41,136 nucleotides of DNA from Nitrosomonas sp. (lineage in GTDB: Bacteria; Pseudomonadota; Gammaproteobacteria; Burkholderiales; Nitrosomonadaceae): contig BQJA01000021.1 of the NCBI GenBank assembly GCA_021604405.1, positions 1-41,136 on the forward strand. The letters run 5' to 3'. Positions 1-41,136 of this stretch are shown here, in pieces. The translations under genes and the position numbers were made by a program. The notes under the pieces are model-generated. The model was not told the DNA's origin. It was given only the letters and a program-made list of their open reading frames with translations, and did not search any database. Position 1 is the stretch's first letter. The number at the start of each line of letters is the position of its first letter.

Positions 1-1233
1 ATGACACTGGAAGAAAGCACCGCGCCTTATGCGGCACCACCAATTTTTTTATTGCTCGGTGGTTTCATTATTGCAACGGGTCTTTCCAGGTGGAATTTAC
101 ACCGCAGACTGGCGCTGAATATTCTCGCAAGAGTTGGTGATAGTCCTGCCACGCTTATCGCTGGATTCATGGGCACAACCGCATTAATTTCCATGTGGAT
201 TAGTAATACCGCCAGCACAATCATGATGATTCCTATCGCTATGTCAGTAACTGGCGAAATAATCAAAGAAGGTGCAGATAAGAAACAAGGCTTTCTTTTA
301 TGCTTAATTCTTGGCATTGCTTATTCTGCCAGTATTGGTGGTCTTGGTACAATAATCGGTACACCACCGAATTTGTTTGTCGTGAGTTATATGAAACAGA
401 CATATGGCATCGATATCAGTTTCTTTGACTGGATGTTATTGGGTATTCCTGTTGTTGTGGTAATGGTGTATTGTGCTTGGTGGGTGCTCACAAAGTGGGT
501 CTACCCGCTTGATATGCGCGGAATGCATATTTCCAGGCATGTGATTACCAACGAATTAAATAAACTTGGGGTGCTGACGAAACCAGAAAAACGTACGACC
601 GTTGTTTTTCTGCTGGTTGCCATGGCATGGATTTTACGCGTTCCTATTCAGCAGCACTTCGATATTTTTCTGTGGTTGAATGATGCCATGATTGCTGTGG
701 GTGGTGCGGTACTTATGTTTCTTATTCCGTCCGGAGATGCTCAGGAAAAAGGAACTGCTCTGCTGGATTGGGACAGTGCCAGTAAGATACCGTGGGGTGT
801 GTTGTTGTTATTTGGCGGTGGCTTAAGTCTGGCGGTGGCCATTAAAAATACAGGCCTTGCCGTCTGGATTGGTGCAGGCTTGTCGGATTTTGCCGGTCTT
901 GAGTTGGTTTTCTTTTTGTTTGGGCTTGTTACTTTGGTTATCTTTTTGACTGAGTTGACCAGTAATACTGCGACGACAGCAACTTTATTGCCTATTTTGG
1001 GTGCCTTGGCCGTCACTGGTGGTATAGATCCCATGCTATTATTTGCGCCGACCGCACTTGCTGCAAGTTGTGCTTTTATGCTGCCGGTTGCGACAGCACC
1101 TAACGCCGTTGTTTATGCGACCGGTAGCGTAACCATCTATCAAATGGCAAATGCAGGCTTTAGATTAAATCTTGTCGCGATCGGTGTTGTGACGGTTTTG
1201 TCTTATGTGCTGATTCCAGTTGTATTTGGGTAG
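1..1233 (+). CDS. DASS/SLC13-family anion:sodium symporter, 5'-truncated by window edge
   Basis: Inner-membrane secondary transporter of the divalent anion:Na+ symporter (DASS) family, which typically moves dicarboxylates, sulfate or phosphate. The two family-defining Ser-Asn-Thr motifs are present: SNTASTIMMIPIA near residue 68 and SNTATTATLLPI near residue 322. Hydrophobic segments fill most of the 410 residues. Family members are usually about 450-500 residues, and the sequence here begins just before a membrane helix (PPIFLLLGGFIIATGL), so the true start probably lies upstream of the window and the ATG at position 1 may be internal. The substrate cannot be read from the sequence. The recQ gene follows on the same strand after about 80 bp, without obvious functional link. 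Confidence 0.85.
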   Translation: MTLEESTAPYAAPPIFLLLGGFIIATGLSRWNLHRRLALNILARVGDSPATLIAGFMGTTALISMWISNTASTIMMIPIAMSVTGEIIKEGADKKQGFLLCLILGIAYSASIGGLGTIIGTPPNLFVVSYMKQTYGIDISFFDWMLLGIPVVVVMVYCAWWVLTKWVYPLDMRGMHISRHVITNELNKLGVLTKPEKRTTVVFLLVAMAWILRVPIQQHFDIFLWLNDAMIAVGGAVLMFLIPSGDAQEKGTALLDWDSASKIPWGVLLLFGGGLSLAVAIKNTGLAVWIGAGLSDFAGLELVFFLFGLVTLVIFLTELTSNTATTATLLPILGALAVTGGIDPMLLFAPTALAASCAFMLPVATAPNAVVYATGSVTIYQMANAGFRLNLVAIGVVTVLSYVLIPVVFG

Positions 1234-1312
1234 CGGTTTTCATGAGAAATCTGGGCAAATTTGGCGCGGCCAGATTAGTTGGTAATTAATTGAAAGTTTT
1301 TTTGCTAAATTG

Positions 1313-3115
1313 ATGCACCAGGCGCTCAATATTCTCAATGATATCTTTGGTTATGCTGCATTTCGTGGACAGCAGGCCGAGGTAATTTCACATGTTGCCA
1401 AGGGGCAAGATTGCTTGGTATTAATGCCGACTGGAGGTGGTAAGTCTCTATGTTATCAAATACCCGCATTAATGCGAGAGGGTGTTGCCGTTGTGGTTTC
1501 GCCGCTGATCGCGTTGATGCACAATCAAGTTGCGGCATTGCGCGAAGTCGGCGTGCATGCCGCATTCTTAAATTCATCCTTGTCTCAAGCAGATGCCGCA
1601 ATTGTTGAACGTGACCTGATCGCGGGAGAGTACGATCTGCTCTATGTTGCGCCGGAGCGGTTGTTAACGTCACGGTTTCTTGACCTGTTATCGCGCACGC
1701 CACTTGCGTTATTTGCGATTGATGAAGCGCATTGTGTTTCGCAGTGGGGCCATGATTTTCGTCCGGAATATATTCAGCTCTCGATTTTGCACGAACGCTT
1801 TCCCAGTGTGCCGCGCATTGCCTTGACGGCAACCGCTGATACCGTGACGCGCAAAGAGATTGTTGAACGCCTAGGGCTCGACGGCGCAACACTTTTTATT
1901 TCCAGTTTTGACCGGCCAAATATACGTTACCAGATTGTGGATAAGACAAATGGCAGGGTGCAACTGCTCGATTTTATTCGTGTCGAACATGACGGTGACG
2001 CAGGGATTGTATACTGTTTGTCGCGCAAGAAAGTAGAAGAAACGGCCGCGTGGTTGAAAAACCAGGGTGTGTACGCTATTCCATATCATGCCGGACTCAG
2101 TGCATCGATACGTCGCGAGAATCAAGAAAGATTTTTGCGCGAGGATGGTGTTGTCATGGTTGCGACCATTGCTTTTGGAATGGGAATTGATAAACCGGAT
2201 GTGCGATTTGTCGCGCATCTGGACCTGCCTAAAAGCATAGAAGGATATTATCAAGAAACAGGGCGTGCTGGGCGTGATGGTCAAGCGGCGTCTGCCTGGA
2301 TGGCGTATGGTCTGGGTGATGTGGTGCAGCAGCGACGTATGATTGACAATTCCGAGGCAGACAATAAATTTAAACAAGTTGCTGCCACAAAACTCGATGC
2401 ATTGCTTGCCTTATGCGAGGCGACCACATGCCGCCGTTTGCGTTTATTGCATTATTTCGACGAAACAACCGCAGATATTCCGTGTGGTAATTGTGACATA
2501 TGTCTAAATCCACCGGTTGTCTGGGACGGAACAGTTGTTGCGCAAAAAGCACTGTCTTGTGCTTATCGCACCGGTCAGCGTTTTGGTGCGGGTCATTTAA
2601 TTGATGTGCTGCGAGGAAATAACACCGAACGCGTTCGGCAGTGGGGACATGATAAAGTCAGTACCTTTGGCATCGGCAAGGATCTGGGGGATAATGCGTG
2701 GCGTGCAGTATTTCGGCAATTGGTCGCGCTTGGTTATTTGGTTCCAGATAACGAAGGTCATGGCTCATTGTTTCTTGCCGAATCCAGTCGTACTTTGTTG
2801 AAAGGACAGCAAACCGTTTTATTGCGCCAGCAACCTGAATTTCAGAAGGCTTCAAAGAAACCGCATCAAGTTGATGATTCATTCTCATCTGACCCTGCTG
2901 CACATGGTTTATGGGTGCGTTTACGTGCATGGCGAACTGATGTGGCCAGGACACATGGCGTTCCAGCTTATGTAGTATTTCATGATGCGACTTTGAAAGA
3001 GCTGGTGCGTATTTGCCCGCAGACGGAAGATGAGTTGCGTTTGGTGTCTGGCGTAGGCGCGCATAAACTGGAAAGGTATGGTGAGGATCTAATTGAGATT
3101 CTTCGCGGCATCTAG
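1313..3115 (+). CDS. recQ: ATP-dependent DNA helicase RecQ
   Basis: A 3'-5' DNA helicase of the RecF-type recombination and repair pathway, acting in the cytoplasm. Visible in order: the aromatic-rich entry motif FRGQQ, Walker [14 protein letters not shown] (around residue 40), the DEAH box of motif II, motif [10 protein letters not shown], the second RecA-like domain with the conserved ETGRAGRDG motif, an RQC zinc-binding segment with spaced cysteines (CRRL, CGNCDIC) and a C-terminal HRDC domain from about residue 530. At 600 residues it is full length for the family. I place the start at the ATG at 1313; a TTG immediately precedes it in frame. No operon partner is apparent: 80 bp separate it from the transporter and 262 bp from the porin. 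Confidence 0.96.
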
Positions 3116-3377
3116 TATTGATATCAACGGATTGAAGGAATGTGACGATATAAAAACAACGTCTAAATGACATCAATGTTGCGCGTTTACAACACAAATC
3201 TTTTTTGTTCATGAAAAATAGCTAATTTATCTTGCAGCGTGCATGCGGGTTGGGCACAATTTGGCTAACCCTTCTGGTTCGGGAGGTCAGCATCTGAATA
3301 ACGGGGTGCATTCCGCTGGAGTGCAGCAGGCTAAACATGATGACCCCAGTCGATTTAACTTAAAGGAGAACTTCAAC

Positions 3378-4571
3378 ATGAAGAAGAAAATTATTTCGTT
3401 GGCGGTGGCCGGTGCGCTCGCAGCTCCGATGACTGCCATGGCAGATGGAACAAATGTGACATTGTTTGGTAGTGTTCAAGCTGAATATGCGACGATTGAT
3501 ATTGATGGTGTTAGAAACGGTGCTCAGGCTGCCATTGGTGATGAAGCAGGCCGGTCGAGGTTTGGTATGCATATTACTGAACAATTAGGTGGTGGTTTGA
3601 AGGCAAAGGCGCATGTCGAGTATGGTTTTAATACGGGCAGTGGTGACATCGGTATCGCTCGGGAGCGCTGGGTCGGCCTTGCCAATGATGATTGGGGCGA
3701 AGTGAAATTAGGTCGTGTGCAATCACCTTTCAAGGATTTTGCCGGTGGTCAAACCATCGATCCGTTTTCCTATACTACATTACATGCCACGGGTAGTGGT
3801 GCAACAATGTATTCCCCTGCAAATGGCTACGGTGCAGGTGATCAGGGTTTTGTAAACAATGCTGCCCGTTATGATTCGCCGATGGTGGAAGGTTTTGCTT
3901 TTTCAGCATTGTTAATGCCTAGCGATGCCAACAAATTGGATCCAATCACCGGGAATGGTAATCCTGCAAATGCGGGTGGTGAAGATGGTGAATGGGATTT
4001 TCAGGTTGCAGGTAAATACGATTTTCAGTATGACGCATTTGATTTAGGCTTGTTCGGCGGATATTCCCGCGATAACGTCAGTGACGATCAAAAAGCACTC
4101 GGCGGCATCCTAGATGATGAGGAAGTCTGGCGTGGTGGTGCTTCAGTGGGTGTTGGCGATTTCCGTTTAAGCGGCCAATATGAAAACATCAACAATGCAG
4201 TGGGTGCAGCAACTTGTACCACAGCCGCTGCGTTGGGTGCCGTGGGTGATACGACAAACGGTAGTGGTACCGGGCAATGTAATTCTGCTATGAATCTCAA
4301 CGGTGATGGAGAACTCTGGTTTGCTTCTGCTCAATATGCAATTGGCAATACCACGCTGGTAGCACAAGGTGGTAAAGCGCATGCCAGAAACCTGACTGGC
4401 GGTGCAGCAGGTCGTGATGTCTGGAGCTATACTGTCGGTTTGATTCATCAATTAAGCCGTCGGTCAAGATTGTATGGCGGTTATCAACGTGCTGATGTCG
4501 ACAACAATGCGGCTGCTGTACCGAACAACGATCGTAATACCTATACCGTGGGTATACGTCACGATTTCTAA
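3378..4571 (+). CDS. Outer-membrane porin (Gram-negative porin family)
   Basis: A trimeric outer-membrane beta-barrel of the general porin type found in betaproteobacteria. The protein starts with a classical signal peptide (MKKKIISLAVAGALAAPMTAMA, about 22 residues, cleavage after AMA), followed by the first barrel strand DGTNVTLFGSVQAEY. The motifs GGGLKAKAHVEYGF and ERWVGLANDDWGEVKLGRVQ are typical of porin strands 2-4, and the chain ends TVGIRHDF with the terminal Phe needed for BAM-dependent insertion. I chose the ATG at 3378 because of the strong AAGGAG Shine-Dalgarno at 3363-3368 and the signal peptide; a longer reading from 3243 would bury the signal sequence. It is monocistronic: a long leader lies upstream and a strong terminator downstream. 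About 397 residues, normal for the family. Confidence 0.93.
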   Translation: MKKKIISLAVAGALAAPMTAMADGTNVTLFGSVQAEYATIDIDGVRNGAQAAIGDEAGRSRFGMHITEQLGGGLKAKAHVEYGFNTGSGDIGIARERWVGLANDDWGEVKLGRVQSPFKDFAGGQTIDPFSYTTLHATGSGATMYSPANGYGAGDQGFVNNAARYDSPMVEGFAFSALLMPSDANKLDPITGNGNPANAGGEDGEWDFQVAGKYDFQYDAFDLGLFGGYSRDNVSDDQKALGGILDDEEVWRGGASVGVGDFRLSGQYENINNAVGAATCTTAAALGAVGDTTNGSGTGQCNSAMNLNGDGELWFASAQYAIGNTTLVAQGGKAHARNLTGGAAGRDVWSYTVGLIHQLSRRSRLYGGYQRADVDNNAAAVPNNDRNTYTVGIRHDF

Positions 4572-4590
4572 ATGTTCTTGTATTAGAAAA

Positions 4591-4618
4591 AAGGCACCTT
4601 AAGGTGCCTTTTTTTTTG
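4591..4618 (+). terminator. Rho-independent terminator of the porin gene
   Basis: A perfect 8-bp stem (AAGGCACC / GGTGCCTT) with a TTAA loop is followed by an unbroken run of about nine T. It lies 20 bp after the porin stop codon. The palindrome is symmetric, but only the plus-strand side carries the long T-tract. Confidence 0.92.
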
Positions 4619-4757
4619 GCCAGTAAGTTTTAATCAGGCTGAAATATTGATCAATGTGTTGATTGGCATTTGACCTGATTCTGTCTGTCACGTAAAGTTT
4701 GAGTTTGTACTTTTTAAGTATTTAACACATAACAAATTTTAAAAGGGAAATGTCGTC

Positions 4758-5207
4758 ATGAGTATGAAAAAATGGACGGATGAAGAATTGATTTCGACAC
4801 GCAACAAACTTGAGACATGGAATCTTCATCATAAAGCAAAAGGCTGGGGCCCGCGGTTATGGATACTGACGGCGTTAATGGGCGCTTTTGCGATATCAAC
4901 AGGTGTTGTTTTTATTTTTCTTGATGGTATTGATGTGCTCAGCATTATTTTAATTGTACTGGGATCTGTTACTTGTTTTTCTTGGTATCAGAGCGAGAAA
5001 AAAAAGAAAGAAACGATTACATTTCTTGCAGAAGTAAACAGCGAAATTGATCGCCGAGAACGTCGTGAGGAAAAGCCGAAAGCAGAATTAAAATCAAATA
5101 AAAAAGGTGCTGGAATTGAGGGAGCACGAAAAAAAGAATCCGGTGAAAAAAATTCTGGTAAGGAGCAAGCAGAAAAAAACGTGTCAGATCAAAAAACAGT
5201 GGAATAA
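4758..5207 (+). CDS. Small membrane protein with two TM segments and a charged tail
   Basis: Not recognised as a named family. The 149 residues divide into a short polar N-terminus (MSMKKWTDEELISTRNKLE), two hydrophobic helices at about 32-53 (LWILTALMGAFAISTGVVFIF) and 57-75, and a long Lys/Glu-rich C-terminal tail from residue 80 that is probably cytoplasmic and partly coiled or disordered. An AAGGGA Shine-Dalgarno lies about 10 bases before the ATG; a second ATG two codons on is an alternative start. It stands alone between the porin terminator and a 700-bp gene-poor stretch. Its membrane location is inferred from hydrophobicity only, and no function is proposed. Confidence 0.65.
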   Translation: MSMKKWTDEELISTRNKLETWNLHHKAKGWGPRLWILTALMGAFAISTGVVFIFLDGIDVLSIILIVLGSVTCFSWYQSEKKKKETITFLAEVNSEIDRRERREEKPKAELKSNKKGAGIEGARKKESGEKNSGKEQAEKNVSDQKTVE

Positions 5208-5907
5208 TGAGCATCCACTCCGCAGGCAAGAAAAATAAGACGTTGTCTGTAAATTTCTGTCAATTAGTATAAGCCAGCAGAAAATCACTTCTGTTGTGTA
5301 TTTGGTATTAATATAGTCCAAACAGATAATTCGGCATAAATTTCGGTGACTTCGCGTGCTTCGTCCGTCATGCTATCACTCAGTATTGCAGTAGCAATGC
5401 GCTTTGCCCTGAAAAGAACCTTTCTGCTGCGATGAAAAAGCCGTGAGCGGCAGCTATGAATTGATTTTTGACATTATTAGAGCTGGATGAGCCTGGTATT
5501 GGCGTTTCGACGATTTTTTTGCTCCAGTAAGTCTTGTTTTCTGAATAGCATCTGATGCCGCAATTTTAAATTTCTCAAGTATTAAAGAGCGCCAGTGTAA
5601 GTTATCAAGTCGGGTGAGCAGAGGGCAGAAGTATATGGGTTGGTTCCTCACCGGCCATGTCAGAAAAAATCAGCGCTAGTGTCGGTGCCTTACAAAGTAG
5701 TGAGTTTCTTCTCCCCTGTATAGCTGAAATGATTGCGTATTGTATTGATCGCCTGAATCGCAGCGTCCCTTTTCCTGCGAAAACTACTAGCGCGCGATTT
5801 TTGGACAGTTTGGGTAAATGCAGAGGGATAAAATCTGCGGGGCTGGCGGCATTAACCGCAATTTTGAAACTTTTTATCAGGAATTCGCGCGGATTTATTG
5901 CTTGCTT
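5208..5907. other. Gene-poor stretch between the small membrane protein and uvrA
   Basis: No gene is well supported here. Open frames at 5454-5651 (minus) and 5657-5941 (plus, running into uvrA) show no ribosome-binding site or familiar motif. On the minus strand at about 5285-5412 a short stretch reads as plausible protein (MTDEAREVTEIYAELSVW and a few residues either side) before a stop, which could be a decayed gene. Otherwise the region looks like degraded intergenic DNA. Confidence 0.4.
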
Positions 5908-8733
5908 TTACGACGACACGTTGAGCATTGTTTTCAAATAGTGGCCGGTAAAGCTTGCTGTATTGTTAGCAACATTTTCCGGAGGGCCTTCGGCAATTAT
6001 CTGGCCACCGCCATCGCCGCCTTCTGGGCCCAGGTCAATAATCCAGTCAGCTGTTTTAATGACATCAAGATTGTGCTCGATGACGACGACGGTATTGCCA
6101 TGGTCACGCAATCGATGTAACACTTTCAATAATAAATCGATATCCTGAAAATGGAGCCCGGTTGTGGGCTCATCAAGAATGTAAAGAGTGCGGCCGGTAT
6201 CACGTTTGGAAAGTTCCAGGGACAGTTTTACCCGTTGTGCTTCTCCGCCGGATAATGTTGTCGCGGATTGTCCCAGGGTAATGTAGCCCAGACCAACATC
6301 CAGTAGCGTTTGCAGTTTCCGCGCAATGGTTGGAACTGGACTAAAAAAGTCGAAGGCATTCTCTACGGTCATTTGCAGTATTTCGTTAATATTTTTACCC
6401 TTGTACTGGATTTCCAGTGTCTCACGGTTGTAACGTTTCCCATGGCAGACGTCGCAGGTGACATAAATGTCTGGCAGAAAATGCATTTCTACTTTGATAA
6501 CGCCATCTCCCTGACACGCTTCGCAGCGTCCACCTTTAACGTTGAAGGAAAATCTGCCAGGCGCGTAACCGCGTTCGCGCGCCTGCGGGACACCGGCAAA
6601 CAAATCGCGGACAGGCGTAAATAATCCGGTATAAGTAGCAGGGTTAGAGCGGGGCGTACGGCCGATGGGACTCTGGTCTATATTGATGACTTTGTCAAAA
6701 TATGCCAGTCCTTCAATGGACTGATAGGTGGCTGGTTCAGCATTGCTGGCATAAAGGTGGCGTGATACGGCGCGGTAAAGGGTTTGATTAATCAGTGTTG
6801 ATTTTCCGGAGCCGGACACGCCGGTAATACATGTGAATAGGCCAACCGGCAAAGTAAGGTCGATATTTTTTAGGTTATTAGCAGATGCGCCAACAATACG
6901 AAATAAGCGGTCATTTATTGGCTCAGTCCTTTTCTTTGGCAGCATGATGGATAATTTTCCTGAAAGATAGCCGCCTGTTAGTGAATCCGAACATTCTGTG
7001 ATGGCGTGCGGGGCGCCTTGGCTGATGATATGCCCGCCGTGCTCGCCAGCACCCGGCCCCATGTCGACAACATAATCCGCAAGCTGGATAGTATCCTGGT
7101 CATGTTCGACGACGATTACACTGTTGCCAAGATCCCGTAGATGCTTGAGGGTGTCCAGCAAACGTCCATTGTCACGCTGATGCAAACCGATCGATGGCTC
7201 ATCCAGGACATACATAACTCCGGTTAATCCGGAGCCAATCTGACTGGCAAGACGGATACGCTGGGATTCTCCGCCAGATAATGTATCTGCAGAACGAGCC
7301 AGCGTTAAATAATCCAGCCCAACGTTGTTGAGAAATTGCAGGCGATTGGATATCTCTTTAATAATTCGCGCTGCAATAGATTGTTTATGGCCTGCCAGTT
7401 CCATTTCATCAAAAAACTTTTTGGCCTGTTTTAAAGGTAACGCATTAAGTTCGTAAATGGCGCGCGCATTCACGAACACATGACGCGCTTCACAGCATAA
7501 ACGGGTGCCGTCGCATTCCGGACAGGTCCGGGAATTCAGGTACTTGGCTAATTCTTCGCGGACAACCTGGGATTCTGTTTCATGATAACGACGTGTCAGG
7601 TTGGGGATGATTCCTTCAAATGTATGTTTCTGCTGATAGTTACGCTTACTTTCCTTTAAATAAGTAAACGGGATCTTTTCCTTACCGGACCCGTACAGAA
7701 TAATATTTTTTATTTTATCGCTGAGCGCTTCGAACGGCGCTTCCAGATCAAACTCATAATATTCGGCAAGACCTGTCAGCATTTGGAAATAAAAATGGTT
7801 TCGACGGTCCCAGTTTTTAACAGCACCCGAAGCGAGTGACAGATATGGAAAAGCGACAACGCGGGACGGGTCAAAAAAAGTGATTTGTCCGAGGCCGTCA
7901 CATTTACTGCAGGCGCCTAACGGATTATTAAAGGAAAATAAACGCGGTTCCAGTTCCGATAAGGAGTAGCTGCACACAGGACAACTGAATTTTGCTGAAA
8001 AGAGATGCTCATGACCAGTATCCATTTCTACCGCAAGGGCACGGCCATCTGCATGACGCAGAGCTGTTTCAAATGACTCTGCTAACCTTTGCTTGGCGTT
8101 GGGCGAAACTTTTAATCGGTCTACGACGACTTCTATGGTATGTTTTTTTGTTTTATGCAATTTCGGCAATGCGTCGATATCACATACTTCGCCATCTATT
8201 CGTAATCGGACAAAACCTTGTGCGCGTAGCTCATCAAATAAATCTGCTTGTTCGCCTTTACGCTCAACGATGACCGGCGCTAGAATCATTAGCCGCGTAT
8301 TGAGTGGCAATTGCAGCACATGATCGACCATTTGCGAAACGCTTTGCGCAGTTAATGTGATGTTATGATCAGGACAATGCGGATCACCCACGCGCGCAAA
8401 TAGCAGGCGTAAATAATCATTGATTTCTGTGACTGTGCCGACCGTAGAGCGGGGATTATGCGAGGTTGCCTTTTGTTCAATTGCGATGGCGGGGGAAAGT
8501 CCTTCAATTAAGTCAACGTCAGGTTTTTCCATCAACTGTAAGAACTGGCGTGCATAAGCTGACAATGATTCAACGTATCGTCGCTGACCCTCTGCGTATA
8601 GCGTGTCAAATGCAAGTGAGGATTTGCCTGACCCGGAAAGTCCCGTAATCACGATTAACTGATTGCGCGGCAAGTCAAGATTTATGTTTTTAAGGTTGTG
8701 GGTGCGTGCACCACGAATTTTAATAAATTCCAT
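5908..8733 (-). CDS. uvrA: Excinuclease ABC subunit A (UvrA)
   Basis: DNA-damage recognition ATPase of nucleotide excision repair; a UvrA dimer loads UvrB at lesions. The 941 residues match the usual length (about 940). Two ABC ATPase modules are visible: Walker [21 protein letters not shown] near residue 32, signature [12 protein letters not shown] near 487, then a second Walker [19 protein letters not shown] near 640 and signature [15 protein letters not shown] near 830. Zinc-finger cysteine pairs occur as CPVCSYS/CSKCDG and [17 protein letters not shown]. The ATG at 8733 ([16 protein letters not shown]) is the standard start. It is divergent from the MFS gene with a 66-bp intergenic region. 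I could not make out a convincing LexA box there. Confidence 0.97.
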
Positions 8734-8799
8734 TAGCTATCTAATAACGAGTCAACCTGCTAATATACCCAACTTTTTAGAAATCTCACAACCTGATTC

Positions 8800-10185
8800 A
8801 TGTCTGCACTATCATCCTCTGAAAAAATGTCGCCAATCGAATTACGCGCCACAGCCGGACTGGCGGGTGTCTATGGTTTGCGTATGTTCGGTTTGTTTAT
8901 TATTCTGCCGGTATTCGCTTTTTATGCCGAGGATTTACCCGGTGGAAATAGCTATACGCTTGTTGGTATTGCATTGGGTGCATACGGATTGACGCAGGCT
9001 ATTTTGCAAATTCCAATGGGCTGGTTATCAGATCGCATTGGGCGAAAGCCTGTTATTTATTTTGGATTAATCCTTTTTGCCATCGGCAGTTTTATTGCCG
9101 CGACCGCAACAGATATTTACTGGGTAATTTTAGGCCGGATTATCCAGGGAGCAGGGGCAATCTCAGCCGCGGTGATGGCGCTTGCGGCTGACTTGACCCG
9201 CGAAGAACATCGAACCAAAGCCATGGCTACGATTGGTATGACGATCGGTACTGTTTTCGCGCTTTCGCTGATTGCTGCGCCAGCATTAAATCAGGTGATC
9301 GGGGTGCCAGGAATCTTCGCCATGACAGGTTTGTTGGCGTTGCTGGCTATGCTCGTGGTATACAAATTTATTCCAAACCCTATGATCAGTCGTTTTCATT
9401 CAGATACGGAAGCTTCTGCAGGAAGCTTCCGAAATGTGCTGAGTAATACACAATTACTGCGCTTGAACTACGGTATTTTTGCATTACACGCGGTACTGAT
9501 GGCCTTGTGGCTGGTGGTCCCTTTGTCTTTGCGCAGCGCGGGCCTGGAAGCCAATAATCACTGGCATATTTATCTGCCAGTGTTGTTTTTATCCATGATT
9601 TTGATTGTTCCTGCTATTATTTATGGTGAAAAGAAAGCGAAGCTCAAGTCTATATTCGCCGCAGCAGTCGCATTATTGTTGGTCGGGCAGGGCCTGTTGG
9701 CGGTTACGTTTGACTCCATATGGGGTACGGCAATTGCGTTATTGATATTTTTTACGGCATTTAACCTGTTAGAAGCCAGCTTACCGTCGTTGATCTCAAA
9801 AACGGCACCTGTTGGGGCAAAAGGGACAGCGATCGGCGTATACAGCAGCATGCAATTTCTTGGCGCCTTTCTTGGTGCAACAGTCGGTGGCTATTTGTTT
9901 GAGCACTATGGTGTTTATGCATTATATGTATTTTGCGGATTGCTGGTTGCTATATGGCTGGTGTTGGCGATGACAATGCAAGCACCCGCTGCTGTACGTT
10001 CAAAAATGTATCAGGTACCGGAAATGGATGTTGTCACGGCCCATGGATTGTCCCGGGAGCTGGCGGCGTTATCCGGTGTGAATGAGGCGCTGGTACTGGC
10101 AAATGAAAGGGTTGCTTATTTGAAAGTTGACATGCAAGGTTATGATGAAGAGGGAGTGGTTAAATTGCTAGGGGGGAATGCATAA
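8800..10185 (+). CDS. YajR-like major facilitator superfamily transporter
   Basis: Inner-membrane proton-driven MFS exporter. Twelve hydrophobic helices occupy residues about 17-395, with the MFS motif A between helices 2 and 3 (GWLSDRIGRKPVIYFG). After the last helix a soluble tail of about 65 residues (from VPEMDVVTAHGLSREL) resembles the ferredoxin-like YAM domain that sets YajR apart from other drug-efflux MFS proteins. Its length of 461 is close to the 454 of E. coli YajR. The physiological substrate of this subfamily is not established. The stop codon directly abuts the ATG of ssb, so the two genes are almost certainly cotranscribed. The ATG at 8800 has only a weak Shine-Dalgarno. Confidence 0.87.
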   Translation: MSALSSSEKMSPIELRATAGLAGVYGLRMFGLFIILPVFAFYAEDLPGGNSYTLVGIALGAYGLTQAILQIPMGWLSDRIGRKPVIYFGLILFAIGSFIAATATDIYWVILGRIIQGAGAISAAVMALAADLTREEHRTKAMATIGMTIGTVFALSLIAAPALNQVIGVPGIFAMTGLLALLAMLVVYKFIPNPMISRFHSDTEASAGSFRNVLSNTQLLRLNYGIFALHAVLMALWLVVPLSLRSAGLEANNHWHIYLPVLFLSMILIVPAIIYGEKKAKLKSIFAAAVALLLVGQGLLAVTFDSIWGTAIALLIFFTAFNLLEASLPSLISKTAPVGAKGTAIGVYSSMQFLGAFLGATVGGYLFEHYGVYALYVFCGLLVAIWLVLAMTMQAPAAVRSKMYQVPEMDVVTAHGLSRELAALSGVNEALVLANERVAYLKVDMQGYDEEGVVKLLGGNA

Positions 10186-10647
10186 ATGGCATCAGTCAAT
10201 AAAGTGATACTCATTGGTAACTTGGGTAGAGACCCAGAAACTCGCTACATGTCCAATGGTGAAGCTGTCACCAATATTACGGTGGCGACAACGGATACCT
10301 GGAAAGATAGAAACGGTGAAAAACAGGAAAAAACCGAGTGGCACCGCGTTACATTTTACCGAAAACTTGCCGAGATCGCCGGTGAATACCTGAAAAAAGG
10401 CCGCCAGGTGTATATCGAGGGCCGGTTAGAAACCCGTAAATGGACAGATAAATCAGGAAATGAGCGCTATACCACTGAAGTCATTGCATCCGACATGAAG
10501 ATGCTGGGGAGTCGATCTGGCAGCGGCAGCTTTGAAACGAACGCAGCAGTGCCAGGCGGTCCCGCTGCTGGTTCATCGGCTAAGCAGCCGGATTCGACCA
10601 AGAGCGGCAGTGGGTTTGACGATATGGAGGATGATATTCCGTTCTAG
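10186..10647 (+). CDS. ssb: Single-stranded DNA-binding protein
   Basis: Binds ssDNA during replication, recombination and repair and recruits partner proteins through its acidic tail. Residues 1-110 form the OB fold (start [20 protein letters not shown], then [18 protein letters not shown] and the strand [15 protein letters not shown]). A Gly/Ser/Pro-rich linker follows, then the conserved C-terminal hook DDMEDDIPF, which binds partners such as PriA and Exo I. At 153 residues it has normal length. A purine-rich GGGGGGAA Shine-Dalgarno lies inside the last codons of the preceding MFS gene. The uvrA / MFS / ssb arrangement keeps ssb near uvrA, a pairing common in proteobacteria. Confidence 0.97.
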
Positions 10648-10683
10648 GCGTTCTGCCGTGTTGGGTAGTATTGGTAAGTAGCG

Positions 10684-10857
10684 TTACTGATGAGCTCGAT
10701 ATTTAAAAAAATTGATATCTGACGAGTGCGCGAATACTAATTTTTTTATGCGACCGCCAACAGCTTCAGCAATTTGACGGAACTCGGCAGCAAGAATATC
10801 TCTTGGGACAATAAATGCCTGGTGGCGCCCATTTTTGTAGTAAACAGTAATCCGCAT
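10684..10857 (-). CDS. Small conserved-looking protein of 57 residues
   Basis: An ORF short enough to be missed by length cut-offs. It begins MRITVYYKNGRHQAFIVPRD and ends NFFKYRAHQ, convergent with ssb. AGGA lies about nine bases before the ATG at 10857. Its composition is protein-like: a likely beta-hairpin at the start, then an amphipathic helix (ILAAEFRQIAEAVGGRIKKL). I do not recognise a family. The next 300 bases upstream (10858-11156) hold nothing else that I can support. Confidence 0.55.
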   Translation of the reverse strand: MRITVYYKNGRHQAFIVPRDILAAEFRQIAEAVGGRIKKLVFAHSSDINFFKYRAHQ

Positions 10858-11156
10858 GATAATATTCCTGGTTATTGTCGTTAGTATTGGTATGTGTCAA
10901 TATTCAACGACAGCAGAAACTTAAACTTTAATTTATATCTCAGGCTGGCGATTCTCGTTACACTTAGTCAGCGGGTGCTTCTGACATCAATAATAACGTG
11001 TTGGCAGGAATAATATACAGGATCAGGTGTCTGTATTTTAAGAAATTGCCGGACAAGGCGCGCTCAGACGGACGTTGCTTTTTAGCTAGGCAGTAAAATC
11101 CAATCAGACATGAAGTGCCAGAGGAGCGTTCGTTATTCTGTTGGATCAGTTACCGC

Positions 11157-11945
11157 TTAATTATATCCATTTGATCCGCAAGAATGCTGATATGCTAATC
11201 TGGAAAGTGTCTTCACACCCTTGCTGAATGTGGCCAAATTGGAACGATCTAGCAGAGTATAAGGTTTGCCAGAGAATCTGCAATAGAATTTGACAGCAAA
11301 AAAATCGTTGTGATTTATACAGTCGATTGGACAAATAATCATGTCCGCATTCTCGAGCAATGTATATAAACGTTCCATGTTGTTTTTAAGGCTTCCGCGA
11401 TAAATCAGCAGATGGGCGTCTAATGATGCTATCAGGCGATGGTACTCCGGATAAAGCGCTACGCGCCCACCTACACATAAAATAGATTGGCCTGTAAGCG
11501 CATTTTTTCTTGAATGCTGGTTGGGCGGTACCTTGTCACCGACAGGTAAATCAACGATATTTACTTTCGTCCAGGCTTGGTTGTTGGTTATTTCCGATGA
11601 AGTGTCCGTCTGTTGTTTTTCGAGATGAGTGTCAGTCGGTTGAGTCTGATCAATGATCGCTGCAAATTTTCCCAAATGACGCATGGTTTCTTTTTCACCT
11701 GTTTTACCAACTAAGTTCTTGATAAAATACTTTGGTGGTTTAACGAGGCGTTTAATTGTTTCTGGTAATTGCAGCTGAAATCGCTTGGGAAGTGAGCGCC
11801 GGTATTTGGGTTTATTGGCGGCCGTCTCTTGGCGCAAACTGCCGGTCATTTCTTTGATGTCCAACAACCAAGCAGAAATAATATTATCAGCTTGCGATGT
11901 TTGTGGCATCAAAATATCAAGCGCAGATTTTTTAAGAAGTTTCAT
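11157..11945 (-). CDS. DUF2325 domain-containing protein
   Basis: A 262-residue soluble protein. The N-terminal 140 residues are basic and low in recognisable features. The C-terminal part, from ILCVGGRVALYPEYHRL (about residue 154), is a DUF2325 domain with its glycine-rich start, the segment HLLIYRGSLKNNMERLYTLL and the motif ADMIICPIDCINHNDFF. The domain is found in proteobacteria near iron and heme genes, but its biochemistry is unknown. Here it lies downstream of hemP and bfd on the same strand after a 190-bp gap, so it could be under the same Fur control; that is inference from position. The start at 11945 is preceded by AGGAGG-like bases (complement of cctcctgac). Confidence 0.78.
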   Translation of the reverse strand: MKLLKKSALDILMPQTSQADNIISAWLLDIKEMTGSLRQETAANKPKYRRSLPKRFQLQLPETIKRLVKPPKYFIKNLVGKTGEKETMRHLGKFAAIIDQTQPTDTHLEKQQTDTSSEITNNQAWTKVNIVDLPVGDKVPPNQHSRKNALTGQSILCVGGRVALYPEYHRLIASLDAHLLIYRGSLKNNMERLYTLLENADMIICPIDCINHNDFFAVKFYCRFSGKPYTLLDRSNLATFSKGVKTLSRLAYQHSCGSNGYN

Positions 11946-12135
11946 CGCTCAAACCTCCTGACAAGTCGAATAAAAAAGTGGCTGGCTTGCCCGGGGGGTG
12001 GGCTGGCTGGCTAAAACACCACTGGCAAAGGAGAGAATCCCAGCGGCAGCAAAAAGTAAATTACATCTGGCCTTTCAGAAGTAAAATGCGTTCGATCAGC
12101 GTATCGGCATGCTTTATTTTATCGATAGATTCATT

Positions 12136-12327
12136 TTAGAAAGAAGATGGCGTGCCTTCTTTTTGTACAAGTGATTGATCCAGTATTGTCTTTGCGTGGC
12201 CGGCGCAAGCGCCGCACTGGCCGGCTACACCCAGGCAAGTTTTCAAGTCACGCATCCGGCCGGCCCCTTGTTTAACGGCTTGTCGGATTGCGTTATCGGT
12301 AACTCCCTTACAAATACAAATATACAT
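12136..12327 (-). CDS. bfd: Bacterioferritin-associated ferredoxin (Bfd/BFD-like [2Fe-2S])
   Basis: A small [2Fe-2S] protein that reduces bacterioferritin-bound Fe(III) and so releases stored iron. In the 63-residue product the four ligand cysteines fit the BFD pattern: Cys4-x-Cys6 and Cys38-x2-Cys41 (MYICICKG, GQCGACAGH). I use the ATG at 12327; an in-frame TTG two codons upstream gives a slightly longer form. It lies 19 bp downstream of hemP and is probably cotranscribed with it under the Fur box. No bacterioferritin gene is in the window, so pairing with Bfr is assumed from the family. Confidence 0.9.
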   Translation of the reverse strand: MYICICKGVTDNAIRQAVKQGAGRMRDLKTCLGVAGQCGACAGHAKTILDQSLVQKEGTPSSF

Positions 12328-12346
12328 AATCAACGCCTCAAGTCGG

Positions 12347-12538
12347 TTATTTCGTTAAAATCAGTTTGCCGTTACGGGTGCGGCGTAAACGATATTGTTC
12401 ACCCTGATGCTGAATAAGCACCACATCTCCGCTTTCAAACAAAAGATCGGTATCAATAATTTTATTTTTGTTTGCTGTAGCCAATGGGTGCAGATTAAAG
12501 GTGCTTGTTCTTGCTATATCTATGTTTAAATTATTCAT
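12347..12538 (-). CDS. hemP: Hemin uptake protein HemP
   Basis: A 63-residue protein of the HemP family, small proteins encoded with heme and iron uptake genes and, in some betaproteobacteria, needed for heme utilisation. The family-defining end is clear: the segment SGDVVLIQHQGEQYRLRRTR followed by NGKLILTK. A strong Fur-box palindrome lies 23 bp upstream of its start, so iron repression is likely. It leads the hemP-bfd pair. Confidence 0.88.
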   Translation of the reverse strand: MNNLNIDIARTSTFNLHPLATANKNKIIDTDLLFESGDVVLIQHQGEQYRLRRTRNGKLILTK

Positions 12539-12560
12539 AATTCAGCCACCATCAATATTA

Positions 12561-12583
12561 ATAATGAGAATGATTCTTATTAT
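12561..12583 (-). promoter_or_regulatory. Fur box upstream of hemP-bfd
   Basis: The sequence ATAATGAGAATGATTCTTAT continues into TATAG and forms a near-perfect palindrome around AGAAT/ATTCT. It closely matches the 19-bp Fur consensus of GATAAT-type repeats and sits just upstream of the hemP start. This predicts derepression of hemP and bfd under iron limitation. Confidence 0.85.
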
Positions 12584-12983
12584 AGTATCTTTTTTTAAGA
12601 ATGCAACAATTAATTGAATACTATTCGCAGGGAGAGGTGACTTTGACTATGTGACTGCGGTTACTGATGGAGTTTCGGTAAATTCTTAATTTATGAATTT
12701 GTGGGATTGATAATTTTTTTTCTTGAGAATACAGATGAAGATTTCCGGGTGCGCTGGTTATAGCTTACTTGTTTTCTGTTTTTACGATATTATCGATTAA
12801 AGTTGCTGGCTCAATGTCCGTTTTAACGCTTCAAGACTATCTGGCTTATGCATAAACGATTGCTTTTTGGAACTTGAGTGCTGGTGATTTAAAATAAAGA
12901 TGAGAAATGTGAAATGTTTCGAAAATGCAAGAACTGGTCTTTTTCCGATTGACCTTAATTCAACATATAATTAATCAAAAGAA
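12584..12983. other. Intergenic region between hemP and the deacetylase gene
   Basis: About 400 AT-rich bases with no supported gene. It presumably carries the promoters of the divergent hemP and deacetylase transcription units. I see no clear terminator or RNA gene in it. Confidence 0.45.
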
Positions 12984-14045
12984 TTGAACAACTACCGAAA
13001 AAAAATATGGATAAGCCGTCTGGCTCCTTTGATTCAAGCCAGTGGCTTGTGTTCCATTTTTCGTCCTTTTTACAGCGGCATGGGGCATATTCTGACTTTT
13101 CATCGAGTGATACCGCCACTTGCCGGCCCCAGAATTCATAATCACCAAGGATTGGAAGTGAGTCCGGAACACCTGGAGGAGGTGATTCAATATTTTTTGA
13201 AAAGGAACTACCGATTTTTGTCGCTTGATCAATTGAAGACAGTGCTGGATCGGGGTGATGCCGACCAAAAGTTTGTGGTTTTTACCTTTGATGACGGCTA
13301 TCAGGATGTTTGGCAATATGCTTATCCGGTATTTCAGCAGTACAAGGTTCCTTTTGCTATTTATATCTCTACTAACTTTCCTGATCAAACGGCTATTCTC
13401 TGGTGGTATATGCTGGAGGATTTTGTGCTGCGAAAAGACCGCATTTCTTTTTGTTTGTCCGGAAAAACTTATGATATTTCTTGTGTCAACCGGGAAGAGA
13501 AAGAAGCGGCATTTGCCAGACTCAGGAAAATTATCCTGAATGAACCTGACCAGCTCAGGCTGCCGGGTATCCTGAAAACGATTTTTGGGGATCTGTATGC
13601 TGCTTTGATGCAGGACTCACAGTCCTTATCCCTAAGCTGGGAGCAGATACGCAGTCTGAGCCAGGATCCTCTTGTAACCATTGGCGCGCATACGATCAAT
13701 CACTATCCCCTGTCTCAATTGGACGAGTCCATGCTTAAGCAGGAAGTGGAGGGTTCACGATTAAGAATTGAACAGGAAATTCAGGGTCCCGTTCGCCATT
13801 TCGCTTTTCCATTTGGAAAAAAAGGGGAAGCGTCGCTTCGCGAGTTCGCGTTTGTTCAACAAGCCGGATTTTTAACCGCTACTACTACTCGTATCGGTAA
13901 CATTTTTCCGGCCCACAAAGATTTTCCGACCGCCTTGCCCAGGATCAGCATCAATGAAGTAAGTCATTCTCCTGTTCTGGCTTTACAAACAGCAGGTTTT
14001 ATCTCTTCTGTAGTTAACCGGGGGAAACGGATGATTACGGATTGA
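12984..14045 (+). CDS. Polysaccharide deacetylase family protein (NodB fold)
   Basis: Metal-dependent carbohydrate esterase of family 4, probably acting on N-acetylated sugar in an exopolysaccharide or envelope glycan. Catalytic motifs are visible: the Asp-Asp motif in FTFDDGYQDVW (residues 101-110), the metal-binding His pair in GAHTINHYPL (about 235) and the FAFPFG motif (about 274). The start is uncertain: the full 353-residue reading uses TTG at 12984, while the next in-frame ATG is codon 33 (GMGHIL); the residues between look protein-like. No signal peptide is evident. It is convergent with the two glycosyltransferase genes 20 bp downstream, which supports a shared glycan pathway although the strands differ. 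Confidence 0.85.
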   Translation: MNNYRKKIWISRLAPLIQASGLCSIFRPFYSGMGHILTFHRVIPPLAGPRIHNHQGLEVSPEHLEEVIQYFLKRNYRFLSLDQLKTVLDRGDADQKFVVFTFDDGYQDVWQYAYPVFQQYKVPFAIYISTNFPDQTAILWWYMLEDFVLRKDRISFCLSGKTYDISCVNREEKEAAFARLRKIILNEPDQLRLPGILKTIFGDLYAALMQDSQSLSLSWEQIRSLSQDPLVTIGAHTINHYPLSQLDESMLKQEVEGSRLRIEQEIQGPVRHFAFPFGKKGEASLREFAFVQQAGFLTATTTRIGNIFPAHKDFPTALPRISINEVSHSPVLALQTAGFISSVVNRGKRMITD

Positions 14046-14064
14046 GGCTTACCGTTATTGCTGC

Positions 14065-15186
14065 TTACTTTCCCCCTTGCTCTTGTTGCATTACTTCTTG
14101 ATAAACTGTCAGCGTCTGTTTTGCAATTTCTTCCCAGCTATATAGCTTAAGTATTCGTTCTCTTCTATGTTTTCTATCTATTTCATTATCTTCTCGGCAA
14201 TATTGTTCTAACTTTTCAGCCAATTCATTTATATTGCCTAATTGATAGTAGTGTTCCTGTGCTAATCCGATTTCCAGGTTGGGAGCGATATCACTAGCCA
14301 ATGTCGTGATGCCATAACTTAGTGCTTCCAGCAGCACGATCGGAAAGCCTTCTTTCGCTGATGGCAGAACAAATAACGCTGCATGACTGTATAACTCGGC
14401 CAATTCTTTGCCTGTTCGGAAACCCAGCGATATTGCATTTTTTGTATTTGCAGCCTTATTCAGGACTTCTTTCTCGAATTTATTGGGATGGTCTGAATTT
14501 CCCACCAGCACAAGCTTCCAGTTATTCAGATTTGCTTGTTCAAAGGCTTCTATCAAATCAATATGCCGTTTATCAGGATCTATTCGGCTAACTAATAAGA
14601 TGTATTTACTGGGTGCTAAATTATAATTTCGGATAAAATTTGTTTCTTGTATTAACAAGGGGGAATCAATGCCGTTGTTAATGACTGCCAAATCTATTTT
14701 ATATTTGGTTCTTAACTTATCTGCAACGCTTTGAGAAACTGCGATACATTTATTCGCATATTTTGCCGCCCACTTTTCTCCTAAGAGGAGTATCGTTTTC
14801 GCTACAAGCCCAAACTTTTTCCTTTCGTAATCCAAACCATGAATGGTTACAACTACTTTTTGATTGAACAGGCGAAGCAAAGGCACCCAGAATGATGGCC
14901 CAACAGCATGTACATGAACTATATCTGGCCTTTTAAATATGGCGTACAAGACGCCGAAGAAAGTATGTGCGAATGTTTCTAGTCCACCGATCTTCGGTGC
15001 CCAAATACGTCTTAATTGCACACCTCGCCATAAACTGCCTGGGTAATTCCTCATATAGGGCGATCTGACAACCACCGCTATTTGACAGCCGTTTTCTACA
15101 AGTAGTGGATAAAGATGCTCCGAATGCTTTTCTATTCCCCCTTGTACTTTAGGAAATCCTCTTAGCCCAACAACAATTATTCTCAT
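14065..15186 (-). CDS. GT4-family glycosyltransferase (second gene of pair)
   Basis: A retaining GT-B-fold glycosyltransferase that uses an activated sugar donor, probably in exopolysaccharide or O-antigen assembly at the inner face of the cytoplasmic membrane. The N-terminal acceptor domain starts MRIIVVGLRGFPKVQGGIEK, a typical capsule-type GT4 opening with a glycine-rich loop. The C-terminal domain has LLVSRIDPDKRHIDLIEAF and the EX7E motif in KEGFPIVLLEALSYG (about residue 285). 373 residues, complete. Only five bases separate it from the stop of the upstream glycosyltransferase, so they form an operon. Donor and acceptor cannot be deduced. Confidence 0.88.
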   Translation of the reverse strand: MRIIVVGLRGFPKVQGGIEKHSEHLYPLLVENGCQIAVVVRSPYMRNYPGSLWRGVQLRRIWAPKIGGLETFAHTFFGVLYAIFKRPDIVHVHAVGPSFWVPLLRLFNQKVVVTIHGLDYERKKFGLVAKTILLLGEKWAAKYANKCIAVSQSVADKLRTKYKIDLAVINNGIDSPLLIQETNFIRNYNLAPSKYILLVSRIDPDKRHIDLIEAFEQANLNNWKLVLVGNSDHPNKFEKEVLNKAANTKNAISLGFRTGKELAELYSHAALFVLPSAKEGFPIVLLEALSYGITTLASDIAPNLEIGLAQEHYYQLGNINELAEKLEQYCREDNEIDRKHRRERILKLYSWEEIAKQTLTVYQEVMQQEQGGK

Positions 15187-15191
15187 ATTTT

Positions 15192-16418
15192 TTATAAACG
15201 TGCACCTAATTTTGAGTAAAGGTTTTGCAGCCGTTCCGAGTATTTACCAACGGTGTATTCAGTTTCAACCCATTGCCTTGCTGCTTTTCCCATTCCAATT
15301 AGCGTGTTATCTTGCATAGTGTTGAATTTTGCCAGTGCGTTACTTAAGCTTTCAGCGTTGCTGGATTCAAACGTGATCCCTGTTTCACCCTCTTTGATAA
15401 GTTCTGGTATGCCGCCAATATTTGCACCAATCACCGGTTTTCCCAGTGCGTATGACTCCATGATACTGATCGGCGCATTTTCATAGCATTCTGACGGCAA
15501 CACGATGGCTTTTGCATTCGATATTGCTTCATGAAGTGCTGGTCCAGTCTGAAAGCCCAAAAAAGATACGTTCGCACCCAGGCTTGCAGCCAAAATCCTT
15601 AATTCTTCTTCCAGTGGTCCGCGTCCAATAATTTTTAATTCTATATTTGCTTCATTTGCAGCATGTATCAGCGTTTTTACGCCTTTCTCCCGTGAAAGTC
15701 TGCCAAGAAATACAAAATATTTTCCCGGTTGATAATTTGGCTTTAGTAAGTCCACATCAACGAAGTTCGGTATATGGGTTAAGCGATCCGGCTTCCATCC
15801 CCATTCGATAAATTTATTTACGAAAAATTTGCTTGGGAGAATATAAGCGTCGATATTGTTGATGTAAATTTTAGATATCCGATGAACGAGTGTTTCAATG
15901 AAAACAAGTGAGCTTAAAGAAAGCGACTGTTTCATGCATTTGTTAACAACAACATTATAAATACGCCCACCCTTGCATTTTTCGCAAACACCGCTTGGAC
16001 TGAGCATTAAGTAAGCTGGGCATAATAGTTTGAGATCATGTAATGTCATCACTGTCGGCACGCCATTTTTTTTTAACACCGGTAGAATAGAAGGTGATAG
16101 ATGATGATAGATGTTGTGCAGGTGCGCGATGTCTGGTTTGGTGGTGTTGATTAACGTTTGCAGTTTATTCTTCGCTTCCCTGGAATAAATAATTTTTAAG
16201 GCATTAACAAAATGCTTGTGCCATCCGTATTTGGCGCCATACTCTATTTCATTAACAAAATAATTTTGCCATTCTGTCGCATCATTTTTTGCGTGCTTCA
16301 TACTGAAAGGGGTGATTGTCCATCCTAGTCCTTCAAGTATTTTATTTTGTTCCAAAAAGACGACTTCAGCACCACCTCGCCGGTAATAATAATTGTTGAT
16401 GGATAATAAATTTGCCAT
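15192..16418 (-). CDS. GT4-family glycosyltransferase (first gene of pair)
   Basis: A second GT-B glycosyltransferase of 408 residues. It opens MANLLSINNYYYRRGGAEVV, where the Arg-Gly-Gly-Ala loop binds the acceptor side. The C-terminal nucleotide-sugar domain has FVFLGRLSREKGVKTLIHAA and the EX7E motif in ECYENAPISIMESYALG (about residue 317). A Cys-containing insert (LLCPAYLMLSPSGVCEKCKGG) is common in this subgroup. It is the promoter-proximal gene of a two-gene operon. The 428 bases upstream (to 16846) contain no gene, so the promoter lies there. Confidence 0.88.
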   Translation of the reverse strand: MANLLSINNYYYRRGGAEVVFLEQNKILEGLGWTITPFSMKHAKNDATEWQNYFVNEIEYGAKYGWHKHFVNALKIIYSREAKNKLQTLINTTKPDIAHLHNIYHHLSPSILPVLKKNGVPTVMTLHDLKLLCPAYLMLSPSGVCEKCKGGRIYNVVVNKCMKQSLSLSSLVFIETLVHRISKIYINNIDAYILPSKFFVNKFIEWGWKPDRLTHIPNFVDVDLLKPNYQPGKYFVFLGRLSREKGVKTLIHAANEANIELKIIGRGPLEEELRILAASLGANVSFLGFQTGPALHEAISNAKAIVLPSECYENAPISIMESYALGKPVIGANIGGIPELIKEGETGITFESSNAESLSNALAKFNTMQDNTLIGMGKAARQWVETEYTVGKYSERLQNLYSKLGARL

Positions 16419-16846
16419 GTCTTGGTTGCCCTGGTTTATTATGCTGTTCGTGTTTTTTATCGATTGTGAAAATAGCCGGCGGTAATATGCCTCTACTCAA
16501 CTGTGCTAACGCCCATTTATCAGTTTTCCTGGGCGCTTGTCGGATTAGCTGAACGAAAAATCCACAATTTTCGGGATTTTCTGAAAAAAATTTCCTTCAC
16601 AAAACGCTAGCCGACGCAGTTTTGAATGTAATAAAAAGCAATAGTAAGCTAAATATTGACCGGTTTAAGCTTCAATATAAGCATTTTTGATAAGTGTTTT
16701 TGCTGCTTATATTGTGATACGTACAGATACATGAAAAAAATGGACAACCACTGGCCTTAGGCGGTTCCAGTTCACTCGTGACTTTGTCATTATGCCGTCC
16801 ATCTGCCAGAAAACAATAAGTTTGTGAAAAAAGTCTCTGCATTATT
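16419..16846. other. Intergenic region upstream of the glycosyltransferase pair
   Basis: No supported gene. A frame at 16672-16902 on the minus strand overlaps the 3' end of folB and is a shadow. A short interrupted inverted repeat (TTTTCGGGATTTTC neighbourhood, near 16567) has no T-tract. I see no RNA gene. Confidence 0.4.
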
Positions 16847-17209
16847 TCATATGGCAGATGCAGATGTTCGTTCAATACATACGCCAAGTTTTTTAACGCC
16901 ACGTATAATACCCAGTTTAGCGACGCGAACTTTTACCCAGGGCGCTTTGAATTCTCTCAGAATAGTTTGCGCAATATATTCCGCGAGGGCTTCCAGTAAA
17001 GAAAAATGTTTATTTGCCAGAATCTCGTTGATGCGTTTAGCGATTAGCGCATAATCCAGCGCGTCTTGAATTCTATCTGATTGGCATGCACGGCTGGACG
17101 GTAGTGCGATGTCCAAATCAAGCTGGACGGTTTGAGCGATTTTACGTTCCCATGGATAAATACCGACCAGGGTTTTGGCTTTAAAGTCGTGCAGGAAAAT
17201 GATATCCAT
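16847..17209 (-). CDS. folB: Dihydroneopterin aldolase
   Basis: Converts 7,8-dihydroneopterin to 6-hydroxymethyl-dihydropterin and glycolaldehyde in tetrahydrofolate biosynthesis. The 120 residues show the tunnelling-fold signature: start MDIIFLHDFKAKTLVGIYPW, the conserved ERKIAQTVQLDLDI segment, DALDYALIAKRI, the SLLEALAEYIA helix with the catalytic-region Glu, and the C-terminal VRVAKLGIIRGVKKLGVCIER. It is divergent from plsY with a 108-bp intergenic region, an arrangement shared by many proteobacteria (folB / plsY / tsaD). Confidence 0.95.
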   Translation of the reverse strand: MDIIFLHDFKAKTLVGIYPWERKIAQTVQLDLDIALPSSRACQSDRIQDALDYALIAKRINEILANKHFSLLEALAEYIAQTILREFKAPWVKVRVAKLGIIRGVKKLGVCIERTSASAI

Positions 17210-17317
17210 GGGTTCCGGGTTGACTGTATTGTGCTGTTGTGATGCGTGCTGATTGAAAGATTAATTGAATCAGTTGAGATTTTATTCTATTTTGTATTAT
17301 AGGTGGTGCTAATCCCG

Positions 17318-17926
17318 ATGACTTTGTTGCTTTTTGTGTTGATGGCATATTTGCTGGGCTCTGTTTCTTTTGCGGTTATTGCTAGCTGGTTATTCAAGTT
17401 GCCGGACCCCCGTAGTTATGGTTCCAAAAATCCGGGTGCGACCAATGTGTTGCGTAGTGGCAAGAAAGCGGCTGCCGTTTTGACATTACTTGGTGACGCA
17501 GGTAAAGGCTGGTTGGCAGTGGTTTTGGCGCAGCACTTTGTGCAATCCTGGAGTTTGGGGGGTGAAGTCGTTGCTGTAGTTGCGTTAGCAGTTTTTCTTG
17601 GTCATGTTTTTCCCATCTTTTTGCGTTTTCAGGGCGGTAAGGGCGTAGCGACCGCAGTAGGTGTACTGCTAGGTTTAAACTTGTGGGTTGGGTTATTGGC
17701 CATTATAACATGGCTGCTTGTCGTGATGATCTGGCGTATTTCATCGTTATCTGCTTTAGTGGCCGCTTTTTTTGCCCCAGTTAGTGGATTTATTATTCTT
17801 GGGTTCGATGTGAATGTGCTGGCGATTTTGCTTATGTCACTGACATTATTTTGGCGTCACAAATCGAATATCGCCAATCTGATTGCGGGCAAGGAAAGCC
17901 GCATTGGTGAACGTCCTACTTCGTGA
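17318..17926 (+). CDS. plsY: Glycerol-3-phosphate acyltransferase PlsY
   Basis: Inner-membrane enzyme that transfers the acyl group of acyl-phosphate to sn-glycerol-3-phosphate, the first step of phospholipid synthesis in the PlsX/PlsY route. Its three conserved cytosolic motifs are visible: GSVSFAVI followed by [17 protein letters not shown], the [21 protein letters not shown] motif, and the C-terminal [17 protein letters not shown]. Several hydrophobic helices cover the rest. I prefer the ATG at 17318, 202 residues, because AGGTGG at 17301-17306 then serves as ribosome-binding site and it matches where other PlsY proteins begin. GTG codons at 17303 and 17306 give slightly longer readings. 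Convergent with tsaD, 14 bp apart. Confidence 0.94.
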
Positions 17927-17940
17927 GTCCCACTTCGTGA

Positions 17941-18975
17941 CTATGGATCAATGGGCGCCTTCAGTAATTCCAGGTCCCATCTGGCTTTTACGGTGAAACT
18001 ATTGCTGGACGAGTGATTGCTGGTATCTGATGTTTGTAAGCGCATTGCACCAGCAAAAGCAATCATAGCGCCATTGTCTGTGCAAAATTCGATTGCCGGA
18101 AAAAAAACAGTTGCACCTGCCAGCTCAACCTGTTCTGAGAGTCTGTCGCGTAACTGCCTGTTAGCGCCGACACCGCCCGCTACAACCAGTTGATTATGAC
18201 CCGTCTGCCTCAGAGCTGCCAGTGATTTTTCGGTTAGTACGTCAACTGCCGCAGTTTGAAAAGCGAGTGCAATGTCTGCGCACGATTGTTGCGTGATTCT
18301 ATTTTTTTTTGTCAATGTCAGTACCGCTGTTTTCAAACCGCTGAAGCTGAAATTAAGATCACCGCTATGCAGCATGGGACGGGGAAGTTTAAAACGCCCA
18401 GGCCTACCTTGTTCGGCAAGTTTAGATAAAGCGGGTCCGCCAGGATAACTCAGTCCCAGTAGTTTTGCCGTCTTGTCAAAGGCTTCTCCCGCAGCATCAT
18501 CGACAGTTTCTCCGAGTAGCCGGTATAACCCGACACCCCGGACTTCCATTAATTGGGTGTGGCCGCCGGAAACCAATAGCGCAACAAACGGAAAATTAGG
18601 GGATGGTGTTGAAAGCAGGGGGGATAACAAATGTCCTTCAAGATGATGAATGCCCAGTACCGGAATTTTTAATGCAAAGCCAAGCGCGTTGCCAATACTT
18701 GCGCCGACTAATAGTGCGCCCGCTAATCCAGGTCCCTGGGTATAGGCGATTGCATCAAGGTTCTGCAGATTGTGCTTTGTGGCAGATAAGGTTTGTTTGA
18801 CGAGGGGGAGTACCCGGCGAATATGGTCGCGTGAAGCAAGCTCCGGAACCACCCCACCATAATCGCTATGCATCTCAGTTTGAGAGTAAAGCGTGTGATT
18901 TAACAGGCCGTGCTTGGTATCGTAGAGTCCGATGCCAGTTTCATCGCAAGAGGTTTCAATACCAAGAACTATCAT
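17941..18975 (-). CDS. tsaD: tRNA N6-threonylcarbamoyladenosine transferase TsaD
   Basis: Transfers threonylcarbamoyl from TC-AMP to A37 of ANN-decoding tRNAs, working with TsaB and TsaE. The ASKHA-type nucleotide-binding start [19 protein letters not shown], the metal-binding motif [10 protein letters not shown] (about residue 110), the [10 protein letters not shown] motif and the glycine-rich [16 protein letters not shown] are all present. The chain of 344 residues is complete and ends normally. It is transcribed away from the rpsU operon; the 374-bp gap upstream (to 19349) contains the promoters of both. A CAT-anticodon tRNA, a class TsaD acts on, lies downstream of rpoD. Confidence 0.97.
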
Positions 18976-19349
18976 AAAAGAAGTTATTCGCTATTTATTA
19001 AAGACAATTCGAATGATATAATGGGAGGTTTTGTCGTGCGCTTTGTATAATTCTGTGACGTGGGCAAGGAATTATTCAATTAAACTATAAGTTAGAGTTT
19101 GTTGGTGATGCAGCGCCTAAATTTTTTAGTCTGCTGTTTTGATACAGATAGTGATTGGTTGGTAATTGTGTTGGCAGTTGTTGGTAGCGTAAGTTTAATT
19201 CATGCATTTCACTTGTTCATGAACAGAATTGTATATCATTGTATATCAATCGTGACATGAAAAAATAGGATTTCATAAATTGGCGAACCGCCAATTGAAT
19301 TGTTGCAATTTTGATATTTTTTAACATTAATGAGGATAATTAGATTTTT
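18976..19349. other. Divergent promoter region between tsaD and rpsU
   Basis: 374 AT-rich bases without a gene. It contains a duplicated motif (TTGTATATCATTGTATATCA, near 19229-19248) in the rpsU leader side and a long leader before the rpsU ATG. Promoters for tsaD and the macromolecular synthesis operon must lie here, but I cannot assign -35/-10 boxes with confidence. Confidence 0.45.
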
Positions 19350-19562
19350 ATGACCACAATTAAAGTCAAAGAAAATGAGCCGTTTGAAGTTGCCATGCGC
19401 CGTTTTAAGCGAACCATAGAAAAATCAGGACTATTAACAGAATTACGAGCCCGTGAATTCTATGAAAAACCGACTGCTGAGCGAAAGCGTAAACTCGCCG
19501 CCGCGGTGAAGCGGACCTATAAGCGCCTGCGTAGTCAGTTATTGCCACCCAAGCTCTATTGA
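19350..19562 (+). CDS. rpsU: 30S ribosomal protein S21
   Basis: Small basic ribosomal protein that aids base pairing of mRNA with the 3' end of 16S rRNA during initiation. The 70 residues start [20 protein letters not shown] and carry the signature [16 protein letters not shown] and the basic C-terminal helix. It is the first gene of the macromolecular-synthesis operon (rpsU-yqeY-dnaG-rpoD). It is followed by 139 bases before the yqeY start. Confidence 0.97.
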
Positions 19563-19701
19563 CGATTGTGAAAATCATTTTTGTCTTTTTGCAGGCAGAG
19601 ATGTTAATGAGGATAGTTTCTGCAAAAACTTTACTTGTTTAAATTTGTGAGGACAATGGTGAATTTTCTGATGTTGCTAAACTAGACAAATACGGTTTAT
19701 T

Positions 19702-20148
19702 GTGAATTTGAAACTAAAAATAGCCGAAGATATGAAGGATGCCATGCGTGCAGGCGATACACGCCGGCGTGATACCGTCCGGCTGCTGCAGGCGGCTATC
19801 AAGCAGCGTGAAGTTGATACTCGTGCGCCACTGGATGATGCGGCAGTCATTGCGGTTATTGAAAAAATGCTCAAACAGCGCAAGGACTCCATCGCGCAAT
19901 ATGAAGCTGCGCATCGTTCCGATCTGGCTGATATAGAAAAATTTGAGGCGCAGATATTGAATGCTTACATGCCGCAAGCGCTGAGTGATGAAGAAATAAA
20001 ATCGCTGGTGGACGAGGTCGTTTTGGCGATTGACGCCAAGGGGCAGCAAGATATGGGCAAGGTAATGGCAGCGCTAAAATCAAAACTTGCCGGACGGGCG
20101 GATATGGCAAAAGTATCCGCGTTGGTTAAAGAGAGAATTGCCAACTGA
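19702..20148 (+). CDS. yqeY: GatB/YqeY domain-containing protein
   Basis: A 148-residue helical protein of the YqeY family, related to the tRNA-binding tail domain of GatB. Its exact cellular role is not settled, though the fold suggests tRNA binding. Characteristic segments: IAEDMKDAMRAGDTRRRDTV at the start, ALSDEEIKSLVDEVV in the middle and GQQDMGKVMAALKSKLAGRA near the end. The start is the GTG at 19702. It sits between rpsU and dnaG, a position conserved in many beta- and gammaproteobacteria. Confidence 0.9.
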   Translation: MNLKLKIAEDMKDAMRAGDTRRRDTVRLLQAAIKQREVDTRAPLDDAAVIAVIEKMLKQRKDSIAQYEAAHRSDLADIEKFEAQILNAYMPQALSDEEIKSLVDEVVLAIDAKGQQDMGKVMAALKSKLAGRADMAKVSALVKERIAN

Positions 20149-20295
20149 TTTTGATAAGATGACTGCATTGCCAGCATGTATCTTACTGCTAGTAAATATA
20201 GATATAGTGAGGCGACTATTCTGATGATCGGATTGGGAGGGGGTTGCATGATTTGGCAGAACATTCGATTTCGTTATATTTTGTAACACCTGTTG

Positions 20296-22101
20296 ATGTT
20301 TATTCCACCGTCGTTTATTCATGAATTACTCAATCGGGTAGATATTGTTGATGTCATAGATCCCCTGGTGCCGCTCAAAAAAAAGGGGGCTAATTATGGT
20401 GCCTGTTGCCCGTTTCATAATGAGAAAACACCTTCGTTTACGGTAAGCCCAACCAAACAGTTTTATCATTGTTTTGGCTGTGGTGTGCATGGTAACGCCA
20501 TTAATTTTCTCATGGAGTTTAGTGGGTTGAGCTTTGTTGACGCAGTCAATGATTTGGCTGAGCAGATTGGTTTACAAGTGCCGGTTCAGCAAAAGGAAGT
20601 GGATTCCAATCGTTCTCGAGCTGATTCCCGAAATTCTTTCTCGATGAAGGAGGATGATGAACAACGCGTTGCAGCAGAGCGTCCGGAAAATTTATATGAA
20701 GTGATGAAGCTTGCCGCACAGTATTACCGGGCACAGCTCAAGAATTCTGAAAAAGCAATTGCTTATCTAAAGAAACGTGGTTTAACCGGAGAAACTGCGG
20801 CACATTTTGCGATTGGTTATGCGCCAGATGGATGGCAAAACCTGAAAAGTGTATTCAACGACTACCAATCCGGCGCGGGTGCGGATGCGCTCAAAAATGC
20901 CGGGCTGGTGATAGAAGGTAGTGCCCAAAAACGTTATGATCGTTTTCGTGACCGTATCATATTTCCTATCTTGAGCCTAAAAGGAATGATTGTTGGTTTT
21001 GGTGGACGGATATTGGGACAGGGCGATCCGAAATATTTAAATTCACCGGAAACACAACTTTTTGCCAAGGGGCATGAGCTCTATAATTTTTTTTCTGCGC
21101 GCAGAGCAATTCGTCAGACAGGACGCGCGTTAGTAGTGGAGGGTTATATGGATGTGGTGGCGCTTCATCAGCATGGCATTGAATATGTGGTGGCTGCGTT
21201 AGGTACCGCGATTACGCCTTTTCATATCCAGAAACTTCTGCGGCAAACAGATAATGTCGTTTTTTGTTTTGATGGAGATAATGCTGGTAAAAAAGCCGCC
21301 TATCGTGCAATGGAAAATAGTCTGCCATATCTGGTTGACGGTAAAAATCTTAGTTTTTTATTTTTACCTGAGGGTGAAGATCCAGATAGCTATGTTCGCC
21401 ATGTTGGCAAAGAAGCCTTTGAGGATTTCCTTGAAAATGCGCTGCCGTTATCAGTATTCTTGTTTAAGTCACTTCTTGTGCATGTGGATTTGCAAACGGA
21501 CGAAGGTCGCGCCAAATTGGTTCGGGATGCAAAGCCGTTATTAAAGCAGATCAGTGCGCCAGCGCTGGTATTAATGCTATTGAAGCGTTTGTCCGAGCTT
21601 ACGAATATCAGTCAGCGTGAGTTGGAAGAAATGCTGCAAATCAAGCGGACTGTGGCTTCCCGGGTTCGAGACAAAGCACCTCGACCACGGCTGGTTACGC
21701 CTGTTCGCTGGCTGATACAAATTTTATTGTATCAGCCGGTTTATTTTAAGAAACTTGATAGAAGCCTGCTCGCGAATTTAGGGAGCTTGCACGAAGAAGA
21801 AAGAGCACTAAAAGCATTAATTGAAATTTCTGATAAGCACCCACATATTGTGGATGAAACGTCCGGTTCTTCACTTATGGTCTATTTTCAAGATAATCCG
21901 CATCGGGGGCTGTTTGAAACCATCGAAAGTGAAACGCTTGAATGGGATAATGCTATTGATCTGGAAGCCGAATTTTCTGGTGCATTAATGAGAATTCAGG
22001 AAATGCAGCGGAAACGTCGTATGGCCGAATTGCATAGCAAGCCCCTAAATTCAATGACTATTGAAGAGAAACAGGAACTTAAAAGATTAGCAATGTCTTA
22101 A
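20296..22101 (+). CDS. dnaG: DNA primase
   Basis: Synthesises RNA primers for the replication fork with DnaB. Domain order: N-terminal CHC2 zinc finger (CCPFHNEKTPSF ... HCFGCGVHGNA, about residues 38-65), TOPRIM catalytic core (with VVEGYMDVVALHQHG near 278 and FCFDGDNAGKKAAYRA near 322, including the acidic Mg2+ ligands), and a C-terminal helicase-interaction region. The protein is 601 residues from the ATG at 20296; an in-frame TTG precedes it. The stretch of about 40 residues after the zinc finger (QKEVDSNRSRADSRNSFSMK) is a low-complexity linker, somewhat longer than in E. coli. Third gene of the operon. Confidence 0.97.
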   Translation: MFIPPSFIHELLNRVDIVDVIDPLVPLKKKGANYGACCPFHNEKTPSFTVSPTKQFYHCFGCGVHGNAINFLMEFSGLSFVDAVNDLAEQIGLQVPVQQKEVDSNRSRADSRNSFSMKEDDEQRVAAERPENLYEVMKLAAQYYRAQLKNSEKAIAYLKKRGLTGETAAHFAIGYAPDGWQNLKSVFNDYQSGAGADALKNAGLVIEGSAQKRYDRFRDRIIFPILSLKGMIVGFGGRILGQGDPKYLNSPETQLFAKGHELYNFFSARRAIRQTGRALVVEGYMDVVALHQHGIEYVVAALGTAITPFHIQKLLRQTDNVVFCFDGDNAGKKAAYRAMENSLPYLVDGKNLSFLFLPEGEDPDSYVRHVGKEAFEDFLENALPLSVFLFKSLLVHVDLQTDEGRAKLVRDAKPLLKQISAPALVLMLLKRLSELTNISQRELEEMLQIKRTVASRVRDKAPRPRLVTPVRWLIQILLYQPVYFKKLDRSLLANLGSLHEEERALKALIEISDKHPHIVDETSGSSLMVYFQDNPHRGLFETIESETLEWDNAIDLEAEFSGALMRIQEMQRKRRMAELHSKPLNSMTIEEKQELKRLAMS

Positions 22102-22190
22102 TAGATTGACGGATGTCAGTATTATTGAATTTTGGTATAATTTAGGGTTATCAGCTTTATTTTATCCATACTTTATTTGGAGCCAGGTAA

Positions 22191-24416
22191 ATGGCAAATG
22201 CAAAAATGGTAAAATCGAAAGCAGCAAAGATAGAAAGGATGGGCGAAGCAAAAAATAATCAAAAACAAGCAGCGGATGCTGAGACAAAAATGGACGGCTC
22301 GGTGGAAAAAAACAACGTAGGTAAAAAAGGTTTAACAACAAAGTCGGCGGCTAAATCATCGGTGAAGAAAACATCGATAAAAGTTTCTGCTGCAGAAGAT
22401 AATTCTGGTCGTGTTGATAAAATCGCTGAGGTGGTTGATACTGTCAATAAAATGAATCCAAATATTGGGAAAAAAATAAAAAATTCTAAAAAAAATAAAA
22501 GTGCATCAGTAAAGGAAGAAATTAAGGATATTGAAACCGCTTCTCCTGGGCTTCAGGATATTGAAGCCCGGCGTATGCGCTTAAAGAAATTAATCGTGCA
22601 GGGAAAGGAGCGTGGCTATTTAACCTATGCTGAAATAAATGATCACCTTCCTGATGACATGCTTGATGCCGAGCAAATAGAAGGCATTGTCAGCATGATT
22701 AATGATATGGGTATTTCAGTGCATGATGAAGCGCCCGATGCAGAAGCATTATTGATGTCAGACGCCGCATCGGCTGTTGCCGACGAAGACGTGGCAGAAG
22801 AAGCGGAAGCAGCGCTCTCCACAGTTGATTCAGAGTTTGGACGCACGACTGACCCGGTACGGATGTATATGCGGGAAATGGGATCAGTTGGGTTATTGAC
22901 ACGTGAAAGTGAAATTGAAATTGCCAAGCGTATCGAAGGTGGCTTGAGGCATATGATTCAAGCCATTTCCGCATGTCCGCCGATAATTTCTGCAATTTTG
23001 GATCTGGTTTCCGACGTTGAGCAGGATGAGCTGCGCATTGATGAGATGGTAGATGGCTTACTTGATTCCAATGCTCAGGACATTATTAATGATGAAGTAT
23101 TCGATGAGTCGCTGGAATCAGCGCTGGATTCTGATGACCTGGACGAAGATGACAATGACAATATAGACGGGCAGGCGGTTGCTGAAGCAAATCTGCTAAA
23201 ATTAAAGAATGATGCGCTGGAGCGTTTTGCTGTGATTCGTCAGGTGTACAATGAAATGCAAGCGATTCTTGAAAAAGAGGGATCGCACAGCAAAGAATAC
23301 CAGGCGTTGCAGGAAAGAATTTCTGCTGAGCTTATGGGAATTCGTTTTTCTGCCAAGCTGGTGGAGAAATTATGTAATACTCAGCGTAAATTAGTCAGTG
23401 ATGTGCGTAAGTATGAACGCAAAATCATGGAGCTTTGCGTTAAAAAAGCAGGAATGTCGAGAAGTCATTTTATCAAGGTATTTCCTGGTAACGAGACAAA
23501 CCCGGCGTGGGTAACACAAGAGATAGAATCGAGTAAATCGTATAGTCAGGCGCTTGGGCATTATCGGCCTGCAATTGTAGAACAGCAGGAAAATTTACTG
23601 TCTCTTAAAGAGAAAATCGGGATTCCGATCAAAGATCTGAAAGAAATTAACCGTAAAATGTCGACCGGTGAAGCGAAGGCGCGGCGTGCCAAGCGTGAAA
23701 TGACGGAGGCTAACTTACGTTTGGTGATTTCCATTGCCAAAAAATATTCCAACCGTGGGCTGCAGTTTCTTGATCTGATACAGGAAGGTAACATTGGTTT
23801 GATGAAAGCCGTGGATAAATTTGAGTATCGGAGAGGGTACAAATTTTCGACCTATGCGACCTGGTGGATTCGTCAGGCGATTACGCGTTCGATTGCAGAC
23901 CAGGCGCGTACCATTCGCATTCCAGTGCATATGATTGAGACGATTAATAAGATGAACCGGATTTCCCGTCAAATTCTGCAGGAGACCGGACAAGAGCCGG
24001 AACCTGCTGTACTGGCGGAAAAAATGGAAATGCCGGAAGAGAAGATTCGTAAAATCCTAAAAATTTCCAAAGAACCCATTTCCATGGAAACGCCCATTGG
24101 CGATGATGAAGATTCGCATCTTGGCGATTTTATTGAAGACGCTGCAACCATGGCGCCGTCTGATGCGGCTGTTTATGCGAGCCTGCGAGGCGTTACCAAG
24201 GATATACTTGATTCGCTAACACCGCGTGAAGCAAAAGTGCTGCGTATGCGTTTTGGGATTGAAATGAATACGGACCATACATTGGAAGAGGTCGGTAAAC
24301 AGTTCGATGTCACACGCGAACGCATTCGTCAAATCGAGGCCAAAGCGCTGCGTAAACTGCGCCATCCCGCCCGGTCTGAGCGTTTACGCAGTTTTCTGGA
24401 TACCGGAAACGGTTAA
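22191..24416 (+). CDS. rpoD: RNA polymerase primary sigma factor (sigma-70)
   Basis: Housekeeping sigma factor. The first 100 residues are an unusually Lys/Ser-rich, low-complexity extension; region 1.1 follows ([20 protein letters not shown]), then region 1.2 ([20 protein letters not shown]), a non-conserved acidic insert, region 2 with the -10 recognition and melting segment ([40 protein letters not shown]), region 3 and region 4 with the -35 helix-turn-helix ([20 protein letters not shown]). 741 residues, longer than the 613 of E. coli, mostly because of the N-terminal extension. The ATG at 22191 is preceded by GGAGCCAGG. A TATAAT at 22136-22141 could be an internal promoter. Confidence 0.97.
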
Positions 24417-24420
24417 TAAT

Positions 24421-24426
24421 TATAAT
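24421..24426 (+). promoter_or_regulatory. Candidate -10 box of the tRNA gene
   Basis: A perfect TATAAT lies 20 bases before the tRNA, directly after the rpoD stop codon. No good -35 element is visible at the expected spacing, so the tRNA may also be read through from rpoD. Confidence 0.4.
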
Positions 24427-24446
24427 GCACTAAAAACCTTTAATCA

Positions 24447-24523
<77 letters not shown>

Positions 24524-24532
24524 AATAAACAA

Positions 24533-24563
24533 GAGGTTAGAGGTTTTCTCTAGCCTCTTTTTT
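24533..24563 (+). terminator. Terminator just inside the left end of element 1
   Basis: A 10-bp stem (GAGGTTAGAG / CTCTAGCCTC, one G-U pair) with a GTTTT loop is followed by TTTTTT. It lies ten bases after the tRNA and overlaps the end of the integrase gene. It restores termination for the tRNA after integration. The same design recurs beside the second att copy. Confidence 0.8.
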
Positions 24564-25574
24564 CTTTTGGTGTGACAATATTGTGTCATCCAAGACATTA
24601 GAAACGAGTTCGGCATGCTGCATAAGCTGAGGTTTTGACAGGTGAGCATAGCGTCTTACCATTTCCTCAGATTCCCAGCCACCAAGTTCCTGTAATACAT
24701 TCATGGGTGTTCCTTGTTGGGCTAACATACTTGCCCATGTATGGCGCAAGTCGTGCCACCGGAAATTTTCAATTCCGGCTCGTTGTAGAGCATTTCTCCA
24801 CGCGCGGGTATTTGCCCATGCAATCGGTTTTCCTCGATAAGTAAATACTCTGCTTGGATGATTGCCAACTTGTCGAGATAAAACCGCCATGGCGATAGAA
24901 TTGAGCGGAACATGAATTGCTTTCCGCGCTTTGGCTTGATCAGGGTGAATCCATGCTGCTTTTCGATTTAGATCAAGCTGGTTCCATTCCAGGTTAATTA
25001 CATTTGATTGTCTTAATCCAGTTGATAATGCAAATATCACCATTTCTTGTTGATGCATTGGCAGTTCACCAAGCAACCCTTTCACTTGTTCGGGCGTTAA
25101 CCAGCGAACACGACGTTTAGGTTCTGGAAAAAGCCTTATTTTTGGAACTTTGTCAATCCATTCCCAATCATGGCATGCTTTGCGCAATATTGTCCGTATC
25201 AACGCTAAAAATCGATTAGCAGTTGATGGACTGGTTTTTTTTGCCTTGTGCTGTGCAATATGATCAATCAATACCCGATCAACCTCATTTAACGGTTTAT
25301 TACGTAAAAATTGTTGCAACCAACGCAATTTTGACTTGTCACGTTCATGCGTTGCTTTATGTTGCGTTTCAAGTAAAAACTTATATGCAGCTTCATCCCA
25401 TGTATACTTTGGTTTCATTCCCAAACGCTGGACTCGCCATGACTCGGCTTTCAACTTGTCGTGGAGTTCCTGGGCTTGGGTTTTGTCGGTTGTGCCAGCA
25501 GAGCGTCTAATACGCTCTCCGGTTGGTGTGGTAAACGTGAACCACCACGTTTTACCGCGTTTGTAGAGTGGCAT
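24537..25574 (-). CDS. int: Tyrosine recombinase (phage-type integrase) of element 1
   Basis: Site-specific recombinase that inserts the element into the tRNA 3' end. The 345 residues begin with an N-terminal arm-binding region (MPLYKRGKTWWFTFTTPTGE), then a SAM-like core-binding domain, then the catalytic domain with Arg188 (STGLRQSN), His274 and Arg277 (WHDLRHTWAS), Trp300 (LGGW) and the nucleophile Tyr309 (VRRYAHLS). All the active-site residues I can recognise are present, so it is probably functional. It reads towards the tRNA and stops within the terminator hairpin 14 bases from att. Its first 124 nt overlap the end of the upstream HTH gene in another frame, which suggests coupled translation of integrase with the excisionase-like factor. 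Confidence 0.95.
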   Translation of the reverse strand: MPLYKRGKTWWFTFTTPTGERIRRSAGTTDKTQAQELHDKLKAESWRVQRLGMKPKYTWDEAAYKFLLETQHKATHERDKSKLRWLQQFLRNKPLNEVDRVLIDHIAQHKAKKTSPSTANRFLALIRTILRKACHDWEWIDKVPKIRLFPEPKRRVRWLTPEQVKGLLGELPMHQQEMVIFALSTGLRQSNVINLEWNQLDLNRKAAWIHPDQAKARKAIHVPLNSIAMAVLSRQVGNHPSRVFTYRGKPIAWANTRAWRNALQRAGIENFRWHDLRHTWASMLAQQGTPMNVLQELGGWESEEMVRRYAHLSKPQLMQHAELVSNVLDDTILSHQKKKEARENL

Positions 25575-25783
25575 ATTTTTACCTCCTTTTCTGCAACCAC
25601 TCGCAACGCTTGCCGGGAATCAGCATAATGCGATCTGATGTATTCGGCAAGGTCTTCGAGAATAAATACCCAACGCTTGCCAAGTTTTGCTCCCGGAATT
25701 TTTCCCGCTTTCGCGCGTCTGCGCACTTCTTCGGTGTGCATTTTAAGAAACTTGGCAGCTTCAGGAAGAGAAAGGGTTTTCAT
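25451..25783 (-). CDS. Excisionase-like helix-turn-helix protein
   Basis: A 110-residue protein whose first 55 residues form a winged/MerR-like HTH of the excisionase (AlpA/Xis, HTH_17) type: SLPEAAKFLKMHTEEVRRRA, then GKIPGAKLGKRWVF and EDLAEYIRSHY. Such proteins direct recombination or control integrase expression. The C-terminal half (to KPKPRNSTTS) is basic and unordered, and it is encoded over the first 124 nt of int in a different frame. It starts four bases inside the end of the 88-residue upstream gene, so int, this gene and its upstream neighbours form one tightly overlapping leftward operon. Confidence 0.85.
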   Translation of the reverse strand: MKTLSLPEAAKFLKMHTEEVRRRAKAGKIPGAKLGKRWVFILEDLAEYIRSHYADSRQALRVVAEKEVKICHSTNAVKRGGSRLPHQPESVLDALLAQPTKPKPRNSTTS

Positions 25784-26046
25784 AGCTCATAACGAACTGG
25801 TGATTTTGAAAGTCTTATAACGGTGCCGTTGCTGTGTGTTTTCCATAACGGTTCATTCAACATCCAGAGCAATTTTTGACGGCAATGTAAGCGGATTTCA
25901 AATGGTTGTGAGTCAATGACAGTCCAAGCGTCATAAAATAATTTTGGATCTAGAAGATGTGGAAAAACGCCTGTTACATTTGCTTTTGCAAATAAATTTC
26001 CAAGCTCACCCATTACGCAGTCCAGATCATCAACTTCAAAATTCAT
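25780..26046 (-). CDS. Hypothetical protein of 88 residues in the element 1 operon
   Basis: No family recognised. It starts MNFEVDDLDCVMGELGNLFA and ends IRLSKSPVRYEL. I choose the ATG at 26046 because AGGGG lies just upstream and because its ATG overlaps the end of the rep gene (rep stops at 26036), the usual sign of translational coupling. A longer frame begins at 26088. Its place between the initiator and the excisionase-like gene suggests a replication or copy-control accessory role, but nothing in the sequence shows this directly. Confidence 0.65.
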   Translation of the reverse strand: MNFEVDDLDCVMGELGNLFAKANVTGVFPHLLDPKLFYDAWTVIDSQPFEIRLHCRQKLLWMLNEPLWKTHSNGTVIRLSKSPVRYEL

Positions 26047-27112
26047 CGGTATCCCCTTGTGTTCGCAAAAAATGATCTGTAAATGCAAGGCGTTTTGGTG
26101 TAGCTTGTCGTTTTAGCCTGTCAACAACACGTTCAGCACTACCTTCACGCTGCAGCATTACATTGAAAAGTGCGCCATAGGCTGTTGAAGCTACCTGTAC
26201 AGAACGCTCGTAAGTTATGCGGTCTTGTTCTTTGACAGTATGGATTCTAAGAGCACGTCCGGATACCCAAGACATACATGGATAAGCGCCTGCAACATAT
26301 TCACCCGGGTGCAGCAAAACATCGTATGGAATTACGCGGTCTTTTGAATGAAATTCAACTTCCCAACGAACCCATGGACTGGAAGGATCGCCTAGTTTCT
26401 TGCCTTTTTCATAAATCCGAATAAGTTTTCCGTTTTTACGATTACCAACCTCAAACGTGCGTCCCAAATCATCTTCAGTTATCCAGTTTCCGTGCTGTTT
26501 AGGCTTGGGATTTCTTCCGCCTTGTTTGAACCCACCTTGCTTATACAGCTCAACTGCAAGGTCAACTGAACGAATACCTAGAAAATCATCAACCGCACCG
26601 TCCCAGCGTGTTATACGTGCTCGAAGCTGATCGTTCAGGTATGAAGCAAAAGATTGCCAATTAGAAATAAATGTACAACCCTCACCGGGCAGCGATAAGA
26701 AAGCGGTATTGTTTTGGCCGCCATAAGCAAATATGACGCAACCGTGATCAAATTTAAAAGAATGCTTCCAGCCGTGTATTCCGCGTTCTTGGTCGGTCAT
26801 GCCTCCAAAAACACGATTGGTTGCTTCACTGAAAGATATAAAAAAATCTTTAGGGTTATTATTTTCTGAATGAAAAGGAAGGGATACATTCAGCCAGTCT
26901 GTTAAAGCTGCCTGTGATTTATTTCTTTCTTCGACTGGACTTTCCCCCCGTATTACCGTACGGGGGGTATCGGTAGTGCAGATTTTGTTTGGTAGATGAA
27001 CACCATTCAATGATGCGCCAGTGCAATGTGCTGCGCTGGGTGCTTGCACACCCAGCCGCGCATTAGCACTAGCGCTATTTTGATTCTTTGGATATGTAAA
27101 AGGTTTTTCCAT
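26036..27112 (-). CDS. Rolling-circle replication initiation factor (RstA / filamentous-phage Rep type)
   Basis: A 358-residue protein of the replication initiation factor family (Rep_trans-like, as in CTX-phage RstA and Xanthomonas/Neisseria filamentous phages). These nick the plus-strand origin and start rolling-circle replication. Family segments: ALTDWLNVSLPF near residue 69, ITRWDGAVDDF near 168, LIRIYEKGKKLGDPSSPWVR near 231 followed by WEVEFH, and YGALFNVM towards the end. The first 65 residues are poorly conserved, and the DNA encoding them contains a strong hairpin. The ATG at 27112 is only seven bases from a consensus -10 box, so the message may be leaderless. The gene overlaps the next one at its stop. 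It marks the element as capable of autonomous replication after excision. Confidence 0.85.
   Translation of the reverse strand: MEKPFTYPKNQNSASANARLGVQAPSAAHCTGASLNGVHLPNKICTTDTPRTVIRGESPVEERNKSQAALTDWLNVSLPFHSENNNPKDFFISFSEATNRVFGGMTDQERGIHGWKHSFKFDHGCVIFAYGGQNNTAFLSLPGEGCTFISNWQSFASYLNDQLRARITRWDGAVDDFLGIRSVDLAVELYKQGGFKQGGRNPKPKQHGNWITEDDLGRTFEVGNRKNGKLIRIYEKGKKLGDPSSPWVRWEVEFHSKDRVIPYDVLLHPGEYVAGAYPCMSWVSGRALRIHTVKEQDRITYERSVQVASTAYGALFNVMLQREGSAERVVDRLKRQATPKRLAFTDHFLRTQGDTDEF
26944..26967. repeat. Hairpin inside rep, candidate nick site or origin
   Basis: A perfect 9-bp inverted repeat, CCCCCCGTA and TACGGGGGG around a TTACCG loop, within the poorly conserved N-terminal part of rep. 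Rolling-circle origins often take this form and can lie in the initiator gene, but nicking here is not proven. Confidence 0.5.
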
Positions 27113-27148
27113 ACCCCTCAATATAAGGGGTATTGGTTATCCTGTCAA
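27111..27148 (-). promoter_or_regulatory. Promoter and operator of the rep operon
   Basis: Read on the minus strand, TTGACA (27143-27148) and TATATT (27120-27125) are separated by exactly 17 bases, close to the sigma-70 consensus. The -10 box is flanked by a perfect 8-bp inverted repeat, ATACCCCT and AGGGGTAT (27111-27118 and 27126-27133), a likely operator for a repressor. The -10 lies seven bases from the rep ATG, so transcription should begin at or next to the start codon. Confidence 0.7.
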
Positions 27149-27164
27149 GGATATTTGTTACCCT

Positions 27165-27530
27165 TTAGTCGGAATCGATCTCACGACGCTTATCAATTTT
27201 TATATCACCACTGACTGCTTTCCAGAAGTTGCTGAGTTTACTGGCTATTTTATAACCAACTGATTTATGAGCTAGGGGGCCTTCAGGTGGAAACATCTCA
27301 CGAATATTGATGCCAAGAATCTTTTCATATTTTTTTATGGTGCGTTTATTGTGAATAATAACTAACACTTTCCAACCATAGATGCGTCCAATCATTAGCA
27401 TACCAATGGCAATTTCAAGTTCATCAGCTTGTCCGCGAAAATTCTCAGTAGCTCTGTCGATAATCGAAATATATTGCAGTGCTTCTTCAGGGGATAATAG
27501 TGGGATAGATTGTTTTTCTAACTCGCTCAT
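27165..27530 (-). CDS. Hypothetical protein of 121 residues upstream of rep
   Basis: Family not recognised. It starts MSELEKQSIPLLSPEEALQY with GGAG nine bases before the ATG. The middle (ELEIAIGMLMIGRIYGWKVLV) is hydrophobic enough for a buried helix or strand, followed by a basic segment (HNKRTIKKYEKILGINI) and a C-terminal KIDKRREIDSD. It is the first gene of the leftward operon; the rep promoter lies between it and rep, so the two can be expressed separately. A regulatory role, for example as the repressor of the rep operator, is possible from position, but no HTH is evident. Confidence 0.65.
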   Translation of the reverse strand: MSELEKQSIPLLSPEEALQYISIIDRATENFRGQADELEIAIGMLMIGRIYGWKVLVIIHNKRTIKKYEKILGINIREMFPPEGPLAHKSVGYKIASKLSNFWKAVSGDIKIDKRREIDSD

Positions 27531-27963
27531 GTATGGTCTCCATCTAACAATAGATCAAGAATAAGGCATCAAGGGGTAATAAACAACCTCTGTGAATCAC
27601 GTGATAGAGAAGACGGAAAAGAACGAAAAGTCAAAGGCATTTAGTAGGAAGGAGTAGGTAGGTTTAAACACGTAAGGAGAGTGGGATCGGCCAGCATGCC
27701 CATGAAGCCGGGCATGGCCTTGCGCCGGGTCGGCCGGCGCACCCGTGTGACGGTTTCTTATTAATGTTTTTCGTGTTACCCATTTGTACAGTATCGCAGA
27801 ATAACGGGTTTAATTCTTCGCTTCGCAATTCAAAACACTGCGTAGTTCAGAATCTAACCTTGTTCGTCCAAAATATTTTAGGATGAAATTTATAATATTT
27901 ATTGACTGAGAACCAAAGTGGTGTATTATTGGTGCCTAGTGCTGGGCGAAAACGGAGGAAAAA
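27531..27963. other. Hairpin-rich divergent intergenic region of element 1
   Basis: Between the leftward and rightward genes. It holds two adjacent GC-rich hairpins: CATGCCC (27695-27701) with GGGCATG (27710-27716), and GCGCCGG (27722-27728) with CCGGCGC (27734-27740). They stand out in an AT-rich element. An origin function (double- or single-strand origin of rolling-circle replication) is a reasonable inference; a terminator is less likely as no T-tract follows. Confidence 0.5.
27902..27929 (+). promoter_or_regulatory. Promoter of the rightward cargo gene
   Basis: TTGACT (27902-27907) and TATTAT (27924-27929) separated by 16 bases, 34 bases before the ATG of the 247-residue gene. It is near sigma-70 consensus. 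Confidence 0.6.
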
Positions 27964-28707
27964 ATGAATTTAAGTCAGGAATATTTTGATGAATTACAAA
28001 ATATATCTAAGGAATTTTTGGATCCGATGGTTAAAAGACTTTCAAACGATGAAATTATTCCTCATTCAGAGTGGTACGCTGGTTACACATCTACTGACCA
28101 ACTGCTGAAAAAATCTCGCCTAAATGCGGATTCACGATACTTTACTCTAAGTTTGCTGCATACACTAACAAATTTCCCTTTGGAGTTGATCCTTAATCAT
28201 CTCGAACATTGTGCAACTCGACATTACATTTATGGGGCCTTAAGTATGAGAGATGATCAGCACATAGCGCATATGGGATTATCACAAAGTACTAATAATT
28301 CACTAGATCGCACATGTTATTTTAGTAATTCGACTGATTCGGTGCTTGCCAATTTGCCGCCATGCTGCCTGGAGGCTATTTATCAAGAAGCGGAAAAAAA
28401 ATTGCCTGAAGGCCAATCTGCTGAATTGATCATCGGCTATACGTCACCACTAACTCATGTGCATTCCTTGGGCAGGGAAAAAAATCGGATTGTCTTGAGC
28501 GAAGTTCCTTTACAGCAATCCAGCTTATCAAGCAATTTCTCTGAGTTCCATCTTTATTCACCAACAGAAGCCATTGAGTTTAGTAAGAAAATACTCAAAA
28601 TGAGTGGCTATGTCTGGAACGATGGGACAGTGATTCGTCTTAATAGTTGTATAAAACTAGACTTGGTTCAGTATATCGGAGCCTATGGCCCACGCTATAT
28701 CCACTGA
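27964..28707 (+). CDS. Cargo protein of element 1, function unknown (247 residues)
   Basis: Not recognised. GGAGGAAAAA directly before the ATG is a strong ribosome-binding site and a good promoter lies upstream, so this is surely an expressed gene. The protein is soluble and begins MNLSQEYFDELQNISKEFLD. Its middle contains a His/Cys-rich segment (NHLEHCATRHYIYGALSMRD) and a second Cys pair in LPPCCLEAIYQEAEKKLPEG. There is no signal peptide or membrane helix. It is alone on its strand within the element, opposite the replication operon, where such elements often carry defence or regulatory cargo; that is inference from position only. Confidence 0.7.
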   Translation: MNLSQEYFDELQNISKEFLDPMVKRLSNDEIIPHSEWYAGYTSTDQLLKKSRLNADSRYFTLSLLHTLTNFPLELILNHLEHCATRHYIYGALSMRDDQHIAHMGLSQSTNNSLDRTCYFSNSTDSVLANLPPCCLEAIYQEAEKKLPEGQSAELIIGYTSPLTHVHSLGREKNRIVLSEVPLQQSSLSSNFSEFHLYSPTEAIEFSKKILKMSGYVWNDGTVIRLNSCIKLDLVQYIGAYGPRYIH

Positions 28708-28928
28708 TGTCGTTTTTCTCAATTTATATTCACTTATGTCGCTATACTTAATTGATTTCCAATAAGTTGTCATTAATATTTTTTAAAGGAGAGAACAATG
28801 AAACTCCAAACTTAGCTTTGTTTCAATATACAAAATAATTCTTATGCAATATTACGAATTTGCAATGAATTTAATGATGAGTGAACAATTTATGAATATA
28901 TTTAGTATGTAGCGAGAGAGAGGTGAAT

Positions 28929-29207
28929 ATGGCTAATAAAAGTATTGAGCAACCAGAGCCAAAACTTGAGGAAACACCACAGAAGAAATTTCATAGAGCG
29001 ACTGTAAGTTTTACTCAGAACGATTTAAACAGATTGGATGAGTTGAAGACAGCATTAGATGTTTCCACCAATGCTCAAACACTAAGTATGGCACTCAAAC
29101 TCGCTGCTGAAATAGTTAAGCAGCAAGAGCTAGGGGGAAAAATCATTTTCGATAATGCTGGAAAGCAGAAAGAAATGATAATTGCTGGAATAACGAAAGA
29201 TCAATAA
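28929..29207 (+). CDS. Small protein with possible ribbon-helix-helix character (92 residues)
   Basis: Begins MANKSIEQPEPKLEETPQ with a GAGAGAGGTGAAT ribosome-binding region just before the ATG at 28929; a GTG two codons upstream gives a longer form. After a Glu/Pro-rich leader the segment FHRATVSFTQNDLNRLDELK followed by a helix (NAQTLSMALKLAAEIVKQQ) resembles a ribbon-helix-helix DNA-binding fold: a beta strand followed by two helices. RHH proteins are usually plasmid regulators or antitoxins. No toxin partner is visible next to it. The assignment is by pattern only. Confidence 0.55.
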   Translation: MANKSIEQPEPKLEETPQKKFHRATVSFTQNDLNRLDELKTALDVSTNAQTLSMALKLAAEIVKQQELGGKIIFDNAGKQKEMIIAGITKDQ

Positions 29208-29260
29208 CCTGATATCCTTTAGGTTGTATTTTGCAATTTATTAATTGCTATATTTGGATT

Positions 29261-29307
29261 CTTATAAAACTATCAGATTTAAGTTTAATATCTGGTAGTT
29301 TTATAAG
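29261..29307. terminator. Long hairpin between two cargo genes, probable terminator
   Basis: An 18-bp stem (left arm 29261-29278, right arm 29290-29307) with a single G-U pair encloses an 11-base loop. The arms are AT-rich and end in runs of A and T on either side, so it could terminate transcription in both directions. It follows the RHH-like gene by 54 bases. Confidence 0.6.
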
Positions 29308-29336
29308 CTATTCAATGCGTCAAAAATGCATGCCCG

Positions 29337-29621
29337 ATGAATAATAATGATCAAGATTCAGATGAAAAACCAGAAGATTGGGGTCAGTCTGCTGATGAAA
29401 AGGATGTCTCTGAACTTTATAAAATAAAAGAGTTGGAGAAGGATCACAAGCGGAAATCTATGGCCTTAGCTTGTTTAATGGCTGGCTTCTTTATTTCTGT
29501 TTGTTTGGACCTTGGGTTAATTGCTTTTTCTAAAGAACGATGGACTACTGAAATTTATGTGACAAGTATCGTTCCAATCCTGGCATTCATACTCGGTACA
29601 ACTACAAAAAATAATAAATAA
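29337..29621 (+). CDS. Small membrane protein with two helices (94 residues)
   Basis: Begins with a charged stretch (MNNNDQDSDEKPEDWGQSAD), a short coiled region (ELYKIKELEKDHKRKSM) and two hydrophobic helices, MALACLMAGFFISVCLDLGL (about residues 47-67) and IYVTSIVPILAFILGTT (about 74-90), then a short Lys/Asn tail. No family recognised. It starts at the ATG at 29337; the ribosome-binding site is weak. The last recognisable gene before the right att copy of element 1. A frame at 29667-29885 after it is not convincing. Confidence 0.5.
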   Translation: MNNNDQDSDEKPEDWGQSADEKDVSELYKIKELEKDHKRKSMALACLMAGFFISVCLDLGLIAFSKERWTTEIYVTSIVPILAFILGTTTKNNK

Positions 29622-29993
29622 CCCCGATTACTGGTATTTCATATAGAGCTTATGAATAAGTGGTAATTGTTTTTCCTATTTCTTGCTAATGTGCGTACAG
29701 CTTTAAATGATCTAGTGTGGCTAACCCGTAAACCTGTCAATGATAAAATTCTGATGAATAATAACGGAGTGGAGTGCAATTTATTTTCAGTAGGGTATGG
29801 CCATAACATTTATAAGCAAGTCAGCTGTAAGTTTTATCCAAGAAAACCCAAAGAGGGCTTAGAGTTGATTGTGACGATTTTGTGACAAACTACAATAAGA
29901 GCGCCGCCGTTTGAGGTTGTTTTATATTGACTTAGGAATTGGCAGGCATTGTAAGCAGTTGTTATGTAAAAATATTGAGTCTAGTGATTGCGT
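29622..29993. other. Right end of element 1, no supported gene
   Basis: About 370 AT-rich bases up to the second att copy. One open frame (29667-29885) lacks a good start and any motif. No terminator or RNA gene is evident. Confidence 0.4.
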
Positions 29994-30038
29994 CTCATAA
30001 TCCCTTGGTCGTTGGTTCGAGTCCAACCAGACCCACCA
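29994..30038 (+). repeat. Second copy of the 45-bp tRNA 3' end (right end of element 1 / left end of element 2)
   Basis: Identical over 45 bases to 24479-24523 (CTCATAATCCCTTGG to the CCA). Only the tRNA 3' half is present, so it is not a functional gene. It is the right junction of element 1 and the left junction of element 2. Confidence 0.93.
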
Positions 30039-30046
30039 TTAAATCA

Positions 30047-30078
30047 AAGACTTAAGCTTAACGGCTTAAGTCTTTTTT
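30047..30078 (+). terminator. Terminator at the left end of element 2
   Basis: An 11-bp stem (AAGACTTAAGC / GCTTAAGTCTT, loop TTAACG) is followed by TTTT. It sits 8 bases after the att copy, in the same place and with the same trailing TTTTCTTTTG as the terminator of element 1. Confidence 0.75.
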
Positions 30079-30112
30079 CTTTTGTAAAAACATTTGTAAC
30101 CACTTTGTAACT
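30058..30112 (-). pseudogene. Possible C-terminal remnant of an integrase
   Basis: On the minus strand the frame ending inside the terminator hairpin reads VTKWLQMFLQKKKDLSR and stops. Element 1's integrase ends at the equivalent place, in its own terminator, with HQKKKEARENL. The agreement in position and in the QKKK motif suggests that this is the last piece of a deleted integrase; too short to be certain. Confidence 0.3.
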
Positions 30113-30194
30113 TGTCATGTGCGAATTACTATCTTTAAAGCGACAACTGACAAATTAAACAGACCATGACAGTATGATTCCCAGCGATGAATTC

Positions 30195-30449
30195 TCAGGG
30201 ATAACATTTCATTTGAAATATCATCATTTGCTGCTTTTGATTGGGCGTTTTCTTATTCAAAGATGAATGCGCTCTTGTTTCGTTATGGTAGTTCTGATAT
30301 TGATCCAGTTTTCTAGCCAGATCTTCGGCATTCCAAAACAATACGTGGTCCAAGAATTCTTGTCGGCAGAGCCCAATGCTTCGCGCTACAAATGGATGTG
30401 ATGTAGGTACACCAGCGACCGTTTTGATTTCATTGATTTCCAATATCAT
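30195..30449 (-). pseudogene. Transposase C-terminal fragment (IS3/IS481-type integrase core)
   Basis: An 84-residue reading that contains the end of an rve-type transposase: SHPFVARSIGLCRQEFLDHV, then LFWNAEDLARKLDQYQNYHN and ETRAHSSLNKKTPNQK. This is the conserved stretch after the last catalytic residue in these families; the DDE core and the orfA part are missing, and no IS ends are visible. It is a decayed insertion-sequence remnant inside element 2. Confidence 0.75.
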
Positions 30450-30678
30450 TATTAGGTTTGCTTGTCAACGATGGAATTAAAATAACGCCGGTAACCGAAC
30501 TCATGTATCTCGGCAATGCTTTTCCGGCGGTTAACTGGCATTTACAGAAGAACCGATAATTCTTCGACTGAAATATCGATCACGAGCATCACCGAATGTT
30601 ACCTTAGCATAATGGGTACGCAACTAAATAGATGGCTGCTTTGGGTGCAAAAATGCAGGTTCACGCATGTGTTCGCCT

Positions 30679-30939
30679 TTAAGATTTGCGCGGGCGTTTT
30701 ATCGCACGAATGATTTTATCCAGTTGAAAACGCGTTTTTTTGGTGGCTTGTTCATCATTTTTCGTCAGCGTTTTCTGTACCATTTCTGCAAAATTTATAA
30801 GGTCCTGTCGCGGGTAAGCATCCTGCACACCACTGTCCTGAAAGAATTCGGCAATCCAGAGAGCATTTAATTCGATGTTCCCCGTTTCTTCAAAATATGT
30901 TTCCGCCGCCATCTTAACGTAGTCCGACAGTTTGTGCAT
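30679..30939 (-). CDS. Hypothetical protein of 86 residues downstream of the BolA-like gene
   Basis: Begins MHKLSDYVKMAAETYFEETG with GGAGA seven bases before the ATG. It is acidic in the first half, mostly helical, with a basic end (KTRFQLDKIIRAIKRPRKS). Family not recognised. It lies 17 bases after the BolA-like gene and is probably cotranscribed with it. Confidence 0.6.
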   Translation of the reverse strand: MHKLSDYVKMAAETYFEETGNIELNALWIAEFFQDSGVQDAYPRQDLINFAEMVQKTLTKNDEQATKKTRFQLDKIIRAIKRPRKS

Positions 30940-30956
30940 CGCGTCTCCTAACGCAA

Positions 30957-31349
30957 TTATATGCGAGCAATTCTGGCCGCTAACAATTGATTTGCTTCAG
31001 CGTCTAAGCTGGAAGTTACTTTTCCGGAACTATTTTTTAAATATTGAGCCCCACCAAGGCAGGGGGGAGAATCATGGGGCATTCCACTCTTTTCAAACCA
31101 TTCTTCTAGAGTCATTGCATGCAGAGCAAGAGCATGAATAGAATAAGCAAGCTCATCAGCCAGGATGTTGTTAACTATTCGATGACGAGCTAAAGGCGTT
31201 TTTCCATTAAACTCATCGGAAACGATAGTCACCTTGAAATGACATTCGGATCCTTTTGGCACATTGTGCTTATGACTTTCATTGGCTACTACCAGAAACT
31301 GTGGTCGCAGTGTTTGAAGTTTGTTCTCGATGGAATTTTGAATAATCAT
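30957..31349 (-). CDS. BolA/IbaG-family protein
   Basis: Small proteins of this family bind monothiol glutaredoxins and [2Fe-2S] clusters and can act as regulators. The 130-residue product starts MIIQNSIENKLQTLRPQFLV and contains the family core: HKHNVPKGSECHFKVTIVSD, FNGKTPLARHRIVNNILADE and AYSIHALALHAMTLEEWF, including the invariant His of the RHR motif. An extra C-terminal tail of about 35 residues (SPPCLGGAQYLKNSSGKVT) is beyond the usual 85-105 residues. The start at 31349 is chosen because the longer frame to 31529 runs into the divergent gene. It is transcribed divergently from the nitroreductase gene with 63 bases between, so they may share regulation. Confidence 0.85.
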   Translation of the reverse strand: MIIQNSIENKLQTLRPQFLVVANESHKHNVPKGSECHFKVTIVSDEFNGKTPLARHRIVNNILADELAYSIHALALHAMTLEEWFEKSGMPHDSPPCLGGAQYLKNSSGKVTSSLDAEANQLLAARIARI

Positions 31350-31412
31350 AATACAATCACTATAAATGAATCTACAGACCCAGTCTATAACATCGAATGA
31401 GTAATATAAATT

Positions 31413-33074
31413 ATGTCTGATTCTTATCAAAAAAAACAAGTTGACGAAGTTGTGGCGTATCACCATTTGAGTAAACACCATTTCAACCGGTACGCGCCGA
31501 GCCTCGGCTATCTCGACTGGGCAACGCAACCTGATTCGTATCGGCGTTATGCCGGTGCGAAGAACATTCCGCTTCGAAAAATTGATTCCGATGAATTTTT
31601 GGGCCTAAGTTATGAAAGCGTGTTTCATGCTAAAACAGACTGGCACTGTAAAAGTGATTTAAATATCGACTTGATCTCCCAATTATTTTTTGACAGTCTT
31701 TCACTTTCGGCCTGGAAGCGTGCAGGTGAAAGCCGCTGGGCGCTTCGCGTTAACCCCTCAAGCGGCAATTTACATCCGACAGAAAGTTATTTGCTATCAG
31801 GGCCGATGGATTCAATTAGTGATAAGGCGTTCATTGCACATTATTCTTCAGATGAGCATATTCTCGAGTTGCGGAGTGAATTCGATGTTTCGCTCTGGAA
31901 CGAAGTGCGTAAAGGGTTCCCGGATGAGGTATTTTTTATTGGGCTTAGCTCTATTTACTGGCGGGAGGCTTGGAAATATGGTGAGCGTGCGTTTCGTTAC
32001 TGCCATCACGATGTCGGCCACGCGATTGGTGCGATCAGTCTTGCAGCTTCTTCACTGGGCTGGCAGTCAAAACTCATAGAGACACTAAGCAGAGAGGAAT
32101 TATCTATATTGTTTGGCTTGCGGGATTCACTCGGTCCAGAAGCGGAACACCCGGACTGTTTGCTCGCCATCACACCCCAAGCAGCCGACGTGAACCAAAC
32201 GGAAATAGCAAAAGACATTATCGATCAACTCCAATTGTTAGATTGGCAGGGGAAGGCAAACCAACTCAGTCAATCCCATGTGAGCTGGCCAAATCTAGAG
32301 AAAATCGCGGCAGTGACAACAAAGGCGAATAATGAACCGATTCTGTTTGATAATCCTTTACGAGGTGAAGAGAAAACAACCGAAGAGTATACGAATCGAT
32401 CTGTTTCTTTTCGAAAGATGGTTCGACAGCGACGAAGTGCTGTTGCAATGGACGGGAAGACGTCGATAAGGCGCGAGCAATTTTACCAGATTCTAAAAAA
32501 GACATTGCCGGAAGAGAATCGGTATCCTTACAGAACGCTACCGTGGTCGTCCAAAGTTCATTTTGCCATATTTATTCATCGAGTTGAAAACCTTGAGTCG
32601 GGACTTTATTTTTTAATCCGCGATGTTGAGCAAACGGAATACTTGAAAAGAGTGGCGCGATCTGATTTCCTCTGGGAGAAGCCGGTAGGTTGTCCAGAAA
32701 ACCTGCCTCTTTTCAAATTGCTGGTCGCGGATGTGCGAGTTGCAGCGAAGCAAATTTCCTGTTTGCAGGATATCGCCGCGGAGGGTTGTTTTAGTCTGGG
32801 AATGATCACGCAATTTCAGGAACCCCTTCAAAAATACGGAGCCTGGTTTTACCCGCGGCTCTACTGGGAATGCGGTCTGGTCGGACAGGTGCTTTATCTG
32901 GAGGCCGAAGCGATTGGCATTCGCGCCACAGGCATCGGGTGTTTTTTTGATGACCCGATGCACCGTGATATTCTTGGCATTGAAGATCTGAGTTATCAAT
33001 CGCTCTATCATTTCACGATCGGTGGCGCACTTGAGGATACCCGGATTGAATCCCATCCGGCTTATATTGATTAA
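31413..33074 (+). CDS. SagB/ThcOx-like nitroreductase, two-domain
   Basis: A flavin-dependent dehydrogenase-like protein of 553 residues made of two nitroreductase-fold halves. The first half carries the SagB/ThcOx-type FMN-binding motif RVNPSSGNLHPTESYLL (about residue 112) and a segment FRYCHHDVGHAIGAISLAA. The second half begins with the RRSAVAMDGKTSIRREQF region (about residue 342), has a GLYFLIRD strand and ends with EAIGIRATGIGCFFDDPMHR. SagB-type enzymes oxidise azolines in peptides, but no precursor peptide, cyclodehydratase (YcaO) or transport genes are near, so the substrate is unknown. Paired divergently with the BolA-like gene. Confidence 0.83.
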   Translation: MSDSYQKKQVDEVVAYHHLSKHHFNRYAPSLGYLDWATQPDSYRRYAGAKNIPLRKIDSDEFLGLSYESVFHAKTDWHCKSDLNIDLISQLFFDSLSLSAWKRAGESRWALRVNPSSGNLHPTESYLLSGPMDSISDKAFIAHYSSDEHILELRSEFDVSLWNEVRKGFPDEVFFIGLSSIYWREAWKYGERAFRYCHHDVGHAIGAISLAASSLGWQSKLIETLSREELSILFGLRDSLGPEAEHPDCLLAITPQAADVNQTEIAKDIIDQLQLLDWQGKANQLSQSHVSWPNLEKIAAVTTKANNEPILFDNPLRGEEKTTEEYTNRSVSFRKMVRQRRSAVAMDGKTSIRREQFYQILKKTLPEENRYPYRTLPWSSKVHFAIFIHRVENLESGLYFLIRDVEQTEYLKRVARSDFLWEKPVGCPENLPLFKLLVADVRVAAKQISCLQDIAAEGCFSLGMITQFQEPLQKYGAWFYPRLYWECGLVGQVLYLEAEAIGIRATGIGCFFDDPMHRDILGIEDLSYQSLYHFTIGGALEDTRIESHPAYID

Positions 33075-33246
33075 TGATGGTATTGTTAACTTAAGTCAAA
33101 TTGGGCTGATTTCTGCCTCGGGCCAGCATTCCGAATACAGGACAATCAATTAGTTACAAATTCGTGTATCGATTATTTTTGTTCAAATTTACTTAACTTG
33201 ACAATATCAGTGCGGCGTTTAAACACGTTACTTTTTCAAAACAAAC

Positions 33247-33281
33247 CCTTATAATGTACATATTTTATGTACATTATAAGG
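33247..33281 (+). promoter_or_regulatory. Palindromic operator of the toxin-antitoxin operon
   Basis: A perfect 15-bp inverted repeat, CCTTATAATGTACAT and its complement, with five bases between. It contains a -10-like TATAAT (33250-33255) and ends seven bases before the antitoxin ATG. This is the expected place for autorepression by the Phd-type antitoxin. Confidence 0.75.
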
Positions 33282-33287
33282 TCATCC

Positions 33288-33533
33288 ATGACTTCAGTGA
33301 ATGTTACCGAATTACGCCAGCACTTGCCAGATTATCTCAAACAAGTACAAGCAGGTGAAGAAATTGTGATTACGTTGCACGGCAAAATCATTGCCCGCAT
33401 TGTTCCTGATCGCAAAGAAAGCAAACGTGAGGCAGCTCTTAACCGCCTGGATGCGCTTCGCGGCACGGTCATTGTGGGTGACATTCTCGCACCTCTGGAT
33501 GAAGAATGGACAGGCGATGCTGACAATCTGTGA
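33288..33533 (+). CDS. Phd/YefM-family antitoxin
   Basis: The 81-residue antitoxin of a type II pair. It starts MTSVNVTELRQHLPDYLKQV, the usual Phd/YefM N-terminal DNA-binding domain, with GEEIVITLHGKIIARIVPDR as the second half, and a C-terminal tail (APLDEEWTGDADNL) that should bind the toxin. I use the ATG at 33288; the longer frame from 33267 runs into the operator. It overlaps the toxin start by 17 bases. An autoregulatory palindrome lies upstream. Confidence 0.9.
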   Translation: MTSVNVTELRQHLPDYLKQVQAGEEIVITLHGKIIARIVPDRKESKREAALNRLDALRGTVIVGDILAPLDEEWTGDADNL

Positions 33534-33918
33534 TACAAATATTTTGCTATTTTGGGCAGATCGTCATGAGCGTTTAACGATAGCTGCTCAGCAAGCACTG
33601 GATAATGGCAGTGCAGACGGCAAGTTGGCTTGTGCCGCCATTAGCTTCTGGGAAATCGCTTTACTGTTTCGGAAAAACAGATTGGTGCTTCCTGCGCAAC
33701 ATACACCAACTTCTTATATGGAAGATATTGTTGCGTCATTGGAGCTAAACATTCTTTCGATCACACCTGCGATCGCTGTATTAGCTGAAAGCGGTATCGT
33801 CATACATGGTGATCCAAGCGATAGATTGATCGCGGCCACAGCCATTGCGCATCAAGCACCGCTCATTACTGCCGATAAAAAACTTCATGCGACGCCTGGC
33901 TTGAACTGTATCTGTTGA
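33517..33918 (+). CDS. VapC-type PIN-domain toxin
   Basis: Mg2+-dependent ribonuclease toxin of 133 residues. The PIN acidic residues are in place: Asp6 (CDTNILLFWAD), Glu46 (SFWEIALL), Asp102 (PSDRLIAATA) and Asp120 (ITADKKL). The start MLTICDTN at 33517 overlaps the antitoxin gene by 17 bases, which couples their translation. The full operon with operator is intact, so it may serve to stabilise element 2. Confidence 0.92.
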   Translation: MLTICDTNILLFWADRHERLTIAAQQALDNGSADGKLACAAISFWEIALLFRKNRLVLPAQHTPTSYMEDIVASLELNILSITPAIAVLAESGIVIHGDPSDRLIAATAIAHQAPLITADKKLHATPGLNCIC

Positions 33919-34106
33919 TTTAACTTAAATTTTAAAAATAACGCTATCCCTTGTAATTGTTGTCAAACATTGTAACTTGACGCATGTAAATCTGTTCAGC
34001 AAATTAAAACTATTCTGCATGAACATTGGGCCTTAAGACGGTAGTTTTACCCTTTTTGCGGAACATAAAATAACATAACGCATTGATATTAATATATTTC
34101 GTGGTA

Positions 34107-34153
34107 GACTCATAATCTCTTGGTCGTTGGTTCGAGTCCAACCAGACCCACCA
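34107..34153 (+). repeat. Third copy of the tRNA 3' end (right end of element 2)
   Basis: From GACTCATAATCTCTTGG to the CCA. It matches the tRNA over 47 bases with one substitution (TCCCT to TCTCT in the anticodon stem). The matching G and A at its left lie outside the 45 bp shared with copy 2. As the outermost copy it is probably the original 3' end of the tRNA, displaced by the first integration. Confidence 0.9.
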
Positions 34154-34300
34154 TTTCATACTCCATTGTTTTCATTGGATTATTTTTCTATTCTTTCGGG
34201 TTTAGAAAAGAGCGTTCGTAGCAACAAATTGAATTGTAAGAAATTTTTGGTTCGATTCCCATCAGCTTCTTTTTCTGCTTTTTTGATTTTTGTGCAAGGT

Positions 34301-35362
34301 CTATTGGAATGAGGTTCGTCCGTACCATGTCCCTTTGCCGGTTCCGTGTTGCGCAAGATGATTTGCGGAAACGAGAGACTGGAGGTGTTTTTTCACAGTG
34401 TTACGGTTTGCACCTGTGATTTTAACTATCTGGCTAATCGTTATTTTCCCATGCTCTTTTGCCACCTCCAGAATTTGTACGGAAAGATCCGGCAACATGT
34501 CGATAACAATTTTCTCGCGTTCTATTTTCTTCTCAAGTTTTTTCTTTTGTTGCTGGAGCGCTCGCAAGAAATACACTACCCAAGGTTCCCATTCCGGTGC
34601 TTTGCTTCGGATTGTACCCTGTGTTCGACGCAAGGCTATATAGTAGGCTTCTTTAGTTTGTTCTACTACGCTTTCCAGCGAACTATAGAAAACATATACA
34701 TAGCCACTACGTAAAAGTAACAACGTTGTAAGAATACGCGATAGTCTGCCATTCCCGTCTTGAAACGGATGAATTTCTAGAAACACAACGATAAAAATGG
34801 CGATCACAAGCAGTGGATGCAGTTTATTTCTGTTTAGAGTTGTATGCGCCCATTCAACCAATTCACTCATTAAGCGCGGGGTATCGAAGGGCGTTACTGT
34901 TTCGAACACAACGCCGATTGCTTTTCCGTCCGTATCAAAAGCGCTAACATGGTTAGGGTTGGTTTTATATTCACCGCGATGCCGTTTATCTTTTTCGCTG
35001 TGAACAAGAAGATCACGGTGCAGTTGTTTTATATGGTTTTCAGTGAGGTCAATTGCATCCGAATACGCAAATACCATTTCCATGACCTGCGCATATCCGG
35101 CGATTTCCTGTTCGTCGCGTGTATCAAATTTTTTGATTTCAAGGCTGGATAGAAGTTGCTCGACTTCTCTGTCGGATAGCTTGCTCCCCTCAATCCGCGT
35201 AGATGAACCGATACTTTCGATTGTTGCAACTCGGCGTAATGCGGATAGCCGTTCCGGGGCTAGCGTGCCAAGCGCCTTCCAAGCACCTTTGAATTCATCC
35301 AGTTCGGCAATGAGGCCGAGGATTTCAGGCGTAATATTCAGGGAATCAGTCTGAATGCTCAT
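34301..35362 (-). CDS. Fic-domain protein with C-terminal winged HTH
   Basis: Fic proteins transfer AMP (or another nucleotide part) to target hydroxyls. The 353 residues from the ATG at 35362 (MSIQTDSLNITPEILG) contain an N-terminal inhibitory motif STRIEG (about residue 54; class II architecture), the Fic catalytic motif HPFQDGNGRLSR (about residue 198) with the catalytic His and nucleotide-binding residues, and a C-terminal HTH (ISQIVKITGANRNTVKKHL, about 309-327). Longer readings use ATGs in the tandem repeats upstream. It is transcribed towards element 2 and lies just outside its right att copy. No antitoxin gene is adjacent; inhibition is built in. Confidence 0.9.
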   Translation of the reverse strand: MSIQTDSLNITPEILGLIAELDEFKGAWKALGTLAPERLSALRRVATIESIGSSTRIEGSKLSDREVEQLLSSLEIKKFDTRDEQEIAGYAQVMEMVFAYSDAIDLTENHIKQLHRDLLVHSEKDKRHRGEYKTNPNHVSAFDTDGKAIGVVFETVTPFDTPRLMSELVEWAHTTLNRNKLHPLLVIAIFIVVFLEIHPFQDGNGRLSRILTTLLLLRSGYVYVFYSSLESVVEQTKEAYYIALRRTQGTIRSKAPEWEPWVVYFLRALQQQKKKLEKKIEREKIVIDMLPDLSVQILEVAKEHGKITISQIVKITGANRNTVKKHLQSLVSANHLAQHGTGKGTWYGRTSFQ

Positions 35363-35391
35363 ACCCATAAATATACCCATAAATATCCAAA
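35363..35391 (-). repeat. Tandem repeats at the start of the fic gene
   Basis: The unit ATACCCATAAAT occurs twice in tandem and a partial third copy follows (ATACCCATAAATATACCCAT then AAATATCC). A related ATAAATATACCC lies 40 bases further on. They stand directly before the start codon and could be operators for the HTH of the Fic protein. Confidence 0.5.
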
Positions 35392-35398
35392 TAATCAA

Positions 35399-36050
35399 GA
35401 TCAGAGCATGATGCTTATAAATATACCCAAAAGTACCCGAAGGGCTGTTTCAAACACTAAGGCAGTGGTTCAATGTCGCCAGAAATACTTTGCAGTACGG
35501 TGTTCCAGTCCTGCAAAGTATTAAAAAGTTGGTTCGATATTTCTCCTTTCTTCTCCACCATAAAACATGGAGTTGCAAGTGTATGCGTATAACTCCATTT
35601 TCTTTTATGCTAAATGCCATCAGTATGTCACTGCACTTTATCAATGTCACAGTCTGCCAAGCAAAACAACAGGTAATAAAGAAACCCGTCCTAAAGACGG
35701 GTTAAATTCTTTTCTATTACTAAGTCTGGCCACTCAAATTTGGGTTCCAGTAAGCCGATTTAATGTAATGCGTCTCAGATTACTATAACGCATACCGTAT
35801 TTTTTCTTTACACACCTCATCGTTAACCATTATCACGTCAATAATCTTTATTCAGCAGTAGCAATTCGCGAGCCACTTAATCTGGTTTCATTTATCGAGT
35901 GAAAAATTTTTGTTGTTAAGTAATTAAAATTTTTTCCGTTATGCTTTCAGTAGCAGGACATATCCTGTCAATACTGCAAACACTGAATCTGGAAATGTTT
36001 TTCTAAAAAAACAGTGATGTAAGTTTCTAGGCAAATTGAGGATAGATGAA
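35399..36050. other. Intergenic region between fic and the ParA-like gene
   Basis: About 650 bases without a well-supported gene. A possible hairpin AACCCGTC / GACGGGTT (35683-35703) may end a transcript. A 34-codon frame on the minus strand (35457-35561, MVEKKGEISNQLFNTLQDW) is protein-like but isolated. The promoter for the ParA-like gene should lie at the right end. Confidence 0.4.
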
Positions 36051-36935
36051 ATGGCTAAGTCGATTGCAATTTATAACAACAAAGGCGGCGTAGGAAAAAC
36101 GACACTGTCGCTTTTCTTGTCTGACTTTCTTTCATCAATTACCATAAACAAAAAGAAATCCAAGGTATTGGTTATGGATTTTGATCCTCAAGCTTCATGT
36201 GCTAATGCTGTGTTAGGCATAGAAAAAGTATCTGAGATTATAAATAACTCGTTAACGATACCATACATATTGAATGCGAAGCTCAATCAAAAAAAGGAAA
36301 TAGATATATCAAGGTTCATCTTTACCCGAGAGGAAAATAACAGCACAGAAACAAAAAAGACACGGTTGGGAAATCTTGATGTCATGGTGTCTGAGCCAAA
36401 TTTAGCGCTTAGCTTTGATGAAAAAGTTTCCTTGAAGGACTCTTTGAAATTGGCTCGCTGGATGAGTAATGAATTAGCCGCGGAATATGATTTTATTTTT
36501 GTTGATTTGCCTGGAAGCATATCAAAAGTAAATAAATTTTCTTTGGTTGGCGCTTTTCTGGCAGATAACTATGTTATCCCAACCGAACCAAACAGATTAA
36601 ACGTTAATGCCCTATCTGGCACTTTAAATATGCTTGATAATATTAGAACTTGGAAAGGGCGAAGTAGCGGCTATAATTTATTGGGCTTTGTTCTTAACAA
36701 GGCAGATAAAAGAGCCAAACAATTTATTGCTCATAAAGATGATTTGAATCAGTTTGCAAAACATAAAAATTGCAAAATCTATAAAAATGTTCTTCCACCA
36801 ACACCTAAACTATCAGATGCATCCGATGACTCTATGCAATTTATTACCTTGTCAGATAGATACGATAGCTATTACGATAATGTTAGAAAACTTGTGATAG
36901 AAATAACTGCAGATCTGGGTTTTACCAAAAGTTAA
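36051..36935 (+). CDS. ParA/MinD-type P-loop ATPase, orphan
   Basis: A deviant Walker A ATPase of 294 residues used in DNA partitioning or positioning. It starts MAKSIAIYNNKGGVGKTTLS, with the signature Lys of the deviant Walker A, followed by VLVMDFDPQASCANAVLG, the Walker B region YDFIFVDLPGS and a switch-like stretch IPTEPNRLNVNALSG. The ATG at 36051 follows GAGGA; an in-frame TTG at 36036 is less likely. No ParB or centromere gene is adjacent. It is AT-rich compared with its neighbours, which points to recent acquisition. Confidence 0.88.
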   Translation: MAKSIAIYNNKGGVGKTTLSLFLSDFLSSITINKKKSKVLVMDFDPQASCANAVLGIEKVSEIINNSLTIPYILNAKLNQKKEIDISRFIFTREENNSTETKKTRLGNLDVMVSEPNLALSFDEKVSLKDSLKLARWMSNELAAEYDFIFVDLPGSISKVNKFSLVGAFLADNYVIPTEPNRLNVNALSGTLNMLDNIRTWKGRSSGYNLLGFVLNKADKRAKQFIAHKDDLNQFAKHKNCKIYKNVLPPTPKLSDASDDSMQFITLSDRYDSYYDNVRKLVIEITADLGFTKS

Positions 36936-37333
36936 AATAAAGCAGAAACTGCTTATATACCCCACCCACTCCTTGAATAGAGGTGTCAACAAACAAATAG
37001 CTCTTTTGCTTCATGTCCGCTCGCTTCGCCCTTCCAATCTTTAAATTTCAAATGAGCGAAAGGTATCTTGACACATAGGGTGTTCGCCGCTACCGGTTCT
37101 CTTAAAATGAGTTGATGGATTCCATTTGCCGTTATACGCCTGATACACCAATAGCCAAGCAAATTTTTTCTGTTTCGTTTTGATAGAGCCAAAAATGTAT
37201 GTTTTTTTGTCGATAATCTGTGCGGTCGAGCGAAATGATGGGCTGGCTAATGGTCACGTTCATTGGACATAAATAAAGCATGTGATATGGTTCGGTGGAT
37301 TACTAGTCAATCTATCAAAAAAACATTAGCGAT
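36936..37333. other. Intergenic region between the ParA-like gene and the DGR target
   Basis: About 400 bases with no supported gene. Minus-strand frames around 36986-37240 read as possible protein fragments (for example PIISLDRTDYRQKNIHFWL, in another frame from LGYWCIRRITANGI), which may be a decayed transposase, but I cannot assign it. The KAP-FGE gene promoter is presumably at the right end. Confidence 0.35.
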
Positions 37334-40159
37334 ATGAAGCAGGTAAATTTTGGTAAGTCTTTTGGGCATCCTGTACTCGCAGCTCAACTTGGTAAACGTT
37401 TGCGTAAGCATTACAGCGTTGCTGCTACTTCGGGTGAGTCGTCACTGGTAATCGGAATTTTTGGTGAATGGGGTAGTGGCAAAAGTAACCTGCTGCATTT
37501 GGTGCAGGAAGTGATGCAGTCGGACAGCGGCAACAAAGATACACCTGTCATCACGGTAGCATTTAACCCGTGGCGCTATGAGAAGGAAGAACATCTGATT
37601 GTGCCGTTACTAAAAACGACACAGGTGGAAATTGTTAATTGGGTACTGGAACATAGAACGCTCGGAGATAAAACCAAGGATTTTCTTGTAAAGGCGGCGG
37701 CATTTATGAAAGCATCTGCTTTTGCTTTTGCCGGCGCTTTTAAAGCCAAATACACGCAGAAAAGCACGGGAATCTCGATCGAGTTTGAAGCTAGTAAGTT
37801 TCTGAAGGAAATTGAAAGACGGGTAGAGCTTCAAAATGAAAGTCTTTTTTCGGATTATGATTCAGTTTACTACGAGTTTCAAAAGCATTTAAGCGAATTG
37901 ACTTCCTCCAGCAAACCGGGCTTGCGGCTTTTGTTTCTAATTGATGACCTTGATCGCTGTTTACCGGAAAAGTCAGTGGAAATGCTGGAATCCATCAAGC
38001 TGTTTCTGGATGTTAAAGGTTGCGCCTTTGTGCTGGCGTTGGATGATGAAGTGGTTGAGCGCGGCATTATTCATCGTTACCGTGATTACCTGTTCCAGCA
38101 AGGCGATGGGGCGGGACAAAACGGGTATTCTTTCGCGCACCTGCCGATTACCGGGCAGGAATATCTGGAAAAGATCGTCCAGCTTCCATTCCGTTTGCCA
38201 CAGCCTACTCGTGACAATATCCGTTTGTTCCTGCAACAACGTGAACCAGCGTTGTTTGGTAAGTCTGATGAAACAGAACGTGGCAAACATGTACTGTTGG
38301 ATTTGTTTGCTGATTGTATTCCACCTGTGCCGCGTAAGTTGATTCGGGCAGTCGAGTTGTTGAAATTATTACTGGATATTCTGGATACACGTAAAAAACG
38401 CGATGAATACCAGTTATTACCATTGGCTAAGTTAACCTTGTTGCAGTTATTTGCACCGGATTTGTGTCGTTTTGGGCGGCGTTATGATGCAGGTTTTATG
38501 CAGCGTTTGGAAAATTGGGTCAAGTATGACCATTGGGGGATGGATGATTTCATTGGGCGTACTGAGTGTGAAATGTTAGGACTGGAATATCAGCATCTTG
38601 GTGACACCGAAAAGCGTGACGCAAATTTTTCAGGACTAGAAAAGGCCAAACAGAACGATTTGCGCCTATTCCGTAAAAATGGTGTGCGTTTGTACCAGCA
38701 TTTTGAGGTGGCGAGGCAAAATCGCAGTGGATTTGATCCTGAACGCCTGATCTGTAGCGGTTCGATTGCAGATGAGAATCTGACTCCCTATTTCAGCTTT
38801 CTGGAAGATGTTATACCTGAACAAGAGGATATTGTGTCATCAGGGAAAAAACATTCTCAAGAAGATAAAGGAGCTGAATTGCAAGGAAGCGGTGTAGCGT
38901 CTGCAGCAGGCGGGCCGTCCGCCTCTGAAGATTCACGCCCACTTGCCCGTATTCACAAGCTGGACGATTTTCTTAACCGTCTGTTTTCTACCGATAGGGC
39001 CAACTGGAAATCCGCTTTGCAGAGTGATGAAATGGATGGTCGGGTACTGGATGATAAGGCATTTACAGCGATCCAGGAACGGTTGAGGGATGCTAGCTAT
39101 ATCGGGCTTGCCAATCAGGCGGACTGGTTGAGAGCGCTGGATAATGTATTGACTGACGCACAATTTCAGTTATTGGCGCAGCAGATGGAAAACTTTGCAG
39201 AAGTTTTCCCTGATATAGATGTTTCTAATCTGGATGTGTTATCTGATATCGGCTTGTGGGTTGTGGAATTAAACAGGGAACGTAAGCAACTGCTTGAGTC
39301 ATATTTGCAGTCCATTAGCAGTTGGGCGCTGGATATTGTTGAAAATGGCAAACTGGAACCTGTGAAACGGGCTGCTATCGGGGATATTCTCGGGCAGGTG
39401 GGTGACTCGCGTTTTTACGATGAGGATCATTTTTATTTGCCCAGGCAGTTTCAGGGTGAGAAGGAAAAGAATCACGGTTTTATCGAAATGCCGGCTGGTA
39501 AGTTTGTGATGGGGGGAAATGACGAGAAGCATGAGGTTACCATAAGCGATAGTTTCCGGATTGCCCGTTACCCGGTGACTGTTGCGCAATATGCCTGTTA
39601 TGTTGATCAAGAAGCAGAAACACCAGATGATTGGCAGAAGCAATTGCTGTACCCAAATCGGCCGGTTACTAATGTCAGCTGGAAGAACGCCAGTGCTTAT
39701 TGTGTATGGCTTAAGGAGCGCTTGTTGGAAAAAAATGTTATTAAAGCAAAGCAATCTGTTCGTTTGTTGACAGAAGCTGAGTGGGAGCGGGCAGCCTGTT
39801 CTGGTGATCGGCGTATTTATCCGTGGGGTAATGATTGGGATATCAGCAGAGCTAATGCAGCGGGAGAGATAGGTCATCCCAGTGCAGTCGGTATGTATCC
39901 AGGGCAACATCCAGAAGGTATTCAGGATATGGCAGGCAATGTCTGGGAATGGACCTGTTCGAACTGGCGCGATCAGTTTGACGGCAGTGAGCAGCAATGT
40001 AATAACAATACCGAGGACACTCAAAACCGCGTGTTGCGCGGTGGTTCCTGGGACGGTCACCCGGACGACCTGCGCGCGGCGGCGCGCTACGACTACCATC
40101 CGGTCATCCGTGACGACAATCTCGGTTTTCGGGTGTTGTGTTCGTCCCCCATCGAATAG
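37334..40159 (+). CDS. KAP P-loop NTPase fused to FGE/C-type-lectin domain; DGR target protein
   Basis: A 941-residue fusion. Residues 1-350 are a KAP-family NTPase: Walker A GIFGEWGSGKSN (41-52), a hydrophobic insert at about 117-138 (FLVKAAAFMKASAFAFAGAF) as often seen in KAP proteins, and Walker B with the Asp-Asp-Leu-Asp-Arg motif (RLLFLIDDLDRCLP, 198-211). A helical region follows, with a flexible Ser/Gly-rich stretch near 515-535. From about residue 717 an FGE-sulfatase/SUMF1 domain begins (FIEMPAGKFVMGG), with RLLTEAEWERAACSG, YPWGNDW and DMAGNVWEWTCSNW. Its final 43 residues (from VLRGGSWDGHPDDLR) are the DGR variable region: solvent-exposed ligand-binding positions of the C-type-lectin fold. 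Known KAP proteins include PifA, which excludes phage T7. I infer a signal or defence NTPase with a diversifiable recognition domain. Confidence 0.9.
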   Translation: MKQVNFGKSFGHPVLAAQLGKRLRKHYSVAATSGESSLVIGIFGEWGSGKSNLLHLVQEVMQSDSGNKDTPVITVAFNPWRYEKEEHLIVPLLKTTQVEIVNWVLEHRTLGDKTKDFLVKAAAFMKASAFAFAGAFKAKYTQKSTGISIEFEASKFLKEIERRVELQNESLFSDYDSVYYEFQKHLSELTSSSKPGLRLLFLIDDLDRCLPEKSVEMLESIKLFLDVKGCAFVLALDDEVVERGIIHRYRDYLFQQGDGAGQNGYSFAHLPITGQEYLEKIVQLPFRLPQPTRDNIRLFLQQREPALFGKSDETERGKHVLLDLFADCIPPVPRKLIRAVELLKLLLDILDTRKKRDEYQLLPLAKLTLLQLFAPDLCRFGRRYDAGFMQRLENWVKYDHWGMDDFIGRTECEMLGLEYQHLGDTEKRDANFSGLEKAKQNDLRLFRKNGVRLYQHFEVARQNRSGFDPERLICSGSIADENLTPYFSFLEDVIPEQEDIVSSGKKHSQEDKGAELQGSGVASAAGGPSASEDSRPLARIHKLDDFLNRLFSTDRANWKSALQSDEMDGRVLDDKAFTAIQERLRDASYIGLANQADWLRALDNVLTDAQFQLLAQQMENFAEVFPDIDVSNLDVLSDIGLWVVELNRERKQLLESYLQSISSWALDIVENGKLEPVKRAAIGDILGQVGDSRFYDEDHFYLPRQFQGEKEKNHGFIEMPAGKFVMGGNDEKHEVTISDSFRIARYPVTVAQYACYVDQEAETPDDWQKQLLYPNRPVTNVSWKNASAYCVWLKERLLEKNVIKAKQSVRLLTEAEWERAACSGDRRIYPWGNDWDISRANAAGEIGHPSAVGMYPGQHPEGIQDMAGNVWEWTCSNWRDQFDGSEQQCNNNTEDTQNRVLRGGSWDGHPDDLRAAARYDYHPVIRDDNLGFRVLCSSPIE
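40027..40154 (+). repeat. DGR variable repeat (VR)
   Basis: The last 128 bp of the KAP-FGE gene before its stop codon. It aligns without gaps to 40310-40437 (offset 283). There are 23 differences: 18 lie where the downstream copy has A, changing it to G (10), T (4) or C (4, counting as I read them), and 5 elsewhere. The first 25 bases and the last codons are nearly constant. Changed codons are mostly AAC or AAT in the template, altering residues such as Asn to Asp, Tyr, Gly or Ile. Confidence 0.9.
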
Positions 40160-40208
40160 CGGTTCGCTGGCGCGCTGATCACTGAGCTGCGGGTTTGCGG
40201 TTCACTGT

Positions 40209-40225
40209 GCGCCGCGAAGCGGCGC
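40209..40225 (+). repeat. GC-rich hairpin downstream of VR
   Basis: A perfect 7-bp stem (GCGCCGC / GCGGCGC) with a GAA loop, 54 bases after the VR end. DGRs such as that of Bordetella phage BPP-1 need a hairpin or cruciform after VR for homing. A TTTTTT eight bases after the stem makes a terminator for the target gene an alternative. Confidence 0.6.
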
Positions 40226-40237
40226 CGCGCGTATTTT

Positions 40238-40266
40238 TTGCATGTCGTGTGATAGATTGGCATACT
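40238..40266 (+). promoter_or_regulatory. Candidate promoter for the TR RNA
   Basis: TTGCAT (40238-40243) and CATACT (40261-40266) are separated by 17 bases, 44 bases before the TR. The boxes match the consensus only partly. If real, it would express the TR separately from the target gene. Confidence 0.3.
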
Positions 40267-40309
40267 GTTGGTGCAGGTTGCTGTTCTGCGGGGTTCCCTG
40301 AGACGAGGC

Positions 40310-40437
40310 CCGTGTGTTGCGCGGTGGTTCCTGGAACAATCATCCAGACAACATGCGCGCGGCAACGCGCAACAACAACCATCCGGACAACCGTAACAAC
40401 AACATCGGTTTCCGGATGGTGTGTTCGTCCCACATCG
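40310..40437 (+). ncRNA. DGR template repeat (TR)
   Basis: A non-coding 128-bp copy of VR rich in AAC codons in the VR frame (AACAACAACCATCC, AACCGTAACAACAACATC). It has 32 A, of which 18 are changed in VR, against 5 of 96 other bases. This adenine bias is the mark of DGR mutagenic reverse transcription with TR RNA as template. It reads as [19 protein letters not shown], but no ribosome-binding site or sensible gene surrounds it. The spacer between VR and TR (40160-40309) has no avd or other gene. Confidence 0.88.
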
Positions 40438-40562
40438 GCATCTGCTCCGACGCCGGAATTGCCAGCCGGTTACGGCTTGCTAGCCGAGGCCGGAGATAGA
40501 TTGATGGCGCAGGTGAGTCCCGTCCGCACGTGGCAACATCGCGTCGGGCGCATATTAAAGCC

Positions 40563-40604
40563 GAGCGCCGCCTGGATTCGTTCCCGTGGCGCTCACCTTT
40601 TTTT
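40563..40604 (+). terminator. Terminator after the TR region
   Basis: Stem GAGCGCC (40563-40569) with GGCGCTC (40588-40594), an 18-base inner region that can pair further, and seven T at 40598-40604. It would end the TR transcript about 170 bases after TR, and separates it from the opposite-strand avd-like remnant. Confidence 0.7.
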
Positions 40605-40720
40605 AGTATCTGGATTGCTTGGATCCAGCCGCCCAACAATTTGCCAATCTCTGCGACCTGGGCGCTGACATGGGCATACTGTCCATCGTTGAACCAGTGC
40701 CATTGATAGGCGACCAGCAC
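40605..40720 (-). pseudogene. Possible avd (DGR accessory protein) C-terminal remnant
   Basis: The minus-strand frame reads YQWHWFNDGQYAHVSAQVAE followed by IGKLLGGWIQAIQI. It resembles the last helix of Avd proteins; bAvd of BPP-1 has a similar VETAQVLIAEVGRILGSWI, from memory. The start of the gene is not seen. A short upstream stretch in another frame (LLRYLTDR) may be its continuation after a frameshift. Its orientation is opposite to VR and TR, unlike common DGR cassettes. Identification rests on a 20-residue pattern only. Confidence 0.4.
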
Positions 40721-40743
40721 CGGTCAGTGAGATAGCGCAGCAA

Positions 40744-40938
40744 TTACAGTGCATAGCGTTGCCGGTGTTTGTTGAGTACTGCCATGCTGATTTTCTTGAA
40801 CGAGTATACCGCTTCTTCACCCCGCGACTTAACTCTGCCGATGTTTGTGATGTCAAGCAAATATGCAACAACTCCGTCATGATAATACAAATACCATTTA
40901 CCTTTATACATAGAAAAAATAACAGACGGTAGCGTCAC
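40744..40938 (-). CDS. Hypothetical reading frame or gene fragment, minus strand
   Basis: A 64-residue frame that is protein-like in places (MYKGKWYLYYHDGVVAYLLD, then ITNIGRVKSRGEEAVYSFKK). It begins with GTG and has no ribosome-binding site, so it is more likely a piece of a broken gene than an intact one. It may belong with the fragment that continues to the window end. No family recognised. Confidence 0.3.
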   Translation of the reverse strand: MTLPSVIFSMYKGKWYLYYHDGVVAYLLDITNIGRVKSRGEEAVYSFKKISMAVLNKHRQRYAL

Positions 40939-40956
40939 ACGCTGGGATATAAAATT

Positions 40957-41136
40957 TCAGCAGCGGGAAGTATGTGGCCGGACGATTGCAAGCGCAGGTG
41001 GTTTGTCCGTGCGAAGTCCCGCATAAAATAAATATATGGTAGCATGCGGGTCTTCATCAAAAGAAGCTTTGAGCGATGCCCCGAAAATGTCAGGTGATTC
41101 GGGATGAATTTTAGGAGGCCAGTTAATGATGCCACA
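40957..41136 (-). CDS. Partial hypothetical protein at the window edge
   Basis: The minus-strand frame is open to the window end for 59 codons and stops at 40957. It reads INWPPKIHPESPDIFGASLK, then a stretch with DEDPHATIYLFYAGLRTDKP, and looks like real coding sequence by composition. Family not recognised. The rest lies outside the window. Confidence 0.4.
   Translation of the reverse strand, partial: CGIINWPPKIHPESPDIFGASLKASFDEDPHATIYLFYAGLRTDKPPALAIVRPHTSRC

Follow-up and report, generated by a model that had tools for sequence, protein, structure and literature searches.

Known degenerate retroelements

Diversity-generating retroelements (DGRs) which have decayed are already known as such. 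For Thiohalocapsa PB-PSB1, DGR loci with missing or pseudogenised key machinery are described in the sections of Dore et al. (2024, PMC10907252) cited here, together with structural variants of DGR 3 and DGR 7 within the population. According to the same sections, the FGE/CLec targets of PB-PSB1 carry STAND, TIR or other NTPases, the KAP NTPase is named among the targets of clade 5D and Nitrosomonas is listed as one of the hosts in which several related DGRs occur; these sections give no locus-by-locus description for Nitrosomonas (PMC10907252). The DiGReF survey (Schillinger et al., 2012, PMC3521204) reports, in the part cited here, inactivated DGRs with pairs of variable region (VR) and template repeat (TR) beside a broken reverse transcriptase (RT). 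These pairs showed only adenine differences, which its authors read as recent inactivation.

Target gene and VR/TR pair

We analysed 41,136 nucleotides of a Nitrosomonas contig (BQJA01000021.1); this whole stretch is referred to as the window. Its putative DGR target is encoded on the plus strand (37,334–40,159) with an intact frame of 941 amino acids, composed of a KAP P-loop NTPase (residues 35–320) and a C-terminal FGE-sulfatase/C-type-lectin domain (residues 714–934; PF03781, E 3.5e-44). The FGE end also matches the Treponema protein TvpA (2y3c, E 2e-8) in sequence, whereas the structure model of the protein was of too low quality (mean pLDDT 50) to be considered. The KAP part matches QatA, the ATPase of the Qat anti-phage system (NF041923, E 9.9e-35), but it is not a QatA member, since its score of 120 bits falls far below the curated cut-off of 600. 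The KAP-FGE protein is putatively an immune-type sensor.

The VR (40,027–40,154) and the AAC-rich TR (40,310–40,437), both on the plus strand, align without gaps over 128 bp with exactly these boundaries, lie 283 bp apart from start to start and were recovered as the longest direct repeat within 30,000–41,136 by an independent repeat search. They differ at 23 positions, namely at 18 of the 32 TR adenines (A>G 11, A>T 4, A>C 3) and at 5 of the 96 other positions, a concentration at adenines with p = 2.2e-9 (Fisher/hypergeometric). The pair is thus a real DGR signature, and the counts given in a sequence-only reading of this DNA were reproduced, as was its description of the template as rich in AAC. 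That the VR codes for the C-terminal end of the FGE domain was likewise borne out, and such a position in the 3′ end of a gene with a C-type-lectin/FGE domain is, as judged from the sequence, a DGR feature. The VR ends two coding bases short of the stop codon (40,157–40,159).

The 23 differing sites, and these alone, were polarised with four other TRs, from the genomes G032, G090 and G067 and from the remnant in G062. At the differing sites the window TR has private bases at 40,364, 40,403, 40,412, 40,416 and 40,419. Three of these (40,403, 40,412 and 40,419) account for non-adenine differences, so the template itself has changed there; among the remaining non-adenine differences, the one at 40,313 is polymorphic among TRs and the one opposite 40,343 is private to the window VR. 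At 40,432 all five TRs compared carry A, while the window VR and five VRs of G032, G090 and G067 carry C. When this fixed difference and the private adenines at 40,364 and 40,416 are left out, 15 of 29 adenine sites still differ against 5 of 96 other sites (p = 7e-8).

As is typical for DGRs, the 3′ ends of VR and TR differ, which we take to be the distinction of IMH and IMH*, and conserved noncoding sequence follows the VR. This block (40,155–40,233, plus strand) comprises the stop codon and then noncoding sequence; it is common to both VRs of L019, a complete DGR locus of the same genus (G032:C41), and partly to other VRs of the genus. An inverted repeat near 40,209–40,225 (GCGCCGC-GAA-GCGGCGC) is possibly a target-site hairpin or a terminator; the folding of this region was not exceptional (z = -1.9).

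Search for the DGR machinery

In L019 the target with VR is followed by the TR, avd on the minus strand, an RT containing YVDD and IGNLTSQ, and finally a second target, whose VR has the reverse orientation. From 39,926 to some 160 bp past the TR, window and L019 share 82% identity in DNA; after that only the 3′ end of avd is shared. The conserved noncoding block downstream of the TR (40,438–40,602, plus strand), matched in the relatives, probably forms the 3′ portion of the TR RNA; for it RNAalifold predicts 48 pairs, three of them with double-sided changes, in a run of five sequences without control. Then follows a stub of avd, a common but not universal accessory gene of DGRs, of which no intact copy was found: the last 32 of 106 residues (75–106; 40,619–40,714, minus strand) are left, 81% identical to the avd product of L019, and the DNA match stops at 40,719. 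Where L019 continues with the remainder of avd and the RT, the window has sequence without significant match to L019 (40,720–41,136). A 59-codon frame therein had no Pfam match, and no second copy of this sequence was found in the genome beyond five short matches and the overlap with contig C47, the start of which is identical to the last 141 bp of the window. C47 carries a DUF3300 gene and, in the first 20 kb of its 27 kb, no DGR parts; for the site upstream of the DUF3300 gene, a DNA search of the 84 remaining genomes of the genus gave no match at E up to 1e-5 and hence no empty site.

The assembly consists of 199 contigs and is listed as 100% complete. Neither the family search with PF00078 nor the search with the L019 RT protein (E up to 10) detected anything in it but an RT-Cas1 fusion, and the DNA of the avd-RT stretch of L019 matched only the avd tail, the post-VR block and three short pieces. 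A DGR-type RT with (I/V/L)GxxxSQ was thus not detected, and neither the protein nor the DNA search detected a decayed DGR RT at any other place in the assembly. With VR and TR kept, avd broken and no DGR RT detected, we class the locus as a DGR remnant and not as a working DGR. An RT gene of about 1.2 kb could sit in an assembly gap, given 199 contigs, or be carried by structural variants within the population like those described for DGR 3 and DGR 7 of Thiohalocapsa, which would speak against this class.

The sequence-only reading had recognised the DGR correctly, but its suggestion that the system is only intermittently active was not supported: besides the undetected RT and the avd stub of about 32 codons, the VR is unchanged in P0001, a protein 99% identical to that of the window. 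Taken alone, the five non-adenine differences are weak evidence of drift. In the nearest RT-bearing relatives G032, G090 and G067, five VR/TR pairs show 4, 3, 1, 4 and 1 such differences, so drift alone is no proof of inactivity; more distant complete loci of the genus, found with an A-biased repeat finder which kept only pairs with at least 70% of the differences at A, mostly show 0 or 1, which favours that reading. The finder returned no pair in L039, L040, L041, L043, L048, L050 and L020; L040 and L041 do have VRs, and their TR was not found on the stretch searched.

Closest proteins and proposed history

Two proteins closely related to the KAP-FGE protein were compared. P0001, whose source is not established, shows no difference in the 42 VR codons and 7 in the 899 residues outside, a comparison of little power because only these 7 residues differ in all. 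P0002 is 90% identical over 852 amino acids and differs at 11 of 20 codons with TR adenines, at 2 of 22 other VR codons and at 76 of 810 residues outside the VR; the excess at adenine codons is significant (p = 7e-7). As the VR of P0002 differs at adenine codons within a KAP-FGE protein of 90% identity, the gene was diversified after the fusion.

We consider it highly probable that a DGR native in type to Nitrosomonas has degenerated here to its left half, with the RT and the 5′ part of avd lost, VR and TR stranded and the target open with a fixed binding surface made by the DGR. The ancestral element would have had the order target(VR)-TR-avd(minus)-RT-second target and would have diversified the FGE domain of a KAP-NTPase sensor with TR copies mutagenised at adenines. 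The RT and the avd 5′ part may then have been lost by deletion or rearrangement, after which the TR would have drifted while the target gene stayed open and its binding surface was fixed. Past activity of the window copy, a former second target at this place and the route by which the machinery was lost are inferred. With the RT apparently gone and avd cut short, the KAP-FGE sensor is probably frozen.

Alternative explanations

The same VR, TR and avd stub could have arrived as a block by recombination from another Nitrosomonas DGR and been grafted, already without RT, onto the KAP-FGE gene, so that this copy was never mutated here. Comparisons within the FGE domain would fit this: residues 715–760 are nearest to a marine KAP-FGE protein (24 of 46 identical, against 7–19 for four Nitrosomonas targets), while residues 899–940 are nearer to the Nitrosomonas targets (26–31 of 42, against 18). 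The 3′ end of the gene (39,926–40,159, plus strand) resembles Nitrosomonas TIR/STAND-FGE targets in DNA (77–80%) and is, judged by this similarity, possibly a grafted VR cassette; similarity to three Nitrosomonas loci begins at 39,926, none to these targets was found upstream of it, and the KAP part is matched by no other genome of the genus above 33% (85 genomes, matches at E up to 1e-15). However, the DNA similarity sets in at a conserved FGE motif and the middle of the FGE domain (residues 806–850) shows no preference for either group, so a graft is not certain; moreover, the VR of P0002 (90% identity over 852 residues) departs from that of the window at adenine codons. We regard a graft as unlikely.

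Still less probable is a complete and active DGR whose RT, with avd or a substitute, simply escaped assembly or works in trans from a part of the genome that was not assembled. The window does stop at the contig end, 0.7 kb past the TR, and Dore et al. (PMC10907252), in the sections cited, describe targets probably diversified in trans and structural variants with intact RT within one population. But the contig as assembled contains the avd stub and 400 bp that match nothing in the complete element, the overlapping contig C47 runs on into the DUF3300 gene, a genome listed as 100% complete yielded no DGR RT and the window TR carries bases absent from four other TRs. A simple gene duplication was named as the refuting case in the sequence-only reading; with an ordinary duplication of the gene end and later divergence, the adenine bias would arise from chance or composition. 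The short distance of 283 bp from the start of one copy to that of the other would suit it; the adenine concentration (p = 2e-9), RT-bearing relatives with the same bias, the conserved block downstream of the TR and the avd remnant do not. Since P0002 and the VRs of the genus vary mainly at the same template-adenine sites and keep C or T as third codon bases, we reject simple duplication, to which we give practically no weight beside the reading as a DGR remnant.

Stranded targets within the genus

Catalogues of DGRs usually start from the RT, so targets stranded without RT tend to be missed. Among 85 genomes of the genus, 30 have a matching VR and 10 a matching VR together with a full-length DGR RT; the VR search thus finds three times more genomes. 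No full-length DGR RT was found in 20 of the 30, a count which includes the genome with a match on G087:C173 (26%, 485 codons), whose motif, like that of other matches without a locus, was left unchecked. The VRs of the RT-less genomes vary at template-adenine sites and have C or T as third base at 191 of 197 AAC/AAT codon positions. Stranded VRs thereby keep the NNY codon signature of adenine mutagenesis, and past mutagenesis can be read from the target alone. Of the 20 stranded targets, 14 have 230 or more open codons ahead of the VR or a frame open to the locus edge and six have neither, compared with 10 of 10 in RT-bearing genomes (p = 0.07).

These findings raise the idea, still speculative, that the Nitrosomonas DGR is a generator repeatedly used and then discarded: RT and avd would have been lost repeatedly, each time with other breakpoints, whereas many TIR/STAND/KAP-FGE targets with a VR would have remained open. 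The genus would thereby inherit, much as a germline repertoire is inherited, a panel of fixed sensors whose binding sites were made by DGRs. Such stranding across the genus is the point of interest here, and it can now be tested if hypermutated immune-type sensors are kept as fixed receptors after loss of the mutator or are decaying.

Comparison with known systems

In Thiohalocapsa PB-PSB1, as far as the cited sections of Dore et al. (2024) describe it, each class keeps a complete locus which may act in trans, whereas no DGR RT was detected in the assembly of the window. The window shares the VR/TR pair left behind with the inactivated DGRs in the cited part of the DiGReF survey (Schillinger et al., 2012), but differs from them in that the RT is undetected, most of avd is gone and non-adenine changes have accumulated, mostly in the TR. 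A KAP NTPase joined to FGE with the VR at the C-terminus, as in the window, also occurs in the loci L042 (Nitrospirae MAG) and L044 (Desulfurivibrionaceae MAG); unlike in the window, two targets flank the TR and an RT gene (RVT_1) there, the second target being NACHT-FGE. L019 has an intact avd, an RT and a second target, and its targets are TIR-nSTAND1-FGE and TIR-FGE instead of KAP-FGE, but it shares with the window the order VR-TR-avd(minus), the post-VR and post-TR blocks and 82% identity in DNA.

A VR/TR Pair at the End of the KAP-FGE Gene

A 128-bp ungapped repeat is present in the window, of which the upstream copy (VR, 40027-40154) forms the end of a 941-codon gene (37334-40159, plus strand) with KAP_NTPase and FGE-sulfatase domains and the downstream copy (TR, 40310-40437) lies outside this gene. 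The sequence-only reading had described the copies as the VR/TR pair of a diversity-generating retroelement (DGR), and its coordinates and counts were reproduced exactly: 18 of the 23 differences fall on TR adenines (32 in all) and five on the 96 other TR bases (p = 2e-9). The template is also rich in AAC, as had been stated, with ten AAC/AAT codons when read in the frame of the KAP-FGE gene, which resembles DGR templates. A DNA search of the own assembly with the TR (E up to 0.01) returned no match beyond itself and the VR. On the 3' side of the TR, a noncoding block (40438-40602) is kept in five loci, remnants included; it has a predicted structure with three pairs showing double-sided changes and is probably part of the TR RNA.

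Among the best 120 of 2,256 protein matches only two close homologs of the KAP-FGE protein were found. The more distant of them, P0002 (90% identity, 852 residues aligned), and the window disagree at 11 of 20 TR-adenine codons and two of 22 other VR codons, compared with 76 of 810 residues outside the VR (p = 7e-7). Judged from these differences at TR-adenine codons, the KAP-FGE gene was a real DGR target in its lineage. The VR of the nearest homolog, P0001, is identical to that of the window and seven of 899 residues outside the VR differ, so that the two nearest sequences display no VR change, a comparison with little power.

The 23 differing sites were polarized by comparison with the TRs of three RT-bearing genomes (G032, G090, and G067) and of a remnant (G062). 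Bases private to the window TR were found at 40364, 40403, 40412, 40416, and 40419, opposite 40343 it is the VR that has the private base, site 40313 is polymorphic among the compared TRs and A40432 represents a fixed VR/TR difference. The five non-A differences had been taken as drift since the last homing event; this holds insofar as three of them are template changes, their bases being private to the window TR, but RT-bearing relatives also carry such differences (4, 3, 1, 4, and 1 in five VR/TR pairs), so the counts alone would not indicate loss of the DGR. In the Bordetella DGR, homing is not known to overwrite the last part of the VR; changes in this part thus do not date the latest homing event. 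The remnant G062 is more decayed, with 11 non-A differences, a stop in the TR and broken RT pieces elsewhere, and the TR of G021:C87 is truncated. In complete loci farther away within the genus, the matched stretch mostly has 0 or 1 non-A differences, although the finder discarded pairs with less than 70% of their differences at A.

Probable Loss of the Mutating Machinery

It is the absent RT and avd that show the loss. The complete Nitrosomonas locus L019 (G032:C41) comprises a TIR-nSTAND1-FGE target with VR, the TR, avd (minus strand), an RT (motifs IGNLTSQ and YVDD), and, as second target, a TIR-FGE gene with a further VR that faces back. Identity between the window and L019 is 82% over a stretch that starts at 39926 and ends about 160 bp past the TR; after that, only the avd 3' end is shared (residues 75-106 of 106, 81%; also matched by NF033474), and no significant similarity to L019 remains past 40719. 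The window is an entire contig of an assembly of 3.74 Mb in 199 contigs, and its final 141 bp recur unchanged at the beginning of contig C47, where a DUF3300 gene comes first and no DGR part was seen in the first 20 of 27 kb. A PF00078 search of the whole assembly detected one RT, an RT-Cas1 fusion on contig C43, and the L019 RT protein (E up to 10) likewise matched only this fusion. With the DNA of L019:9150-10831 as query, the hits were limited to the post-VR block, the tail of avd and three further short stretches. Based on the RT searches and the avd tail, the mutating machinery is undetected and the accessory gene broken. Apart from this fusion protein (L001:1294-3408, 704 aa, RVT_1 and Cas1), encoded on C43, no RT was detected in the genome.

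We consider it very likely that mutagenic retrohoming from TR into VR took place in the past, that the RT and the 5' part of avd would then have been lost, and that the target would have been left fixed.

Stranded Targets within the Genus

Full-length DGR-type RTs, scored by xGxxxSQ and YxDD in the matches with a locus, were found in 12 of 85 same-genus genomes (G006, G009, G010, G018, G021, G032, G067, G084, G090, G094, G100, and G108); the G067 match contains one TGA. DNA resembling the window VR was detected in 30 of the 85, ten with a full-length DGR RT and 20 without. Of these RT-less genomes 17 are at least 90% complete, G019, G028, and G061 consist of a single contig and G080 of two. 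RT pieces remain in six: G002, G008, G019, G033, and G087 kept the last part, with differing breakpoints, and G062 several broken pieces.

Using one best VR per genome and site classes from the RT-bearing TRs of G032, G090, and G067, mean entropy in the 20 RT-less genomes was 1.49 bits where all three TRs have A (26 sites), 1.13 where some of them do (seven sites), and 0.42 at the 95 sites without A. Restricted to codon positions 1 and 2, it was 1.49 (A) versus 0.31 (non-A), and none of 10,000 label shuffles gave a difference as large. Where the template has AAC or AAT (ten codons), 191 of 197 RT-less codons end in C or T (99 of 100 RT-bearing ones), with an entropy of 1.70, 1.52, and 0.54 bits at positions 1, 2, and 3. 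Third positions would hardly be spared under ordinary diversifying selection; we read this pattern as a trace of adenine mutagenesis.

The target frame is kept in 14 of 20 RT-less versus 10 of 10 RT-bearing genomes (p = 0.07), a frame being scored as kept if 230 or more open codons precede the VR or if it is still open where the examined locus ends; G030, scored as broken, has 219 such codons. A domain scan of 18 of the 30 VR proteins besides that of the window (14 RT-less, four RT-bearing), many of which end at the edge of the flank examined, revealed FGE in all 18 and nSTAND1 or TIR in 11. Genome G015, without a VR match, retains half of an avd gene on one contig and the final portion of a DGR RT on another (C50 and C30; L013 and L076), both with stops. 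On a 5-kb contig of an N. communis MAG (L040, G010:C46), a full-length DGR RT adjoins a VR-bearing target; neither TR nor avd was found on it.

Mosaic Structure and Genomic Context

In residues 715-760 of its FGE domain the window protein is closest to a marine gammaproteobacterial KAP-FGE protein (L039; 24 of 46, versus 7-19 for four Nitrosomonas targets), residues 806-850 show no preference (18 versus 18-19 of 45), and residues 899-940 are closer to the Nitrosomonas targets (26-31 of 42, versus 18 for L039). DNA similarity to three Nitrosomonas loci begins at 39926, and in the other 84 genus genomes no match to the KAP part exceeds 33% (E up to 1e-15). The mosaic would fit a new target recruited by addition of a VR-bearing end, a process discussed by Dore et al. 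(PMC10907252); against such a graft, the putative boundary at 39926 falls on a conserved FGE motif. The protein may act in defense, as suggested by its domain company, a QatA match of the KAP part below the cut-off, and the work of Dore et al. (PMC10907252) and Kaur et al. (2020; PMC7159879).

A tRNA-Met (24447-24523), whose 3' 45 bp are repeated at 29994-30038 and 34109-34153, adjoins a tyrosine integrase gene (24540-25574, minus strand) and lies near a Rep_trans replication gene (26036-27121, minus strand); 24447-34153 perhaps represents two tandem integrated elements of ~5.5 and ~4.1 kb. The Fic-family protein with winged-helix end (34301-35398) is 65% identical to that of Nitrosomonas sp. 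Nm51 (L041:6837-7904), there flanked by two FGE targets, and the Fic gene is perhaps a recurrent neighbor of FGE targets. Five more FGE-domain loci of the own genome (C36, C167, C70, C53, and C125) all lack TR-like DNA.

Comparison with Known Systems

Among open-access titles nothing was found on genus-wide stranded targets in Nitrosomonas, subscription journals being mostly outside this scope, and a word search of Roux et al. (2021; PMC8144416) found neither "Nitrosomonas" nor "orphan". Degenerate DGRs, KAP NTPase targets and Nitrosomonas DGRs are already described in PMC10907252 and PMC3521204. Loci of a Nitrospirae MAG (L042) and a Desulfurivibrionaceae MAG (L044) likewise encode KAP-FGE proteins with a VR, together with a TR and an RT gene.
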